In this document: positions 1-64,000 of the stretch, one piece after another
Layout: every line of letters starts with the position of its first letter
How positions within the stretch are numbered: the stretch's first letter is position 1
Assembly: GCA_961205875.1 (NCBI GenBank)
Contig: OY540812.1
Coordinates: forward strand, 8,866,001-8,930,000
DNA: 64,000 nt
Direction: 5' to 3'
From: Sialis fuliginosa
Taxonomy: Eukaryota; Arthropoda; Insecta; Megaloptera; Sialidae
Made by a program: the position numbers and the translations under genes
The notes under the pieces: generated by a model
Databases searched by the model: none
What the model saw: the letters and a program-made list of their open reading frames with translations, nothing else
What the model was told of the DNA's origin: nothing

Positions 1-91
1 ATATTATAATAATCAAATGGGAGGAGCCTACTAAGTTTGTGATAAACGAAAATGAATACAAACTGCAAGACCATTAATGCAGGTGACTGTA
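1..91 (+). mobile_element. MITE, TACAGTC-end family, cut by window edge
   Basis: This stretch is almost identical over about 90 bases to 13325-13414 (it includes the shared words AATGGGAGGAGCCTACTAAG and GCAAGACCATTAATGCAG). It ends at GACTGTA, the same end as the fuller copy. The left part lies outside the window. It is the 3' part of a short non-autonomous DNA transposon with TA targets; a third, older copy lies inverted at 59341-59580. No coding potential is seen. Confidence 0.7.
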
Positions 92-920
92 CCTACCTAG
101 TTGGATTAAGATTATATTCTGATATTACGAGTATATAAATTAAGGTCTACATTTTGATCTCCCACAAATTTTAACCTTTACGTAGCTCTATTGGTGCGTA
201 GTATCTATCTTGTATAGTTTACGAGGTGTTTTACTGTGACGAACGGACAATAATATAAGAATATAATTATTATAGTTTATGATTATTTTTTAAACTTGTT
301 TTTCTGTCCGATTTTTTTAATTTTACATTTAAAAGAAAATGTACAGAAGTAAATATATGTTATTTTGTATACTCCTTAGTTGTTAATATAATATAATATA
401 ATATAATATAATACAAAGACAGGTGTGTTAAGTTCATGATTCATGACCATACGTAACTGTTAATAAACAATGTTGTAATGAGAGTACTAAGTACTAACGT
501 ACTGCGTACAACGCTATTCTATTTCATTGTCATTACTCGACATTGTGCATAGAGAATGAAAGAGGGCATTACTACTCCCTTATTCCAGCCATCTGCAGAG
601 ACCTAGTCCACTCCCCCCGCAATTCAACAATACACCCCGTCCATGCGAATTGTGCAGTAATCATTGTATGAGCATTTTGCAGTAGATTTTACTCTCGACT
701 TCATTATGTTATTTAAATTAAATCTGAATATACTTGAAATTAATTAATAGAAGGACAAATGAAGAGAAATACGAGTAATAAACTAGTGCACTGTTTTTTA
801 ATTTTAGGTTTTATTCATTAAATTTTAAAATGTAAAATTACTACTTACTAAAAATAATGGTTGAGTATAATTCCTTAGTTTTAATAAATGATAAAAATCA
901 CACATTAAACAATACACTAT
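92..920. other. AT-rich non-coding stretch with ATAAT microsatellite
   Basis: No gene is seen. Positions 383-411 are a short array of a five-base unit (ATAAT, about five copies). A slightly GC-richer patch at 560-660 has C-runs but no recognised element. The small open frames here have no protein-like composition. Confidence 0.5.
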
Positions 921-1227
921 AAAGGGCCATCCATAAATTACGTCACACGTTAGGGAAGGGGGGGGGGGGTCGACGAAGTGTGACATTATGTGACAAGGGG
1001 TGGGAAGGGGTCCTAAATTTCGTGACATCACATTTCAAAATATATCATACTAGCTTTTTGTAGACATTTTAAACATTTTAATAATTTTAAGGTGTAAAAT
1101 TGCAAAATATGTGACGTCATATTAGGTAGGGGGGGGTCTCACAAATGTGACCAGATGTGACAAGAGCGAGGGGGGGGGGGGTAAAAAATCATGAAATTCG
1201 TGTGACGTAATTTATAGATGGCCCCTA
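921..1227. mobile_element. MITE with CATCCATAAATTACG termini
   Basis: The left end reads (A)GGGCCATCCATAAATTACG and continues CACACG. The right end is its inverted match, with TGACGTAATTTATAGATGG followed by CCCC. Inside both ends sit long G runs (959-970 and around 1170-1182) and paired 'gtgacaagg' words, so the whole unit is roughly symmetrical. This end sequence is widely dispersed in insect genomes as a non-autonomous element. A second copy lies at 53121-53622. The target is probably TA but not certain. The open frame on the minus strand across it is a shadow. Confidence 0.8.
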
Positions 1228-2543
1228 ACAGCTGTAATTAAAAAAATGATAATTGCAAATCGATTTTTTTTTGCATATACATTTACATATATCAACTATT
1301 TATTCTACTATATAGCATCTGGACAACTGTACATTTACTTAATAAAGCAGAAATCATTTTTTTTAGTCGGATTTTGAATGAAATGCACTTTTGAGATTCA
1401 AAATTTATTACCATGCTAAATCAACGTTTCCAACAATATTGCCAATTATTAATTATTAAAGAGACAAGAAACACATTGTTCTGATTGGCATTTTTTACTC
1501 CGACTAGGAATTAGTAGAATTTTCAAAAATCATTTGTAGGTACATATTTACACAGATTGTTTAAAAAAATGTTTTTGAAATTTATTTATATTTATAATTT
1601 ATTATTTAATACTTATTAGTAAATTAAGTAATATCAATACTACATGTCTTATATCAATATCTTTCAAATAACATAAACGTCTCACCTGTAATGCTTATTT
1701 TAAAATAATAATAAATACACTATTTTATAAATTACCATTTCAAAAACATTTATTTCCTGTAGTCACGTTTACAAGTTAGTACATTGCAAACTGTTTACCG
1801 TTATAGAAAATTCTCAATAAATGAAACAGTTTCACTTCTTCTTCATTCATCAGCACAAAGAATTTACTTTATTTGTTCGGCACAGTTCCGCCCTGCAAAT
1901 AAATCTACAATAGATTTGATTCTCGCAAAATAACTGGAAAACGGGCGAAAAAAACATTCCCTTCCGCTTTGAATTACTCCTAAGTCTCCACCTTTCGCTG
2001 TTAATCTTTCAAGTGTCATTTGTCAGAAGATGAAAAAATCTAAGTAAAAGAAAATGTACATGTACATGTCTCCCTTTTGTTTTTACTTTTGCATTGTTTG
2101 CTGCACAATTGGGAATACTGTTGGAACTTACAATGACTATGTTATGTACGAATATCTACAGAATGTGTAAAAAATATCACTATAGTCATTGCTTTGATGA
2201 AAAACAAGAATAGTGAATACTAAAAAAAATACAATTTATTTTTTTCATTGCTAAATTACTTCCTTGTAAATATAATTTCTATAAGAAAAAGGTGTTTAAA
2301 CACTTACAATTATCATTACTTTATATTTTATGAATATTTATATGATGTCTACTTACATAATAATATATTAACTTATATTACAAATTCAATTCAGTTTATA
2401 TTTTATAAGATGCTATAAGTCATACCCCAAACTTACGTTAGTTTCTATTCTAGATGCATGTTATAATTCGATAATGTCCGCTATTCGAAGCAATTTTGGA
2501 TGCCGATCAGACATATCTATAGAAATGGTTAATTATCAATATG
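1228..2543. other. AT-rich non-coding stretch
   Basis: No gene or clear element is seen. A weak inverted pair (TAGTCGGA near 1365 and TCCGACTA near 1500, each next to GAAATGC or GCATTTTT) may be the ends of a very old small transposon. Otherwise the stretch is low-complexity A/T with poly-T tracts. Confidence 0.45.
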
Positions 2544-3012
2544 TACAGGATGTCCTACGGTAAGAAGTTGAAACTAATCAGCTGTGATTTTCAAACGGAT
2601 GCTGTTATTGAAAAAAAAATAGCGTTGAAAAGAAGAAAGTCTGCAGTTTCTGTTAAAAGTAATACAAAAAGTTTTTTTAATGCAGATTTATTGCCAAAAA
2701 ATGAAGTGATGAAACCCATAAGTTTATATAAATAATATTTTATAACCTTTTTTTTATTAACTTTATGTTTTCCGTATTTAATACGAAACCTACTACAAGA
2801 ACTGCCATACACTTTTCTTCTCGCAAAGAAGCACTTTTCGTGAGTAAAAGTCAAATAATTCATTTTGACGTGCACGTATTTGCTTCTACCATAGCCTAAA
2901 TAAAATTGCAGACTCGCCTCTTTTTAACGCATTTAATGTTTTTTTCAATAACTGCATCCATTTGAAAATGACAGCTGATTAGTTTCAACACCTTCCCGTA
3001 GGACATCCTGTA
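2544..3012. mobile_element. Mariner-like MITE, copy 1
   Basis: The ends are TACAGGATGTCCTACGG and its inverted match CCGTAGGACATCCTGTA, so the element sits in a TA target. The inverted match runs on for about 75 bases (GTTGAAACTAATCAGCTGT and then AACGGATGC). The 'TACAGG-TGTCC' start resembles mariner and rosa-type termini. A homologous copy at 12421-12974 shares the ends and an internal block near the right end (TTTGCTTCTACC, AATAAAATTGCAGACTC). No transposase frame is present; the two short open frames inside follow the repeat and should not be read as genes. Confidence 0.85.
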
Positions 3013-5224
3013 CAATACTGTACATATATCTAAGTTCTCTATTTTGTATTCCTTTGTATACTTCATATATTATAAAACTGAATATACAAATTATAAATAC
3101 ATGCATTTGTATGAACAAATGAACATATATTTGTATTGTTAAATATTCGAGTAATAATGAAAAAATCTTTAACTTCAACATCTGAAAAAAATTAATCTTC
3201 TTGTATTTCTACCCTCAATAAAGAGATAAAGAGAAAGCTGAATGATGATAAAAATGTATTTTTCTGGAAGATCACACATTGTAGTGTACTATACAGTGAT
3301 GTTTAATCTGTGAGTAGATTTTTTTTCGGTATCACGTCAAAATAACATGTATACATTTTTTAAGAATTATATGGAAAACATATTTTCTCAGTCTCGTATA
3401 CGCGACGAAACTGAAGCAAAACCAATATTTTTTTACGGGACGAGACCTGTAGGGGGGCCCAAACAGTCCACGTAGTCCTACTTCGGAACCCTTATGGCAT
3501 ACACCCGTTTTTTTTTTAATTTTTACAGATTTACTTTTTCAAAAATCCTTCCCAGAATGCTCATTTTGCATTTAATTCATCACAATCTTCTAAATCTAAA
3601 AGAAATCAGAATGAAAACGTACAAGGATCGTCTAATAAAAATAGTTATTTACCACTGGTATGACAAGCGGCCGGTAGTCTTTGCTCGATGGTTTGACTAA
3701 TTGCAAGTAGGCTGGGTACACTAGACTCCTACGTACCGTGAAGTAGCAGCGACACATTCGCTTTGACTTTGAGTACATTGTTCGCGACTCCGAATGAACT
3801 CGCATGTTTTGTCAAGATTGGATGGCGTAATTACATGTCTCTAAGAGAGGGTGGCAGACTTATCTGGCTAATGTGTATGGATTAACTTATTGTATAGTAA
3901 AGATAATATTGTTTTGGCATGTTAACTTATTGCTAAGTGATGACAATTAATGATAGATTTATTTATTACTGTCTAACAACGAAACTTTAGTAAGAACAGG
4001 AGATAGCCAAAACAATTAACACCATTTTTGTAGATTCCATAAAAGTATGTGATAGCAAATTTAGCTCATATCGCCAATGGAAATTTTTGAAAAATTAGAA
4101 AGATGATTTATCGTAAATAATGTTTAATTTTTTTTCTTTTTTTTACAAATTTGATGCCAGCAGAATTGGTCGTACTCAGTACTGACACTGTCGACGACAT
4201 CAAGGAACTTAGATATTTCTATCGCAACCGCCAAATATTGTACTTATTCTTTAATAAAATAACTGAAAGTATTTCAAAAAATTACTTTTTTCTGTAAAAT
4301 CGACTTTTTTCGCTTACGGTGGTCATGGATCGAAATAATGAAACTTTTTCAATACATATTGAACTTCCTAAAATATCTATTTTATTGAGCTTTTTTATAT
4401 TTTATGCATAAAATTGAATTAAGCCAAGATAATCTTTATTTATATACCTATAATGAAAAAAAAATAATCTCAATATTAGAATATACCTAATTTAAAATTA
4501 AATATTTATTAATTAATATTGTGAATCTATTTTTAATATAAATATAAACCTACCCGTATATTTTTGTTAAAAAATTGTATTTTTAATGTTTTTTGTAAGT
4601 CAAACAATGTCTGTCATCATGAAATAACAAGCGACATGTTCGTTTTATACGTAACATGAAATTTATTAATAAAAAAAATCTTCTAGCCCTACAAAAATGT
4701 CATCGTCGAATTCAACATCCGAATTGGACATTTCCGTCAAATCAATCACAAAATATCAATCATAAAAAATCTTATTACTGTTGGGTAGTATTGAGAAATC
4801 TGAGCACCAGCTGCACTAGATGACGTAGCACTACATTTCGTCGCGTTCCCCTACGTCAGTGGCGTTCTAAAAAAATGGTAATGAATTAGTACACTTGATT
4901 TGAACGACAAAAAATCGTTGAAATGGAAAAATGATTGACATATTATGGATAGGTCCTTTTGGAAATGTACATATTTAATACTTACAAATAATATTATATA
5001 AAACTAAATGAAAAATCTGTATTTGTAATAGTAATACTGTCTATATATCCCTGCTAATACAATTTACAAAAGAAATTTTAGTTTAAAAACAACAAAATCT
5101 ATTATATGTAACTAATAGTCATAAATTATGATTCTTCAACAGGTAATCACTGATTTTTTTATGTATATAGATTATATTAACTATTATTTTATCAATAAAA
5201 ATTTGTTTGCTGATATTTTTTTAT
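3013..5224. other. AT-rich stretch with GAGAC-rich patch and inverted CRE-like pair
   Basis: No gene is seen. Positions 3394-3452 hold words of the GACGAGAC type that recur elsewhere in the window. At 4821-4828 and 4851-4858, TGACGTAG and CTACGTCA form an inverted pair 22 bases apart, inside a GC-richer patch (4800-4870); they resemble CREB/ATF sites. The rest is A/T-rich with no recognised element. Confidence 0.4.
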
Positions 5225-5420
5225 TAAAATACGAGAATAAGTAGCTCGGTACGAGAGAGGGAAATACGGGGTGCCCAAATGTGGAGAGTGGGGATGATGT
5301 GACCAATCATAACAAATATAGCCTTATAACTCAACGCGAGAAGGGGAAAATACGTCATCTGGGCTGCCCAAGCTGATTGGTCAAAAGCTACTGAGACAAC
5401 CTGTGTATTTACTAACCTTG
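5225..5420. promoter_or_regulatory. GC-richer island with paired CCAAT boxes
   Basis: Two CCAAT boxes face each other: GACCAATCA (CCAAT at 5303-5307) and TGATTGGTC (ATTGG at 5376-5380). They are flanked by an inverted pair of gtgcccaa-type words. NF-Y-bound promoters and enhancers often have such boxes. It could equally be the relic of a small inverted-repeat transposon. No transcript structure is visible. Confidence 0.3.
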
Positions 5421-7262
5421 GTTTTTAATTATGTAAACGACACTGATTGTGAGTACGTGAAACAAATTATTAGACTAAAACCCGACTGCACTAAAATAAT
5501 ACAACTTAGAAATTATCTTTAAAAAGAAAAGTTTTCACAAAAATGTGCGATTAGGTCTGTTATATGAAACTTTTTCCTTTTAAAGACTCTTTGGTTGAAA
5601 TATTTGAACGTAGTCCGATTTTAGTTTTTTAACTGTCAGTAAGATTTCTTTAATAAATACGCTTATAATAATAATTTTAAAAATACATTTAGTCCTATTT
5701 AAAAATATCAAATTAAAAACAAATAATAATTAAAATGAATGTATTCAAAAACAGTACCAACAACGTACTTATTATTATGTCAAGTTTATCGCATGTGTAA
5801 TCATATATTTATTTAGAAGTATAGAACACAATAATACATAGTAGCACAGTTTTAAATTGGTACGCTTTTTTCTCTTGTAGCCATCGGCCTTGCCCATTAT
5901 TTACAAAGGGGTAAGAAACAAGGGTGCTTGGGGGTGTCTAAGAGTCACCCCTACAGTTGACACAAAACACAAACGCATGCAGACGCACTGATTTTAAAAA
6001 AATGAAGGGTTGTGTGAAAGAAGTGTAATATGCGCGTGTTGTGAGAAGAAAATTACTTTTGTAGATGAATGGAATGGATACCCTACGTTCCATATTCATG
6101 CCGTTTCCTGAAAATTAAAAAAATCTAAAGTTTCAATAGTTAATTCAATGATAAAAGTATTCATATATCTCAGTATATAGCCGTTACAATAGGAAAATAA
6201 AGAAAATAATTAACCGCAAAATGTTGTGGAAAGTTGTTGGCGGTATACTTTCTTCTGAATTAATAAATATTTTTGCATTTCATTATTTTTTGTTACACGG
6301 AGAAAAATATTTCATAACAATTACTCAATTTTTAAAGGAATATTACTATTTGATTCAGTATTCTTAAAACAGAAGACAATTTTATAATTCTTCCATATTA
6401 ATGATAATATACATTGTAAGGAATCTAGTGAAATTTTACTATTCTGTATCATAAAAATTAAATGTAGTATTGTACAATATATAAAAAAAAACATTTGTTG
6501 AGACAAGTCTGTCTTATCAAACTTAATCAGCAATGGACAGTATGAACATATATATATACATATATATATCTCTCTCTCTCTCATACACACACCCACACAC
6601 ACAAATATTCTATTTATAAAAGTAAACTGATAACACAGCACTGACGAGACTTAATTTGCGTTTGTTTCTATACATTCCTAGGCCACGTTTTTATAAAATT
6701 GCAATATGAATTGTAATTTTTGCGTGCAGAATCTAAATCTATAACTCAACAAATAATTCAACTTAAGAATAATTAGTTGAATAAATCATGTAAATAATAT
6801 TTATGAACATAGTAAAAATTGTGTATTATAAAAATTACAATGAAGATTGTAAAAGTTATTGAATTGACTGATAGTATTTTTTTTATACAAAATTGAAAAT
6901 TTTGATCTGCAACTGTAATTTTTAATAAAAAAATCCTCTCCATTCTTCTCCATGTATTATAATAATGAGACAGTAAATGCTGAAGATACACTCTTTTTCG
7001 AATTGTTTAAAATTAAAACACACCCATATCACAATTTATGCTTTATTAAAGTAAATAATGAAATACTTAAACATATCGTAAAACACTCGTAATTGTATTT
7101 TAACATGAAACGTGCCTAGCATACAAAAATATCCAATTATCACTTCACTTATACGTACTCTGTGAACTTCCACTCAAAGATGATTCAGTGTAAATAATTA
7201 AATATTTACGTACCTACACAAAATAACTTTAAGTTCAGCTTAATAAAAATTGGTTTGGTGTA
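5421..7262. other. AT-rich stretch with TA/TC/CA compound microsatellite
   Basis: No gene is seen. Positions 6548-6603 form a compound microsatellite (TA, then TC, then CA dinucleotides). A patch at 5876-5995 (ggccttgcccatt and gagtcacccctacag) is richer in complexity and may be conserved, but nothing identifies it. The 106- and 72-codon minus-strand frames here have low-complexity translations. Confidence 0.45.
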
Positions 7263-7872
7263 AATTTTTCGAAACACAATTTTTCGAATCACAATTTTTC
7301 GAATCACAATTCTTCGAATCACAATTAATTCTTCGAATGAACAATTTTTCGAAAAATTTAAGGTTTATTGTTCAAATTTTATTTAGTTAATAAAATATTA
7401 AGTAAGTAATATTTGGACATTTTACGATATCCATACTAATATTATAAATGCGAAAGTGTGTTTGTCTGTCTCTCTGTTTGTTACCTTTTCACGGCTAAGC
7501 CGCTGAACCGATCTTGATGAAATTTGGCAGTGAAATAGCTTGTATCCCGAGGACGGACATAGGCTATTTCAACAAACAAAAGAAAATCGCTTAAATTGAA
7601 TTTATTAATAAACCAACTTTCAAAAAACATACAAATCAACTTAAATATAATTCGTAAAATGTCCAAATATTACTTTACTTAATATTTTATTAACTAAATA
7701 AAATTTGAACAATAAAACTTAAATTTTTCGAAAAATTGTTCATTCGAAGAATTGTGATTCGAAAAATTGTGATTCGAAAAATTGTGATTCGAAAAATTGT
7801 GTTTCGAAAAATTGTGATTCGAAGAATTGTGATTCGAAAAATTGTGATTCGAAAAATTGTATTTCGAAAAAC
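7263..7872. mobile_element. Foldback element with 15-bp tandem-repeat arms
   Basis: The arms are inverted copies. The outer part of each arm is a tandem array of a 15-base unit (like TTCGAATCACAATTT on the left and ATTCGAAAAATTGTG on the right), about five units left and nine or ten right. The inner arm is unique sequence (7355-7427 against 7652-7722) ending in ATTTGGACATTTTACGA. The loop (7428-7651) holds a Helitron-like fragment. Arms of tandem subrepeats are typical of foldback-type DNA elements. The 61-codon frame at 7736-7921 is only the translation of the array. Confidence 0.75.
7430..7600 (+). mobile_element. Helitron-like 5' fragment in the foldback loop
   Basis: The fragment begins TCCATACTAATATTATAAAT, then GCGAAAGTGTG, a TGTC-rich stretch and 'gctgaaccgatcttgatgaaatttgg'. 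This is the 5' region of the short insect repeats whose complete form here is 52895-53042. The expected 3' hairpin and CTAG end are not found. It probably jumped into, or was captured by, the surrounding foldback element. Confidence 0.6.
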
Positions 7873-8454
7873 TCGCCAGATACCTAAAAATTCCAGGGTT
7901 TCACATCAAGATGAGTCTTGATTTAAGGGATTGTCAATAATTAATATTTCAATATGATTCAAGATTTTTTAAATTATACTGTAAAATATAATGTAAGCAA
8001 TATTTTAACATGAAAATGCTAGACGAGACAAGGACGGCACTTTCAATTGTAAAATCCGAAACTGAGACGAGACTGATGTTTTGTATAATAAAAAAAAACT
8101 TAAATATATAAACTTAAAACAAAACTAATGATTTACAAATAAGAAAGAAATAATGAATATATACAAAAATTATTTATTTGTTTATCAACATTTTTTTTAA
8201 GAACTAAAAATTATTTATATCTGTATAAAATAAGCTTACACATGTAAATTAATATATGTCTAATAAATCGCTTAAACACATTTGAAATAACACAATTAAA
8301 TTTTAATGTTACCCAGAAGAATATTATAAAATTTAATAAAAAAATCCCAAATCAAGCACCACAACGACGCTATTATAAAATAAACTGATTTATTGCTTGA
8401 ATCGTTAGCAAAATATTATATTTCAGTACTTTTCAACATATATAATATGCGTAG
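7873..8454. other. AT-rich stretch with GAGAC-rich patch
   Basis: No gene is seen. Positions 8034-8076 carry GACGAGAC, GAAACTGAGACGAGAC and similar words, like those at 3394, 31210 and 63735. The rest is simple A/T-rich sequence. Confidence 0.45.
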
Positions 8455-8590
8455 AGCAATGCGAGGGAGCAGCCCTTTTGAAAAGCCCACCCTCCACCGC
8501 ACAATTCGGCCATATCTCAATCTATGCAATCGAACCCACGGCCCGAGAACTCGGCAACTAGAGTAGGTCACGTGTCGGACATTTCTTACC
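8455..8590 (-). repeat. Possible tRNA-derived SINE relic
   Basis: Read on the minus strand, the stretch has GGGTTCGATTGC, close to a polymerase III B box (GGTTCGANTCC). A GTGACCTACTCTAG stretch about 35 bases before it could be a worn A box. It is GC-richer than its flanks. No second copy is in the window and no tRNA fold is convincing, so a conserved non-coding island is the main alternative. Confidence 0.25.
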
Positions 8591-9615
8591 ACTATAAATT
8601 TACAGTGAATCTTTAACGATACCGTTCACAGTATCGGCAACGACCCGTTGCATTTTCATGATGGTAACGTACAGTGATTGTTCAAATTCTTTTCGATAAG
8701 GAAGTGATGTCATTGAACGGCGGTTTCCTGGCATAAATGCAAATGGCCGATTTAATTTATGGGTCACATGATTCACCAACAATATAATGCTATGCATGGT
8801 TTTTTGTTAACGAAACTGTAGGGTTACGAATGTATAAAAATTTACTTAATATTTATTATACTTACGTTAAGATTATTCCACAAAATACAATTTTATTTTA
8901 ATATTTGATAAAGAACACATACAATGTTAAAAATTTGGTATAATCCTTCTTGTTTATTTAACATTCGTAAACATTGGCCACCCTCAATTTAAAATGTCAC
9001 ATATGAGTATGTATTCATGGTCCCCGTATGTATGTATGTGTGTTTGTTTGTTTAAAAATGTTTGCACAATGCACATAATCATAGGGATAATATTTATGTC
9101 CCATAGTTACTTGATTCTTCCATCCAAGTTGACATTGGACCATAGTATTTATAATTATATATGGTTTTGTCAATTAAAGAATCATTATAATTTTTTGTTA
9201 GTTCAATTTATATTCTCATGTTACTTTTTTTTAATTTTGCAACATCTATGAAGCAAAAAAACACATTCAGTATAATGATAAAAAAGTATTTGAATCTGTC
9301 TTTGAATTCGAGTAGTCAATATCACGGAAGGGACATTATTAGTTTGAAATTAAATAAAACCTATTTCCATAGCTAACAACATACTTGTTTCCTAATTTCA
9401 ATATTTTCACCATTTAATAACTTATTTACAAGTTGTAAAATTAAACCCCAACAATAAAATACCCAATCAATGATTCAAAATGTAAAACGTATGAAATTTA
9501 AATGTGAAGCACCTAATCAAGTACTCGGCAACCCCTAACTACAATAGATACTCCACCACAAATCATACGCACAAAGTTTGCAAGTGTCAACAAAACAAAT
9601 AGAATTATTATTTTT
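8591..9615. other. AT-rich non-coding stretch
   Basis: No gene, repeat pair or notable motif cluster is seen. The 85-codon plus-strand frame at 8994 has a low-complexity hydrophobic translation with no recognisable domain. Confidence 0.5.
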
Positions 9616-9619
9616 TATT

Positions 9620-9800
9620 TCGCTGCGTGAGTCATGAGCGAGCAGGCTCGGCAATGGGTAAGAAATCAACGCAAAATAATTGCACTAAGCCGATAAGTGA
9701 AGGGACGCGCAGCGAAAGACTATGAAATATTGACGGCACGCGACTGCACGGTGCCCCCGATGAGGAGTATCGCGCTCTGGGAGTAAGAAATAATGACCGG
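9620..9800. promoter_or_regulatory. GC-rich island, candidate conserved non-coding element
   Basis: This block is much richer in G/C and complexity than its flanks. It contains TGAGTCATG (an AP-1-like core TGAGTCA), GCACTAAGCCGATAAG, GGACGCGCAGCG and CACGGTGCCCCCGATGAGG. All six frames have stops, so it is not an exon. Such islands in insect gene deserts are often enhancers, but conservation cannot be tested here. Confidence 0.3.
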
Positions 9801-10914
9801 GATTTGTATAACTACTGTTTTTGTCATGTGTACATGTAGTAATGAACCATTACCACATGCGATTCATTCAACATTGTAAAGAAGTCGTTTTTAATGGTAT
9901 AGCTACCAAAAAATCAGTAAAAATTATTATCATTCTAAAACGAAACGAACGTTGACTGATAGAATAGCTAAATTGATGCATCTTATACCCAGAAGCCAAT
10001 ATCTGTATTAAGATCACTGCAGAAGCCTTAAAGCTTATTTTAAAATGTATTAATGCTTATATCTAGTCAGCTCATTTAATTAAATTGAAAGAGCTTTATT
10101 CTCTATCAAAAATTATAACATGAGAATACTTACCTACATATGTTTGACGCTCATTAAATTTTATTTAAAAAATAAAGAGAATTTAATATTCTATTAAATA
10201 ACTAATCTAAAAAATATGTAGGTACCTACCTACTTGTTTTTAATTTTCTTTATCTTTCAGTTTTAGAATTTTTAATTACAGTGGTACAAATTTAACGTTT
10301 ATAATTTATGAGATATAAATGTAGTTTAAAAAGTAAAGAGGATTAAATATTTAATAACTATTCTTAAAATATATCTATTTCTCTTTAGTATTCTATTAAT
10401 TTCAGTTTTATATCCAGTTTTATGTCCAGTGTTATAATAAACTTACTCGTGAGCAGAAGTAAACCAAAAATATTTTTACAGGATACCGAATTGTATTGGA
10501 AATATTTTGCTTTACTTTTACTTGTGATCGAATCCTTTCTTCTCAATCATAAATAGATATTTTATGTATAAGTGGTTTTGAACTTTCGCTATCTCCTTCT
10601 TAAGAGTCACCTTTATAAACCAATATAATATAATATAATTAATAACCATGAGTCATTTAAAAAGTAAAAAAAAACAACAGATTCTTAATTTTGAATGAAT
10701 AACAATTCTTAACTCAATACATATAATTTTTTTTGTAAATAATGATAATTATTTTGATTCTATTCCCCTTTAATGTAATTTTTGTTGATAATAAAAAATT
10801 TATTAAACTCTATAAGAACGTTTCGAATTAACAGAAATTTATTATAATTTAATATAATTTACACAATATATATATATATAAATGTATGTACGAATCAAAT
10901 GAATCTTAAATACT
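9801..10914. other. AT-rich non-coding stretch
   Basis: No gene or element is recognised. Short ATATA and AATAT simple repeats lie near 10622 and 10864. Confidence 0.5.
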
Positions 10915-11185
10915 CCGAAACTTATTTCCTATTGATCATAGTTTCACGCGACGTCATACCGATAATGATTGAGTTGGGGGTCATAGCGCTTAAAAGGGGG
11001 TCTTATGAACAGATTATCGAGTGCAGATTGGACGGGTATCGGTGGATTGGCCCATGTAGGATATGCGATGCATCCATCTGTCAGTCGAAGACAGATTGGT
11101 AACACTGCATGTCAGCTTTGATTAATGCAAGTTTAATTTTTATTCCATATGAAATTGTTCAATTGACTGATTGTGAGTAAGTAAT
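10915..11185. promoter_or_regulatory. Complex island, candidate conserved non-coding element
   Basis: This is about 270 bases of balanced composition within A/T-rich DNA. It includes TTTCACGCGACGTCATACCG (with a CRE-like GACGTCA), GGACGGGTATCGGTGGATTG, GCGATGCATCCATC and TGATTAATGCAAG, which looks like a homeodomain/POU-type site. The 67-codon frame across part of it is not protein-like. A distal enhancer is my best guess, by inference only. Confidence 0.3.
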
Positions 11186-12420
11186 TGATATTGCAATTAT
11201 GAAAAGCATTTAATAAATGTTGCCAGCTGTAAGTGAGATTTAATTTAAATAAAATTAAATGAATCATTTAAAAGTATAATCAAAAGAAGAGAGAAGAACG
11301 ATTAGTTTCATGAACTGGAAGCGAAAAACAAAAATTAATAATAGGCATAGGCGCTATTCAAAAAAAAGAGTAACAATCAATTTCCGGTTGTGAAATAGTT
11401 TAAAAAAATGAATATTGATTCTAAATATAAAATTTCACCCTTCTATGTTTTGTCGTTTTTGAGTCTTCATACAGACAGACACGCAGCCATCATGGGGAAA
11501 TTAATCAAAATGGATTAAGATAACAAATAAGTACCAAATTTTAATTTTTTTACACCCAAAAGCCAAGATCCATAAAAAGTAAAATTGTTTATTTTGACTT
11601 TGAATAAATAATTAATCTTACAGACCTACCCACATTATAACATTCCCTGCGTTTTAATTTAACAAAATTCCAACTAATAATATCCTTACTTATACCAAAG
11701 GGAACATTTTAAAATCATTATAAACTAACAAATCAAACAATTTATTAAACTCCCCGTAACATTATCATTTTGAAGGTAATACGAACATCATCAATATTCC
11801 TTCCCCACACACGCATAAAGGAATTAACTAAATGCCAACAGGATTTAGTAGGTTGCGATAACATGTAAAACAGACAAAACACACAACCCTCTTTGCCTTG
11901 AACCTCTTCCATCACACAAGACTAATTCGGACAAGATAAAAACTGAGTCACTGATCCCAGACACCCTTGCAATCAATCTGTATATGGCCGTAAGATATGT
12001 ACACACTGGCTTACTATAGAATTCTGGCACAGTTATACTGGCTATTATGTTAAATTGGGCAGCACCAGATAATGAAATGCACGATGTATGTATATGTAAT
12101 AAATATGTATACAGATATGAAGTGACTCATCCGTCGAGTTATACAAAAATATATGGGAGATTTTATGCCTGCCTAATATAATTACTGATAGTAAATTAAG
12201 TTATTGCTTTCACTTATAAGTTTATCTGAATGGTTTGCTGAAGTAAATGTGTTTGTATAATGGGTTTATGAAGAAGGGGGAATGATTACTTGATAAATAA
12301 ATAATCTTTTAATTTTAATGGGATAGACGTTAAAAATGTCTACAGCTAACTATTCAAAAATCCACACATTTTAGAAAGATATACATTAAATTTTTCATAT
12401 AAAATCTTATTAATTGTATT
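11186..12420. other. AT-rich stretch, mildly complex at 11840-12060
   Basis: No gene is seen. Positions 11840-12060 are of higher complexity (CCCAGACACCCTTGCAATC, GGCCGTAAGATATG) and could be part of a regulatory region. No repeat pair is found. Confidence 0.4.
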
Positions 12421-12974
12421 TACAGGTGTCCCACGGTAAGGTGTTGAAACTAATCAACTGTCATATTCAAACGAATGCTGTTATTGAAAAAACAAAAATA
12501 TAGTTGAAAAGAAAAAAATTGTGCAGTTTTTAATAGGTATAAATAAAATGTTTGTAAATTTTATAGATGAAAAATATGCTCAAATTATCGATAATTCTGT
12601 TAAAAATAATTAAAAAAATTATTTTAATGTGGATATATTGTTCAAAAGTAAAGTGACGTAATACATAAATTTAAATAAATAACGAGTTATAACCTTTTTA
12701 GTTTTTAGTGTGATTTCACTCTTTTCTATGTTTTCTATATTTAATATGAAAACCCCTACAAGAATTGACATGCACTTCTCGAGAAGAAGCACTTTTCGAG
12801 AGTAAAAGTCAGATTATTCATTTTGACGCACATATACATATTTGCTTCTACCGCAACCCGAATAAAATTGCAGACTCTCCTTTTTTCTACGCAATTTTTG
12901 TTTTTTTCAATAAATGCATCCATTTGAAATTGACAGCTGATTAGTTTCAACACCTTCCCGTGGGACACCTTGTA
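12421..12974. mobile_element. Mariner-like MITE, copy 2
   Basis: The ends are TACAGGTGTCCCACGG and, inverted, CCGTGGGACACCTTGTA, with TA at both borders. The matching arms include GTGTTGAAACTAATCA and its inverse. It is homologous to 2544-3012, sharing the interior near the right end (ATTCATTTTGACG, TTTGCTTCTACC, AATAAAATTGCAGACTC). It carries about 85 extra bases in the left-middle part relative to copy 1. It has no transposase and moved, if recently, with help from a related element elsewhere. Confidence 0.85.
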
Positions 12975-13126
12975 TATCAAAATTAAAATTCTTCCCAAAA
13001 ATCCTAGTATTCTATCAAAATCTAAAATCCAATTCAAAATAAATATAGTACTTTAAATAATATATTCGATACATAATGTTCCTATATTTACTTGTATAAT
13101 ATCATGTATATCATATTTTATATAGG

Positions 13127-13414
13127 TACAGTCTATAAAAATACTAAAATTCGGAATATCAAATATTTATTGCCACAAAATTTACGTATACAATTTTCAA
13201 TAGATTATATAATAATTTAATTGCACAAATATATATGAGTACTATAAACGAAGAGTAGTTCTTTATCTAGCAAATGAATTTCAAAATATCTGTCTTTGTT
13301 TGATACATGGAGAAATGATTTAAATATTATAATAATCAAATGGGAGGAGCCTACTAAGTTTGTGATAAACAAAAATGAATACAAACTGCAAGACCATTAA
13401 TGCAGACGACTGTA
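13127..13414 (+). mobile_element. MITE, TACAGTC-end family, full-length copy
   Basis: It starts TACAGTCTATAAAAATAC and ends GCAGACGACTGTA, so it has short inverted ends in a TA target and about 288 bases in all. Its right third equals the window-edge copy at 1-91, and nearly its whole length matches 59341-59580 in inverse orientation (ACTCATATATCTTTGTGC against GCACAAATATATATGAGT). Three related copies in one window establish it as a dispersed family. No coding sequence is present. Confidence 0.75.
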
Positions 13415-13839
13415 CATACATATATGTATTGTTACGTACATATTTATACATATAAACAAACTCACATCTGTTCGTCGACTTTAATATTTACAGTAATATA
13501 GTCCTTTTATCCGTACAAAGTAGCTCGTCCTCATTAAAAACAGTACATTAACTATGAATTGTTTAATTAAAATTAATGTAAAATTTATGCAGGACAGTGT
13601 ATCTTTATTTCCTTTATTCCTATGATGTGGACGGACCCAACAAAATTTTGATAATTCTAAATAAAGTTGCTGATAACGTACCACATGTCCATAATTTCAG
13701 ATTATTTACGGTCAGTGCTCTCCTAAATTCAGTACTGTAATACATATTATATAATTCAAGTGATTTTAATCAAAACCTGAGGTATTTTATTCTACGTAAT
13801 AATTATATTTTACTTATATATAATATGAAATACCTACTA

Positions 13840-14139
13840 TAGTCTGTTTCATTTAAGATTGTAGTGGTAGGCGGGGATTAGACAGTACGATTAACACTAA
13901 TTTTTAATGAAATTCGTAAGAAATAAAATTCACCTTTGTATTATAAATATTAGTTTTCTAATTTTTAGAATAACTAATCTGGCAATTTGAATTTAATTGC
14001 ATTTGTTTCCAAAGCAACATGATGTATTTCGTCAATGAAAATTGTGTTATAGTGAATCTGTCTGGTGTTTTGTCCAATCAGGAGCGCGTATTATGCTTCC
14101 TATGTTAGCTACCGCTACAATCTTAAATGAAACACACTA
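13840..14139. mobile_element. MITE with GT(C/G)TGTTTCATTTAAG termini
   Basis: The left end GTCTGTTTCATTTAAGATTG, continuing TAG(T)GGTAG, is inverted at the right end as CTACCGCTACAATC then TTAAATGAAACACAC. Arms of about 30 bases match with two or three differences. TA lies at both borders. The interior is non-coding; the 70-codon frame starting at 14042 crosses the right end and is a shadow. Confidence 0.75.
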
Positions 14140-14639
14140 TTGGTATATTTTTGTTAAATCTCGTTTTATGATTCAAATAAATACACACTTTAATAAGAAT
14201 CTTGGCTTCTGGGTTCTTGTCCATTGCAATGTGCGACGAATTGTTGAACGATAGAACAACTAAATAGCACAGTAGAAGATTTAAAACTTATTTATAAAAT
14301 GATGAATTTCAGGTAGCTTCACGTTCAGTTTTGTCTTCGTAATTACAATTAGATCGAATTATATTGACTATTTTCAGGTCTAGTTGTAAACTTGGTTGTG
14401 TGAAATCATATTAACGACTTTTATAATTTAAAATTGTTACATTTAAAAAAAAAAAACCTTATCATCTTTTTAATTATAGCTCTCACCAGATTAGCTCATT
14501 AACAACGCTGCAATAATTAAATTCAATCATCATCTCCGAATGAAACCTACAACACCTCTTTCATAATTAAAATTATCGATTCGATTCGATTCATCCAACA
14601 AAACTGTATATACGAAATAATAAAAAGAAACCCTGCTGC
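14140..14639. other. AT-rich non-coding stretch
   Basis: No gene or repeat pair is seen. A short CGATTCGATTCGATTC simple repeat lies near 14577. Confidence 0.45.
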
Positions 14640-14860
14640 AGCAACGTTTGTATAAATATCACGGTGCAGTTTCTCGCGCAGGGGCCCATAAATTACGTCT
14701 CGCTGATCCCCAAATCCCCGGCGATCGCCAAATAGATTCACGCATTTAAATAAAACCCGTATAAATATTAAATCATAATTGAAAGTATTATACGCGTATC
14801 GGGTGCCGCCGTTTTGACTCAGATTTCTCTATGTGTTTGTTTGTACGAGTATTTATACGC
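14640..14860. promoter_or_regulatory. GC-rich island, candidate conserved non-coding element
   Basis: It contains CTCGCGCAGGGGCCCATAAA, CCCCGGCGATCGCCAAATAG, several ATAAA/TTTAAA words next to CGTATAAAT, and GGGTGCCGCCG. Hox-type (TTTATGG or its complement) and homeodomain-like words are frequent. It is not an exon, because stops occur in every frame. Enhancer function is inference. Confidence 0.3.
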
Positions 14861-17055
14861 GTGCGGATGTGGGAAAGATGGGAAGTGTTATATTTTATGT
14901 TTGGAATTATTTTTGAATCTATTTTTTATAAATGTTTCTCTCGGAGAATAAAAATATAATGTACGTTCAGTGCGTAAATTTAGTTTTATAATATTATTTC
15001 TTCGCAGTGAAAGCTTAAAAAACACCGCCTTTTAAAATATTTTCTATCTAAAAAATATACTTTCTACATATATACGAAAATTCAAATATAAAATATATTT
15101 TTTATAATAAATTAAAATTCAATAGAAAAACATAATAAATATATAAAAATACATCGGCCTAAATACATGTTTTGTTTAATAACAGAAAAATTAAATTAAA
15201 CGGTTTTTTTTTTGCTATTTTCGCTCGTGAATCAATCTGTCACGTAAATAAAAAAAGGAATAAATATCGCAAATCGAATTTTTTTTTCTTGATTTAAAAT
15301 AATCATTTAAAATCATAATTTTTTTTTTAATTTAAATATTTTTTATAGAGGTAATAATTTGTAACATAAATTCGTTTTAATCATTTATTTTTATTTTTGC
15401 GTATATTGTATGATATTTTAGAAAAGGAAAATTCGAAAATGAATTTTTTTATCTTCGGAATGTAACTCACGTACGCTCATCTAGTAAAGCATATTTCATT
15501 ATTCATTTTCATATACGAAACACAAATTAAATTAAATTTATTTGTATACCAACCTATGTACTAAAATATAATCTGTATACTAGTTATTTGGAATTAATTG
15601 ATATAACTTAATTTTGATATAAAACAGAAGTAATTTATCATATTAAACATTAATCTTCTACCCAACACATAAATATATTGGTCATAATTACTATCTCGTT
15701 GGTTTTAGTAAACATCGTTCTACCTTAAAATAGCAAACGTCATTTCTATCAAATTGCCTTCTAAAAGCTTATCTAATCCAGGATATGTATTTCCGTGTCG
15801 CAAATCTATCTGGATTAACTTCCGGTAAGTTCTTCGAACCAGAAATAATCACTGACCTCAAAAATATAACTGGATCACTACGGCACACGTGAAGTTTCAG
15901 CGTTCGGATGATTCATTGCACTGTTTGTAACTATAACTTGTTGAAGATGTAGGCATGTAAATCATATACTTCATAAGTTATTTGAATTGAATTTTATTTA
16001 AAATCTTACATTAGTAATAATTTGGGTGTCGGTTTTTTAAATAAATATTAATCGTTTTTTTTATACTTTTCAATGTTTCTGTTTAATTGTGAATATGAAT
16101 TAAATAGAAATGATACAAATAGATAGTAATTTAAAAAAATAAGGCAAGTCTAAAATAAACAATTATATTTATTTTTTACCATTTACTTAAATTGTTAATA
16201 AGAGATTAATTATTTTTAAATAAATATACAAAATTGATTACATATAGCCAAAAAAAAAACAAGTTTTTGAATTATCAAATTTAATATATAGTTTTCTATT
16301 TTATACAACTACTAGGTTAAACGAAAAATACATATAGACACAACATCTACATATGTACAATGTACATTATACATTACGGCAGCATCTCTCTCTATCACGC
16401 CATGATTATTTTATTGTTGATTTGACACTGTATGATAATGAAAATTCCACAAAAATTGGTTCAGTAATAATTCACTAGTTTTTCGTGCGTATTTAATATC
16501 ACTGCTTAATCCCTTGGTAAAGTAACGTGATAATATACATATATTTTAAATTAATTCTAGGTTCTTGAGATTTTTAACAGTGAAAGTTTCTTTGTTCAGG
16601 AGTTTTCAGACTGAAAACTGCGGTTGTCCATGAAAAGTAAGTTTACATGTATTCTTTATTAGTATGATAATCATATTGTTTCAATGTCTCAGCATAATAT
16701 ATGAATATATGAAAATATTTTTGAAGTGAAACTTCTTTAGCGAGACTAGTGAATTGGAATGACCTCGACAGATTTTAAAAATGAAACGCTAAGAAAAATG
16801 TACATATGCGTGAATATAAGAGAAAGATGGATGAATAGGGCATGCGTACATGTGATTTTACGTCGGTTATGCGTGAAATAGAGATTATTAATTTAATAAT
16901 CGTTTACTTTATTTATTAAACAAAATAAGTTTCACTACAATCGTCCGCTTATTTGACTGAGCCACACATTACTTTTTAAAACTTTTTTTTTTGCATTATC
17001 AGAAAAGTACTTACTCGCATCTAGATATACATATATATTTTCTGATTATATAGAT
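14861..17055. other. AT-rich non-coding stretch
   Basis: No gene is seen. A small perfect palindrome AGTTTTCAGACTGAAAACT lies near 16600. Long poly-A and poly-T tracts occur throughout. Nothing else is recognised. Confidence 0.5.
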
Positions 17056-17059
17056 GTAG

Positions 17060-17250
17060 GACATTTTCAGGAAAGTCGTGGCCCTGGCCAGCTGGCCGTC
17101 TAATCCCCTATATTCTCGTACATTATCGAGATTATATGTAGATATCCGTTTATAATGATTGAACGGTACTGCGTATTGATCGATGCAATGACTGTAGGGC
17201 ACTGTGTCCCGGACGTAGGGGTGAAGACTTTAGGGGCTGTTCAATTTTAT
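17060..17250. promoter_or_regulatory. GC-rich island with OTX/Bicoid-like site and 12-bp palindrome
   Basis: GGCCAGCTGGCC (17086-17097) is a perfect palindrome containing an E-box-like CAGCTG. Next to it, CTAATCCCC (from 17100) matches the K50 homeodomain (Otx, Bicoid, Pitx) consensus TAATCC. ATCGATGCAATGAC and GTGTCCCGGACGTAGGGGTG follow. This dense, complex sequence in A/T-rich DNA suggests an enhancer. It is not coding. Confidence 0.35.
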
Positions 17251-19718
17251 GTTGCGTTCACATAGACAAGTGACATATAATCGAATACAATACGTGGGTA
17301 ATAACAATGTGTATGCGACATACATAACACACATCCATACATATTCATATGATTCGAAATCGTATCGAATTTCTGAAAATATTTTCGACATTAAAAAAAA
17401 AAAAAATGATACTGAAGGTAGAATGTATTTTAATGATTACTACTTCCAACGTGTTGAAGTGTTAACATTCTATTTAATATGTATGTTTTTATTATATAAT
17501 TGCATTTATTAACACTTCGTTAATTGATATATCTTTAAAAAAAATTTTAAATGGTTGTTTTTTTTAATGATATTAACTTTGACATATTAAATTTCATTTT
17601 GACGTTTGCATAAATTTAGATTTACGTAGATTAAAATTGTCACAAAATTAAAAATATCAGAAAAAATAATCACGTGCGTTTTAAGAAAAATTTCAAACTA
17701 ATATTTTTTAATAAAATTGTATAAAAATTAAATGGTTAACCAATTCCAGGCAATTTATCTAAACACTATTGGTTTTTATTTAAATTGTTCAATAATTAAC
17801 TAACTTTGGTGAATTTAGCACGAGGAAGCACTGTGCATTTACTTAGCAGAAGTTTTTTTTAGTATCTATCAAATTAAACTTTATAGCAAACTCATTATAA
17901 AGGTAATAAGATGAACACCTGTATTCTACTTTGTACAAAACCATTAACAAATTCGTATAATGTATTAAACCGAGTAAACATATTTATCTCTTTACTCTTT
18001 TTTTGTTCATCTGTTCAAAAGCAGTTGTTAATTATAAAATAACACACATCATTTAACATATAATAAAATTTAAAAATAATATTCCGAGTGGTAAATTTCA
18101 ATAAATCAACATGTCGTCGTCTTTATTACATTACTCACTACATGTGTCCTAGGTCCGGAGTTTGTTTCGGGTAGTTTAACATGAGTTCAATTAATTTATC
18201 TTAAATGATTTATGTACAACTCAACCTTCAATTGTAAAAGTTAATAAAATTGCAATTTTTAATAATAATATATTTTTTAAAAGTCGTATTAAAATTACGA
18301 AAATTACGTTAATTTCATATACCCACAAAAAATTTCGTATACTTAAAAAGAATTAAAAATTTTACTATCGTCAAAAAATTGCATATTGAAATTATATCAA
18401 TTCTGAGAACATTCTCTGGCCATAACAATTTTTTTTCCAAAACTGATTGATGACTTTTGTAGATCAAACGTTGGACGAACATTTTTGACTTTGACACAGT
18501 TATTTGCGATCAAAACAAAAACCACACTTTCAACATTGAACGTAAAAAAAATCCAAGGATATATTTGACAAGCTGAAAGTTTTATCAGAGATATAAAACT
18601 AAAGCAAATTTAAGATAAAAATCTTATCTACAAATACCATTCGTTAGATTTAGTCAAAAAAAATTACGATGACCCGTGGAGCTCTCAAATTTGTGTAAAA
18701 TTTCTATTTTATTTTTACTCTTACGATTATAAAAAAATTCAGCGAACCTTTTTAATTATCAAATTCGTAAATATGTATAAAAAAACATTATCTGGTAAAG
18801 AGTTCAAGACCTAAGCTTAACTGAAAAATGAGATATTCTATATAAATAAACTTAGCATTACATAAACCACTTTTTTAGAAGTACTGGTTTAAACACGTGT
18901 TGAAAATACAAGAATGCAAAGTAATTATACTGTCTATTTCGTGGATGATTTAATTTGATGGAAGAAGTCAATTAATTAAACTGGATGTACTAATGCTTGT
19001 TTCGATTCTCTTAGGCATAAAGAACAAAAAAGGATTCTGAGAATAAAACAAAAGAGCTTCCATTGTAAGTATATATTTTATCAAAATAAAGTTTAAGGGA
19101 TACATGTAAAAGAATATATATATTCTTTCGTAACTTTCCAATAAATATTCAATCGATATGCATACGTAAAATAAATATCTACCTATATCAAGTTTATTTA
19201 ATATGTATTTATATACATATATTTTATTTGCGTATTATTTAGATATCCTTAGTCAAACAAGACAGGTAACATAATGTCAACTCTAGAGAGAGAATATCAT
19301 GTAGGTTTCAGTAAATGGGTCAAGTAAACTTTGGGCTGAATAATGTAAAATAAATATTTGACAAATACAGGTGAGTGAACCATAACCGTCAGAAAACACT
19401 CGAGAAGACTCGCTTTCCTCAAACTCTCACTTTTGTAAGTAATCGGGATGTCGTTTTGTATTTCATAAGGCAAAATTATCACATTGATAATGGATGAATA
19501 ATATTTATACGTGGTAATTTTCTCTAAGTACTTATACTTTGCAAAATAACATAGATTTTAAAATTGTTGGCCTAATTTATCGTAAGTTGGAGCGACCAAC
19601 TTTATTTATTTGTATTGAAAATTAAACTATTTTCATCGATTTAAAATATATATATACATTATACGTATCTAAAACAATTATAAATATTTATAAAAATATT
19701 TTTGAAATCGTCTTTTTG
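17251..19718. other. AT-rich non-coding stretch
   Basis: No gene or transposon end is recognised over about 2.4 kb. The 87-codon frame at 17249 has a biased (N/Y/I-rich) translation and no domain. Confidence 0.5.
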
Positions 19719-19977
19719 ATAGCTTTAATTTGATACCCATCATCAGGGGTTTTGATTTAAAAAAATGTTTTCATCTATAACAAATATCAGTCTCACGGCT
19801 GTTTTAATTTAGCTTATGACGCATGGACAATCAAGATGAATTTAATGATACCTCATTTGTTGAAATCGGTCAAGTAGTTAAGACTCTACGAGGAAACAAA
19901 TGAATTCATATACATACAATACATGCATAGACTGCCAAAATCATAACCCTCTTTTAGGTCCACGAAGTCGGTTAATA
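19719..19977 (+). mobile_element. Worn LINE-type 3' tail
   Basis: The segment 'gaaatcggtcaagtagtt' is followed by a cATACATACA-type stretch, 'agactgccaaaatcataaccctc' and 'cgaagtcggttaat'. This resembles the 3' untranslated tails of LINEs and their SINE partners in moth and butterfly genomes, before an A/T-rich end. No reverse transcriptase sequence is seen. It touches the MITE at 19978, so one probably inserted beside or into the other. Confidence 0.4.
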
Positions 19978-20230
19978 ATAATATAAAGAATTTGCTTGAA
20001 TGCAAAAGCAAATTAGCTTCCAGCCAACGCTATCTGCTAGGTATTAAATATAAATGACAACACACTCACAAATGTAGCGAATGAAATCGTACATTTGATA
20101 ACCTTGACCCATGCGCGATAAGTACAATCAGCTGTGCTGCCAATATTTAGCATTTCATAACAATTTGACACCTAGCAGATACTGGAAGCTAATTTGTATT
20201 TGCACTCAAGAAATTCTTTATAATACCGGG
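19978..20230. mobile_element. MITE, CGGTATTATAAAGAA family, copy 1
   Basis: The right end TTCTTTATAATACCGGG is the inverse of the left end ATATAAAGAATTTGC, and arms of about 45 bases match (CAAATTAGCTTCCAG against CTGGAAGCTAATTTG). The interior has CCTTGACCCATGCGCGATAAG. Related copies are at 45759-46053 and 52233-52484, which share the ends, the AGATAGC/GCTATCTG words and an 'accttaacgcttgcgcgttaag'-like core. It is non-coding. Confidence 0.75.
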
Positions 20231-21300
20231 TAGTAGTCGATTAAAAATAGTTATTTTAGTAATAGTTCAAAAAAATATGTGTGAACAGTGTACACTAATA
20301 TAAATGAAACAGAAAAACAATACAATATTTAAAATTTGAAAAATTTATATTTTTCATATAATATATACATATAACGTATACAGAATATTTAATACAACGC
20401 TCTGAAATGTGATATTTATACTCCAGTTTGACAGCTTAATGTAAACTTTCATTCAAAAAGTAACAAAAAAGTAATTTCAAAACTTGTCATGATACAATAT
20501 AAATTATGTAATGAAACTATGGACGCCGTTGAAAATTTGTTGATATAACTTTTTTTATGTGTCAATACTGAATCATAAAATATGAGGGAAAGTTGATCGT
20601 AAAATGTTAAATGAAAAAAGAAATAAATGAACAAGTTCATATTGACTAAATATCTTCCGAAATACAATTTCCTTTTTTATAAAAAATTCAAAACACATAT
20701 ATTATTTAAACACAATTTTGGACGGCATTTAGAATGTGAAATGTAATTTCAAAAGTAAAGTTAACTGATAAGAAAAAATTAAAAACTATAGTTACAATAT
20801 ATTTTTTTCATTTTAAACTTCCGTATTATTTAAACAAAGTTTTTTTAATATTTAAAAAATGAAATCATAAAAGTATATTTAGAATTATGATTGTAATCTT
20901 CAAATCATGCCCGTAACAGATATAATTAGAAAATCAACACAGAAGTGTCAAAAACAATTTACGCTTATACCAGGTTCTTACTTTTAGAAGATTCATGAAA
21001 ATTGAAACAAGTTATAAAATAATTTTCTGTCTTTTCAAACAAAACAGAAATCATCAAGTTAAATAATTTTTCTAAAATATGAGTGAATTTTAAAGATAAG
21101 GAGTTTAAAATCAAGTAAATTTATTAGAATCAAAATGAGAAAAACCATTTGTAGGAAATATAAATGCTCTCTTTGTACGAAAGTCTCGATAATGCCCATT
21201 ATTCATGCTTTCATCAGACGTCAAAAGAAGGGAAATTGAATTAAAATTTTGAAAGGGAAATGATATTTTCATATAAATAACTGAAACGGAAAAAGACTTA
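20231..21300. other. AT-rich non-coding stretch
   Basis: Nothing recognised. The 72-codon minus-strand frame at 20449 has a low-complexity hydrophobic translation. Confidence 0.5.
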
Positions 21301-21309
21301 TATACTCGG

Positions 21310-21450
21310 GCATAATGAAATTATTTCTATTGTAATCGCGGAGTCATTTCGAGTGTCCTGGGTGTGCGACCCAGGATAGTCTGCTATCTATTAACGGCGC
21401 GGCGTACAGTATATTCTAGTTAATCCGTCTCATTTTCCAGACTTTAAACG
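21310..21450. promoter_or_regulatory. GC-rich island with an 8-bp-arm hairpin
   Basis: TCCTGGGT, then five bases (GTGCG), then ACCCAGGA form a perfect inverted repeat at 21356-21376. AGTCATTTCGAG lies upstream; ATTAACGGCGCGGCGTACAG and TTAATCCGTCTC (a TAATCC site) lie downstream. The hairpin could be a protein-binding palindrome. A regulatory island is inferred. Confidence 0.35.
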
Positions 21451-22130
21451 GATGGAATCATATAAAACTGTAATAATTTTTAGCATCAATGTATTAGATT
21501 ATTTTCTAAAGTACAATAATTATAAAGTTTATTAACCTATATAGAAGGATTGCCGTTTAATATGTATGGCAATTTTATTTAACAGAAAAAGTAATGTCAA
21601 CTTGTACAAAAATTAATGTTACTGAACTGTTTAAAACCAGATTTGACATAATGGTAGTAAACAGTAGACTAATAAACCCAAAGGGTTGCTATTTTTTCCA
21701 ATCCGGTGAATGAGGTATTAAATTAAAAATTCAAGGAATTAAAAAAAAATTGTAAAAATATTTTGTTCTGTGTGATGAAAATCTGAAAAAATAGGGAATG
21801 TGTATAATGATGCCGAAATCAAAAGAAAATTACAGCGCACATCGCACGTACCAACATTTTTTTAAATAATTCAAAATTATTGTAAAAATAATATATGTAT
21901 AATAAATTTATAAGCTAGCTGTTTTCTTATAGACGAACTAGTGGTTCTTAAATTTGCTATATTTAAATTTGACAATTTTTGAAAATGCTTCTTTTTCTAA
22001 TAGATATTAAATTATGTATAATATTTTTTCAACAATAAACAATTTTAGATAATTATCCATTCCACAAATCAATATAATCCATCACAAACAATACACGTCT
22101 AAAAATAATCTCATACAAGTAAACAGGAAT
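21451..22130. other. AT-rich non-coding stretch
   Basis: No feature is recognised. Confidence 0.5.
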
Positions 22131-22134
22131 ACCT

Positions 22135-22385
22135 AACTTTATGACACCTGCCATGCATCAGGTACGACTACACGTCCTCCCTATAATACCTCGCTCATTT
22201 AACGTTAATCTGTATGAATATTGAATAGAGATATGTATGTGAATATGCGTCGCGCTTTCCAAATAGCTCATTACCATTCATCTGAAATTATACGATTAAA
22301 CATTCACATAGAAAACTCTATACTTGTAGTTGTACATAAATGCATGCGCGGTTTAACGACTATAATGCACCCAGTTACTGAATGA
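22135..22385. promoter_or_regulatory. Complex island, candidate enhancer
   Basis: It contains GACACCTGCCATGCATCAGG (with an E-box CACCTG), ACGTCCTCCCTATAATACC, GAATATGCGTCGCGC and GCTCATTACCATTCATCTG, with several ATTA cores. It is more complex than its flanks and not coding. No repeat copy exists in the window. Confidence 0.3.
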
Positions 22386-22627
22386 AAATAAATATATAGT
22401 ATGTATATATATTTTTTCATTTGAATCTATATAAATTTGGTTTTTAATAGATTATGAGCCCTTTATTTTAATAAAGAGGCAGGTCTCTTTTTTGTTATTG
22501 CGAGTTGTTTTAAGAATTTGTGCTTTATATCAAGTTTTATCTAGTGTTATCATTAACTTCTTTTTTTAAATGATCATTCCCCATTTAAAAAAAAAAAACG
22601 GTTCATATGTATATTAAATTTATTCAG

Positions 22628-22691
22628 CCATTGTTTTAATGTCTCCGACAACTCCTGAAAGTTTGTCGGTATGTTTACGGGACACCCTGTA
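22628..22691 (-). mobile_element. Broken end of a mariner-like MITE
   Basis: This is about 64 bases matching the right end of 42966-43707 (TTTTAATGTCTCCGACA, CTCCTGAAAGTTTGTCGGT, ACGGGACA-CCTGTA). No partner end is found upstream, so it is a truncated copy. Confidence 0.65.
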
Positions 22692-22955
22692 TATGTATAT
22701 ACTTCTCAATTTAGAATAAAGTTAACATATCAATAGTCATCGTTATACATATATTATTAATATTGTATTAAATACTACATATTACCTATACCATTAATTA
22801 GCGTCTACAATTTTTAAGAGCGACTATTTCTGCACTTTTATTTAAGCTTTACAATAATAAAAAGCTATAAGTATGAAAATAATATTTAAAATTAAAACCA
22901 AAACACCTTATTCTTATTCATAAAATAATTTAGCAAGTAGCTGTAAGTACCTACA

Positions 22956-23293
22956 TACAGTGTGTTCCAGAAATCTCGAAACGGTCAAATATCTCAAAGA
23001 GGCTAGATTTTCTAGTAAACATATTTACTTAATTACATAAGTTCCAGGGTTTAAGGTAAACTTTTTTTAAACGAAAACTTGTGTTTTTAATTGCGGAATC
23101 TCATTTTCATAAAAAAACTTGTTACTTTTGCTTGAAACTTTCATTCGACTTTAATTTTTTATGAAGAGATTTTTGATTGGAAAAAAAGTTCACGACTCCG
23201 AAATAAGAGATACAGTTTTAGAGAAAATTTTTCAAACAAAACAAACTTTGTTTGAGATATTTACCCGTTTCCAAACTTTTGGGACATACTGTA
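22956..23293. mobile_element. Mariner-like MITE with TACAGTGTGTTCC ends
   Basis: Left TACAGTGTGTTCCAGAAA matches inverted right TTTGGGACATACTGTA. The arms share CTCGAAACGG(T) and AAATATCTCAAA. TA lies at both borders; the length is 338 bases. Its first bases match the scheme of the other TACAG...GTCC elements in the window, but the interior is different. The 92-codon plus-strand frame from 23161 runs out of the element and is not taken as a gene. Confidence 0.75.
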
Positions 23294-23934
23294 CATGTAC
23301 ATTATTAGTAATATATCATTTGGAAAATACATATGTATATATAGACAAATTGTTAGTACGTTTAATGTGGTCTAAGGGTGATGTCTTTATGTTCAAGAAA
23401 TATGAGAAGGTATTTGAGTTGAAGATGGTTGAAACATAATATTATAATTAGTTTCAAATTATGTACTGTAGGTACATATGTATATCTATTAACAAGTGTA
23501 GCTTGCTAATTAATACGGTACAATATACATAGCAAAACATATATCTCCAAATTGGTATGTTTTCAAATCATCTCCCATGATTCCTATTCGAGAACACAAG
23601 TTATAACATGCTTCATTAGCTATCTTGTGTATTAATCAGTATCTTAGTTAAGTATAGAACATATATAAATATATATTGCACTTATGTATTGTACAAATGT
23701 ATGTATATCACTTATAGAAATTTACAATTTATAAATGTACTTCGGTGAAAACAATTGAGTCATAAATCATATTACAAAGTTTAAATGTTTTTTAATCTTA
23801 CATTAGAATTTATATAGATATTTATATTATCATTGTTATAATTCACATGGAGAGAAGATAAATTATGGTTTCAGTGGCATTTGTAAATATATGATTAATT
23901 AACAATAGAAATTAAATATTTAAAATTGAAATAA
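23294..23934. other. AT-rich non-coding stretch
   Basis: No feature is recognised. Confidence 0.45.
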
Positions 23935-24160
23935 ACATAGCCATAAAATAATTAAGCAAAGCTTTAGTCACTCGTCTGTAATTCAATTTATATGATCAAT
24001 TAATGGTTTAATGAAATGAATAATCAATCGGTTTTATTAGTTACTAATTAAAGCTATGTAATTATTTATCATTTGATTAATTATATATATAATTTGACCA
24101 TATTATATGTCATTATAAATTAATAATTACATTTAATTAATATTTTAATTAATAAATAAT
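23935..24160. promoter_or_regulatory. Dense cluster of homeodomain-type TAAT sites
   Basis: Within about 220 bases there are many ATTA/TAAT cores and several TGAT-plus-TTAAT words (ATGATCAATTAATGG, AATAATCAATCGG, TGATTAATTATAT, ACTAATTAAAG). These fit paired, Hox/Exd- or LIM-type homeodomain sites. Because the window is so A/T-rich, such words are common by chance, so this is only suggestive. Confidence 0.25.
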
Positions 24161-24775
24161 TTCTACATTTATTTTTAGACACGGAACTAATATTTAACAT
24201 TAATCTGATTAAATCTTTTGCTACTGATTTTCAAAATAATTCCAAATAAAACCATTGTCAATAATAACATTATTACATATTTTATGTAGTTAAGTAATTT
24301 ATTTAAAGTTTCAACAATTTTGATATGTGAGCTAAATCAAATTAATTAAACTATCAAAATGTATTTATTGCAATTACAAAATTTTAAGCAGATATGTTTT
24401 GTTTCAAATCAACATTTTGTATCGTATGTATTTTCCCCTATTGCATTGAAAAAAATTTCAAATATTCTGATATGGAACTTATCTGTCACGAGAACGGCCG
24501 TTGTACAAAACCGTCAGGACATGACTGATCACTGAATTGGTAAATACCTCCACCCCACAGTCAAACCCTTTAGGTCATAGACCAGTAAATTCATATATAC
24601 GGGTTATATAGCAATATAAATAATTATCAGAAAAACAGTACCTAATTAGATATTTTCTATTGTTGTGATTTACCTTCTACATATAAATTATTTTTAATTA
24701 AATATTCTCACTGATGGAAAATATTATTCAATTTCATTTCAATTTTTATTTTTGATTGAATTTTTCATTAATATC
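24161..24775. other. AT-rich stretch, small complex patch at 24480-24600
   Basis: No gene is seen. The patch GTCACGAGAACGGCCGTTG... is GC-richer than its flanks and includes the palindromic word AACGGCCGTT. Function is unknown. Confidence 0.4.
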
Positions 24776-24783
24776 CTATAATC

Positions 24784-25211
24784 CAGCGATTCTCAACCTG
24801 TGGGGGCGCCCCCCTAGGGGGGCAAGATAAAACTAAATGGGGGGTGCGAGCATATCGATAAAAAATGAGAAAAGATATTATTAAAAAATGTATTTAATTT
24901 ACTGAAAGAAACGCTATAAAATACATTCTGACATAATAAAAATAAAATACGCGTTTATATTTACACTGATATTATTAATATACATATTTATAAATAGGAT
25001 TGTATCAGTACTGCACAATGTATTTAATAAATAACTGATCAATATTAAATCAAAAATAAGATTAATAATAATTATTAGTGATTCCCTTGGGTCTGTCTTG
25101 CAGATAAAAGTTTTTCTAAAGAAGGTTAAATAAAATTATTGTATGAGGGGGGGGGGGTAAGAATTGTGATTGAAAATTGGGTCGCAAATACTAAAAGGTT
25201 GAGAAACGCTG
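24784..25211. mobile_element. hAT-type MITE with 8-bp target duplication
   Basis: The ends are CAGCGATTCTCAACCT and inverted AAGGTTGAGAAACGCTG. CTATAATC flanks both sides (24776-24783 and 25212-25219), the 8-base target duplication of hAT transposons. The interior has a C/G-run hairpin (GGGGGCGCCCCCC at about 24803), a G run near 25147 and GGGTCGCAAA before the right end, as in many hAT MITEs with these termini. No transposase frame exists. The perfect duplication argues for a fairly recent insertion. Confidence 0.92.
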
Positions 25212-25219
25212 CTATAATC

Positions 25220-26017
25220 TTTAAGAACCTATTTAAAGTATAAATTATTGGAAATTTACCACATAACTTTAAAAATCTATTTAAGCAGGTTAGCTACAGA
25301 CCTACAATATCAACTGTGTAAAAACAATTTTTTTATTGAAAAAAATATTATTTTCTATAAAATTATTTTTTGCATCATAAATAATACTTGATGACATCAT
25401 CTCATCGGCTTCAAAACATTTTTTTTTATTTTAATTTTAAGTTAGAACTAAACTGATGGCAATAGGGGAAACGGTTTGGTTAATAATAATATTGTAACCA
25501 CAAACACACAAGCGCGCGTCAAAACAATGTAACGTTTATCTAAAGTTTTAAGTTAAGAATCTCGTTAGAATTATGAATGTCTTGTATAAATTTGAGGTAA
25601 ATTTAACTATTTTAAATATTTAATCAAATATCATAGAGTTCGGCCCTGTTCAACGAGAGTTGGCTGATATAATAAAAACAACGAGAAGTTATCGATCATA
25701 TTAATTCCCTGATTGTGCAGAAAAAGGATTGATGAATGAGGATAATTTTTCAGGCAATGATTAAAAATTATATATTTATGAGTTTGGTATTAAAATGGAA
25801 ATCCGTTTTCAACAGTTCGTAGCTAAAATAATGTTTTTTAATTTTTATTTTAAAATAAAATTTCAACGTGAAGGTACATTAAAAAATATTTTTGTATTAA
25901 AACGATTTTATACAGATATATTCTATAGATTTTTTTTGTAAATTTATTCGATCATATTTTGCATTAAGTTCAAGAAAATAAATTTATAAATCTTTTCTTA
26001 CGATCCTTTAAAAATGA
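25220..26017. other. AT-rich non-coding stretch
   Basis: No feature is recognised, apart from AT-rich tracts and a small complex patch at 25490-25560. Confidence 0.45.
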
Positions 26018-26465
26018 ATTTAACCCGAACCCGAATCGAACCGTTTTTTTCAAAGTTAACGAACCTGAACCTGAATCTGAACCTTTTCATGGATAACTGG
26101 TAACCATATATTTAAAAGGTTCAATAAATTATTTTTAATATTTTTCTCAAATCCACTACTAAAATTTATATATTTTTGACTTTCTTTTTTAATTCTATAA
26201 CTAAATTATATTTTAATTTGCAAAAAAATCTGAAAAGTGAAGATTTCAATCTTTAAAATGTAATTTTATTTCTTGTCCTTTTTTCTAGCCATATTTTAAT
26301 GGCTATTAATGTTTTTTCTTTTTCAGAAAATATTTTTTTTTAATTATATATTTTTTCAATTATAAACTTGGACCCAAACCCGAACCTGAACCCTGAAAAC
26401 AAACCCGAATCAAAATTTATATTTGAGCCCAAACCAAACCCGAACCATAAATAAATCCCGGTTCA
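26018..26465. repeat. Degenerate GAACC / CCCGAA repeat, two clusters
   Basis: Two clusters of hexamer-like words (AACCCGAACCCGAATCGAAC at 26020-26045, 'gaacctgaacctgaatctgaacc' to 26085, and again 26368-26460) are separated by about 280 A/T-rich bases. The same strand bias holds in both. The unit is neither the insect telomere repeat (TTAGG) nor a dinucleotide microsatellite. It may be an old tandem array split by an insertion. Confidence 0.6.
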
Positions 26466-26589
26466 ATCAATTGCATCTTATTAAATCATTACCCAATAAA
26501 CTATATAGACATATAAGTATCAATAATTTCGTTACACATTTCAACACGTGTATAACAAATAATACGCTTTGAAGATGTTATTGAGCAAG

Positions 26590-26830
26590 ATACATTTACA
26601 CAACAACAATGAAACACAATATTGACCACAATACCAATACAACAACAATATCAGCTAGAGTTAGGGGGTATGTGTCGACCACGCCATAGTCACCCCTTTC
26701 CGTCATGTAAACAATGCAGTCGCGGATAATACAACAACATATGTATGTTGAATAGCCAGCGGTCATTCGAGGTGGCCGGACCCCCGCAGAGATGTGGCGG
26801 ATAAACAAATGGGCGTCAACAGTTAGCTAG
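26590..26830. promoter_or_regulatory. GC-rich island, candidate conserved non-coding element
   Basis: It contains AACAACAACAATG-type stretches, GGGGGTATGTGTCGACC, ACGCCATAGTCACCCC, GAGGTGGCCGGACCCCCGC and GATGTGGCGGATAAACAAAT (with a forkhead-like TAAACAAA). A 70-codon minus-strand frame spans it, but its translation has no recognised family and ends in a simple hydrophobic run. Regulatory function is more likely. Confidence 0.3.
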
Positions 26831-27752
26831 GTAAATAGATTCATTACTAACCATTATCAGTATCGGATCTGACTTCCCAATAACATAATCTACATGCTGA
26901 ATGGTGATTATTTGGGAATAATGTATTGGTTATAGATCACAATGAGTATTTGTACATTAGCATTGGTGTTATGTTTTATTATAGCATGTATTAAGTAATA
27001 AACTAATCTAATGTGTTCAATAGATGCAAATAGCATGACTTGGACATAAAATGCACACCCCTTAAACTTTTTAAAATGTATTAATTAATAAGGTTATCAA
27101 CTTTGACAATTTTAGTAAGTACATTAATTTGAAAACATAATAATTAAATGACATAACCTCACTTAATAATTATATTTTTTCTTACATTGATCCGTCACAA
27201 AAGAATAAATAAATACAAACGCCGAAAAAAGTATTCCACAAATAATAAATAATACTTATATTTATCATAATTAATATTTCAGAATTAAAAATATTCAATT
27301 TCAACAAAAAAAACTCACTTTATGTACCAAATTTTATAATAACTATTTATCGTTAGTTGTGTACTTCATATTCATTTATATATTTTTATAAAAAGAAAGT
27401 AATACATATGAATAATGTCTACAATTTATTTTGACATTTACTCTAAACGTTTACAAAAATAAAAACTAAAACACAAAAATATTATAGCATTACAGAACTA
27501 GGTATTCAGAGATATGTACACAATTACATTATAATTTTATATCAGATACAGTTCGTAGAAGAATAAATGAGACAAACATTTGCTATTGTTTACGGTAAAT
27601 ATAAAACAAATAACATAGTTTAATATAAATAGTATATTTAATAATATTTGTTCGTCGAGCAAATATACGTTTGTATCATTCCTTCAACAAAGAAATTAAC
27701 TTTTTATGTAGGTATATATGTTTTATCATAAAAATAAGTTACATAATTTTTA
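26831..27752. other. AT-rich non-coding stretch
   Basis: No gene or element is recognised. TTCCCAATAA and TTATTTGGGAA near 26873-26917 form a small inverted pair. Confidence 0.45.
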
Positions 27753-27756
27753 TATA

Positions 27757-29552
27757 TGAGCATTTCCAGTAGTTTTTTAAAAAACAGGGCGCACGTATGT
27801 CACCGATTTTGCTCCCAATTTTTTTTCTCAAAGTACATATCAAAAAAACATGTTTCCCAAAATCTTTTCCCCCCGCCCCCTTTTTTGGCCGAATTACGAT
27901 TTTTTAAACTTTTGAAATCGAGCGAAATTAGACAATTTTTGATAGTACCTTATTTTTCAAAATGTACCTTATTATACATGTTATAGGGCTCATTTTCTTC
28001 GTTTTTTGTTGATCTTTCATTTGAAATCGGTTTCAGAGCCGAATATTCAATTTTGGCCGAATGCGGTACCAAAACATTAAGTTTGATTTTTTGTAAAAAT
28101 AGTCGATTTTGAAATTGCCGCCAAATATTTTGGTTTCAACCAAAATACTTCCGGTATAGGTCATTTTATTCTATTTTTTATGTAGTTTCCAAATATTTAT
28201 ACATTTTTTAATTTGGTCAAAAACTTTTAAAGTTACACTTGTTTTTAGATGTCTTATTTTTCAAAAAACGCTATATTCACACCATTAAAACTTTTTTCTC
28301 TATACTCCAAATTGCACCAAATTTTGGCAAAAGTTTCCCTTCTTTATTCTTAAAACAACCCTTAAAAAACATTTTTTCATATTGAGCTCCTAAGTGAGAT
28401 ATAATTTTTATAAAACACCTAATTACTCGTGTATTAAAGATAAGAATTTACAGGAATTTTCAGTGTTTCTGAAATATCGGGGCTCCTGATAATCGAATAA
28501 AAAATATACCACTTAATTCGTTATGAAATTCCCTACAAATCTACATAAGTAAAAAAAATTTAGATTAATTACAAAACCTACAAATAAATAAAAACTTTGT
28601 ACATCGATTCCTAATTTATTTAATAACAACTTTAAATGTAATAGTGTCTCATAACTTCGTTGTTTAATAGGTATGTATTCATTTCTAAGACTGGCTCGCT
28701 TGCGCTCGCTCGGCTTTTATTTTTTTATAGGTTTTTTAATTAATCTAAAAAAAATTAACTTATGTAGATTTGTAGGGAATTTCATAACGAATTAAGTAGT
28801 ATATTTTTTATTCGATTATCAGGAGCCCCGATATTTCAGAAACACTGAAAATTCCTGTAAATTCTTATCTTTAATACACGAGTAATTAGGTGTTTTATAA
28901 AAATTATATCTCACTTAGGAGCTCAATATGAAAAAATGTTTTTTAAGGGTTGTTTTAAGAATAAAGAAGGGAAACTTTTGCCAAAATTTGGTGCAATTTG
29001 GAGTATAGAGAAAAAAGTTTTAATGGTGTGAATATAGCGTTTTTTGAAAAATAAGACATCTAAAAACAAGTGTAACTTTAAAAGTTTTTGACCAAATTAA
29101 AAAATGTATAAATATTTGGAAACTACATAAAAAATAGAATAAAATGACCTATACTGGAAGTATTTTGGTTGAAACCAAAATATTTGGCGGCAATTTCAAA
29201 ATCGACTATTTTTACAAAAAATCAAACTTAATGTTTTGGTACCGCATTCGGCCAAAATTGAATATTCGGCTCTGAAACCGATTTCAAATGAAAGATCAAC
29301 AAAAAACGAAGAAAATGAGCCCTATAACATGTATAATAAGGGACATTTTGAAAAATAAGGTACTATCAAAAAAAGTCTAATTTCGCTCGATTTCAAAAGT
29401 TTAAAAAATCGTAATTCGGCCAAAAAAGGGGGCGGGGGGAAAAGATTTTGGGAAACATGTTTTTTTGATATGTACTTTGAAAAAAAAAATTGGGAGCAAA
29501 ATCGGTGACATACGTGCGCCCTGTTTTTTAAAAAAACTACTGGAAATGCTCA
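27757..29552. mobile_element. Giant near-perfect palindrome, foldback-like element of 1.8 kb
   Basis: The left arm starts TGAGCATTTCCAGTAG. The right arm ends CTACTGGAAATGCTCA and repeats the whole left arm in reverse over about 840 bases, with only scattered single differences and small length changes in A runs. The loop is about 28596-28714 and includes GGCTCGCTTGCGCTCGCTCG. TATA lies immediately outside both ends (27753-27756, 29553-29556), which fits a TATA or TA target duplication. The arms are non-coding (homopolymer-rich), so the 76-codon frame at 27756 is a shadow. A transcript would fold into a hairpin with about 840 paired bases. I do not recognise the superfamily. Confidence 0.85.
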
Positions 29553-29556
29553 TATA

Positions 29557-30395
29557 CATTTTTTTGTATACATTTGAACATCAATTTTTTTTTATTCTCA
29601 ATTGTATAAAAATTTGAAATGATATTGTTAACCCTTGTATTTGTCGTTGATACTATAGTATTAGGTACTAAAGTTCTTCAATCATGAATTTTTCAGATTT
29701 TTTGAGCTCGTTAGTACCTACTTATTAAGATAGAAGGGAAAAAAATACATTTTATACCCCACATGCTTAGATATCACGACAGTGAGATTAATTAGGTTGT
29801 AGTCCTAAACTCTAGATAGGAGATACGCAAAATGTAATTACTAAAGAACTTAAGTCGTTCTTGGCTAATGTATGTAGGACTATTCGAAAAACCGCAATTA
29901 ATGTTTTTAAAGACTACTAGTCAACGACAAATTTAGCATTACCCCACCACCCAAATATTATTATAACTTTTACAACATTCACTCCAAAATAAACATAACA
30001 CTCAAAACTAAGCTTAAACTTTACAACAACGCGTAATAAAAATAACAAATTGATCCCACTTTAGTAGAACAGACATAATACAGTACGTATACTGCGATGA
30101 TGAAGACAGAAAAATAACACACATCACGGTGGTTTTCTTGGAGCGTAATCACCCGTACCTACTTGTGTATGCATGTTTCAATTACATAGATCCTCATTCC
30201 TTACTTACCATTAGATTGCTTCTCGTTTCTTGCTTTCATATCGTTATTTCGACTGCACTTTTACATATATACGTATTTTGTTTCGGGCGTGCAATTTCAA
30301 ATGTATGTAATATTATGTGTACTTATATGATCCAAGAAAGTATAATTTATACCTATGTATACTGTTTTTTTTCAAATGACAAGTAAATATATGTA
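29557..30395. other. AT-rich non-coding stretch
   Basis: No gene is seen. The part near 29850-29920 (AAGTCGTTCTTGGC, ACCGCAATTAATG) is mildly complex. The 85-codon frame at 30129 shows no domain. Confidence 0.4.
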
Positions 30396-30401
30396 TATGC
30401 A

Positions 30402-30799
30402 TTAGGGTGGGCCAATTTTCCAACCGATCTCGGCTACCCCCTAACGTGAAAGTACTATTAATTATAAGAAAAAAACCTCTACATTCAACTTTAGTTCGGC
30501 GCTTTTTTGATTGAAAATTTTAAGTTTTTTTTCCAAAACTAGCGCTAAAAAATGGATGTCAAATTCGGAATCCTCGTACCAAAAAACCCTTGGGTTGGTG
30601 TTTTGCTTAAAAAAATCAATGAAAAATTTGTACATTTTAATGTATATTAACATACATACATATTGAATTCAAGGGATCAAACTAAAAATAATATATAATA
30701 TAGTTCCATGGGTGTTTTTTTTTTAGAATTGAAAGTACTTTCACGTAGGGGGTAACCAAGGTTAGTAAAATTCCTTCCATACAATTTGACCCACCCTAA
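30402..30799. mobile_element. MITE with TTAGGGTGGG ends and 6-bp target duplication
   Basis: The left end TTAGGGTGGGCCAATTTT is inverted at the right as TTGACCCACCCTAA. A second matching block is ACCCCCTAACGTGAAAGTAC against GTACTTTCACGTAGGGGGT. TATGCA flanks both ends (30396-30401, 30800-30805). A six-base duplication is unusual among common insect DNA transposons and would fit an IS3EU-like group, but I cannot confirm that from termini alone. The 63-codon minus frame inside is a shadow. Confidence 0.8.
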
Positions 30800-30883
30800 T
30801 ATGCATGTATAATGTTTAACAAACAACAGACGAAAATTATGATTATGACTTATCAATTACAAATTCCCTAATTATAAAAATTA

Positions 30884-31191
30884 TAAGAGTTTAGACTTAT
30901 GTAATAAAGCCTTGGCACAGAAACGGTCTCCGTTACCGATTCGAATTTGCAAATCTATTACATGTTAGCTTCGTCAAAACGCAGCGCCGTTTCAACGCAG
31001 CTGATATGCCATTTGTATTGAATCACATATAATAGATTTGCAAGGTCGAAGCGGTGACGGAGACCGCTTCTGTAAAGTGCCAAAGCTTAAATGTTTCAAT
31101 TGCAATGCTACACCATAAAAAATGAGACACTGTTTTTAAGACTCTGATGATGATAGTATTGCTATTGAAACACATGTAAGTCTAAACTCTT
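30884..31191. repeat. Outer inverted repeat around a nested MITE
   Basis: TAAGAGTTTAGACTTATGT at about 30885 is inverted at about 31172 as ACATGTAAGTCTAAACTCTTA. The pair encloses the element at 30907-31086. It looks like the ends of an older small transposon into which the inner one inserted, or the extended ends of one element. Confidence 0.55.
30907..31086. mobile_element. MITE with AAGC(T/C)TTGGCAC ends
   Basis: The left end AAGCCTTGGCAC, then AGAAACGGTCTCCGTTACCG, is inverted at the right as CGGTGACGGAGACCGCTTC, then GTGCCAAAGCTT. The arms differ at a handful of bases plus a small length change. It is about 180 bases long and much GC-richer than its flanks. The middle holds a second inverted pair (AATCTATTA against TAATAGATT). 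The superfamily is not assigned. Confidence 0.75.
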
Positions 31192-31719
31192 ACAACTGGA
31201 TTTGTATTTGACGAGACTTTTTTCAGTTTTTATCTCGAAATTAAATTGAGACCGATACGAAATTGGTTTAAATTTTATCCCCATTTAATTATAATGAGAC
31301 GAAACCATTGCTTTTAAAATGTTTTATAGTGAAAATTTTACTTATTATATTTAAGAAACGTCACAGCCCCATTTGATTTACTTCTTCACATTTCGCTAAT
31401 ACATGGCGTAAACACAAAATTTTCGAGAGCATTGTATTGACATTAATACTATTACTGTATATGTTTTAAGATTCGATCTTATCAAACCGGTTTTATCATA
31501 TAATTAAAAAAACGTTTATTAAAAATCTAACCGTCAGTTCTTTATGAAATGTTTATTTTTATTATGATTTATTTCTTAAATATATTAATAACTGAAGAGC
31601 TGTCTTCTATAATAAATATAACAATTCAGTTATTCATATTATATACATACCACTATCTCCCATAAATAAGTAAAACATACATCTTTATTATTTTATATAA
31701 AACCCCATTTCCTCTACTA
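31192..31719. other. AT-rich stretch with GAGAC-type patch
   Basis: Positions 31209-31310 hold GACGAGAC, ATCTCGAAATTAAATTGAGACC and ATGAGACGAAACC, the same motif type as at 3394, 8034 and 63735. The rest is A/T-rich with nothing recognised. Confidence 0.4.
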
Positions 31720-32160
31720 ACCAAAATATACGCGTTCCATCTGGCGCCTCACTGACATACCGTTAAGCATAACTTTAATATCATTGACCTAAAATATTCA
31801 TACTCGACATAAAATCTCACTATCATCATACCAGAAAGAGAAAAAATAATCTAAAATCGCATTCACAAGTACGAGCTCGGGGACTATAATTTACATCATA
31901 TAGCGATACTCACTGACTTTGAGCCTACAATAAGTGTGTAGCATGCATATTGTATCCTAACTTATAATGCATAAGAAACATCTCGAAGGCATTTTACTGC
32001 AAATTTATATAAACGAGATCATATATAAGAGTTATTCTGTAACATGTTTACTCACCGCCCCCCGCCCCCGCTCCCGCCTCCAACAATGGCAATACAAAGG
32101 CGAGCCCACTTTAACTGCCGATGTTATGCACGACATAAAACAAATACGATAGCTAGTTTG
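31720..32160. promoter_or_regulatory. Long complex island, candidate enhancer
   Basis: About 440 bases of mixed composition contain ATCTGGCGCCTCACTGAC, TACGAGCTCGGGGAC, a C-rich tract (CCGCCCCCCGCCCCCGCTCC at about 32055) followed by CAACAATGGCAATAC, and CGATGTTATGCACGAC. The C-rich tract could bind zinc-finger or GAGA-type factors. CAACAATGG resembles a Sox site. A 61-codon frame spans it but is not protein-like. Confidence 0.3.
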
Positions 32161-32400
32161 AATTTATCTTGATATTGAAGACATTATTTTCTATATATTT
32201 TCATGACTTTTTAAACAAAAATAAAATCCGAAGATAAATTTATTGGTCGGGTTATCCTAACGATTCTACAAGGTCATAACTTTTATCTTCCAATTGTCTA
32301 ACTTTCTTGGAACCAATTTTTTCATTGCATTTTATCTAATTTCTTTTAAATGTGAACGTTCAGAGCAATAATAAAAAAAAACATTGTCTTATATGCACAA

Positions 32401-32600
32401 CTAGTTGCCAGACAGCGGCTTCGCACGTGTTGTATTAGTTTTTATGACCATTTATATAAATAATACCATTTGTTGTTTTATCATTATAAAATATAAAGGC
32501 TTTAATTTAACTATCCTTTTTAGATTCTTACGTCATAAAAAGAAGACACCCTTGAATTTTAACGTTTCTGGCTTGAAGAGTTTGAACTTGGTGTAGATGA
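32401..32600 (-). mobile_element. Possible Helitron-like 3' end, worn
   Basis: Read on the minus strand, the end is CGTGCGAAGCCGCTGTC, then TGGCAACTAG followed by T. A CTAG end before T fits the Helitron rule, and a short stem (GCCGCTGTCTGGC) precedes it. No matching 5' end is found, so the inner limit is a guess. Confidence 0.3.
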
Positions 32601-34845
32601 TTCAGTCACTCAGAACTTCTTTCTTTATATACTTTATTTATGGAGAAACATGATGTAGTTGTTTTGATAGGACATTATTTATACCTAAATTGTCAAAACA
32701 AATTTATTTGAAAATGAGTTAGTTTTTCATTATAATAATATGTCTTATACAATATTTGGATAAATATTTTCATGCGAAAATATAAGACATTATTTAAAAA
32801 AAGCTTTGTGAAAGGTCAAACATAACAGCATAAAAATGTATACGCTCTGACAGAGAGTAAAATGTCAACTTAAATTAAAATAACTATAACAAATATACTG
32901 TCCGACATAATACGATAAATGAATAACAATAGTGCAGAAAATATATTGTCTCGTTCTGATTTGTAAAAAGATAACGGGAATTACAAAAATAAGAATGATA
33001 TATGCTCCGTATATCATATTATCCTTCTCTTTTAGTTTGTTTACAACGAATTCCACATCTTCTTATAAAGAGTTTTTCATTATTTCGGAGAAATTGTTAT
33101 TTACAGAAGAAATATAATATCGTTTTCTTTCGAAAGGGGAATCTTTTTGATTGGATATACAGAATTAGTTCCGATATGCTACAAATTAACTTTTTTATTT
33201 TATGTTATTTGTGAGGTTTTATTCGTTTATACATATATTTTATTAATACTAAAATTAATTGTATTTCTAACATACATATACCTAAATTATTTTTATTACA
33301 TAATATTCTATTTTATTTTATATTTCACTCGATTTTAAATTTGAAATTAAAATTATTTTTTCATTAAATATACATTTACTTAATTAACCGTAATTAGGGT
33401 AAACTGCATCAAACATTAATACATACAAAAATTTTAAAAGTGTAAATGGCACTATTTTAATTAAATCACAGAGTTAAATGCAATGTGGAAATAAAAACAT
33501 CAAAAACAACACCATAGCAATCCAATCAACAGATTTGTCTCCGATGTGAAAACGACTGAAGAAATACTGTAAACAAAAATGAGTCTTTTATTCGCTTTGA
33601 AGCATTCAATGGAGTTTTCTTTGACTTGTCGGACATCTCGTTTTCTTGGCACGACTATTCACTCGAGAAAATTTTTAGATTGAAAAGCCTAATATATAAA
33701 ATGTGATAGAAAATATTTCTCGTTGAAAAATAACATCTCGACAAATCAAATCTGATAAAGCCAAGCCAATGTAATGGCACCTGTCACAGGATTGCGACAA
33801 GAGATGGCGGTACGGTCAAGCCAGTTCTCATTCAAAATTTTATTATTTTAAATTTGGTAATTCAGTTTTCCTCTCTTTAACATTATATTTAATTACTTAT
33901 GTATGTCCTTTCATTGAAGAATTTTTTCTTTTTAATGTTAAAATTGGGAGCAGAAAAATTGTATTTGTTAATAATTTTTAATGAAAGTATATAAAAATAT
34001 TTACATCCATCTACAATTTTAAACTATTAGATGGATAGAATGTGTAATATAATATGCTTTATAGTAAAAACTCGGTTTTGAATTGAATGAAACGATTTTT
34101 AGGGTTCCAAAATATCTCGTAAAAAATATAATCTAGAATACTAAATTTATTTTTTGTAATTTGAAGTATCTGTATTAAGTCAAATTCTGCATGCTTTTCT
34201 TTTTCGATATTTTTCGTAAACAGTTTATCTTATGATAAATGAGAAAAGTATATTTTTGTGTATTTTGTGTCATACAGTCTTATTCAGTCTAGTTCAGAAA
34301 AAACAAAAATAACTAAAATCAAACAAAAATAGATAGGCTCACACAACCCTGATCAAAATTACTAATTGATGATACTGGATATCGATAAAACTTATTAATT
34401 AATACTAAACCCTAAATCAAATTTCATAACTGTAGCACAATCGGTTCTCTAGATATTAAATAAAAACTAATTTCGAGTAAAATCTTTTAAAGGCTGTAGC
34501 CCCCACATGAAAAATTTCCGGACACATATTCGTATATTTTTTAATATTTTTCTTAATATACTGTTTAAGTTTGGCATGACAGTGCTGAATCATCCTGTAT
34601 AAAATATGTATTAATAGCCGAAAAATAAACTCAGATACAGAGATAATATAAAAAATACAACTAGGAAATGTGACGTCTCTCTTAGATGGTGTCAATGGCA
34701 CAAAACCCCATTTCCATGTTATCCAAAATAACAACATTAAATAAGTTTCAAATCATTCTATGAATATGCTCATACAATCATATTTTATGATTTGACTTGT
34801 AATCAAAATCCATGGAATGTCCCAGAATAAACATTTCAAAAGGTC
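32601..34845. other. AT-rich stretch with a small complex patch at 33775-33830
   Basis: No gene is seen. The patch TGGCACCTGTCACAGG-ATTGCGAC with AGAGATGGCGGTACGG may be regulatory (E-box CACCTG). Four overlapping short frames at 32865-33338 lie in low-complexity sequence and show no domain. Confidence 0.4.
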
Positions 34846-34875
34846 GCAACCCTATCCCCATGAGGATAGGGTTGC
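34846..34875. repeat. Perfect 12-bp-arm hairpin
   Basis: GCAACCCTATCC, six bases (CCATGA), then GGATAGGGTTGC form a perfect inverted repeat. ACATTT-type words continue the symmetry on both sides (34831 and 34878). It may be the core of a small transposon or a protein-binding palindrome. No second copy is seen. Confidence 0.6.
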
Positions 34876-35029
34876 ATAAATGTGTAAATTAATTAACTAT
34901 AAGGAGAACGACAAAAATCATTTATATTTATTGACCATTGCACTAAAGCTAATTATTTTATTAAATGAAGAAACTTGAAGCTTAATTAATCAAAACGTAT
35001 GATAACGCAATGTCGAATAAAACACAAAC

Positions 35030-35260
35030 AAACAGACGGACGTACATTATTTAAATGGTGTGCACGCATACGCTCTATTCGGTGTAAAGTGTCCGCGCTG
35101 CGTTTGACGTATTAATCATGACGGTGACATCGATGAGCCAATGGACTTTACGTTTAATCGACTACCAGCCCATCGATAAATAACGCAATTAGTGAAATGT
35201 TTTGAGTATAAATATTCTCAGCTGAACGCTATTTCACTCCCGAGTTTTTGTTATTGATTG
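35030..35260. promoter_or_regulatory. Complex island, candidate enhancer
   Basis: It contains GTGTGCACGCATACG, GTAAAGTGTCCGCGCTGCG, GTATTAATCATGACGG, CATCGATGAGCCAATGG (with CCAAT), CGTTTAATCGAC and CCATCGATAAATAACGC. Homeodomain cores and ATCGAT words are combined with higher G/C than the flanks. There is no open frame of note. Confidence 0.3.
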
Positions 35261-38060
35261 CTTTTTGTTTTTAACATAAAGACATCGGGGCTTTTAAAAC
35301 TAATGTATGTGGTAAATGAAAATAAAAAAAATATTGATGTCACTTGATGGAACTGAAATATTAAATAACATTTAGAAATATGGAATTTAAGCTGTTCAGG
35401 TAAATTAATTGATAATTTTCAGAACACAAAACTTATTTTTATTTCTTTTAAGGTAATTCGATCATTAGAGCAATATATATAAGTCTAAAATTTTAATATG
35501 TTATTTATAGATAGCTCATATATTTTACCAATTTTTAAAAATAATATTGGACGTATACTTTTTGAGTAATTGGATATTAAAAATAGAGTTTTTAATACAC
35601 GGTAAATAAGAGAAATCGCCGGAAATTCTCTATTTATTAAAATTCTATACAGAGACGTTTTAAACATTCATTATTCGAAACTTCAACGCTTTTAAATACT
35701 ATAAAAATTATAAAATACATACATTCACGTGTAGTTTCAGAACCACATTTGTTCAAAGTAATGAAAAACTAGAAATATATGACAGCATGTTTGTAAAGAC
35801 GCGTGAAAAAAATCATCCGTAACAGTAATAGTGTGCGACTTACAGGCAAACAACGTGTGCGAGTGCAATAACTAGAGTATAAACTGCGATCTCCAAATTA
35901 TATCTATTTTTTACTTTTATTATTTATTTTAAAAGTCCATTTAATGAACATGTATTCTGCATATAATTTAATAACTGAATTTTTCTAAATCAAATCTTTT
36001 TTTATTGAAAAAATACGGGTAGTTCACAACTAAAGGAGTGCTAGGCCAATAACTTAAAATATCAAAAAAAAAATCATCGATATTCTTACTTTTTGTAGAG
36101 TTGGATGTTTTTATTTCTAAATGTGTAAAATGTGTTAGTTTTTAAAACGTTAAGAAAGAACATAACATATATGTATATCTAATAAAGATTTAATTAGAAC
36201 ATATACACCTATTATTTTATTTACTTAAAATTTTTATTATAGAACTAAAAACAGATAATGTCTGAAACACACATTCTCAACATATTACTAGAAAATGGTT
36301 ACATTAAATACCTGTACAATCTTTTGGCTACAAATTGTATATATGTTTATTTATTAGTTTAATAATATACTAACTACAACTTTAATATAATCCCGCGAAT
36401 ATATTTACATTTCTAACTGTGTAATAAAGATCTGTAGTGGGTTGAAAATATCCACGATGAATTAAATGTCAAGATAAAATCTATCTGCAGCATTGTAAAA
36501 ACACTTTTGGCTTCGCTCCAAGCATGCCTATCAACTTTTATAATGCGTTAATAGGTTTTTTAGTAAAATTCATATTATATAATAAATCAACACTAAACTT
36601 TAAATTATTTCATTTATAGCACATACTTAGCACCTTGTTACAAAAATAACTTTAAAAAGTCTATCTTAAACACAATTATAAATGTTTATAAATAGTTTAC
36701 AAAGTTTACAAAATATGTCGTTTTCTTTAAATTTAACCATAATATTCTTTGTATTTTAAATATTTTTTATTTATATTAAAAGCACGAGTGTCATATTGTC
36801 ATTTAAAATTATTTAAATTTAATTCAAAGTTGTAAAAATAACACAAGTTATAATGTAAATCATAACCTATAAATAGTGTCTGGTGGTGGAGAAATATAAA
36901 AAGGAAAAATTGAGAATTTTCACTTATTATAGAGTAACCACTAAACTGCCCAATGATATTAATTTCATTATTTAGACACTGTTATGCACTAATGTTTCAA
37001 CCAACACAAATATCAATTTTGAGTTATGAATGCAGTTTCATGCAAAATAAAATTTACAACATTATAAAAAATAACTCGTGGTTATAATTTTTTTTAAATT
37101 ATAAATCAACAAAAACACTTTTTTATATTTATTTTTTATTTATTTATATTCTTCAGATTTTAATGGAAGATGTATTTAATTAACCAATTAAACGCAAAGT
37201 TACTTTTTTTCAATAAAAAGAAATGAAATCAACAATTTTTTCCTTGCGCACATCAAAAACTATAATATCTCGAAAAGAGCTTTATATGGGTTAATACATT
37301 AGTGCATAACAGTGTCCAATTTTATCAAGAAGTATTTTATTTAAAATTGATGTCACCTTATATTTACATAAAGTTTTTTTATTTATTTGAAAATAAATAT
37401 TTAAAAAAATATTTATACATGATGGGTACCTTACCTCATTAATATAGAAACCTGCTATACTTATAGTATACAAAATTTTAATTAAAAAAACAGAGTTTTT
37501 CAACTTGACTTATGATTCGTTAGAGCAACATTTTCATAAAGTTTGTATCTATATTCCATAAAAGGCAGAACGACAATTGTATGCACGGTTCTTCAACTGA
37601 CAAATTTCGCATATTTCACGGACGATGTCCCTCTTAAAAACACACCGCCTCTAACAAAAAGCATAATTTTTTGTGGTTTTGTTTATGTCAAAACACATGT
37701 GTGTCTGATGTTGAAACACAAATATGTCTTCACAAAAGAATAATATACAAAAACCATTGTTACTCTGTATTTACATTTTTACTGAATTCGGGTAAAATTT
37801 GATTATTTACAAAATCAAAACAAATATTTTTTGTTCTATTTTTAATTCACGCTTTAATCTGAAAACCTTTAAAGAGAAATTATTGTCCCTACACAAGTAA
37901 ATAATAAAGTATGCAGAATGTAATATATTTATTTTATACTAATATTTCCAAATATTTGGAAGAATTGTTATTTTTAAATAAAATAATGGGGCAAATGAAT
38001 AAACTCATTATAAAATTCGATTTGTCTATTTAAACAGGAGTTTAAAAATAACAAACAATA
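35261..38060. other. AT-rich non-coding stretch
   Basis: About 2.8 kb without any recognised gene, transposon end or motif cluster. Short open frames here translate to K/I/N/F-rich strings. Confidence 0.5.
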
Positions 38061-38069
38061 TGTTAAAAA

Positions 38070-38235
38070 TTCATAGAATGTTACGGCAGGAGCGTACTTT
38101 TAAATTAATTTAGCGAATGCTAATTAATTATTACCAATTTGTTTAGCAATTAGCAAAAATGTTTATTCCGTTTTTCATTAGCGACGATGCATTATTTATT
38201 TGACCATTTATTAATCCGGTAAACATAATTAAATA
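38070..38235. promoter_or_regulatory. Homeodomain-type site cluster
   Basis: GCTAATTAATTATTACC, TTAGCAATTAGCAAAAAT, TTTTCATTAGCGACGATGC and TTATTAATCCGG occur within 160 bases, mixing TAATTA and TAATCC cores with some G/C. This is suggestive of an enhancer; chance is a serious alternative in A/T-rich DNA. Confidence 0.25.
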
Positions 38236-38469
38236 CTATTTATGTATGCTTTATTTATAGATATTCAATAAAACGTTATACTAAACGACTACAAGTCGAT
38301 AACATTTTTTGAGAAAAGCGGGTGGGGTACTAAAAAATGTTTATTCTACATAATTCATTGTATTAGAAACTATCACTTACTTTTTCTTATCGAGTACGTG
38401 TCTTATCTTATTATTCAATATATATATTTTTTTTAAACATTAATATTAATTTATAAGATCCATACTAAG

Positions 38470-38615
38470 GAAACAAAATTTAATAGCATAGGCTTTTAAA
38501 CAGTGAAAGTGCCGTCAAAATCGGTCAGATAAATACTTTTTCATCTATCCAAAAACCACAAAAAATACAAAATATTTAGAATTCACAGACAGATCCAGTT
38601 TATATAAGTATTAAT
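38470..38615 (-). mobile_element. Worn Helitron- or LINE-like relic
   Basis: 'aaagtgccgtcaaaatcggtcagataaatac' and 'acagacagatccag' followed by 'tatataagtatta' resemble, on the minus strand, the 5' zone of the CTAATATTATAAA repeats (complete at 52895). Both ends are lost. Confidence 0.3.
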
Positions 38616-40030
38616 TTTTAAATTAGAATATAATTTTTTTAAATTTCCATTATAAATATTTTATTTTTATAATTTACGCCACTGATATTAAGATTAGAAC
38701 GAAAGTTCCAATACTGAAATACTTATACGTTGAAAGCATTCAATTAATTGTTGTAAATTGTTGACAATTTTTTTTATTATTTCGAATTGTTAACATTGAT
38801 ATTTCACATTGTAATTTATTCGTCCAACAATTTTCAAAGATGCCAAAAAACTAGAACAAAGAGTTCTACTGTCAAGGGTCACTTTGATAATAATCTATGC
38901 GACTAAATACCTAACTGATTTGTATGAAACAAAAATAACATTTGTTGACAAATTTACATTTCAACTAAGTGGTGGTGTCTTTGAAAAAGTATTGTCGAAA
39001 ACTACTGAATCATGTGTGGGTATTTCTGGAAATATTTACAAGAAATACTCTTTGAAGACAAAACTCCATTAGAAAATCGAAACAACTGTTTCATGGATTG
39101 CTGTATTTTAAGAATAACTCTGAATAACTGTCATTTGTTTCCTGTCGAATGTTCGAACTGCATTTGAGCCACTTTACAAAACTACATTTGTGTTTTTAAA
39201 AATGAGGATTTAATAAAATATCTTATTTTTATGATGACATTCAATCGTTTATTTTGGTATTTTATGCAATTTATGTTCATTTTTATTATAACTTTTACTA
39301 TTTTACTAGAAGGGTGATAATTGTTATTAGCGTATATTGAAAATGTTTTAGTTAATAAAATTAATTTATCGTAGTATTAATTTTTTAAATTACACAACAC
39401 ACTTAAGAAGGTTGTTCTATGAACCAAATTGAAGATTAAATTATAATAATTGTTTTATTTGATAGATTAATATTATTGAAATTGTTTTTTATAATTTTTA
39501 CCACATTGTTCTGAAAATATTAAATTTCGAAAATTGTTATTTTAGTATAACCGGTATAGGGAAACGAAGCACGTTGATGCATTATATAGAAAAAAGATAC
39601 TGTTCAAACCAAGTTTAATTTTCGAAAAAAAAAAACCCTTAAAACAACTGCCTCCATATCAACAAAATTATAAACACTTTTTCCGCATCGTTTTTTTGTA
39701 ACAATTAATTTTTGGTAACAGAATCTTTGGTAACGAGAATTGCAAACCAGTTGCGATGGTACACTTTGGTACTATAGTCAAATGAGCGATTGAGAACATC
39801 ATTTATTAACTTGTTTTTGATCTCAATGTATTATTAAATTTAGTATAGGTACATCAAATACAAACTTTTTCATACTTACATTAATTTTCTAATATATACC
39901 TACATACCTACACTTGACTTGTAATTACTAGAACAACTTCCTTAATTTTTTATACGATATTTAAACAGATAGATATTAACTTATAATTATAAATAAATTA
40001 TAAATAAACAATAAAAATAATTGCATATTA
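38616..40030. other. AT-rich non-coding stretch
   Basis: No gene is seen. A patch at 39720-39790 (GGTAACGAGAATTGC, CCAGTTGCGATGG) is mildly complex. Nothing else is recognised. Confidence 0.45.
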
Positions 40031-40032
40031 TA

Positions 40033-40535
40033 CTAGCAGCTTCGTGGTTTTACCCGTGTGCATTTTTTAGTCAAGCTGGTAGTGATGGATCATTGCAAAT
40101 ATATTTTTTGCTGTTATTAATTTTTACGTGCTTTTATAAAACTGTAGCTATGGAAATGGAAATTTTGTTTTCACATTGCACAGAATATAATAATTGATTC
40201 GGATAAAGTACCAGATTAATTAGTTAGTAATTCGTCAGGTAATTTATTAATGTAATTTAAAAGTATTTTTTTAATATATTGTTCATATTACAAGAGTTTT
40301 TAAACTCTTCTTATATGAACAAAATCAGATTTTATTTCTATTTTGTGCTTCATATATATATATATTTTTTATATTTATATATTTATTATTATATATTTTT
40401 TAAAATTATCATATAGCCTGAACTAATTATAGAATCTAAGATTTTCGATCAGTGAAAGTATCTTCAAAATCAGTTCAGTATTTTCGTGTCCAATTGGAAT
40501 AAACGAACAAATAAGATAAACACAAATTTTTAAAT
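40033..40535 (-). mobile_element. Decayed Helitron, minus strand
   Basis: On the minus strand the 3' end is CGGGTAAAACCACGAAGCTG, then CTAG before T, as expected for this lepidopteran-type group. About 470 bases upstream, 'cttcaaaatcagttcagtattttcgtg' and 'acgaacaaat' match the 5' zone of the same group in inverse. The very 5' end (TCTATACTAATATTATAAA) is not intact. A TA/AT microsatellite near 40353-40400 interrupts it. Confidence 0.45.
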
Positions 40536-41096
40536 GCTTTAAAACTGATTTTGTTAGAGTAAAAAAATTATAAATCTTTTAACTTTAATACAGATGAACC
40601 TACAAAACTATATATATGTATTATGTATGATTAAAATATCACAATTTTTCAATGACAAAAGTGTATTTTGCTTTTAGAATCAAGTGTTTATTATAAACTA
40701 ATCTGAAACGTAAAAATCCCATTTAAAATATTTTTCATTCGACGACTAAACCAAACAAATATTTATACATCACTTTGAACTTCGAATACAGCTTTCAATA
40801 AATATTTCCACGTAATCTACGAGTAATTTAATTTATTAAAAACACAGTTACCACATTATAGGCACACTTAAAAACATAAAATACATTATTTTTTTAAAAC
40901 AGCGGGGTTGTAAGTAATAAATTATAAAGCGCTATCATTGCCAAATGTGAGACAATCTTTTAAATATTTTAGATATAGAGAAACTAAAAGCTTCAGCACA
41001 TTCTCAGTACAACTCATTTATCATGTGTCTCACATGTGTGCAGATGAGGGGCAATCGTTCGGAAAATATGTGTGTGCGAAATGTCTTATACAATTC

Positions 41097-41165
41097 AGAG
41101 CAGTGTTTCCCAATAGGTGGTCTGCGAACTTGATGGGGGTCCATAAACAGTACGGAGAAACATGC
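41097..41165 (+). mobile_element. Solo hAT-like end fragment
   Basis: CAGTGTTTCCCAATAGGTGG, followed by 'ctgcgaacttgatgggggtcc', resembles the ends of hAT MITEs (CAGTGTTTCCCAA). The matching inverted end is not found within 1 kb, so only a fragment remains. Two short open frames cross it on opposite strands and are not taken as genes. Confidence 0.4.
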
Positions 41166-41277
41166 TGATATATGTACAAAAATAAAAAACTTATTCAATT
41201 ATTTTGTATTTATTTACTATTTTCTTTCATCTCACGAATTATATATAAATTTATATAAATTATCGCAATATAATATT

Positions 41278-41548
41278 GATGACAATCCGGGAATTTTTTT
41301 TAGATCTACAGTGATCAAATCAGATCTTGACACATCTGCATTTTGAGACAAAATCATATTTTTTTACTGGTTTTTATTCTGTGGAGACCTGCAAAGATTT
41401 ACAACTATCTTCAGAGATCTTTGTAGATCTTTGCAGGTCCCCACAGATCAAAAACAAGTGAAAAAATATGATTTTGTCTCAAAATGCAGATCTATCAAGA
41501 TCTGATTTGACACTTTAGATCTAAAAAATTTTCCCGAAAATCATCATC
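41278..41548. mobile_element. Palindromic MITE
   Basis: Nearly the whole 271 bases is one inverted repeat. Left GATGACAATCCGGGAATTTT matches right AAAATTTTCCCGAAAATC, then ATC. The arms continue through AGATCT, AAATCAGATCTTGA, CATCTGCATTTTGAGACAAA and ATCATATTTTTT to a centre around 41405 (CTGCAAAGATTT against AGATCTTTGCAG). The arms show few differences, so the insertion is not very old. A transcript would fold as a hairpin of pre-miRNA-like or longer length. Confidence 0.8.
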
Positions 41549-42965
41549 TCTATAGTTTATAGGTTAAGTAATTTGTTAAATCTAGGATCCAAAATATATA
41601 AAAGTATATCCATTCATACTGAAAATTTAAACTCAAAGTTTGAGTAGATACTTGGGTCTTTTTATTCATACTAAACTGAGTTTATACTTGAAGTAAATTT
41701 TTCATAGTTTATACTTACTCCATTTTATTTATATCACTCAATGTTAAAAATTAAACTATAATAATTAATAATTGAAATATTAGAAAGCACTGCTAAAGTG
41801 ATTTTAAATAGAATATCTTCATAGTATGAATATCACTACATTAATGTTACGTTTATTGTCTGCCGTTCCAAGTTGATACAATCGGTTCAACTGTGTTACT
41901 TTCAAGCACTAAATGTCGTTATGTATTTGAATATAAACAGCTTAATGTTCATACAGAATATCCACTTGAAATATGTTAGAAAATATTTCTGATATAAATG
42001 TCTCGACTCTATTTTATTATTTTTATTGTACATAGTATAATATATTGTTATTTATTCGTATGTGTATGGAAATTTTTAACAATATCAAATATATACAACG
42101 AATAAATATGCGTTTTGAAAAAAGTATTTTAAATTATATGTTCTACATTTTTTACATTAAAAAAATTGATAGATACGTTCTTCAATTGTTAGTATCTTAT
42201 TCAGATATCACTCAAAAAATAGTAAATATGGTTTGGAAGGTTTCAAAACGTGGACATCTGGTAAAAACTCAAAAATAAATATATGAAGTAATCACAAAAT
42301 TGCCAGGAAATTAGAAATTGTAGAATGCAAACTATCTAATATGCAGTTCGAACTATATACTTGGGACTATTTCATTCCATAATGGAATCTGTAAGAAAGA
42401 CAAATACTGAAAGAATATTTAAATTACAAAAAGTGACGATTCGTAAATAATAAATTTAAAAAAATGGCGTGGAGACTACCAATCTTTATTTATAGATAAT
42501 GCAAAACGGCTAGTATAAATTACAACATGACAATTGTTTAAAAAGCGATAACAGAATTATGAACAGAAAAATGTTAATATAATATTATGTCAAAATTTCT
42601 GAACGGTTGAATGTACATTTTCTTTTTCTGTTATCGATTTTTATGAAAGATGGCTTTATCGCAGAACGCCATCAGATTCAGAATTTCAGGTTGGATGTTT
42701 GCCATTTCTGCTATGTTTGCATTTAAATGTTAACATAATTTTGACTGACTCTGTACATATCTGTAAAGATATTTATTCCATGTACCAAATAATACAAAGA
42801 GTAGAATGTAATATTTTATTAATAAGCCTATATTAACATCGATACATATTTTTTGTATAAATGTTAAAAAAAACTATCATATTTTCTTGTATTCATTTTT
42901 GAGGTTTTCTAATTTCCTGTAGTTACTTATATCCAATATTTATGAATATATAATCTTGCACTATA
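41549..42965. other. AT-rich non-coding stretch
   Basis: No gene or element is recognised. The 77-codon frame at 42045 has no domain. A mildly complex patch lies at 42640-42720. Confidence 0.45.
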
Positions 42966-43707
42966 TACAGAGTGTCCCGTAAACATAATGACAAACTTTC
43001 AGAAATTGTGAAGGACATTAAAACAATCGCTTTTTATTCATAAACCCATGTTCGCAAATGAGCCGTTTTAGCAGTAGAGTAAAAGAAAGGACTGCACAAA
43101 AATAATGAATTTTGCATTTAATTAAAAAATTTTGTAACGTTGGGAAATAATAGTTCAAAAAATGCTGATTAAATGTTACTAATGGGCGCAACCTACAAAA
43201 ATCTGCCCAGGGGGCACGCAAACATTCTATGTTTATAACTATTTTTATATTTATCTTCTAAAATATCAACTTGTACAAAATTTTGCTAAGGATGAAAAGT
43301 TCTTAAAATTAATCAGACTTTTTGTTATACTGCCTGTTATTTTGTTGTATAAATTTTCATAACATTTATTAATTCATTAAAAAGCTCCCTAACTAAAAAA
43401 ATTTAAAAAATGTAACTAAAAATTTTAAAAATAGTTTTCGTTTATTTTTTATGTAATTCTAACAATAAGTGCTTTTTATTCCTTGCAAATTTTCTTAAAA
43501 GTTGATCCTTAAGACTTTATTATATCCTAGGTTGCGTCCATTACAACTTTTAATCAGTATATTTTGAACTATCATTTCCCCAAGTTACAAAAAATGTCTT
43601 TCTTTTGCTCAAATGTTTCTGAGATAGCTTTATTAACAAAAAGCGATTGTTTCAATGTTCTCGACAATTCCTGAAAATTTGTCGGTGTGCATACGGGACA
43701 GCCTGTA
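42966..43707. mobile_element. Mariner-like MITE with long inverted arms
   Basis: Left TACAGAGTGTCCCGTAAAC matches inverted right ATACGGGACAGCCTGTA in a TA target. The arms reach more than 200 bases, matching at AAACAATCGCTTTTTATTCA, GTAAAAGAAAG, TAATAGTTCAAAA, CTGATTAAA and GGGCGCAACCTA (against TAGGTTGCGTCC). The middle (43210-43500) is A/T-rich and unpaired. A broken relative lies at 22628-22691. The minus-strand frames of 67 and 83 codons are shadows of the arms. Confidence 0.85.
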
Positions 43708-43759
43708 CATTTCCTTACGTGTAACATCAGTACAAGAAAATTAAATTCACCCCAAACTT

Positions 43760-44000
43760 GAAAACTGCGTAGCCTACACATACACGTATCACCCATATTG
43801 CGACAATAACATCTTAAATTCAATGCGCGCGAGCATTGTCGGGATTGTCGCGCCTAGCAATCAACGGCACTTTAACAAAAGTAAAACAATCCGTCTCGAG
43901 GGAGAAGAGTTCCGGGAGCCCGGTCACATGTGTGCACTATTTATTGTCCTGGCCGCTCTGTACACACGATACAGATTACCGGTGTGTTAGGATATTGTTT
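43760..44000. promoter_or_regulatory. GC-rich island, candidate conserved non-coding element
   Basis: It contains CGTATCACCCATATTGCGAC, ATGCGCGCGAGCATTGTCGG, GATTGTCGCGCCTAGC, GTCTCGAGGGAGAAG, CCGGGAGCCCGGTCAC (a near palindrome) and TTATTGTCCTGGCCGC. The paired words CATTGTCGGGATTGTCGCG resemble Sox-type sites (ATTGT). A 91-codon frame covers it, but its translation is S/C-rich without a family match. Confidence 0.35.
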
Positions 44001-45135
44001 ACTTCGTTCTTTTGTAGAACCGTTAGTTTGGTTGTTAATATATTACCTTGCTCTTCTTGTTGTCTCCTTGTATTTTATATAGTTACTTCTGATGAATGTA
44101 TGATCTCGTAGAGTTTTTAATATTTATAATGTAAGTAAGTGTTAGATGCTAATATCCCCCCCTCCTAAATGAGGTTGTATGTAGGAAGTTTTTTAATAAT
44201 CTTATTTATTTATTTGTACAGCCAGAATTATTTTTAATAATTGTAATAGAACTATTTTTTTATCACGTTCATTTCTCAAGTAATTGTTAAGAAAGTATTT
44301 GTTCGAGGGAGGGTGTTTATTTAGCCAAGGTTTAATAAATAAACGATATAATATTACAGAATATAGATACTATGGAGTTTATTGAATTACTAAAAAGAAA
44401 CACATAACGGATTTTTTAATATAATATAATTTAAATATGAAAAAAGTTCTCCTTCCCGTTAATAAGATAGGAAATATAAACACAGATTTACAGTGATACT
44501 TAGTTCCGTTGAAAATAATTCAGTTCTTCAATTTAAAACAGAAATTAATAATCCATCAGAAGCCCGATATAAGTAATATCTTACATAAAAAATTAGTTTA
44601 GCAAAAATAAGAAAAAATGATGTATCCCACTTCCAAACCATGCTTATGTAATACTTGAAAAAAATGAATTATACAAATATAGTAAAGTTAACAAAGGTTT
44701 ACTTAAAAATTAATATCTTTTAAGCATTTTTTTTTAGTTCATCTTCCTTGATTATAAAAGTTCCTTAAAGATCCCGTCTACGAATGACTAATTTATAATA
44801 AGAAATCTATTGATCATATAATTATTTATTTTTACCAAAGCAGTCATACTGTATTTTAGTTGTTTTTTTATTATGAGCATCAATTTTGATCAAAAGTTCC
44901 ATTGATTTTTTTTATTTTGACGTTTCTCAGAACTTCTTTCCTATAAAAATAACAGTATTTCAAGAAAATATAACAATAATAATAAATACACGTTTTTATT
45001 ACAAATTTATTACTCTGTTTCACTCCGAAATATTTCAAATCATTATAGCATTCCTTACACTATTTATACATCCTATAAAAAAGTACAATTGTCATCGTAA
45101 TAAATTAAAATGCATCTTATTGTACAAAGCAAACA
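44001..45135. other. AT-rich non-coding stretch
   Basis: No gene is seen. The 106-codon frame at 44886 is F/I/K/N-rich and ends in the neighbouring island; it has no recognised domain. Confidence 0.45.
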
Positions 45136-45139
45136 ACAA

Positions 45140-45480
45140 TTCCGTCAACAAAAGAGGCCCGTGTAAACGATCGCGGACGCGTGGACGATATTTCACCTGT
45201 CCGTGATCTATTAGAGAGTGAGACGTTGCTTTGCTTCGGCGGCGGGTGACATTTTTTCAGTGACTTATTTACTGTGTTTACACATTGAACGCGTTGTCGG
45301 CAAATGTGTCGTGCGTCTCTATGTCTAATTGGTTAATTGGATGAGAATGCCGTGAGATGGCGACACGCTCGTCCGCATCTGCCGACGCCGGTGTTGCGAA
45401 TGTTTTGTTAAGATCTTTGCGGTATGAAAACATTACACCTACGTTGTTACATTCCCAGGGGTAAAAGTTAATTACCGACA
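45140..45480. promoter_or_regulatory. Large GC-rich island, candidate enhancer
   Basis: This is one of the strongest composition islands of the window. It contains CGTGTAAACGATCGCGGACG, CTTCGGCGGCGGGTGACAT, GTGTTTACACATTGAACGCG (a forkhead-like GTTTACA), CTAATTGGTTAATTGGATGA (two homeodomain-like TAATTGG words), GCCGTGAGATGGCGACACGC and GCCGACGCCGGTG. A 67-codon minus frame spans part of it without a recognisable product. Confidence 0.35.
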
Positions 45481-45758
45481 TGCTGTTTTACCTACGTATA
45501 CATTTATCACCTTTATACATTTCTCATATTTATTTGTTGTCTTACCGTTACGACAAATCTGTTCGTTCTGGTGCACTTTTAATTTAAAATTATTAGGTAT
45601 GCATAAATCGCGTGAGATGTAATTATAAAAATTAAAAAATCAGCGGGCTTCCATTTTTTAACTTGCCCATCGCTTTTATTTTCTTCTCAACTCCCTGAGA
45701 AGATTATTCATAACCTATATATCTCTCCCAAGATCTTAAGGAATACTTCAGTAATGTT

Positions 45759-46053
45759 CGGTATTATAAAGAATTTGCTATACAATAAAAGCTAAGCTAT
45801 CTACGGGGTATCAAATATAAATGACATCCCACTGACAGTTTTAATGAATGCCATGGTATGGTTTGTTTGAATGACCTTAACGCTTGCGCGTTAAGTGAAA
45901 ATCAGCGATCTAAAAGCAGTGGTGATAATTGTAACTCATAAAATAGTATTAACCTAACTATCCATTTATTACTTTTGCTCTAAAATCCCGATAAAATTAA
46001 TAATTATTTGACATCTCGCAGATAGCTTTTGCTTTGGAGCAAAGTAATACCCG
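45759..46053. mobile_element. MITE, CGGTATTATAAAGAA family, copy 2
   Basis: The left end CGGTATTATAAAGAATTTGC is matched by the right end AGCAAAGTAATACCCG. Inside are AGCTATCTACGG (against CGCAGATAGCTTTTGC) and GACCTTAACGCTTGCGCGTT, which recall copy 1's CCTTGACCCATGCGCG. The element is about 295 bases, somewhat longer than the other copies, and non-coding. Confidence 0.7.
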
Positions 46054-46979
46054 ACATAAAAGTTCCATATTTGAAAACAATCAATTTCTTCCTCTTTATA
46101 ACATATTATGTACATTTTTTAATTTTGTAAATTAAGTTAATTATTCTATCGGTTCGTTCACTTCGCACATTTTCTTCTCTTTGCTTGGCTTATAGAAAAA
46201 TTACCTAAATTTAATATTTTGCACGATCTCATAGAATCAATAAAATATCTATCTACACATCTTTTTGATATGGTGTGTTGATTTTATTCTGTTATATTTT
46301 TTAGAATAGCATTATAAAACCTTGACAATATCGGCTACAGTGTGTAGTATAACTCAAGATTCATTTCAAAATATTTACTTTATACTACTTTAAAGTTTTT
46401 TAATAAATATGTATCAGTTAAAATAATATCAATCTTAGTTTTATGTGCATGACACCTGGTGTTGAAATGTTGCAGTTATAGTTGTGTTATTTAATTATAT
46501 TACTCAAATTTTACTTCGAAAACTTGATTACCCAAGAATTTTCACGGTTAAATTAAACAAAACATTCTGTATTCTAACAGCGTTCAGATCAAAGCCATCT
46601 TCAGAACTACACACATCTTAGAAACCAGCCTACGGTTATATTTATTCAAATTCGACCTAACTGCTTGATGTTTTCACAAAACAGATGTGTTTATCGCATA
46701 ACAGTATCGTCACAAGAAGCTCGGGGATATTTCTGAATGCTCCAACTTGGGGTTGTTTCAAACAGATTCCTTTAATCTATGCGAGTAACCTATTTAACCC
46801 ATTAACCACTATAAACACAATAACATAAGAAAAACAATAATATCTTTGATATTACTTTTTATTATTTACCTTTTATTATTAGCAAAAACATGTTTTGATT
46901 GAAATTTTATAATAACAGTTTTTGCCTCTTTCTATACATTTTTACTTTCTTATATATTTATAGGTAGTATAAGTAAGTA
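46054..46979. other. AT-rich stretch, mildly complex at 46560-46800
   Basis: No gene is seen. The part from about 46560 to 46800 (AGATCAAAGCCATCTTC, CACAAGAAGCTCGGGG, TCCAACTTGGGGTTG) is more complex than its flanks and may be a regulatory element. AGATCAAAG is a good TCF-type word. Confidence 0.35.
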
Positions 46980-47220
46980 TAGTGAAGCCGACTTTTTTCG
47001 AAACCCGGATTTTGATGGAATTATCCATTTTGACCTTCCCTGAATCCATTCTCACTACTTTCGCCATGATGTCTGTGTGTCTGTCTGTCTGTCTGTAAGC
47101 ACTGTAATTCAAATACGACAAAGGTGGTGAAATTTTATATTTAAGACCTATTTTTCAAAACGATCTTTCAACCGGATACGGATGTTTACCTACGTCGATT
47201 TAAATTGTAGTATATTATTA
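46980..47220 (+). mobile_element. LINE-tail-like relic with TGTC repeat
   Basis: 'tgaagccgacttttttcgaaacccgg' and 'ttcgccatgatgtctg' are followed by a TGTC array (47080-47096) and 'cgacaaaggtggtgaaat...'. This layout resembles worn LINE or SINE 3' regions in insects. No coding part is seen and no second copy is clear in the window. Confidence 0.3.
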
Positions 47221-47322
47221 TATATAATTTATGTTCTATTCATTTTTTCGTAAAAACGAATTTTTGAAGAAAAAAATGTTTTTATTATAATTCAAATGGT
47301 TCATAACAGAGGAGAAATATCT

Positions 47323-47437
47323 GCCATGAGTGTCATGGGACTTTCTTATACGTATTACAGAGATTGAACAGTGTGTGTGTTTGCCATAGGTACCATGGGA
47401 CTTTCTTGTACGTAATGCTGAGAGTGAACAGTGTAGG
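47323..47437 (+). repeat. Two-unit tandem duplication, 60-bp period
   Basis: GCCATGAGTGTCATGGGACT (47323) and GCCATAGGTACCATGGGACT (47383) start two units with the same order of words (TTTCTT-TACGTA, AGA-TGAACAGTGT) at an exact 60-base spacing. The units differ at roughly one base in six, so the duplication is old. No open frame runs through both units. Confidence 0.65.
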
Positions 47438-47749
47438 TAAATCTAAATAAATTTTTTTCTTATTTCAAAAATAATTCGAAAATTCAAAAATTTACAAGAG
47501 AAAACATCCGTTTTCAGTTATAACTCTAATATATCGCATTATAAAGAATGTATTGATAAATTTCTCAAATAAAATAAAGTTGTTTTTTATTTTAACTACA
47601 TTTTTATACAATTGCTTCCTTTTTTCAGGAAAAAAGTATAAGCTTTGTTTAAAAAACTATTTTTCAATAACTCCTAATAAATCAGGTTTACTTGGCTTTT
47701 TCCAAAATTTTCTTTAAAATACTTTTCCAACCGGAAACTGCTCATATAA

Positions 47750-47960
47750 CACAACACTAAAGAGCGCCGCGCGCGCCCTCTTCCTACCTTCCCGACAACA
47801 ACATCTCCTTTGTGAGAGGCAGTGCCGAAACACGCGTCTATTGTGGGGCCTGATGACATTTCAAACATTTAATTAGCTCCAGGAATGATACGGTTTTATT
47901 TCGAGTTCATTAGCAAACTCCGCATGCTGCTGCAAAGCTGTTCTATTTAATTTGTTATTT
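47750..47960. promoter_or_regulatory. GC-rich island, candidate conserved non-coding element
   Basis: It contains GAGCGCCGCGCGCGCCCTC, CCTTCCCGACAACAACATC, GAGGCAGTGCCGAAACACGC, TTGTGGGGCC and then TGATGACATTTC and ACATTTAATTAGCTCC (TAATTA core). A 64-codon minus frame lies across it with no recognised product. Enhancer function is inferred. Confidence 0.33.
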
Positions 47961-48629
47961 GTGCACGAAACGCACGCACGCACAGACACACATGTTGTTG
48001 TTGTTCTTAAATGTGTTTGTGTAAATTTCTATGACATCGGTTAATAGATGTCTATTTTCCGTCCTTGGAGTTGTTGATTTTAAATTAATATGTAAATTTA
48101 AGTTTTAGATAATTATATCTTTTTACTAAATTTCCACAAGGTTTTGTCCGTGTATATTTCAAAATCGATGAATGTCTGCACAACTGGCTCCTTTACAAGT
48201 AAAATAGTACGTCTCCATCGTCAGTGAAAATGGTTTATTTACATAAACATCACAACTTCTATTGAGTATCCTGATCTAATTATTTTCTAAACTAATCGAA
48301 TTTTATTATTATTCTTTACTGAAATGTGAAAAATATCAAAAATGCGATACGGGATGAAACCCAAAAAAAATTAGCATTGTTATTTTCTACTTGTACGAAA
48401 GTGAATTAAATTTAAAAAAAAAACATCTGCCAAGTGAATGCACAGTGCTTCATCGTGGTAAATTCATCAAAGAGAGTTAATTATCAAACAATTTTGACAA
48501 TTTCAACCTAATTTTTTTTATTATGCAAACGACAAAATGACATTTAAAACGTCAAATCGACATTTACTATGTCAAAGTAAATATTACTTTTAAAAAATGA
48601 CGATTTTTTAAAGCAAATAGAGATTTTAT

Positions 48630-48780
48630 AAGGGAATATTTTACAACAAACGTTGTGGACCTATATTAAAGGAAATTGAATGCTTTACAGACAGACGCGG
48701 AACGAAAAGTGTTTGTCTTGACCTGAAACGGAAAGATCAATTTAAAATTTTTAAATCGGAGAACAATTTTTTTATCAATA
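48630..48780 (+). mobile_element. Dispersed repeat (LINE-tail type), shorter copy
   Basis: 'cggaacgaaaagtgtttgtc' and 'gaaacggaaagatcaattta' followed by 'ttttaaatcggagaac' match 62855-62948 with only a few differences over about 90 bases. Upstream, TTTTACAACAAACGTTG also matches (62640), but the roughly 200 bases between are missing here. Two copies in the same orientation define a repeat family; a LINE 3' end is likely. Confidence 0.55.
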
Positions 48781-50025
48781 ATTATTATTTGTAATATTTA
48801 AATTTATAATTAACACTCAAGTTGCTCCCCTCTCTATTGCTTGTATGTAAGTATATTCCACTGAGACAATGATTGTTAGCAAATATCGATAATAATACGT
48901 ACTCAATACATGTAACAACAAAAAAGAAACATGTGGTTTGCAAGAACCACTTTACAATAAATGAACTCTCCACACTATATCACCGAAACTGTTGACAAAA
49001 GGTCTGGACGTACAAACATTTGATACGCAAGGCCTTTGTTAAATGTCCCCACAATACATTGTATAAATACATTTTAATTCTCTGCGAAATCATTAAGTTT
49101 TTATTTTGAACTTCGTGTCCCTCGACAAATACTGTCTTTCAAAGAAAGACAATAAAGTTACAATATATTTTAAATCAGGCGATTTTTTCTTTCAACAAGT
49201 GAACTTTTGCAATTGTCGATAAAAAAAGATGGGATATTGTTTAGCTTTTAGTTTTGGTATAAGCGTCTTTGTCTAGTTGTAATAAAAAAGTGAATTTAAA
49301 AGTACATTTAAGCCTATGGCGAATTGAACAAGTGTGCATTTTCGTACATGCATAATACACATCCGCAACTATATGCACCCTAGGTTCCATTGTGTTTGGG
49401 GATGCATCAAACATGATCAAGGATAAATATTGACAGAATCGATAGATGATTTTAAAGTCACTGGACATTCAGTAAGATAAAACAACTTGTGTACTACTGT
49501 GAAAAAAAATACTGAGAAATGAAAAACGTCGTGAACAGAGCAAGCTTGGGAAAATTGACTTATGCTGCATGCCAAAGTCTTTAAACTTTAATTAGGTATT
49601 ATTATAAATGGCAGTTTTATTATAATTATTAATTAAATATAGGTATGTATAATATAAGCAATACAAAATTATTTAGATTTTGTAAACTGTTATTATTATT
49701 TGGAATAATGTAATCTTATTTAAGTCATAGTTTTCTCCTTATCGTTAGTCACATGATTTAAAAAAATGGATACAGCCATCTGTCTGTCTAGAAAATATCT
49801 TACACTGTCATTAAAGGACTCTCATTGATCAAATCCAGGGTTACCAAACAGTTCTAGATAAACTATAAGTACCTATTATTTGTGAAACTAGCGGTAGATA
49901 TTTTAACCTAAATAAATAAATATCAAAATATAAATACCCCAAATTGTAAAAAAAAAACACTACATTGGGAAATGGTAAAATTTATTTTAAAAATCAATTA
50001 TATTCGCAGCGTTACTAATTATGCT
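48781..50025. other. AT-rich non-coding stretch
   Basis: No gene or element is recognised. Positions 49300-49420 are mildly complex. Confidence 0.45.
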
Positions 50026-50029
50026 TTTA

Positions 50030-50280
50030 TATTTTATAAACATCTGTACGTAGATGATTCGTTACATACACACGGGAATCAATCGTTAGACGAATGTGTC
50101 AATGTGTGCATGGATCTGTACCAATCATTAATGCTATTGTGGTCGGGTGTCGCTGTCCCGCTTCTTTCAACGTCCTCCCAAAGTCACCCGTGGGGGTTAC
50201 ACGAGCAAACAGACACCGCCAGTGACGTCAGTACATAATATACTGTGTTACCCTCTCAGTTAAATCATAGGCGCGCGTTT
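50030..50280. promoter_or_regulatory. Complex island, candidate conserved non-coding element
   Basis: ATCAATCGTTAGACGAATGT, ACCAATCATTAATGC, GTGGTCGGGTGTCGCTG, GTCCTCCCAAAGTCACCC and CCGCCAGTGACGTCAGTAC (a full CRE core TGACGTCA) are packed in 250 bases. An 88-codon frame from 49972 crosses it; its translation has no family I know. Probably regulatory. Confidence 0.33.
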
Positions 50281-51375
50281 ATTAATTTTAAATAGTTTAA
50301 AATAGTTTAAATAGTTTTTAAGAACTTGAGTTTATTTTGTAACGCGTCCATTTGATAAATACATCTCTTTAAAAATTCATAAATTATTTAAAGTCAAATC
50401 TAGATCGTTGTAGTGATTTGAATATGTTGTATTTAAAAACATTTGTTTGTACCTACATCAAAGAACAGTTTTATTTATTAAACACTTCCCAAAAAATTAA
50501 AATAATTTGTAATTTTTCGAAAATGTTTTTTTACTTTTTAAAATTAAACCTATTATAGCTACCTATACATATTGCTGAATTTAATTTTAATACGTATAGT
50601 TATATATAAATTCTTCTGTATAGTTAAATATACATAAATATTATGTTTTATTTTCTAAACAAATATTATTTCTAATTTTCTATTTCATTAAAATTATATA
50701 AATATAACTCCTCTGTAATCCTCACCATAACTGTTTCTTTAATTTTCAAAAGTTTACTTATTGAATTTTCTCTGAGTAGTTTTAAAAATAAATATTGAAA
50801 CTTGTAATGAAACAGCAATTCAATAAAATAAAGAAATTGTACTGAAAAACCAATATACCTACTTACTTTATTTTTCTAAGATCTCATTGTTTTTATACCA
50901 AACTTGTTACTTCAAATCCAATATAGTAAATTCTATTATACTTTTTTCACCTCTTAAGAGAATAAAGAATTAGCTTTATCCATTATTATTTACTACTTCG
51001 ATTACACTTGATGTAACATCAGAAGAGTGTTTTTTGTTTTATATTTTATTACCATTACATCTACTATCATATCAATAGCGGATTTTGTAATTATAGAGGA
51101 AGTAAACATTCAAAAAGGTTTTTGATGGTCTAACCCGCCTAACCAAACCCAAATAGTACAAATATGTGTAAAAATAATACAATAATTTGTTGCACCCTTA
51201 GTTCGTACATAAATTACAAAACAGTACAACAAACTATAAATTTAACACACACGTATTTTTATTTACATTTTCATTTAGTTCTTTTAATCTTCCAGAGATT
51301 TATATTCTGTGCATTAAAACTAAAACCGTACAGTGTCTATCACCAACCGATAATCCAGGCCTGCATTAACATTCT
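50281..51375. other. AT-rich non-coding stretch
   Basis: No feature is recognised beyond TTTAAA-type simple words near 50290. Confidence 0.5.
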
Positions 51376-51379
51376 AAAG

Positions 51380-51520
51380 CAAATAATGGGTGCGTCCACG
51401 CCCATGGCACCCCATAAGTGCGCGATGACTTAGCAGGGGTGTCCATCTGTGCGCGCTGTAACAATGGCCTACTGCCACTGCGGATGTCAGACGTAGTGCT
51501 TTATGGCTCAGTTGGGAATC
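51380..51520. promoter_or_regulatory. GC-rich island with CACGCCC box
   Basis: GTGCGTCCACGCCCATGG, GCACCCCATAAGTGCGCGATG, CTGTGCGCGCTGTAACAATGG (with a Sox-like ACAATGG) and CTGCCACTGCGGATGTC follow one another. CCACGCCC fits Sp1/KLF-type zinc fingers. The 89-codon frame ending at 51433 is mostly in A/T-rich flank and not convincing. Confidence 0.33.
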
Positions 51521-52232
51521 ATCGTGAAATATTTCTTATGAGCCTGACCTATACTTGCATATGATATGTGTTTTTTTGTTTGTTTGTCAAATGGATTAAA
51601 TGGGTTTTAAATACAGTAATTAAATAGATTTCGCTATATATTTTTTTTGTAGAATCTTTCTGAGGGTATGTGTATAAAACTATAAACTATGTATTTTTTA
51701 ATCTAATCTAAAAGTTTATATTTTAATAGTATTTGCAAATCGTGTCAAAAATTTACACTAGTAGTGTAAATAAATTGCAGATGTAAAATATAATCTAATT
51801 ACAGAAATAAAATCGTATTGGTCAATGTTAAATAGTTAGATGCAGTGTTTTTTTCCGAATAACTGAACTGTGTAGAAACAGAGAAATAAGAGATTAATAT
51901 AATCACAACTTTAATATCCGGTACTATTAACGAGCAAGCACATTCAAATGAGGTTCTAAACCTATCTGATAGTTCTCTTGAAGTTTCACGAAGTGTTTGA
52001 CAAGTTTCGCGCTGATATTATGAAAATTATTTTGTACGGTCAGAATTGTCTACTGTGTTACAATAAGTTGAAATATCACTGCTCTAAATTCCATAACTAA
52101 TCCATAGGTACTATCACAGAATGAATACCCCATTTGAAAGTGCTTGTTAGCTAGCAAATTTGTAAGCTTCTTTGTATTACCGGACATTAATATTATAATC
52201 GATTAGAAGGAAGGTTAGATATACCTTATTTC
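51521..52232. other. AT-rich non-coding stretch
   Basis: No feature is recognised. ACACTAGTAGTGT, a small palindrome, lies near 51756. Confidence 0.45.
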
Positions 52233-52484
52233 CGGTATTGTAAAGATTTTTCTCTTGAGCAATAACTAAGCTAACGCTATCAGATATTTCTAATAAATGG
52301 CATGGTTTATATAAAATAATGGTTAAGTAGAAATTATCCATCTAAAAGCAGTGTTGACAAGTGTATATTATCAAATGCATAGCATTTACAATATTTTACA
52401 TTTATTATCACAATCTCGAGCAAATTCGATTTATCATCTCGCAGATAGCGTTAGCTCAGTTTTTTCTCTTCTTTATAATACCCG
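52233..52484. mobile_element. MITE, CGGTATTATAAAGAA family, copy 3
   Basis: The left end CGGTATTGTAAAGATTTTTC is inverted at the right as TTCTTTATAATACCCG. The arms also share GCTAACGCTATC against GATAGCGTTAGC, and TCTCGCAGATAGCG matches copy 2's TCTCGCAGATAGC. Copy 3 lacks the GC-rich core of the other two. The 78-codon frame over it is a shadow. Confidence 0.7.
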
Positions 52485-52894
52485 TTCTTATCCATTCATT
52501 TTTATTAATTTATCAGAACTTATTTTAGCAAATAACATTACTTTATTACAAAGACCTGACTTCCAATTAGATAAAATGCATTTATAATTTGCATTCAATC
52601 GTTACATCAAATTCGAAATCAAGTATTGCGATCATAAAACGTATTATTTCATTAATGACTTGCACGTACAAACACATGGACACATTTACAAACATTCGCT
52701 AATGGAAAACATGTCACAGCTAGTGAAGTCACTACAAATACACGCACGACAAATAAAAACGAATTCATCATAACTAATAGTGTTTACATTGAGGATCTGA
52801 ATTAATGATATGCAAGTGAGTCAACACGGGGACACCTCCGCAATCAGTGGTGGCCTATGAATGGAACGTAATGAGGTACAGAGTTAACTAATAA
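52485..52894. other. AT-rich stretch, mildly complex toward the right
   Basis: No gene is seen. Positions 52800-52880 (AACACGGGGACACCTCCGC) are GC-richer, with no recognised motif. Confidence 0.4.
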
Positions 52895-53042
52895 TCTATA
52901 CTAATATTATAAATGCGAAAGTAGCTCTTGGTAGGGAGATAGCTTACATCCTGAAGAAGGACATAGGCTGCTTTGTATCGCTAAAATTGATTAGATAAAA
53001 AAATTCAAATTCCGCGCAGACGAAGTCGCGGGTATCAGCTAG
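52895..53042 (+). mobile_element. Short complete non-autonomous Helitron
   Basis: It starts TCTATACTAATATTATAAAT and ends in CAGCTAG. It is preceded by A and followed by T, as Helitrons insert between A and T. Eleven bases before the end stands a stem CCGCG (53012-53016) / CGCGG (53027-53031), the expected 3' hairpin. At 148 bases it carries no protein. This TCTATACTAATATTATAAA start with a GACGAAGTCGCGGG hairpin zone is typical of moths and butterflies and is the best taxonomic clue in the window. Confidence 0.85.
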
Positions 53043-53120
53043 TATTCAATAAATATGGAAATTCGTTCGATGAATAATACTGGTAATGATTTATAATATT
53101 TATAAAATATTATTTGACAT

Positions 53121-53622
53121 TAGGGGTCATCCATAAATTACGTTACACGTTAAGGGGCGGAGGGGAGGGTACTCTACAAAGTTTGACATGGTGTAACAAG
53201 GGGAGGGGGGCAGGAGTCACAAAGTTCATGACGTCACATCTAAAAAAATGAAAACAATGAATTTTATATGAATTCTTAGAGCAAAAATTTGAAGAAAAAT
53301 TACTATAATACTAGTAACTCGACACCGGTGAAGAGTTGTTTGGAAATTTTCAAAAGCGCTTGGTCAAATTTCATATAATTTTTATTAATAAATGAAAAAA
53401 ATTATATACATTAAAAATAATATTAACAGCCAAGGACAATGAAAGAATATTTTTTTTGGTTGATTTTGAGTGCTTACTTATTATTTCGAAACTTGTGTGA
53501 CATCACAACAGAGGTGGGAGGGTCACACGAATGTGACAACCTGTGACAAGGACGGGCGGGGGGGGGGGGGGGGGGTCTAAAAACCATGAATATTGTGTGA
53601 CATAATTTATGGATAGTCCCTT
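53121..53622. mobile_element. MITE with CATCCATAAATTACG termini, copy 2
   Basis: Left TAGGGGTCATCCATAAATTACG is inverted at the right as TGACATAATTTATGGAT then AGTCCC. It has the same layout as 921-1227: paired 'gtgacaagg' words, G-rich blocks inside both ends (including an uninterrupted G run near 53553-53573) and an A/T-rich middle about 200 bases longer. It is non-coding. The G runs could form quadruplexes and may be imprecisely sequenced. Confidence 0.8.
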
Positions 53623-53975
53623 ATAAATAAAATTTTATATATTTTTTTCAAAATATATGTAACTCACCCCTGACAAAAGTGCACTCTTACTTGAACTCAC
53701 GATCATACACGCTTACGATTCAAGATTTAAAAATTATTTTCGCTCACGCCTGGGACCAGAAAAATTTCCGCACCCAACTATAATCCAGAAGTCAACCGTT
53801 ACAAACTTAACCATGGAAAAAGTTAAAACATTTTAGCAAATCTGTATTGTAGTTATCACTTCATTTATTATATACATATATCTATGGTTCACATTACTTA
53901 TTAACAGTAAATTTTTACAATTTTTTTTGATACTTTACAGCACATATACTAATTAATAATTAAGTAATTAGATAT
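53623..53975. other. AT-rich non-coding stretch
   Basis: No feature is recognised. Confidence 0.45.
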
Positions 53976-53979
53976 CGAT

Positions 53980-54200
53980 GATTACGAACACCCACACACA
54001 GACTGCCACTGCATTCAATGCGTGGTATATGACAGGTAGTATATGGCGAACACCACCTGCAAATAATTTATTGTGAAGGGGTTGAAGTTCGCCGACCAAC
54101 ACATCGCCGCTCGTGTTGTGTTGTATTTGTGCAGTTCAGAAAATTGCCAGTATCTGTAAGGGGTGGAGGTGTTGGCTTTTACACTAATTCTCATGTTATG
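53980..54200. promoter_or_regulatory. Complex island, candidate enhancer
   Basis: It contains ACACCCACACACAGACTGCC, ATGCGTGGTATATGACAGG, GCGAACACCACCTGC (an E-box), GAAGTTCGCCGACCAAC, CATCGCCGCTCGTGTTGTG and GTAAGGGGTGGAGGTG. There is no open frame of note. The complexity contrast with its flanks is strong. Confidence 0.3.
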
Positions 54201-54514
54201 GTTTAAGGTAACGACGTTAAAAGGTGTTTGTAAAGTTTAATTAGGAGTTAGAGGTTATGTAGAAATGGGGTATCGTATACTCATTAAATAATAGGATACT
54301 TCGATATTACATATAGAAAATGTTTTGTAAAGAAAGCTTAACCGTGCAACTTTGCAAAGATTCGTAGCTGTTAATTACAAAAGTTTTGCGTTATAGTATC
54401 TAAGTTTATGATAATGTGAATGAAACGTTATTAATAGTTGCGGTACCCAAAGCTCTTTATAAAAGTTATAAGAAATGTATTTACTACATTATATTATACA
54501 TATTGCAAAGAGGT
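54201..54514. other. AT-rich non-coding stretch
   Basis: No feature is recognised. Confidence 0.4.
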
Positions 54515-54640
54515 ATATAAAAATATGATTGTCTGTGTTCGATAATCTCAAATACTACTGAACCGATTTTGATTAAACTTTCTCTAGAGTCTAGAGTATT
54601 CCTTGGGATCCAAGAAGTGATAAAAGCTATGCATAATCAC
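54515..54640 (+). mobile_element. Worn Helitron- or LINE-like relic
   Basis: 'attgtctgtgttcgataatctcaaatactactgaaccgatttt' followed by 'gattaaactt' matches the region just inside the 5' end of the lepidopteran-type repeats (compare 7470-7530). The ends are not preserved. Confidence 0.4.
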
Positions 54641-56012
54641 GCTATCTATTCAGAATGCTGAGCAGTGATTTGGGAGCTTTAAAGTTCTACTACAGCTAAA
54701 ATATATATTAAATGCATATATGTATGTATTTGAAACTTATGAAAATGTTCAATTAGTTCTACATAACAGTAATAAGTTTGTTTCATTAATCAATTTCATG
54801 TTGACTATCACCAACAAAGTATATTTATTACTGATAGGTTATAAAAACGATATCCACACAGGCAAGAAGGAAAGTAAAAACTTGACGCAAACCAGAGAAA
54901 AATTTCATTCATAATTTAATGCGATATACTGACAAAATATCAATATACATATGTATGGTTGAATTATTTTTTTCAGGTGATATTCCGGCATCCACTAACT
55001 AGTAATATTGCTTTAACAAAACCTTAGTTAAAATAGCTGATAGGTATAATAAAACAAAATTACAAATAATTCAACCATTTTAAATTTAATTTAAATTAAA
55101 AATAAAAGTTTATTATTTTTGTTTTTATGTACTCATATAATTTCATACACAGGAATTCTTTTATGAATCGATGAAATTTTAGGCTTGCACAATGAACTCT
55201 CGGCTTTCTACATAAAACCCTAAATATATTCACATAGATTTAACAGCGATTTCAACTTTACCGAAAACAATAGAATTAAAAACTTATTCATTTCCATATT
55301 AATTTCAACAACTCCATTATAAATTCATTGTTTGTAATTTTGATGCTGCGTAATAAAGTTGCATTTAATACTATTTAAACCAGCCATTACACTATATAGT
55401 ATATATACGTACCATTTTCAAAACAAATACTTTCCCCTTTTGAATCGGATTAACAATGTGCCCTCACACTTACCGGCTTTTGTAAAAGCCATATTAAGGG
55501 AAAGTATTTCATTCACGGGGACCAGCTCGCAGTACTTGACTCCATTTTCCTATTTCCTGTAGAGTTTTCCTACCCTCAATCAACAATGATTCTTATATCC
55601 GATATTTGTGTCATTTCTCACAACGCTATTCTTTTTACAAAACACCTTCACCTAACGCCATCTTTGTTACCTCTAGGAAGAGTGTATCTATTGCACTTTG
55701 TTGGATATAAATGCAAGTATACACATCATTTTTCTCAACTAGATTTACTTTTCAAACCCATAAATTATAGGTTTTTCTTTCTCTTTCTATGTCTACAAAG
55801 ATTTGCATCTTTCCCGCCAAGAATCGCAATTGCTTTTATACGGTGCAACTAAAGTATACTATATATGGTATTAAAGTTCCTTCTAGCTTCACATTTAATA
55901 TTATTCTTTATACATACGTATAAATACATTATTTGTCGTCAGTAAACAGTAAAAACTGAATTTCATTTTTTTTAACTCCATAAAATCGTTATTCAATAGT
56001 ACAGATATAGAG
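54641..56012. other. AT-rich non-coding stretch
   Basis: No gene is seen. Adjacent frames of 67 and 88 codons at 55359 and 55586 lie in slightly C-richer sequence (55430-55850). Their translations are L/S/F-rich without a family, so I leave them unannotated. Confidence 0.4.
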
Positions 56013-57464
56013 CAAGAGCCCGTGAGTGCCAGACCTTCGGATTTTTATAAAAGCTGAAAGTTCTTCTATGTGTGTCCCTAGTACAGGTAAGAATGATCCC
56101 CACTCATGAAGCTGAGGCAGCGGTGGCTTTGGCAGGTAACAGGTAACAAAGGTGTGTAAAATTCCATCTCAAATTCATCATGAAATAAAACTGAATTTTT
56201 TTATATTTGATTCATAATAATATCAAAACTCGCGTTACTCATTGCCAGACAGTTAGTATGGTTACAACCCTCTGCCAGACACCCCTAAACTATTATAATT
56301 TATAATTATACTTACGTTATATTATAAAACCTAAATTTTGTATATAATTTTTTGGGAGCCTATTAAACTATGTTTACATAGTAGCCGGACAGTTTCGAAG
56401 GTTCTATCATCTTGCCAGACGCATTCAAATTGAGCAGTAATCGGGAGAGCAAGGAGCGTATACAGTAACTAGTGCGAGTGAAACAGAGCGCTTGGTCTAT
56501 TGCGGCCCTTCACTGCGCATCAGCTGCTGTTTATTGTAATCATTTGGTGAACGGTTATGCTCATAATAAACGTATTATTTTTCTGTGCAGTTTATAAAAT
56601 ATGGATATATTGACGATAACGATGAAAATATTTAGATTTAATTAAAATAAATGAATTTCTCTGTAAATTTCTTATCTAAAAAAAAAATGTGTCCTTTGGT
56701 TTAATAAACAATAAAATTTGATTTACTTTGATTCATTGGCTTTATAATTTTAATAGCTTTGAAAATAATAAACTTCTTAAAAATGAAAAATAATATCAAT
56801 TAAATTATTAGATTTTCGACATGATTGACATTGTATTAGAAAAATTTAACTGAGTATTATTTTAAATATTTGTTATTCAAACTGTAAAAATTTATTTAAT
56901 GAAATTTCTGGATTAAGAAAAAAATAAACTGCACAATTTGAAATTAATAACAGTGGATGCACAGTGAAGGGCCGCAATAGACCAAGCGCTCTGTTTCACT
57001 CGCACTAGTTACTGTATACGCTCCTTGCTCTCCCTATTACTGCTCAATTTGAATGCGTCTGGCAAGATGATAGAACCTTCGAAACTGTCCGGCTACTATG
57101 TAAACATAGTTTAATAGGCTCCCAAAAAATTATATATAAAATTTAGGTTTTATAATATAACGTAAGTATAATTATAAATTATAATAGTTTAGGGGTGTCC
57201 GGCAGAGGGTTGTAACCATACTAACTGTCTGGCAATGAGTAACGCGAGTTTTGATATTATTATGAATCAAATATAAAAAAATTCAGTTTTATTTCATGAT
57301 GAATTTGAGATGGAATTTTACACACCTTTGTTACCTGTTACCTGCCAAAGCCACCGCTGCCTCAGCTTCATGAGTGGGGATCATTCTTACCTGTACTAGG
57401 GACACACATAGAAGAACTTTCAGCTTTTATAAAAATCCGAAGGTCTGGCACTCACGGGCTCTTG
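56013..57464. mobile_element. Long palindrome element with repeated TGCCAGAC motif
   Basis: The left arm begins CAAGAGCCCGTGAGTGCCAG and the right arm ends CTGGCACTCACGGGCTCTTG. The arms (about 56013-56535 and 56945-57464) match base for base except for a few single differences, so the element is young. The loop is about 410 A/T-rich bases. In each arm TGCCAGAC recurs (56027, 56243, 56273, 56413, plus the variant AGCCGGAC at 56393), like the sub-terminal binding sites of DNA transposases. TA stands two to three bases outside the match on both sides, but no clear target duplication is seen. No transposase is present and the superfamily is unknown. The 68-codon frame at 57374 crosses the right end and is a shadow. 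Confidence 0.85.
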
Positions 57465-58404
57465 GACTAATATTTATAAGAATATGCGGCAGTATTTCTA
57501 ACATTTTTTTGGTTTGTATTTTAATCTATATTACAGATTTTTTCATATCATCTTTTGTTCACTCAAATATTCTTGACTAATCTAAAAATAATTTTAAAAA
57601 ATTATAAGGAAACACATATGCAATAGTATTATACCATATATTACCTATTATTGTATACCGTGAGTAGAAGGAAATCTTGTTGAATTGATATTTCCGTTTC
57701 AGTTTTTCTTTTTCTACCCATGACTCAATTGTACGTTTTTGGGTGCTCTTTCTACCTTTTTACCGACTGCATTTCACTGCACAATAAGAATTTTCTCCCC
57801 CCAACAGTACCATTTATAGCAAACTATTATCAACTTCGATTTAGTTTAGAATTCTCAAATGGTTTCTTGAAGTCGCAGCTAACTACGTAGTAGCTTTATA
57901 AAAGTTTCCCAAAGTTCTTTCCCATTCAGATAAAATATTGTTTAAACCTGACCATTTTAAATTGATTTTATTATATTTAACTTTAAAAATTAATCGTACC
58001 GTACATTTGTAAGATTATACAACGATTCTAGCATTTACCTATATATATTAGATATGCACTGGGTTGATTAAAATATAACCAATCAGTCATTTAAGTAAAA
58101 AAATCATAAAAAAACAATAGTATAATGAATAAATAATTATAAAGCAGAAACCTTAAAAATATCTTTGAATGCTCCTCAGATACCGGTGATTTAATAAATA
58201 CTTGAATCGCAATAGTCGAAATTCAACTAATTTTTACCTGCCTTAACGGCAACATACACATATGATTTTTTATGCGCATCTATGACACAGTACCGTTTCT
58301 AACTTAACCTACTTTTATAACAAAACTTTCCAAATAAAAACAATGCAACTGAACGCGACTTGAAATTTCTATACGCATTCTCTACGTTTGATAGAAACCT
58401 AAAA
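57465..58404. other. AT-rich non-coding stretch
   Basis: No gene is seen. Positions 57700-57800 are mildly complex (TACCGACTGCATTTC, GTACGTTTTTGGGTGC). Confidence 0.4.
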
Positions 58405-58500
58405 CTATTTATTTTTATCGCTTGGTGGCGCTAGGAGTATTGCTGTACTGTTGAACGATGTGAGGGGAAATAAACAAACAGCGAGATGGGAATCTTGTGT
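58405..58500. promoter_or_regulatory. Candidate CTCF-like insulator site
   Basis: TGGTGGCGCTAGGAG (58423-58437) fits the (A/T)GGTGGCGC core bound by insect CTCF. It is followed by GAACGATGTGAGGGG and AAATAAACAAACAGCG (forkhead-like). One good core in 64 kb is only suggestive; an enhancer site or chance are alternatives. Confidence 0.35.
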
Positions 58501-59340
58501 GTATGATATAAGTTTCATTTACCTCTTTTTATAATAAATACTAAAAAAAGTACGACAATTTTCGATGTTCACGTATTAATATATACTTAGATAGATTTAT
58601 CATCGCAACAAAAGAATGTTAAAGAATACGTACACAAACAACACTAATAAATAGGTTAATTAGACTATTACGTTAAAAAGCATATCATTAACAGTTGTAT
58701 CAAAAACAAACCTATTATTCTAAACGCAGAGTAAATGTGTTTCACCAACATTACCCTTTTCGTCAGACTTTCGCAATGTATGCAAATTCGGTATAATCTA
58801 GCAGCAAAGACAGATGTAAATATACATCAAATGTTAATAGACTACTGCTGCCATCTGTATCAAGTGCTCGTAATCCATCTGGAAATCTCCATAACAATCG
58901 TCTCTTCCGCTTCCTGCTACTGTTGCATTTCCCCACATTCATCGAGGTACGTAACTTTGCTGGTGCTTTTGAAAGTCGAACTCGCTAGAAATCTAATATG
59001 CCTTTGTTTATGTATAATTAAATTGTGGTATTTTATGTATTGTCTCTGAATTTTACGCATAGCATGTGTGTTTGCAAGTACATATGTGGAATTGTTTATT
59101 TGTGACATATTTATGTAGTTCGTATTCTGTTACGGTTATTCCACATAGGTATGTAATATGTTGTTCTATTTAAGTGATAGTTAAATATGTTTTTATATTC
59201 TTTAATGAGTAGGTGTGAAAATAAAAACGGCGAAAAGTGGCAAAAATAATATTTTGAGTAAATAAAATTTTCTTGATAAAGTTTCCACCTTTATAAATTG
59301 ATTAGTTTCAAAGACTTGCTCGTTTAAAGCGGTAAATACT
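58501..59340. other. AT-rich stretch, mildly complex at 58840-58960
   Basis: No gene is accepted. A 104-codon frame at 58735 and an opposing 63-codon frame overlap here. The longer translation is C/L/S-rich with no domain. The patch AATCGTCTCTTCCGCTTCCTG may be regulatory. Confidence 0.35.
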
Positions 59341-59580
59341 TGTAGAGTCGCATTCAGAAGTGGTCGACCAGTTTTCATTTAAATTAGCTTATCACAAATT
59401 TAAAACTACATATGTGTATATTCAAACTCATTTGCTAGATAAAGAAATACTCTTCGTATATAGTACTCATATATCTTTGTGCGATTAAATTATTATGTAA
59501 TTTATTGAAAATTGTATAAGTAAATTTTGTGGTAATAAATATTTGATATTCCTAATTTTAGTATTTAAATATTTTAAACT
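59341..59580 (-). mobile_element. MITE, TACAGTC-end family, older inverted copy
   Basis: Read on the minus strand, it follows 13127-13414 closely from AATACTAAAATT through CAAATATTTATTACCACAAA and GCACAAAGATATATGAGT to TTTGCTAGATAAAG in reverse. It then shows a gapped match to the 'tttatcacaaa' and 'gtcttgcag' part. Identity is around 90% in the best 140 bases and lower beyond, and the TACAGTC ends are worn. Confidence 0.65.
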
Positions 59581-60295
59581 TGATATAAAATTAATTAATG
59601 AAATGGACGTATTTTTGTGTTTTTATTTGAAATTATGTACCTATAATAAGCTCCACCCTCGAAAAAGGTAACCGACAATGTTTGTCTTAATAATTTTGAA
59701 TCTGTTGTAAGCGATTCTGACCTTTAAGGTGGCAGACAACCCATAGTACAGTCAAGTCTCTTTTTACGGGAATCTTTTTTACATTATTTTTTTCACCATG
59801 ACGTTTTGTATCTCATGTCAGAGTCTTATTCAAAAGTATATTATTTACATTCTTTAAAAATGCATGATTGAATTATACAGAATATATAAAAATATATTCT
59901 TTAATAAGTCAACCATGCATTTTAAAACAAATATAGTTGGATAAAAATATAAATATAACTCTTTGCTCATGAAAACATTTATAACCATTTTGAAAAATTA
60001 ACTTATCTTTTATTATCTATTTTCCAACATAACATTACAAAAGTATCTACTTCTGTAAAACAACCGATCTACAAAAAGCTTATAACACCTAAGAGACCGC
60101 GAATAAAAAACTTGAATCTCATTGTTAATCCAAACGCAACCTCAAACATTAACACTAACATGTCCTTAAGCTAGATTTTGTTAAAACAAGTATCAAATGT
60201 CTCCAAACTTATTAATCCTCCGGGATTCCAGCTTCACAGGTATATATGAGAATACAAAACAAATAAGCTTATAAGTTGGCAAGTGTACTTAAAGA
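59581..60295. other. AT-rich non-coding stretch
   Basis: No feature is recognised. Confidence 0.45.
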
Positions 60296-60299
60296 TGAT

Positions 60300-60500
60300 C
60301 CCCTACGCTCGCGTCAATCTCCCGAAAATAAAACAATCCACCGATAGAGATAATATTATCGTTATGTAGTGTTAATAGCTCACTATGTCTTTGTTTAGAC
60401 AAGTTGCTGTTTGCGAAGTTACATGTATGATGAACTATATAGGCTTACCGCAAGACGCTTGATCCCAAAAGATGAATTGAGGAAACGGTTCAGACGTAAA
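60300..60500. promoter_or_regulatory. Complex island, weak enhancer candidate
   Basis: CCCTACGCTCGCGTCAATC, CCACCGATAGAGATAATATT, ATCGTTATGTAG, TTGTTTAGACAAG and TACCGCAAGACGCTTGATCC lie in 200 bases, more complex than the flanks. GATA-type words (AGATAA) are included. There is no open frame. Confidence 0.25.
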
Positions 60501-61078
60501 TCTGAATGTCTTAAAGTGAAAACAGGTCATGAGAATGTGTCTGATATAATGAATTTATAAATTTTCATTTTAATTGATTCCCATATGTACTTAAAACGTA
60601 ATACCTAATTTTCAAATACAAAAAAATTAGAAATAAAAAATCGGTCAATTTTTTAAAACTATGTACCAATTTTCAGATTGAGAAAAAGTATACCATTAAA
60701 AAAATTAATTTTTTTATCAGATTAATTAGGTATATATACTTAAATATTTAATTAATAACTGGCGCAAGTATAAATGCAAGTGATATCAACTCCGAAATGG
60801 GCATAACTCTTATTTTATCAGATTAAAAGTAGATAGCCTAACAAAGATGTTGGTAAATCAATTTCCCAATACCTAGATCTTTTTTTTTAAACCTTCAAGA
60901 AGAAATTTCAGCATAACACTACTAAATTATTATTTCAAGCACAACCAGTAAGATTAATATATGATATTCAATAATAACCCCAGTTGTATGAACTCTGAAA
61001 GAGTTGAATTTGTAATAAGTTATGTTAACTGCGCAACGTAAAAAACTGTTAATTTTTCTGCGCAACTGATAACTATTA
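60501..61078. other. AT-rich stretch with a repeated CTGCGCAAC word
   Basis: No gene is seen. CTGCGCAAC occurs at about 61029 and 61059, just before the next element. Confidence 0.4.
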
Positions 61079-61249
61079 CAGTCACACAAAAAAAGGTGTG
61101 CGATACCAAAAAAGTGACCTTTCTGCTTACCAGTTTTTTTTTATTTGAGCTTGAATTTTGGGTTTAGGTTAAATTTTTTCAAGTTGGCTAAATTTTGGAT
61201 TTCAACTATGCTCGACCAATGCTATATAGGTCGCTTTTTTGTGTGGCTG
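61079..61249. mobile_element. Small MITE with CAG(T/C)CACACAAAAAA ends
   Basis: Left CAGTCACACAAAAAA is inverted at the right as TTTTTTGTGTGGCTG. GCGACC/GGTCGC-like and ATACC/GGT words continue the match. TATTA is at the left border and TTATTA at the right border, possibly the remains of an 8-base duplication (hAT type). It is 171 bases and non-coding. Confidence 0.6.
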
Positions 61250-61499
61250 TGTTATTAATAAAGCTTTTTGTTTATTTTTTACATAAAAAAGTAATTCAAA
61301 CTGTAGGTCCGTATTTAATAATCGATCTAAATATTTATATAGCCTCGGCACAGCTATATTTCCAAAATTTTGTAAAAGAAAATAATAAATAGTTAACCAT
61401 GTAGATTCTTGTCGGTTAAGCTTTGCAACAAATATGCAAGAATATTTATACTAATTACGAATGAACAGAAAAAGGTTGTTGCAAGTAGCAAACGAGTTA
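61250..61499. other. AT-rich non-coding stretch
   Basis: No feature is recognised; the 65-codon frame at 61195 crosses the MITE end and is a shadow. Confidence 0.4.
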
Positions 61500-61690
61500 C
61501 ACGAGAAAGAATGGTAGAACTCCCTTAGGCAAGACTGTCACGCGATGAATATCTTGATTTGTTGTGTACATACGTGCAACTCGAACCCGAGACTCCGGTG
61601 AGATAAGCGCGTGACGCAATCTAGTGCTGCCAACTGTCAGGTCGAAACTAACTCTCAAAAGTTACTATACGAGATTTTTGTTACCAAGAA
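61500..61690. promoter_or_regulatory. Complex island, candidate enhancer
   Basis: It contains AGACTGTCACGCGATGAAT, GTGCAACTCGAACCCGAG, CTCCGGTGAGATAAGCGCG (a GATA word), GTGCTGCCAACTGTCAGG and AAAGTTACTATACGAG. It stands out from the A/T-rich flanks. There is no open frame. Confidence 0.3.
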
Positions 61691-62629
61691 TGTGCTCTGA
61701 TTCTCAACAGCGCGACGATAGTTTTTATTTTTTTCTTATTGTATTCATCTAAAGTTATTAAAACTTTTAAGCCAGCCGTATATTTTAACCACATACTTTG
61801 AACGCTCAGAAAGTTCGATTATATTTTTTGTGCTACAGTTAAGTTTTTTTATTGTAAACGCTGACTGTAACGAACATACTTTTTTAAATTTATTTGGTAT
61901 AACTCGTCTCTTAATGAGAACTTCTTCTTAAATCGCAACACGAATCAAATGACATTGTTTTATTATAGTGAAGACGTATTTTTAGCTGTTATTCTCAATT
62001 TGTTTATTAAATAAAGAAATATATAGGTAATACTTTTAACAGAAAAAATTACAAAATAAAAAATAAGAACTAAAATAAATCATATCTTAAAAATAATAAA
62101 AGTATCAAAATGATTCTGATTTGCAGTGTATTATTTTATAGTGATTTTTTTTGTGTTTTCCAAATGTGGCAATAGGAAATAAAAAATCCGCTTACCCTCC
62201 GCCTCTATTTACAATTAAATTTTAAAAAAGGGACTACTACCTTTAACTACTGAATAAGCTCCACACTCTGACATGTAATTCATTTTCAGTTTTGGGTAAA
62301 AACCATACATAATATATGTAAATTTATGTATTGTACCACATTTAGTTTATGTGCTATGTAGAAGGCTATGACAAACAGACAGACGGTTAACGTAGCAAGG
62401 ATAATTTTTCTGCTTTACCTACAAAATAAATAAGTGGTCTTTTACAGAATAATTTTATTTTTAAAAATAAATAAAACAATTAACAAATATTTCGAAAATA
62501 AAGCTGCTTACAAAAAACTGTTCATGCAAATATATTAGTCTGTTTGGAGGAGGCAATATCATTATATTTTTTTATGGCTCATTTAAATGGTAACTGATGA
62601 GAATCCATACTTACATTACATATTATATC
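61691..62629. other. AT-rich non-coding stretch
   Basis: No feature is recognised. Confidence 0.45.
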
Positions 62630-62950
62630 TTTGTAAGAGATTATTTTACAACAAATGTTGTTATACTCTATAAAATTTCCCGTAACATGTGTCGTTCTTG
62701 AGATATCTTGAAAAAATAAATGGGGTGTCACCCCTCCCTCTTACACACGATTTTTAAATGGGACCGTCCTCAAGCCAGACCCAACCAACCGACTAAGTTT
62801 CAACAATATCGGTTCAATGGTTCATTAGTTATGCGTGTAACAAGGATTCAGGGGACAGACAGACAGACACGGAACGAAAAATGTTTGTCTTGACGTGAAA
62901 CGGAAAGATCAATTTAAAATTTTTAAATCGGAGAACATTTTTTTGTCTCA
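62630..62950 (+). mobile_element. Dispersed repeat (LINE-tail type), longer copy
   Basis: This copy runs from TATTTTACAACAAATGTTG through 'gtgtcgttcttgagatatc', 'ggggtgtcacccctccctc', 'ccgactaagtttcaacaat', a GACA array and 'cggaacgaaaaatgtttgtc' to 'aaatcggagaac'. Its two ends match 48630-48780. The 'ggttcaatggttcattagttatgcgtgtaac' plus GACA layout is that of LINE 3' regions in insects. The minus-strand 63-codon frame is a shadow. Confidence 0.55.
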
Positions 62951-63199
62951 AACTGAAACGATCACAAAGCTTCTCGTATCTTCGATATTGCGAGGAAGCA
63001 AAATGATAAAAAAAACACACTCATAAATAAAATATTTATAATTAGATAGTTTTTGCTCGAAAAGGTTTATTTCTATAAGCAGTTTAATTTTTCGTAAAAC
63101 AAATTAAAATGCTAAAACTATTTATTTAACTTGTATTACTGCATTACAACAAACTATTCCACTACAACAGTGCATTAACCAAAAGTACACACATACTCA
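62951..63199. other. AT-rich non-coding stretch
   Basis: No feature is recognised apart from an acceptor-like CTACAACAG ending at 63170. Confidence 0.4.
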
Positions 63200-63540
63200 T
63201 AGGCAAACATATCGTGCAGAATGCACCCCAGAGCAGACAATCAGACTGGGCTGCACTCGGGCGACTCCAAACCCGGGGCGGTGAGTACAACTCTAGACTT
63301 GTACCCACTACAACACATCACGTCGTCGTTGTTTCCAGAGGAGTCGGTTTGTTACACTCCTCGTTACCGCCATCGGGTAAAGTTGTGTGTGTGTGTGTGT
63401 ATATGTGTATGTGACCTGCGTTGGTAATGCCGAAACCTCCACCGTGTACCTTACAAGTTAGCGCTTGTTTGTTGTAAAGTTTCTGCACCGTGGCCGGTGA
63501 ACCGATAAATTCGAATGGATGTTCCAAATACGGTTATACC
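63200..63540 (+). promoter_or_regulatory. GC-rich island, enhancer or possible first exon
   Basis: The most GC-rich patch of the window. ATG at 63221 follows an in-frame TAA at 63176 and opens 20 codons. After these, GGGGCG|GTGAGTAC at 63281 is a good splice donor (GTGAGT). The 20 residues match no family I know. Further on are a GT microsatellite (63384-63402), CCGTGTACCTTACAAG and CACCGTGGCCGGTG. It could be a 5' exon of a gene running right out of the window, but composition alone fits an enhancer as well. Confidence 0.25.
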
Positions 63541-64000
63541 GTTATTGTTTGTTGTACCTAGTTACTTTGTTTCTACGACTGTATGGATTGGAAATTTTGT
63601 GTTGCCTTAATACAAAGTTTTTGCGTTCTTTATAATGCATTAGGTATTAGCTCTCTACATTCTTATGAGGTAGGATACATCTAAAAATAAATTTAATAAT
63701 AAAATAATTTATTAATATAAATGTTAACCCACAATAAGACGAAACGAGACTAGATTGTCACGTCTTAAATTTTCAAAGTTTCGTCTTGACTGGAGGCTTA
63801 ACAATAATAGTTATGTGTATATATGTAACATTCCGGTCTCGGTTCAGTCTCGCTCGAATCAAATCTTATGATATTTAAATTAACGAACCGCTTTTAGGCC
63901 GGTCTCGGTCCAAACAAATCTTATGGTATTCACATTGTCGCGCAAGCTTATATCACGCTTTACTCAGTGATCAGTACTAGAATGATCGAAGACGAACTGA
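63541..64000. other. AT-rich stretch with GAGAC and CCGGTCTC repeats
   Basis: Positions 63738-63800 hold GACGAAACGAGAC and GTTTCGTCTTGAC. At 63834 and 63899 two imperfect direct copies begin with CCGGTCTCGG and end in CAAATCTTATG(A/G)TATT, about 65 bases apart. This is the clearest case of the degenerate GAGAC/GTCTC words found at four other places. No gene is seen at the right edge. Confidence 0.45.

Follow-up and report, generated by a model that had tools for sequence, protein, structure and literature searches.

In the excerpts of the literature on which our comparisons draw, long terminal inverted repeats (TIRs), a middle without apparent coding capacity and the lack of a transposase characterize Tetris of Drosophila virilis, an element with target duplications of 8-10 bp for which the authors suggest Mutator (PMC4079207); Tm1 is presented as a Mutator-type foldback, also with target duplications of 8-10 bp (PMC3169594). 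Galileo, a member of the P superfamily in Drosophila, has foldback-like long TIRs and includes one copy that consists of two TIRs without the transposase segment, and its duplications measure 7-8 bp with the consensus GTATTAC, according to the excerpted account (PMC4168063). Target duplications in the excerpt from PMC5199201 are TA for Tc1/mariner and TTAA for piggyBac, and the size limit that we use for miniature inverted-repeat elements (MITEs), 800 bp, comes from the same source. An excerpt from PMC4423592, a paper on a mosquito, counts long inverted-repeat transcripts as one source of endogenous siRNAs and piRNAs.

Here we describe an inverted-repeat element in a 64-kb window, by which we mean the whole stretch of DNA that was analysed. 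The structure is real and clean, and of an already known kind. Judged from its sequence, the element is most likely a single insertion of a foldback-type DNA transposon (TIR order) of the non-autonomous sort, to which we assign no superfamily; this is the best reading because the ends are sharp and bear TATA, the flanks are unrelated, genes are absent and other foldbacks lie nearby.

Architecture and coding content of the element

The element occupies 27757-29552 (1796 bp), opening in its left arm with TGAGCATTTCCAGTAG; read directly, TGAGC starts at 27757 and GCTCA finishes at 29552. The arms account for 1675 of the 1796 bp, or about 838 bp per TIR, and their G+C content (0.285) is similar to that of the window. 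With the flanking TATA counted in, they run over 27753-28593 (841 nt) and 28715-29556 (842 nt), and their global alignment contains 826 identical positions in 842 columns, with 15 mismatches and one 1-nt gap. An inverted repeat finder returned 27773-28593 with 28715-29535 (821 nt, 98%) and listed the outer arms separately (27753-27784 with 29525-29556), the one-base gap splitting them. Between 26500 and 31000, 1274 24-mers have their reverse complement within the same interval, and none did in any of 200 dinucleotide-preserving shuffles. The initial annotation, which had described a 1.8-kb near-perfect palindrome at these coordinates, with arms of about 840 bp, a short loop and TATA on both sides, is borne out in each of these respects (Table 1).

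Table 1. Features of the foldback element, in window coordinates
Feature	Position	Strand	Basis or remark
Left arm (terminal inverted repeat, starts TGAGCATTTCCAGTAG)	27757..28593	+	98.1% identity to right-arm reverse complement, 842 columns, TATA counted in
Unique loop, 121 nt, one end richer in G+C (GGCTCGCTTGCGCTCGCTCGGC)	28594..28714	.	Central segment outside the paired arms
Right arm (terminal inverted repeat)	28715..29552	-	Inverted-repeat search and alignment
TATA, left edge: either a target-site duplication (of all 4 bp, or of a 2-bp TA contained in the word) or outermost inverted-repeat bases	27753..27756	.	Direct reading
TATA, right edge, pairs with 27753-27756	29553..29556	.	Direct reading
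13-nt A/T-run segment, arm-variant	28550..28562	+	Against right arm: 1 mismatch if inverted, 6 if direct

The same annotation held that the element has no coding frame, and none was found, the longest stop-to-stop frame being 75 aa. Pfam searches in six frames of 27000-30500 returned four families, every one under its curated cut-off, and a decayed transposase finds no place among them: the lowest E value (0.0025, DUF6954) is sub-threshold and was treated as noise. Tandem Repeats Finder listed no tandem array inside the element. No transposase-binding array is proposed for the left arm either, as its repeated 7- to 10-mers do not leave the spread seen among 200 simulated sequences (for 9-mers, 42 against 30.8 simulated, sd 10.7).

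The surroundings look gene-poor and AT-rich. No Pfam family reached its curated cut-off in the parts of the window scanned, which comprised ten out of the 31 ORFs of at least 80 aa, all six frames of 15001-27500 and 27000-30500, and four of the six frames (three plus, one minus) of 1-15000, 30000-44999 and 45000-59999; the lowest sub-threshold E value was 0.0024, for HC2 in the frames of 1-15000 (18.4 bits against a cut-off of 40). Neither an Rfam match at gathering scores nor a tRNA was found in the window. The open frame 40914-41165, with a sub-threshold match to zf-AD (E 0.0087, 16.7 bits against a cut-off of 28), is possibly a fragment of an insect zinc-finger gene. Going by this match, the base composition and the character of the repeats, we would guess an insect as the host.

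Edges, target site and comparison with described transposons

The inverted end common to both arms is TATATGAGC, beyond which, in arm orientation, the left side continues with A and the right side with G; the element ends sharply, the flanks outside the shared end are unrelated, and joining them without the element yields an AT-rich empty site. When 13 symmetric edge placements were scanned, TATA/TATA was found at 27757/29552, and a 6-bp match, ATTTTT/ATTTTT, appears if the edges are set at 27752/29557. At window composition the chance of matching flank bases is 0.0077 for four bases and 0.088 for two. Since TATA is self-complementary, a single copy looks the same under a 4-bp TATA duplication (the element then starting TGAGC), a 2-bp TA duplication (starting TATGAGC) and an inverted repeat that includes TATA. 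We rank an ATTTTT duplication below TATA or TA, as it requires non-pairing first and last element bases and involves a T-rich flank. As read from these edges, the target duplication is ambiguous among TATA, TA, the repeat end and the 6-bp ATTTTT.

Compared by description, the element is like Tetris in its long TIRs, its non-coding middle and its lack of a transposase, but it differs in its duplication, TATA or TA being likeliest here, and in having no tandem array listed inside it. The 8-10 bp duplication of Mutator/MULE foldbacks (Tetris, Tm1) is absent: none of the 13 edge placements gives an 8-12 bp word that recurs with one mismatch or fewer, and the 8-, 9- and 10-bp words at 27757/29552 match at 5, 3 and 5 positions. 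The likeness to Galileo, again one of description, lies in the long TIRs and in the copy reduced to them; as to a P-superfamily duplication of 7-8 bp, the words at 27757/29552 agree at 1/7 and 5/8 positions, and the nearest 7-bp pair, AATTTTT/ATTTTTT (6/7, edges 27752/29557), falls in a T-rich flank and is unlike GTATTAC. The piggyBac duplication does not occur either, the flanking word being TATA and a TTAA pair being absent at all 13 placements. A Tc1/mariner duplication would fit if the element starts TATGAGC, TA being one among several edge readings; it is through such a TA target that non-autonomous Tc1/mariner elements would resemble ours, and at 1796 bp the element is no MITE under the limit of <800 bp. 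The initial annotation had set it apart in size from the small MITEs around it, which is incomplete, as a second long foldback lies in the same window.

Searches for relatives gave no family. No copies of the element ends other than its own two occur in the 64-kb window at up to 3 mismatches, and blastn found no relative within the window at E values up to 0.001. The 16-nt end TGAGCATTTCCAGTAG was met in 24 stretches of viral contigs and 92 of genome contigs, and about 120 chance matches are expected (257 billion bases, two strands, even base composition). Four further arm patterns were sought in viral contigs and gave 1, 0, 0 and 0 stretches, the one (L117) matching over 19 nt only. BLAST of the element and the second palindrome against the 116 end-matching loci plus L117 produced 286 rows, with a best E of 0.003 and a longest alignment of 51 nt, and no extended match. 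Phages and plasmids queried by blastn with the element, and phages queried with the second palindrome or with the repeat at 7380-7700, returned nothing, and a 30-nt word of 7380-7700 is absent from viral contigs. All of these searches addressed prokaryotic, viral or plasmid collections, so that the misses carry little weight. The element's sequence words had no match in full-text literature, and the papers listed on foldbacks and TATA targets offered no family recognised as this one; the annotation had not recognised one, and that still stands for the prokaryotic, viral and plasmid collections.

Origin of the palindrome

If the element is mobile, a transposase encoded elsewhere would recognise its ends (TGAGCATTTCCAGTAG and onward), excise it and reinsert it, with TA or TATA as the simplest target. 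Further inverted-repeat elements in the window are found at 7263-7871, 41315-41510 and 56008-57469. The last is the second long foldback, with arms of 523-528 nt (98%; 528-nt arms in the longer version), a unique loop of 406 nt and ends CAAGAGCCCGTGAGTGCCAGACC; no direct flank match exceeding 3 bp was found at its 13 edge placements, GCCAGAC occurs in it 4 times on the plus and 3 times on the minus strand, and blastn gave no match between the two long foldbacks.

The other repeats of the window are of several forms. A 15-bp tandem repeat (TTCGAAAAATTGTGA) forms inverted arrays at 7263-7871, and these enclose inverted arms at 7327-7405 and 7675-7753 (99%), an arrangement resembling a foldback with tandem-repeat TIRs; the loop contains a distinct repeat-like sequence. 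A segment near 7440-7570 may resemble repeats that are frequent among insects, Lepidoptera included, and its words were found in no viral contigs, phages or full-text literature. The region 41315-41510 forms a compact hairpin with 96-nt arms (90% complementary) and a 4-nt loop. Related inverted-repeat elements lie about 10 kb apart at 2541-3014 and 12424-12977, with common segments 75-91% alike in both orientations. An 86-nt direct repeat (48687-48772 and 62859-62944, 95% identical, starting ACAGACAGAC) is a candidate LINE 3' end.

It is unlikely that the host itself generated the palindrome as a long in-place inverted duplication, through template switching or breakage repair and with no transposon involved. 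Such an origin would accord with the single known copy, blastn having given no relative within the window, and the TATA might match at the two edges by chance (with the four-base probability given above) or belong to the repeat; such a duplication, however, would not require matching words at the outer junctions, where the observed ends are sharp and bear TATA and the flanks differ, and the occurrence of two long foldbacks within 64 kb points to mobile elements of one class.

The arms could also have been kept for their RNA. Folded as RNA, the complete element has a predicted minimum energy of -1342 kcal/mol, and in this structure 825 of the 841 left-arm bases pair with the right arm, which agrees with the annotation's expectation of a very long hairpin if the element is transcribed, and 672 of 821 21-nt arm windows are perfectly paired. 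A hairpin-RNA locus that the host keeps for making siRNA, with its arm similarity maintained by selection or conversion, would suit these figures and the naming of long inverted-repeat transcripts as an endogenous small-RNA source in the excerpt from PMC4423592. Such pairing is, however, expected of any long inverted repeat and speaks of potential, not use, the endo-siRNA source proposed in the annotation being hypothetical, and transposition accounts for the edges and the nearby foldbacks without any function; we therefore hold a retained hairpin locus to be very improbable, while noting that it would be compatible with a transposon origin and not exclusive of it.

Sequencing and assembly are prone to errors in long palindromes, yet a false second arm created by read folding or a chimera is highly unlikely here, as 16 of the 842 columns, irregularly placed, differ between the arms, and the sharp repeat edge, the distinct flanks on both sides and the unique loop are not expected from a fold-back artefact.

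Arm differences and possible arm-to-arm correction

For the foldback transposon, the preferred reading, the distribution of differences between the arms bears on whether they have been kept alike. The 16 differences fall at offsets 21, 75, 182, 183, 214, 401, 758, 799, 802-806, 820, 829 and 833; with neighbours merged they form ten events, 4 of which lie inside the innermost 44 of the 842 columns (binomial 0.0012, for a region picked after seeing the data), and the outer 798 columns hold 7 differences (0.9%). The variant segment at 28550-28562 (Table 1) is a possible micro-inversion by template switching in a hairpin, a post hoc suggestion that concerns a low-complexity A/T run.

This inner clustering weakly fits arm-to-arm conversion that would fade toward the loop, and also fits an old inner boundary; an edge effect, with the alignment running on into the loop, may contribute as well. 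In the second foldback (56013-57464) the differences are likewise concentrated at the inner end, with 6 of 9 in the innermost 20 nt, a pattern that could there arise from an alignment extended into unrelated loop sequence. The annotation had read the arm similarity as a sign of a young insertion or of ongoing arm-to-arm correction. The first does not follow: arm similarity leaves the insertion undated, since the arms may have diverged before insertion and may have been corrected after it. The second retains a weak fit from the inner-end clustering, and an old inner boundary would serve too.

A more specific proposal places the element in a TATA-specific foldback family in which conversion between the arms preserves their similarity but breaks down near the loop, so that differences, including a hairpin-templated micro-inversion, gather there. 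On the sequence at hand we consider this quite unlikely, its probability being lowered by the 6-bp ATTTTT reading of the edges. If it were true, the same inner-end pattern in the unrelated second foldback would extend the pattern to elements of this sort in the genome at large.

The locus adds one clean foldback element to those described. Should its copies in the genome prove to have a strict TATA target, this would contrast with the 7-10 bp duplications of the foldbacks described in the excerpted accounts (PMC4079207, PMC4168063, PMC3169594), and arm-to-arm correction, if many copies displayed it, would likewise add to the significance of the element, the two long foldbacks of the 64-kb window, which are unrelated to each other, making it testable.
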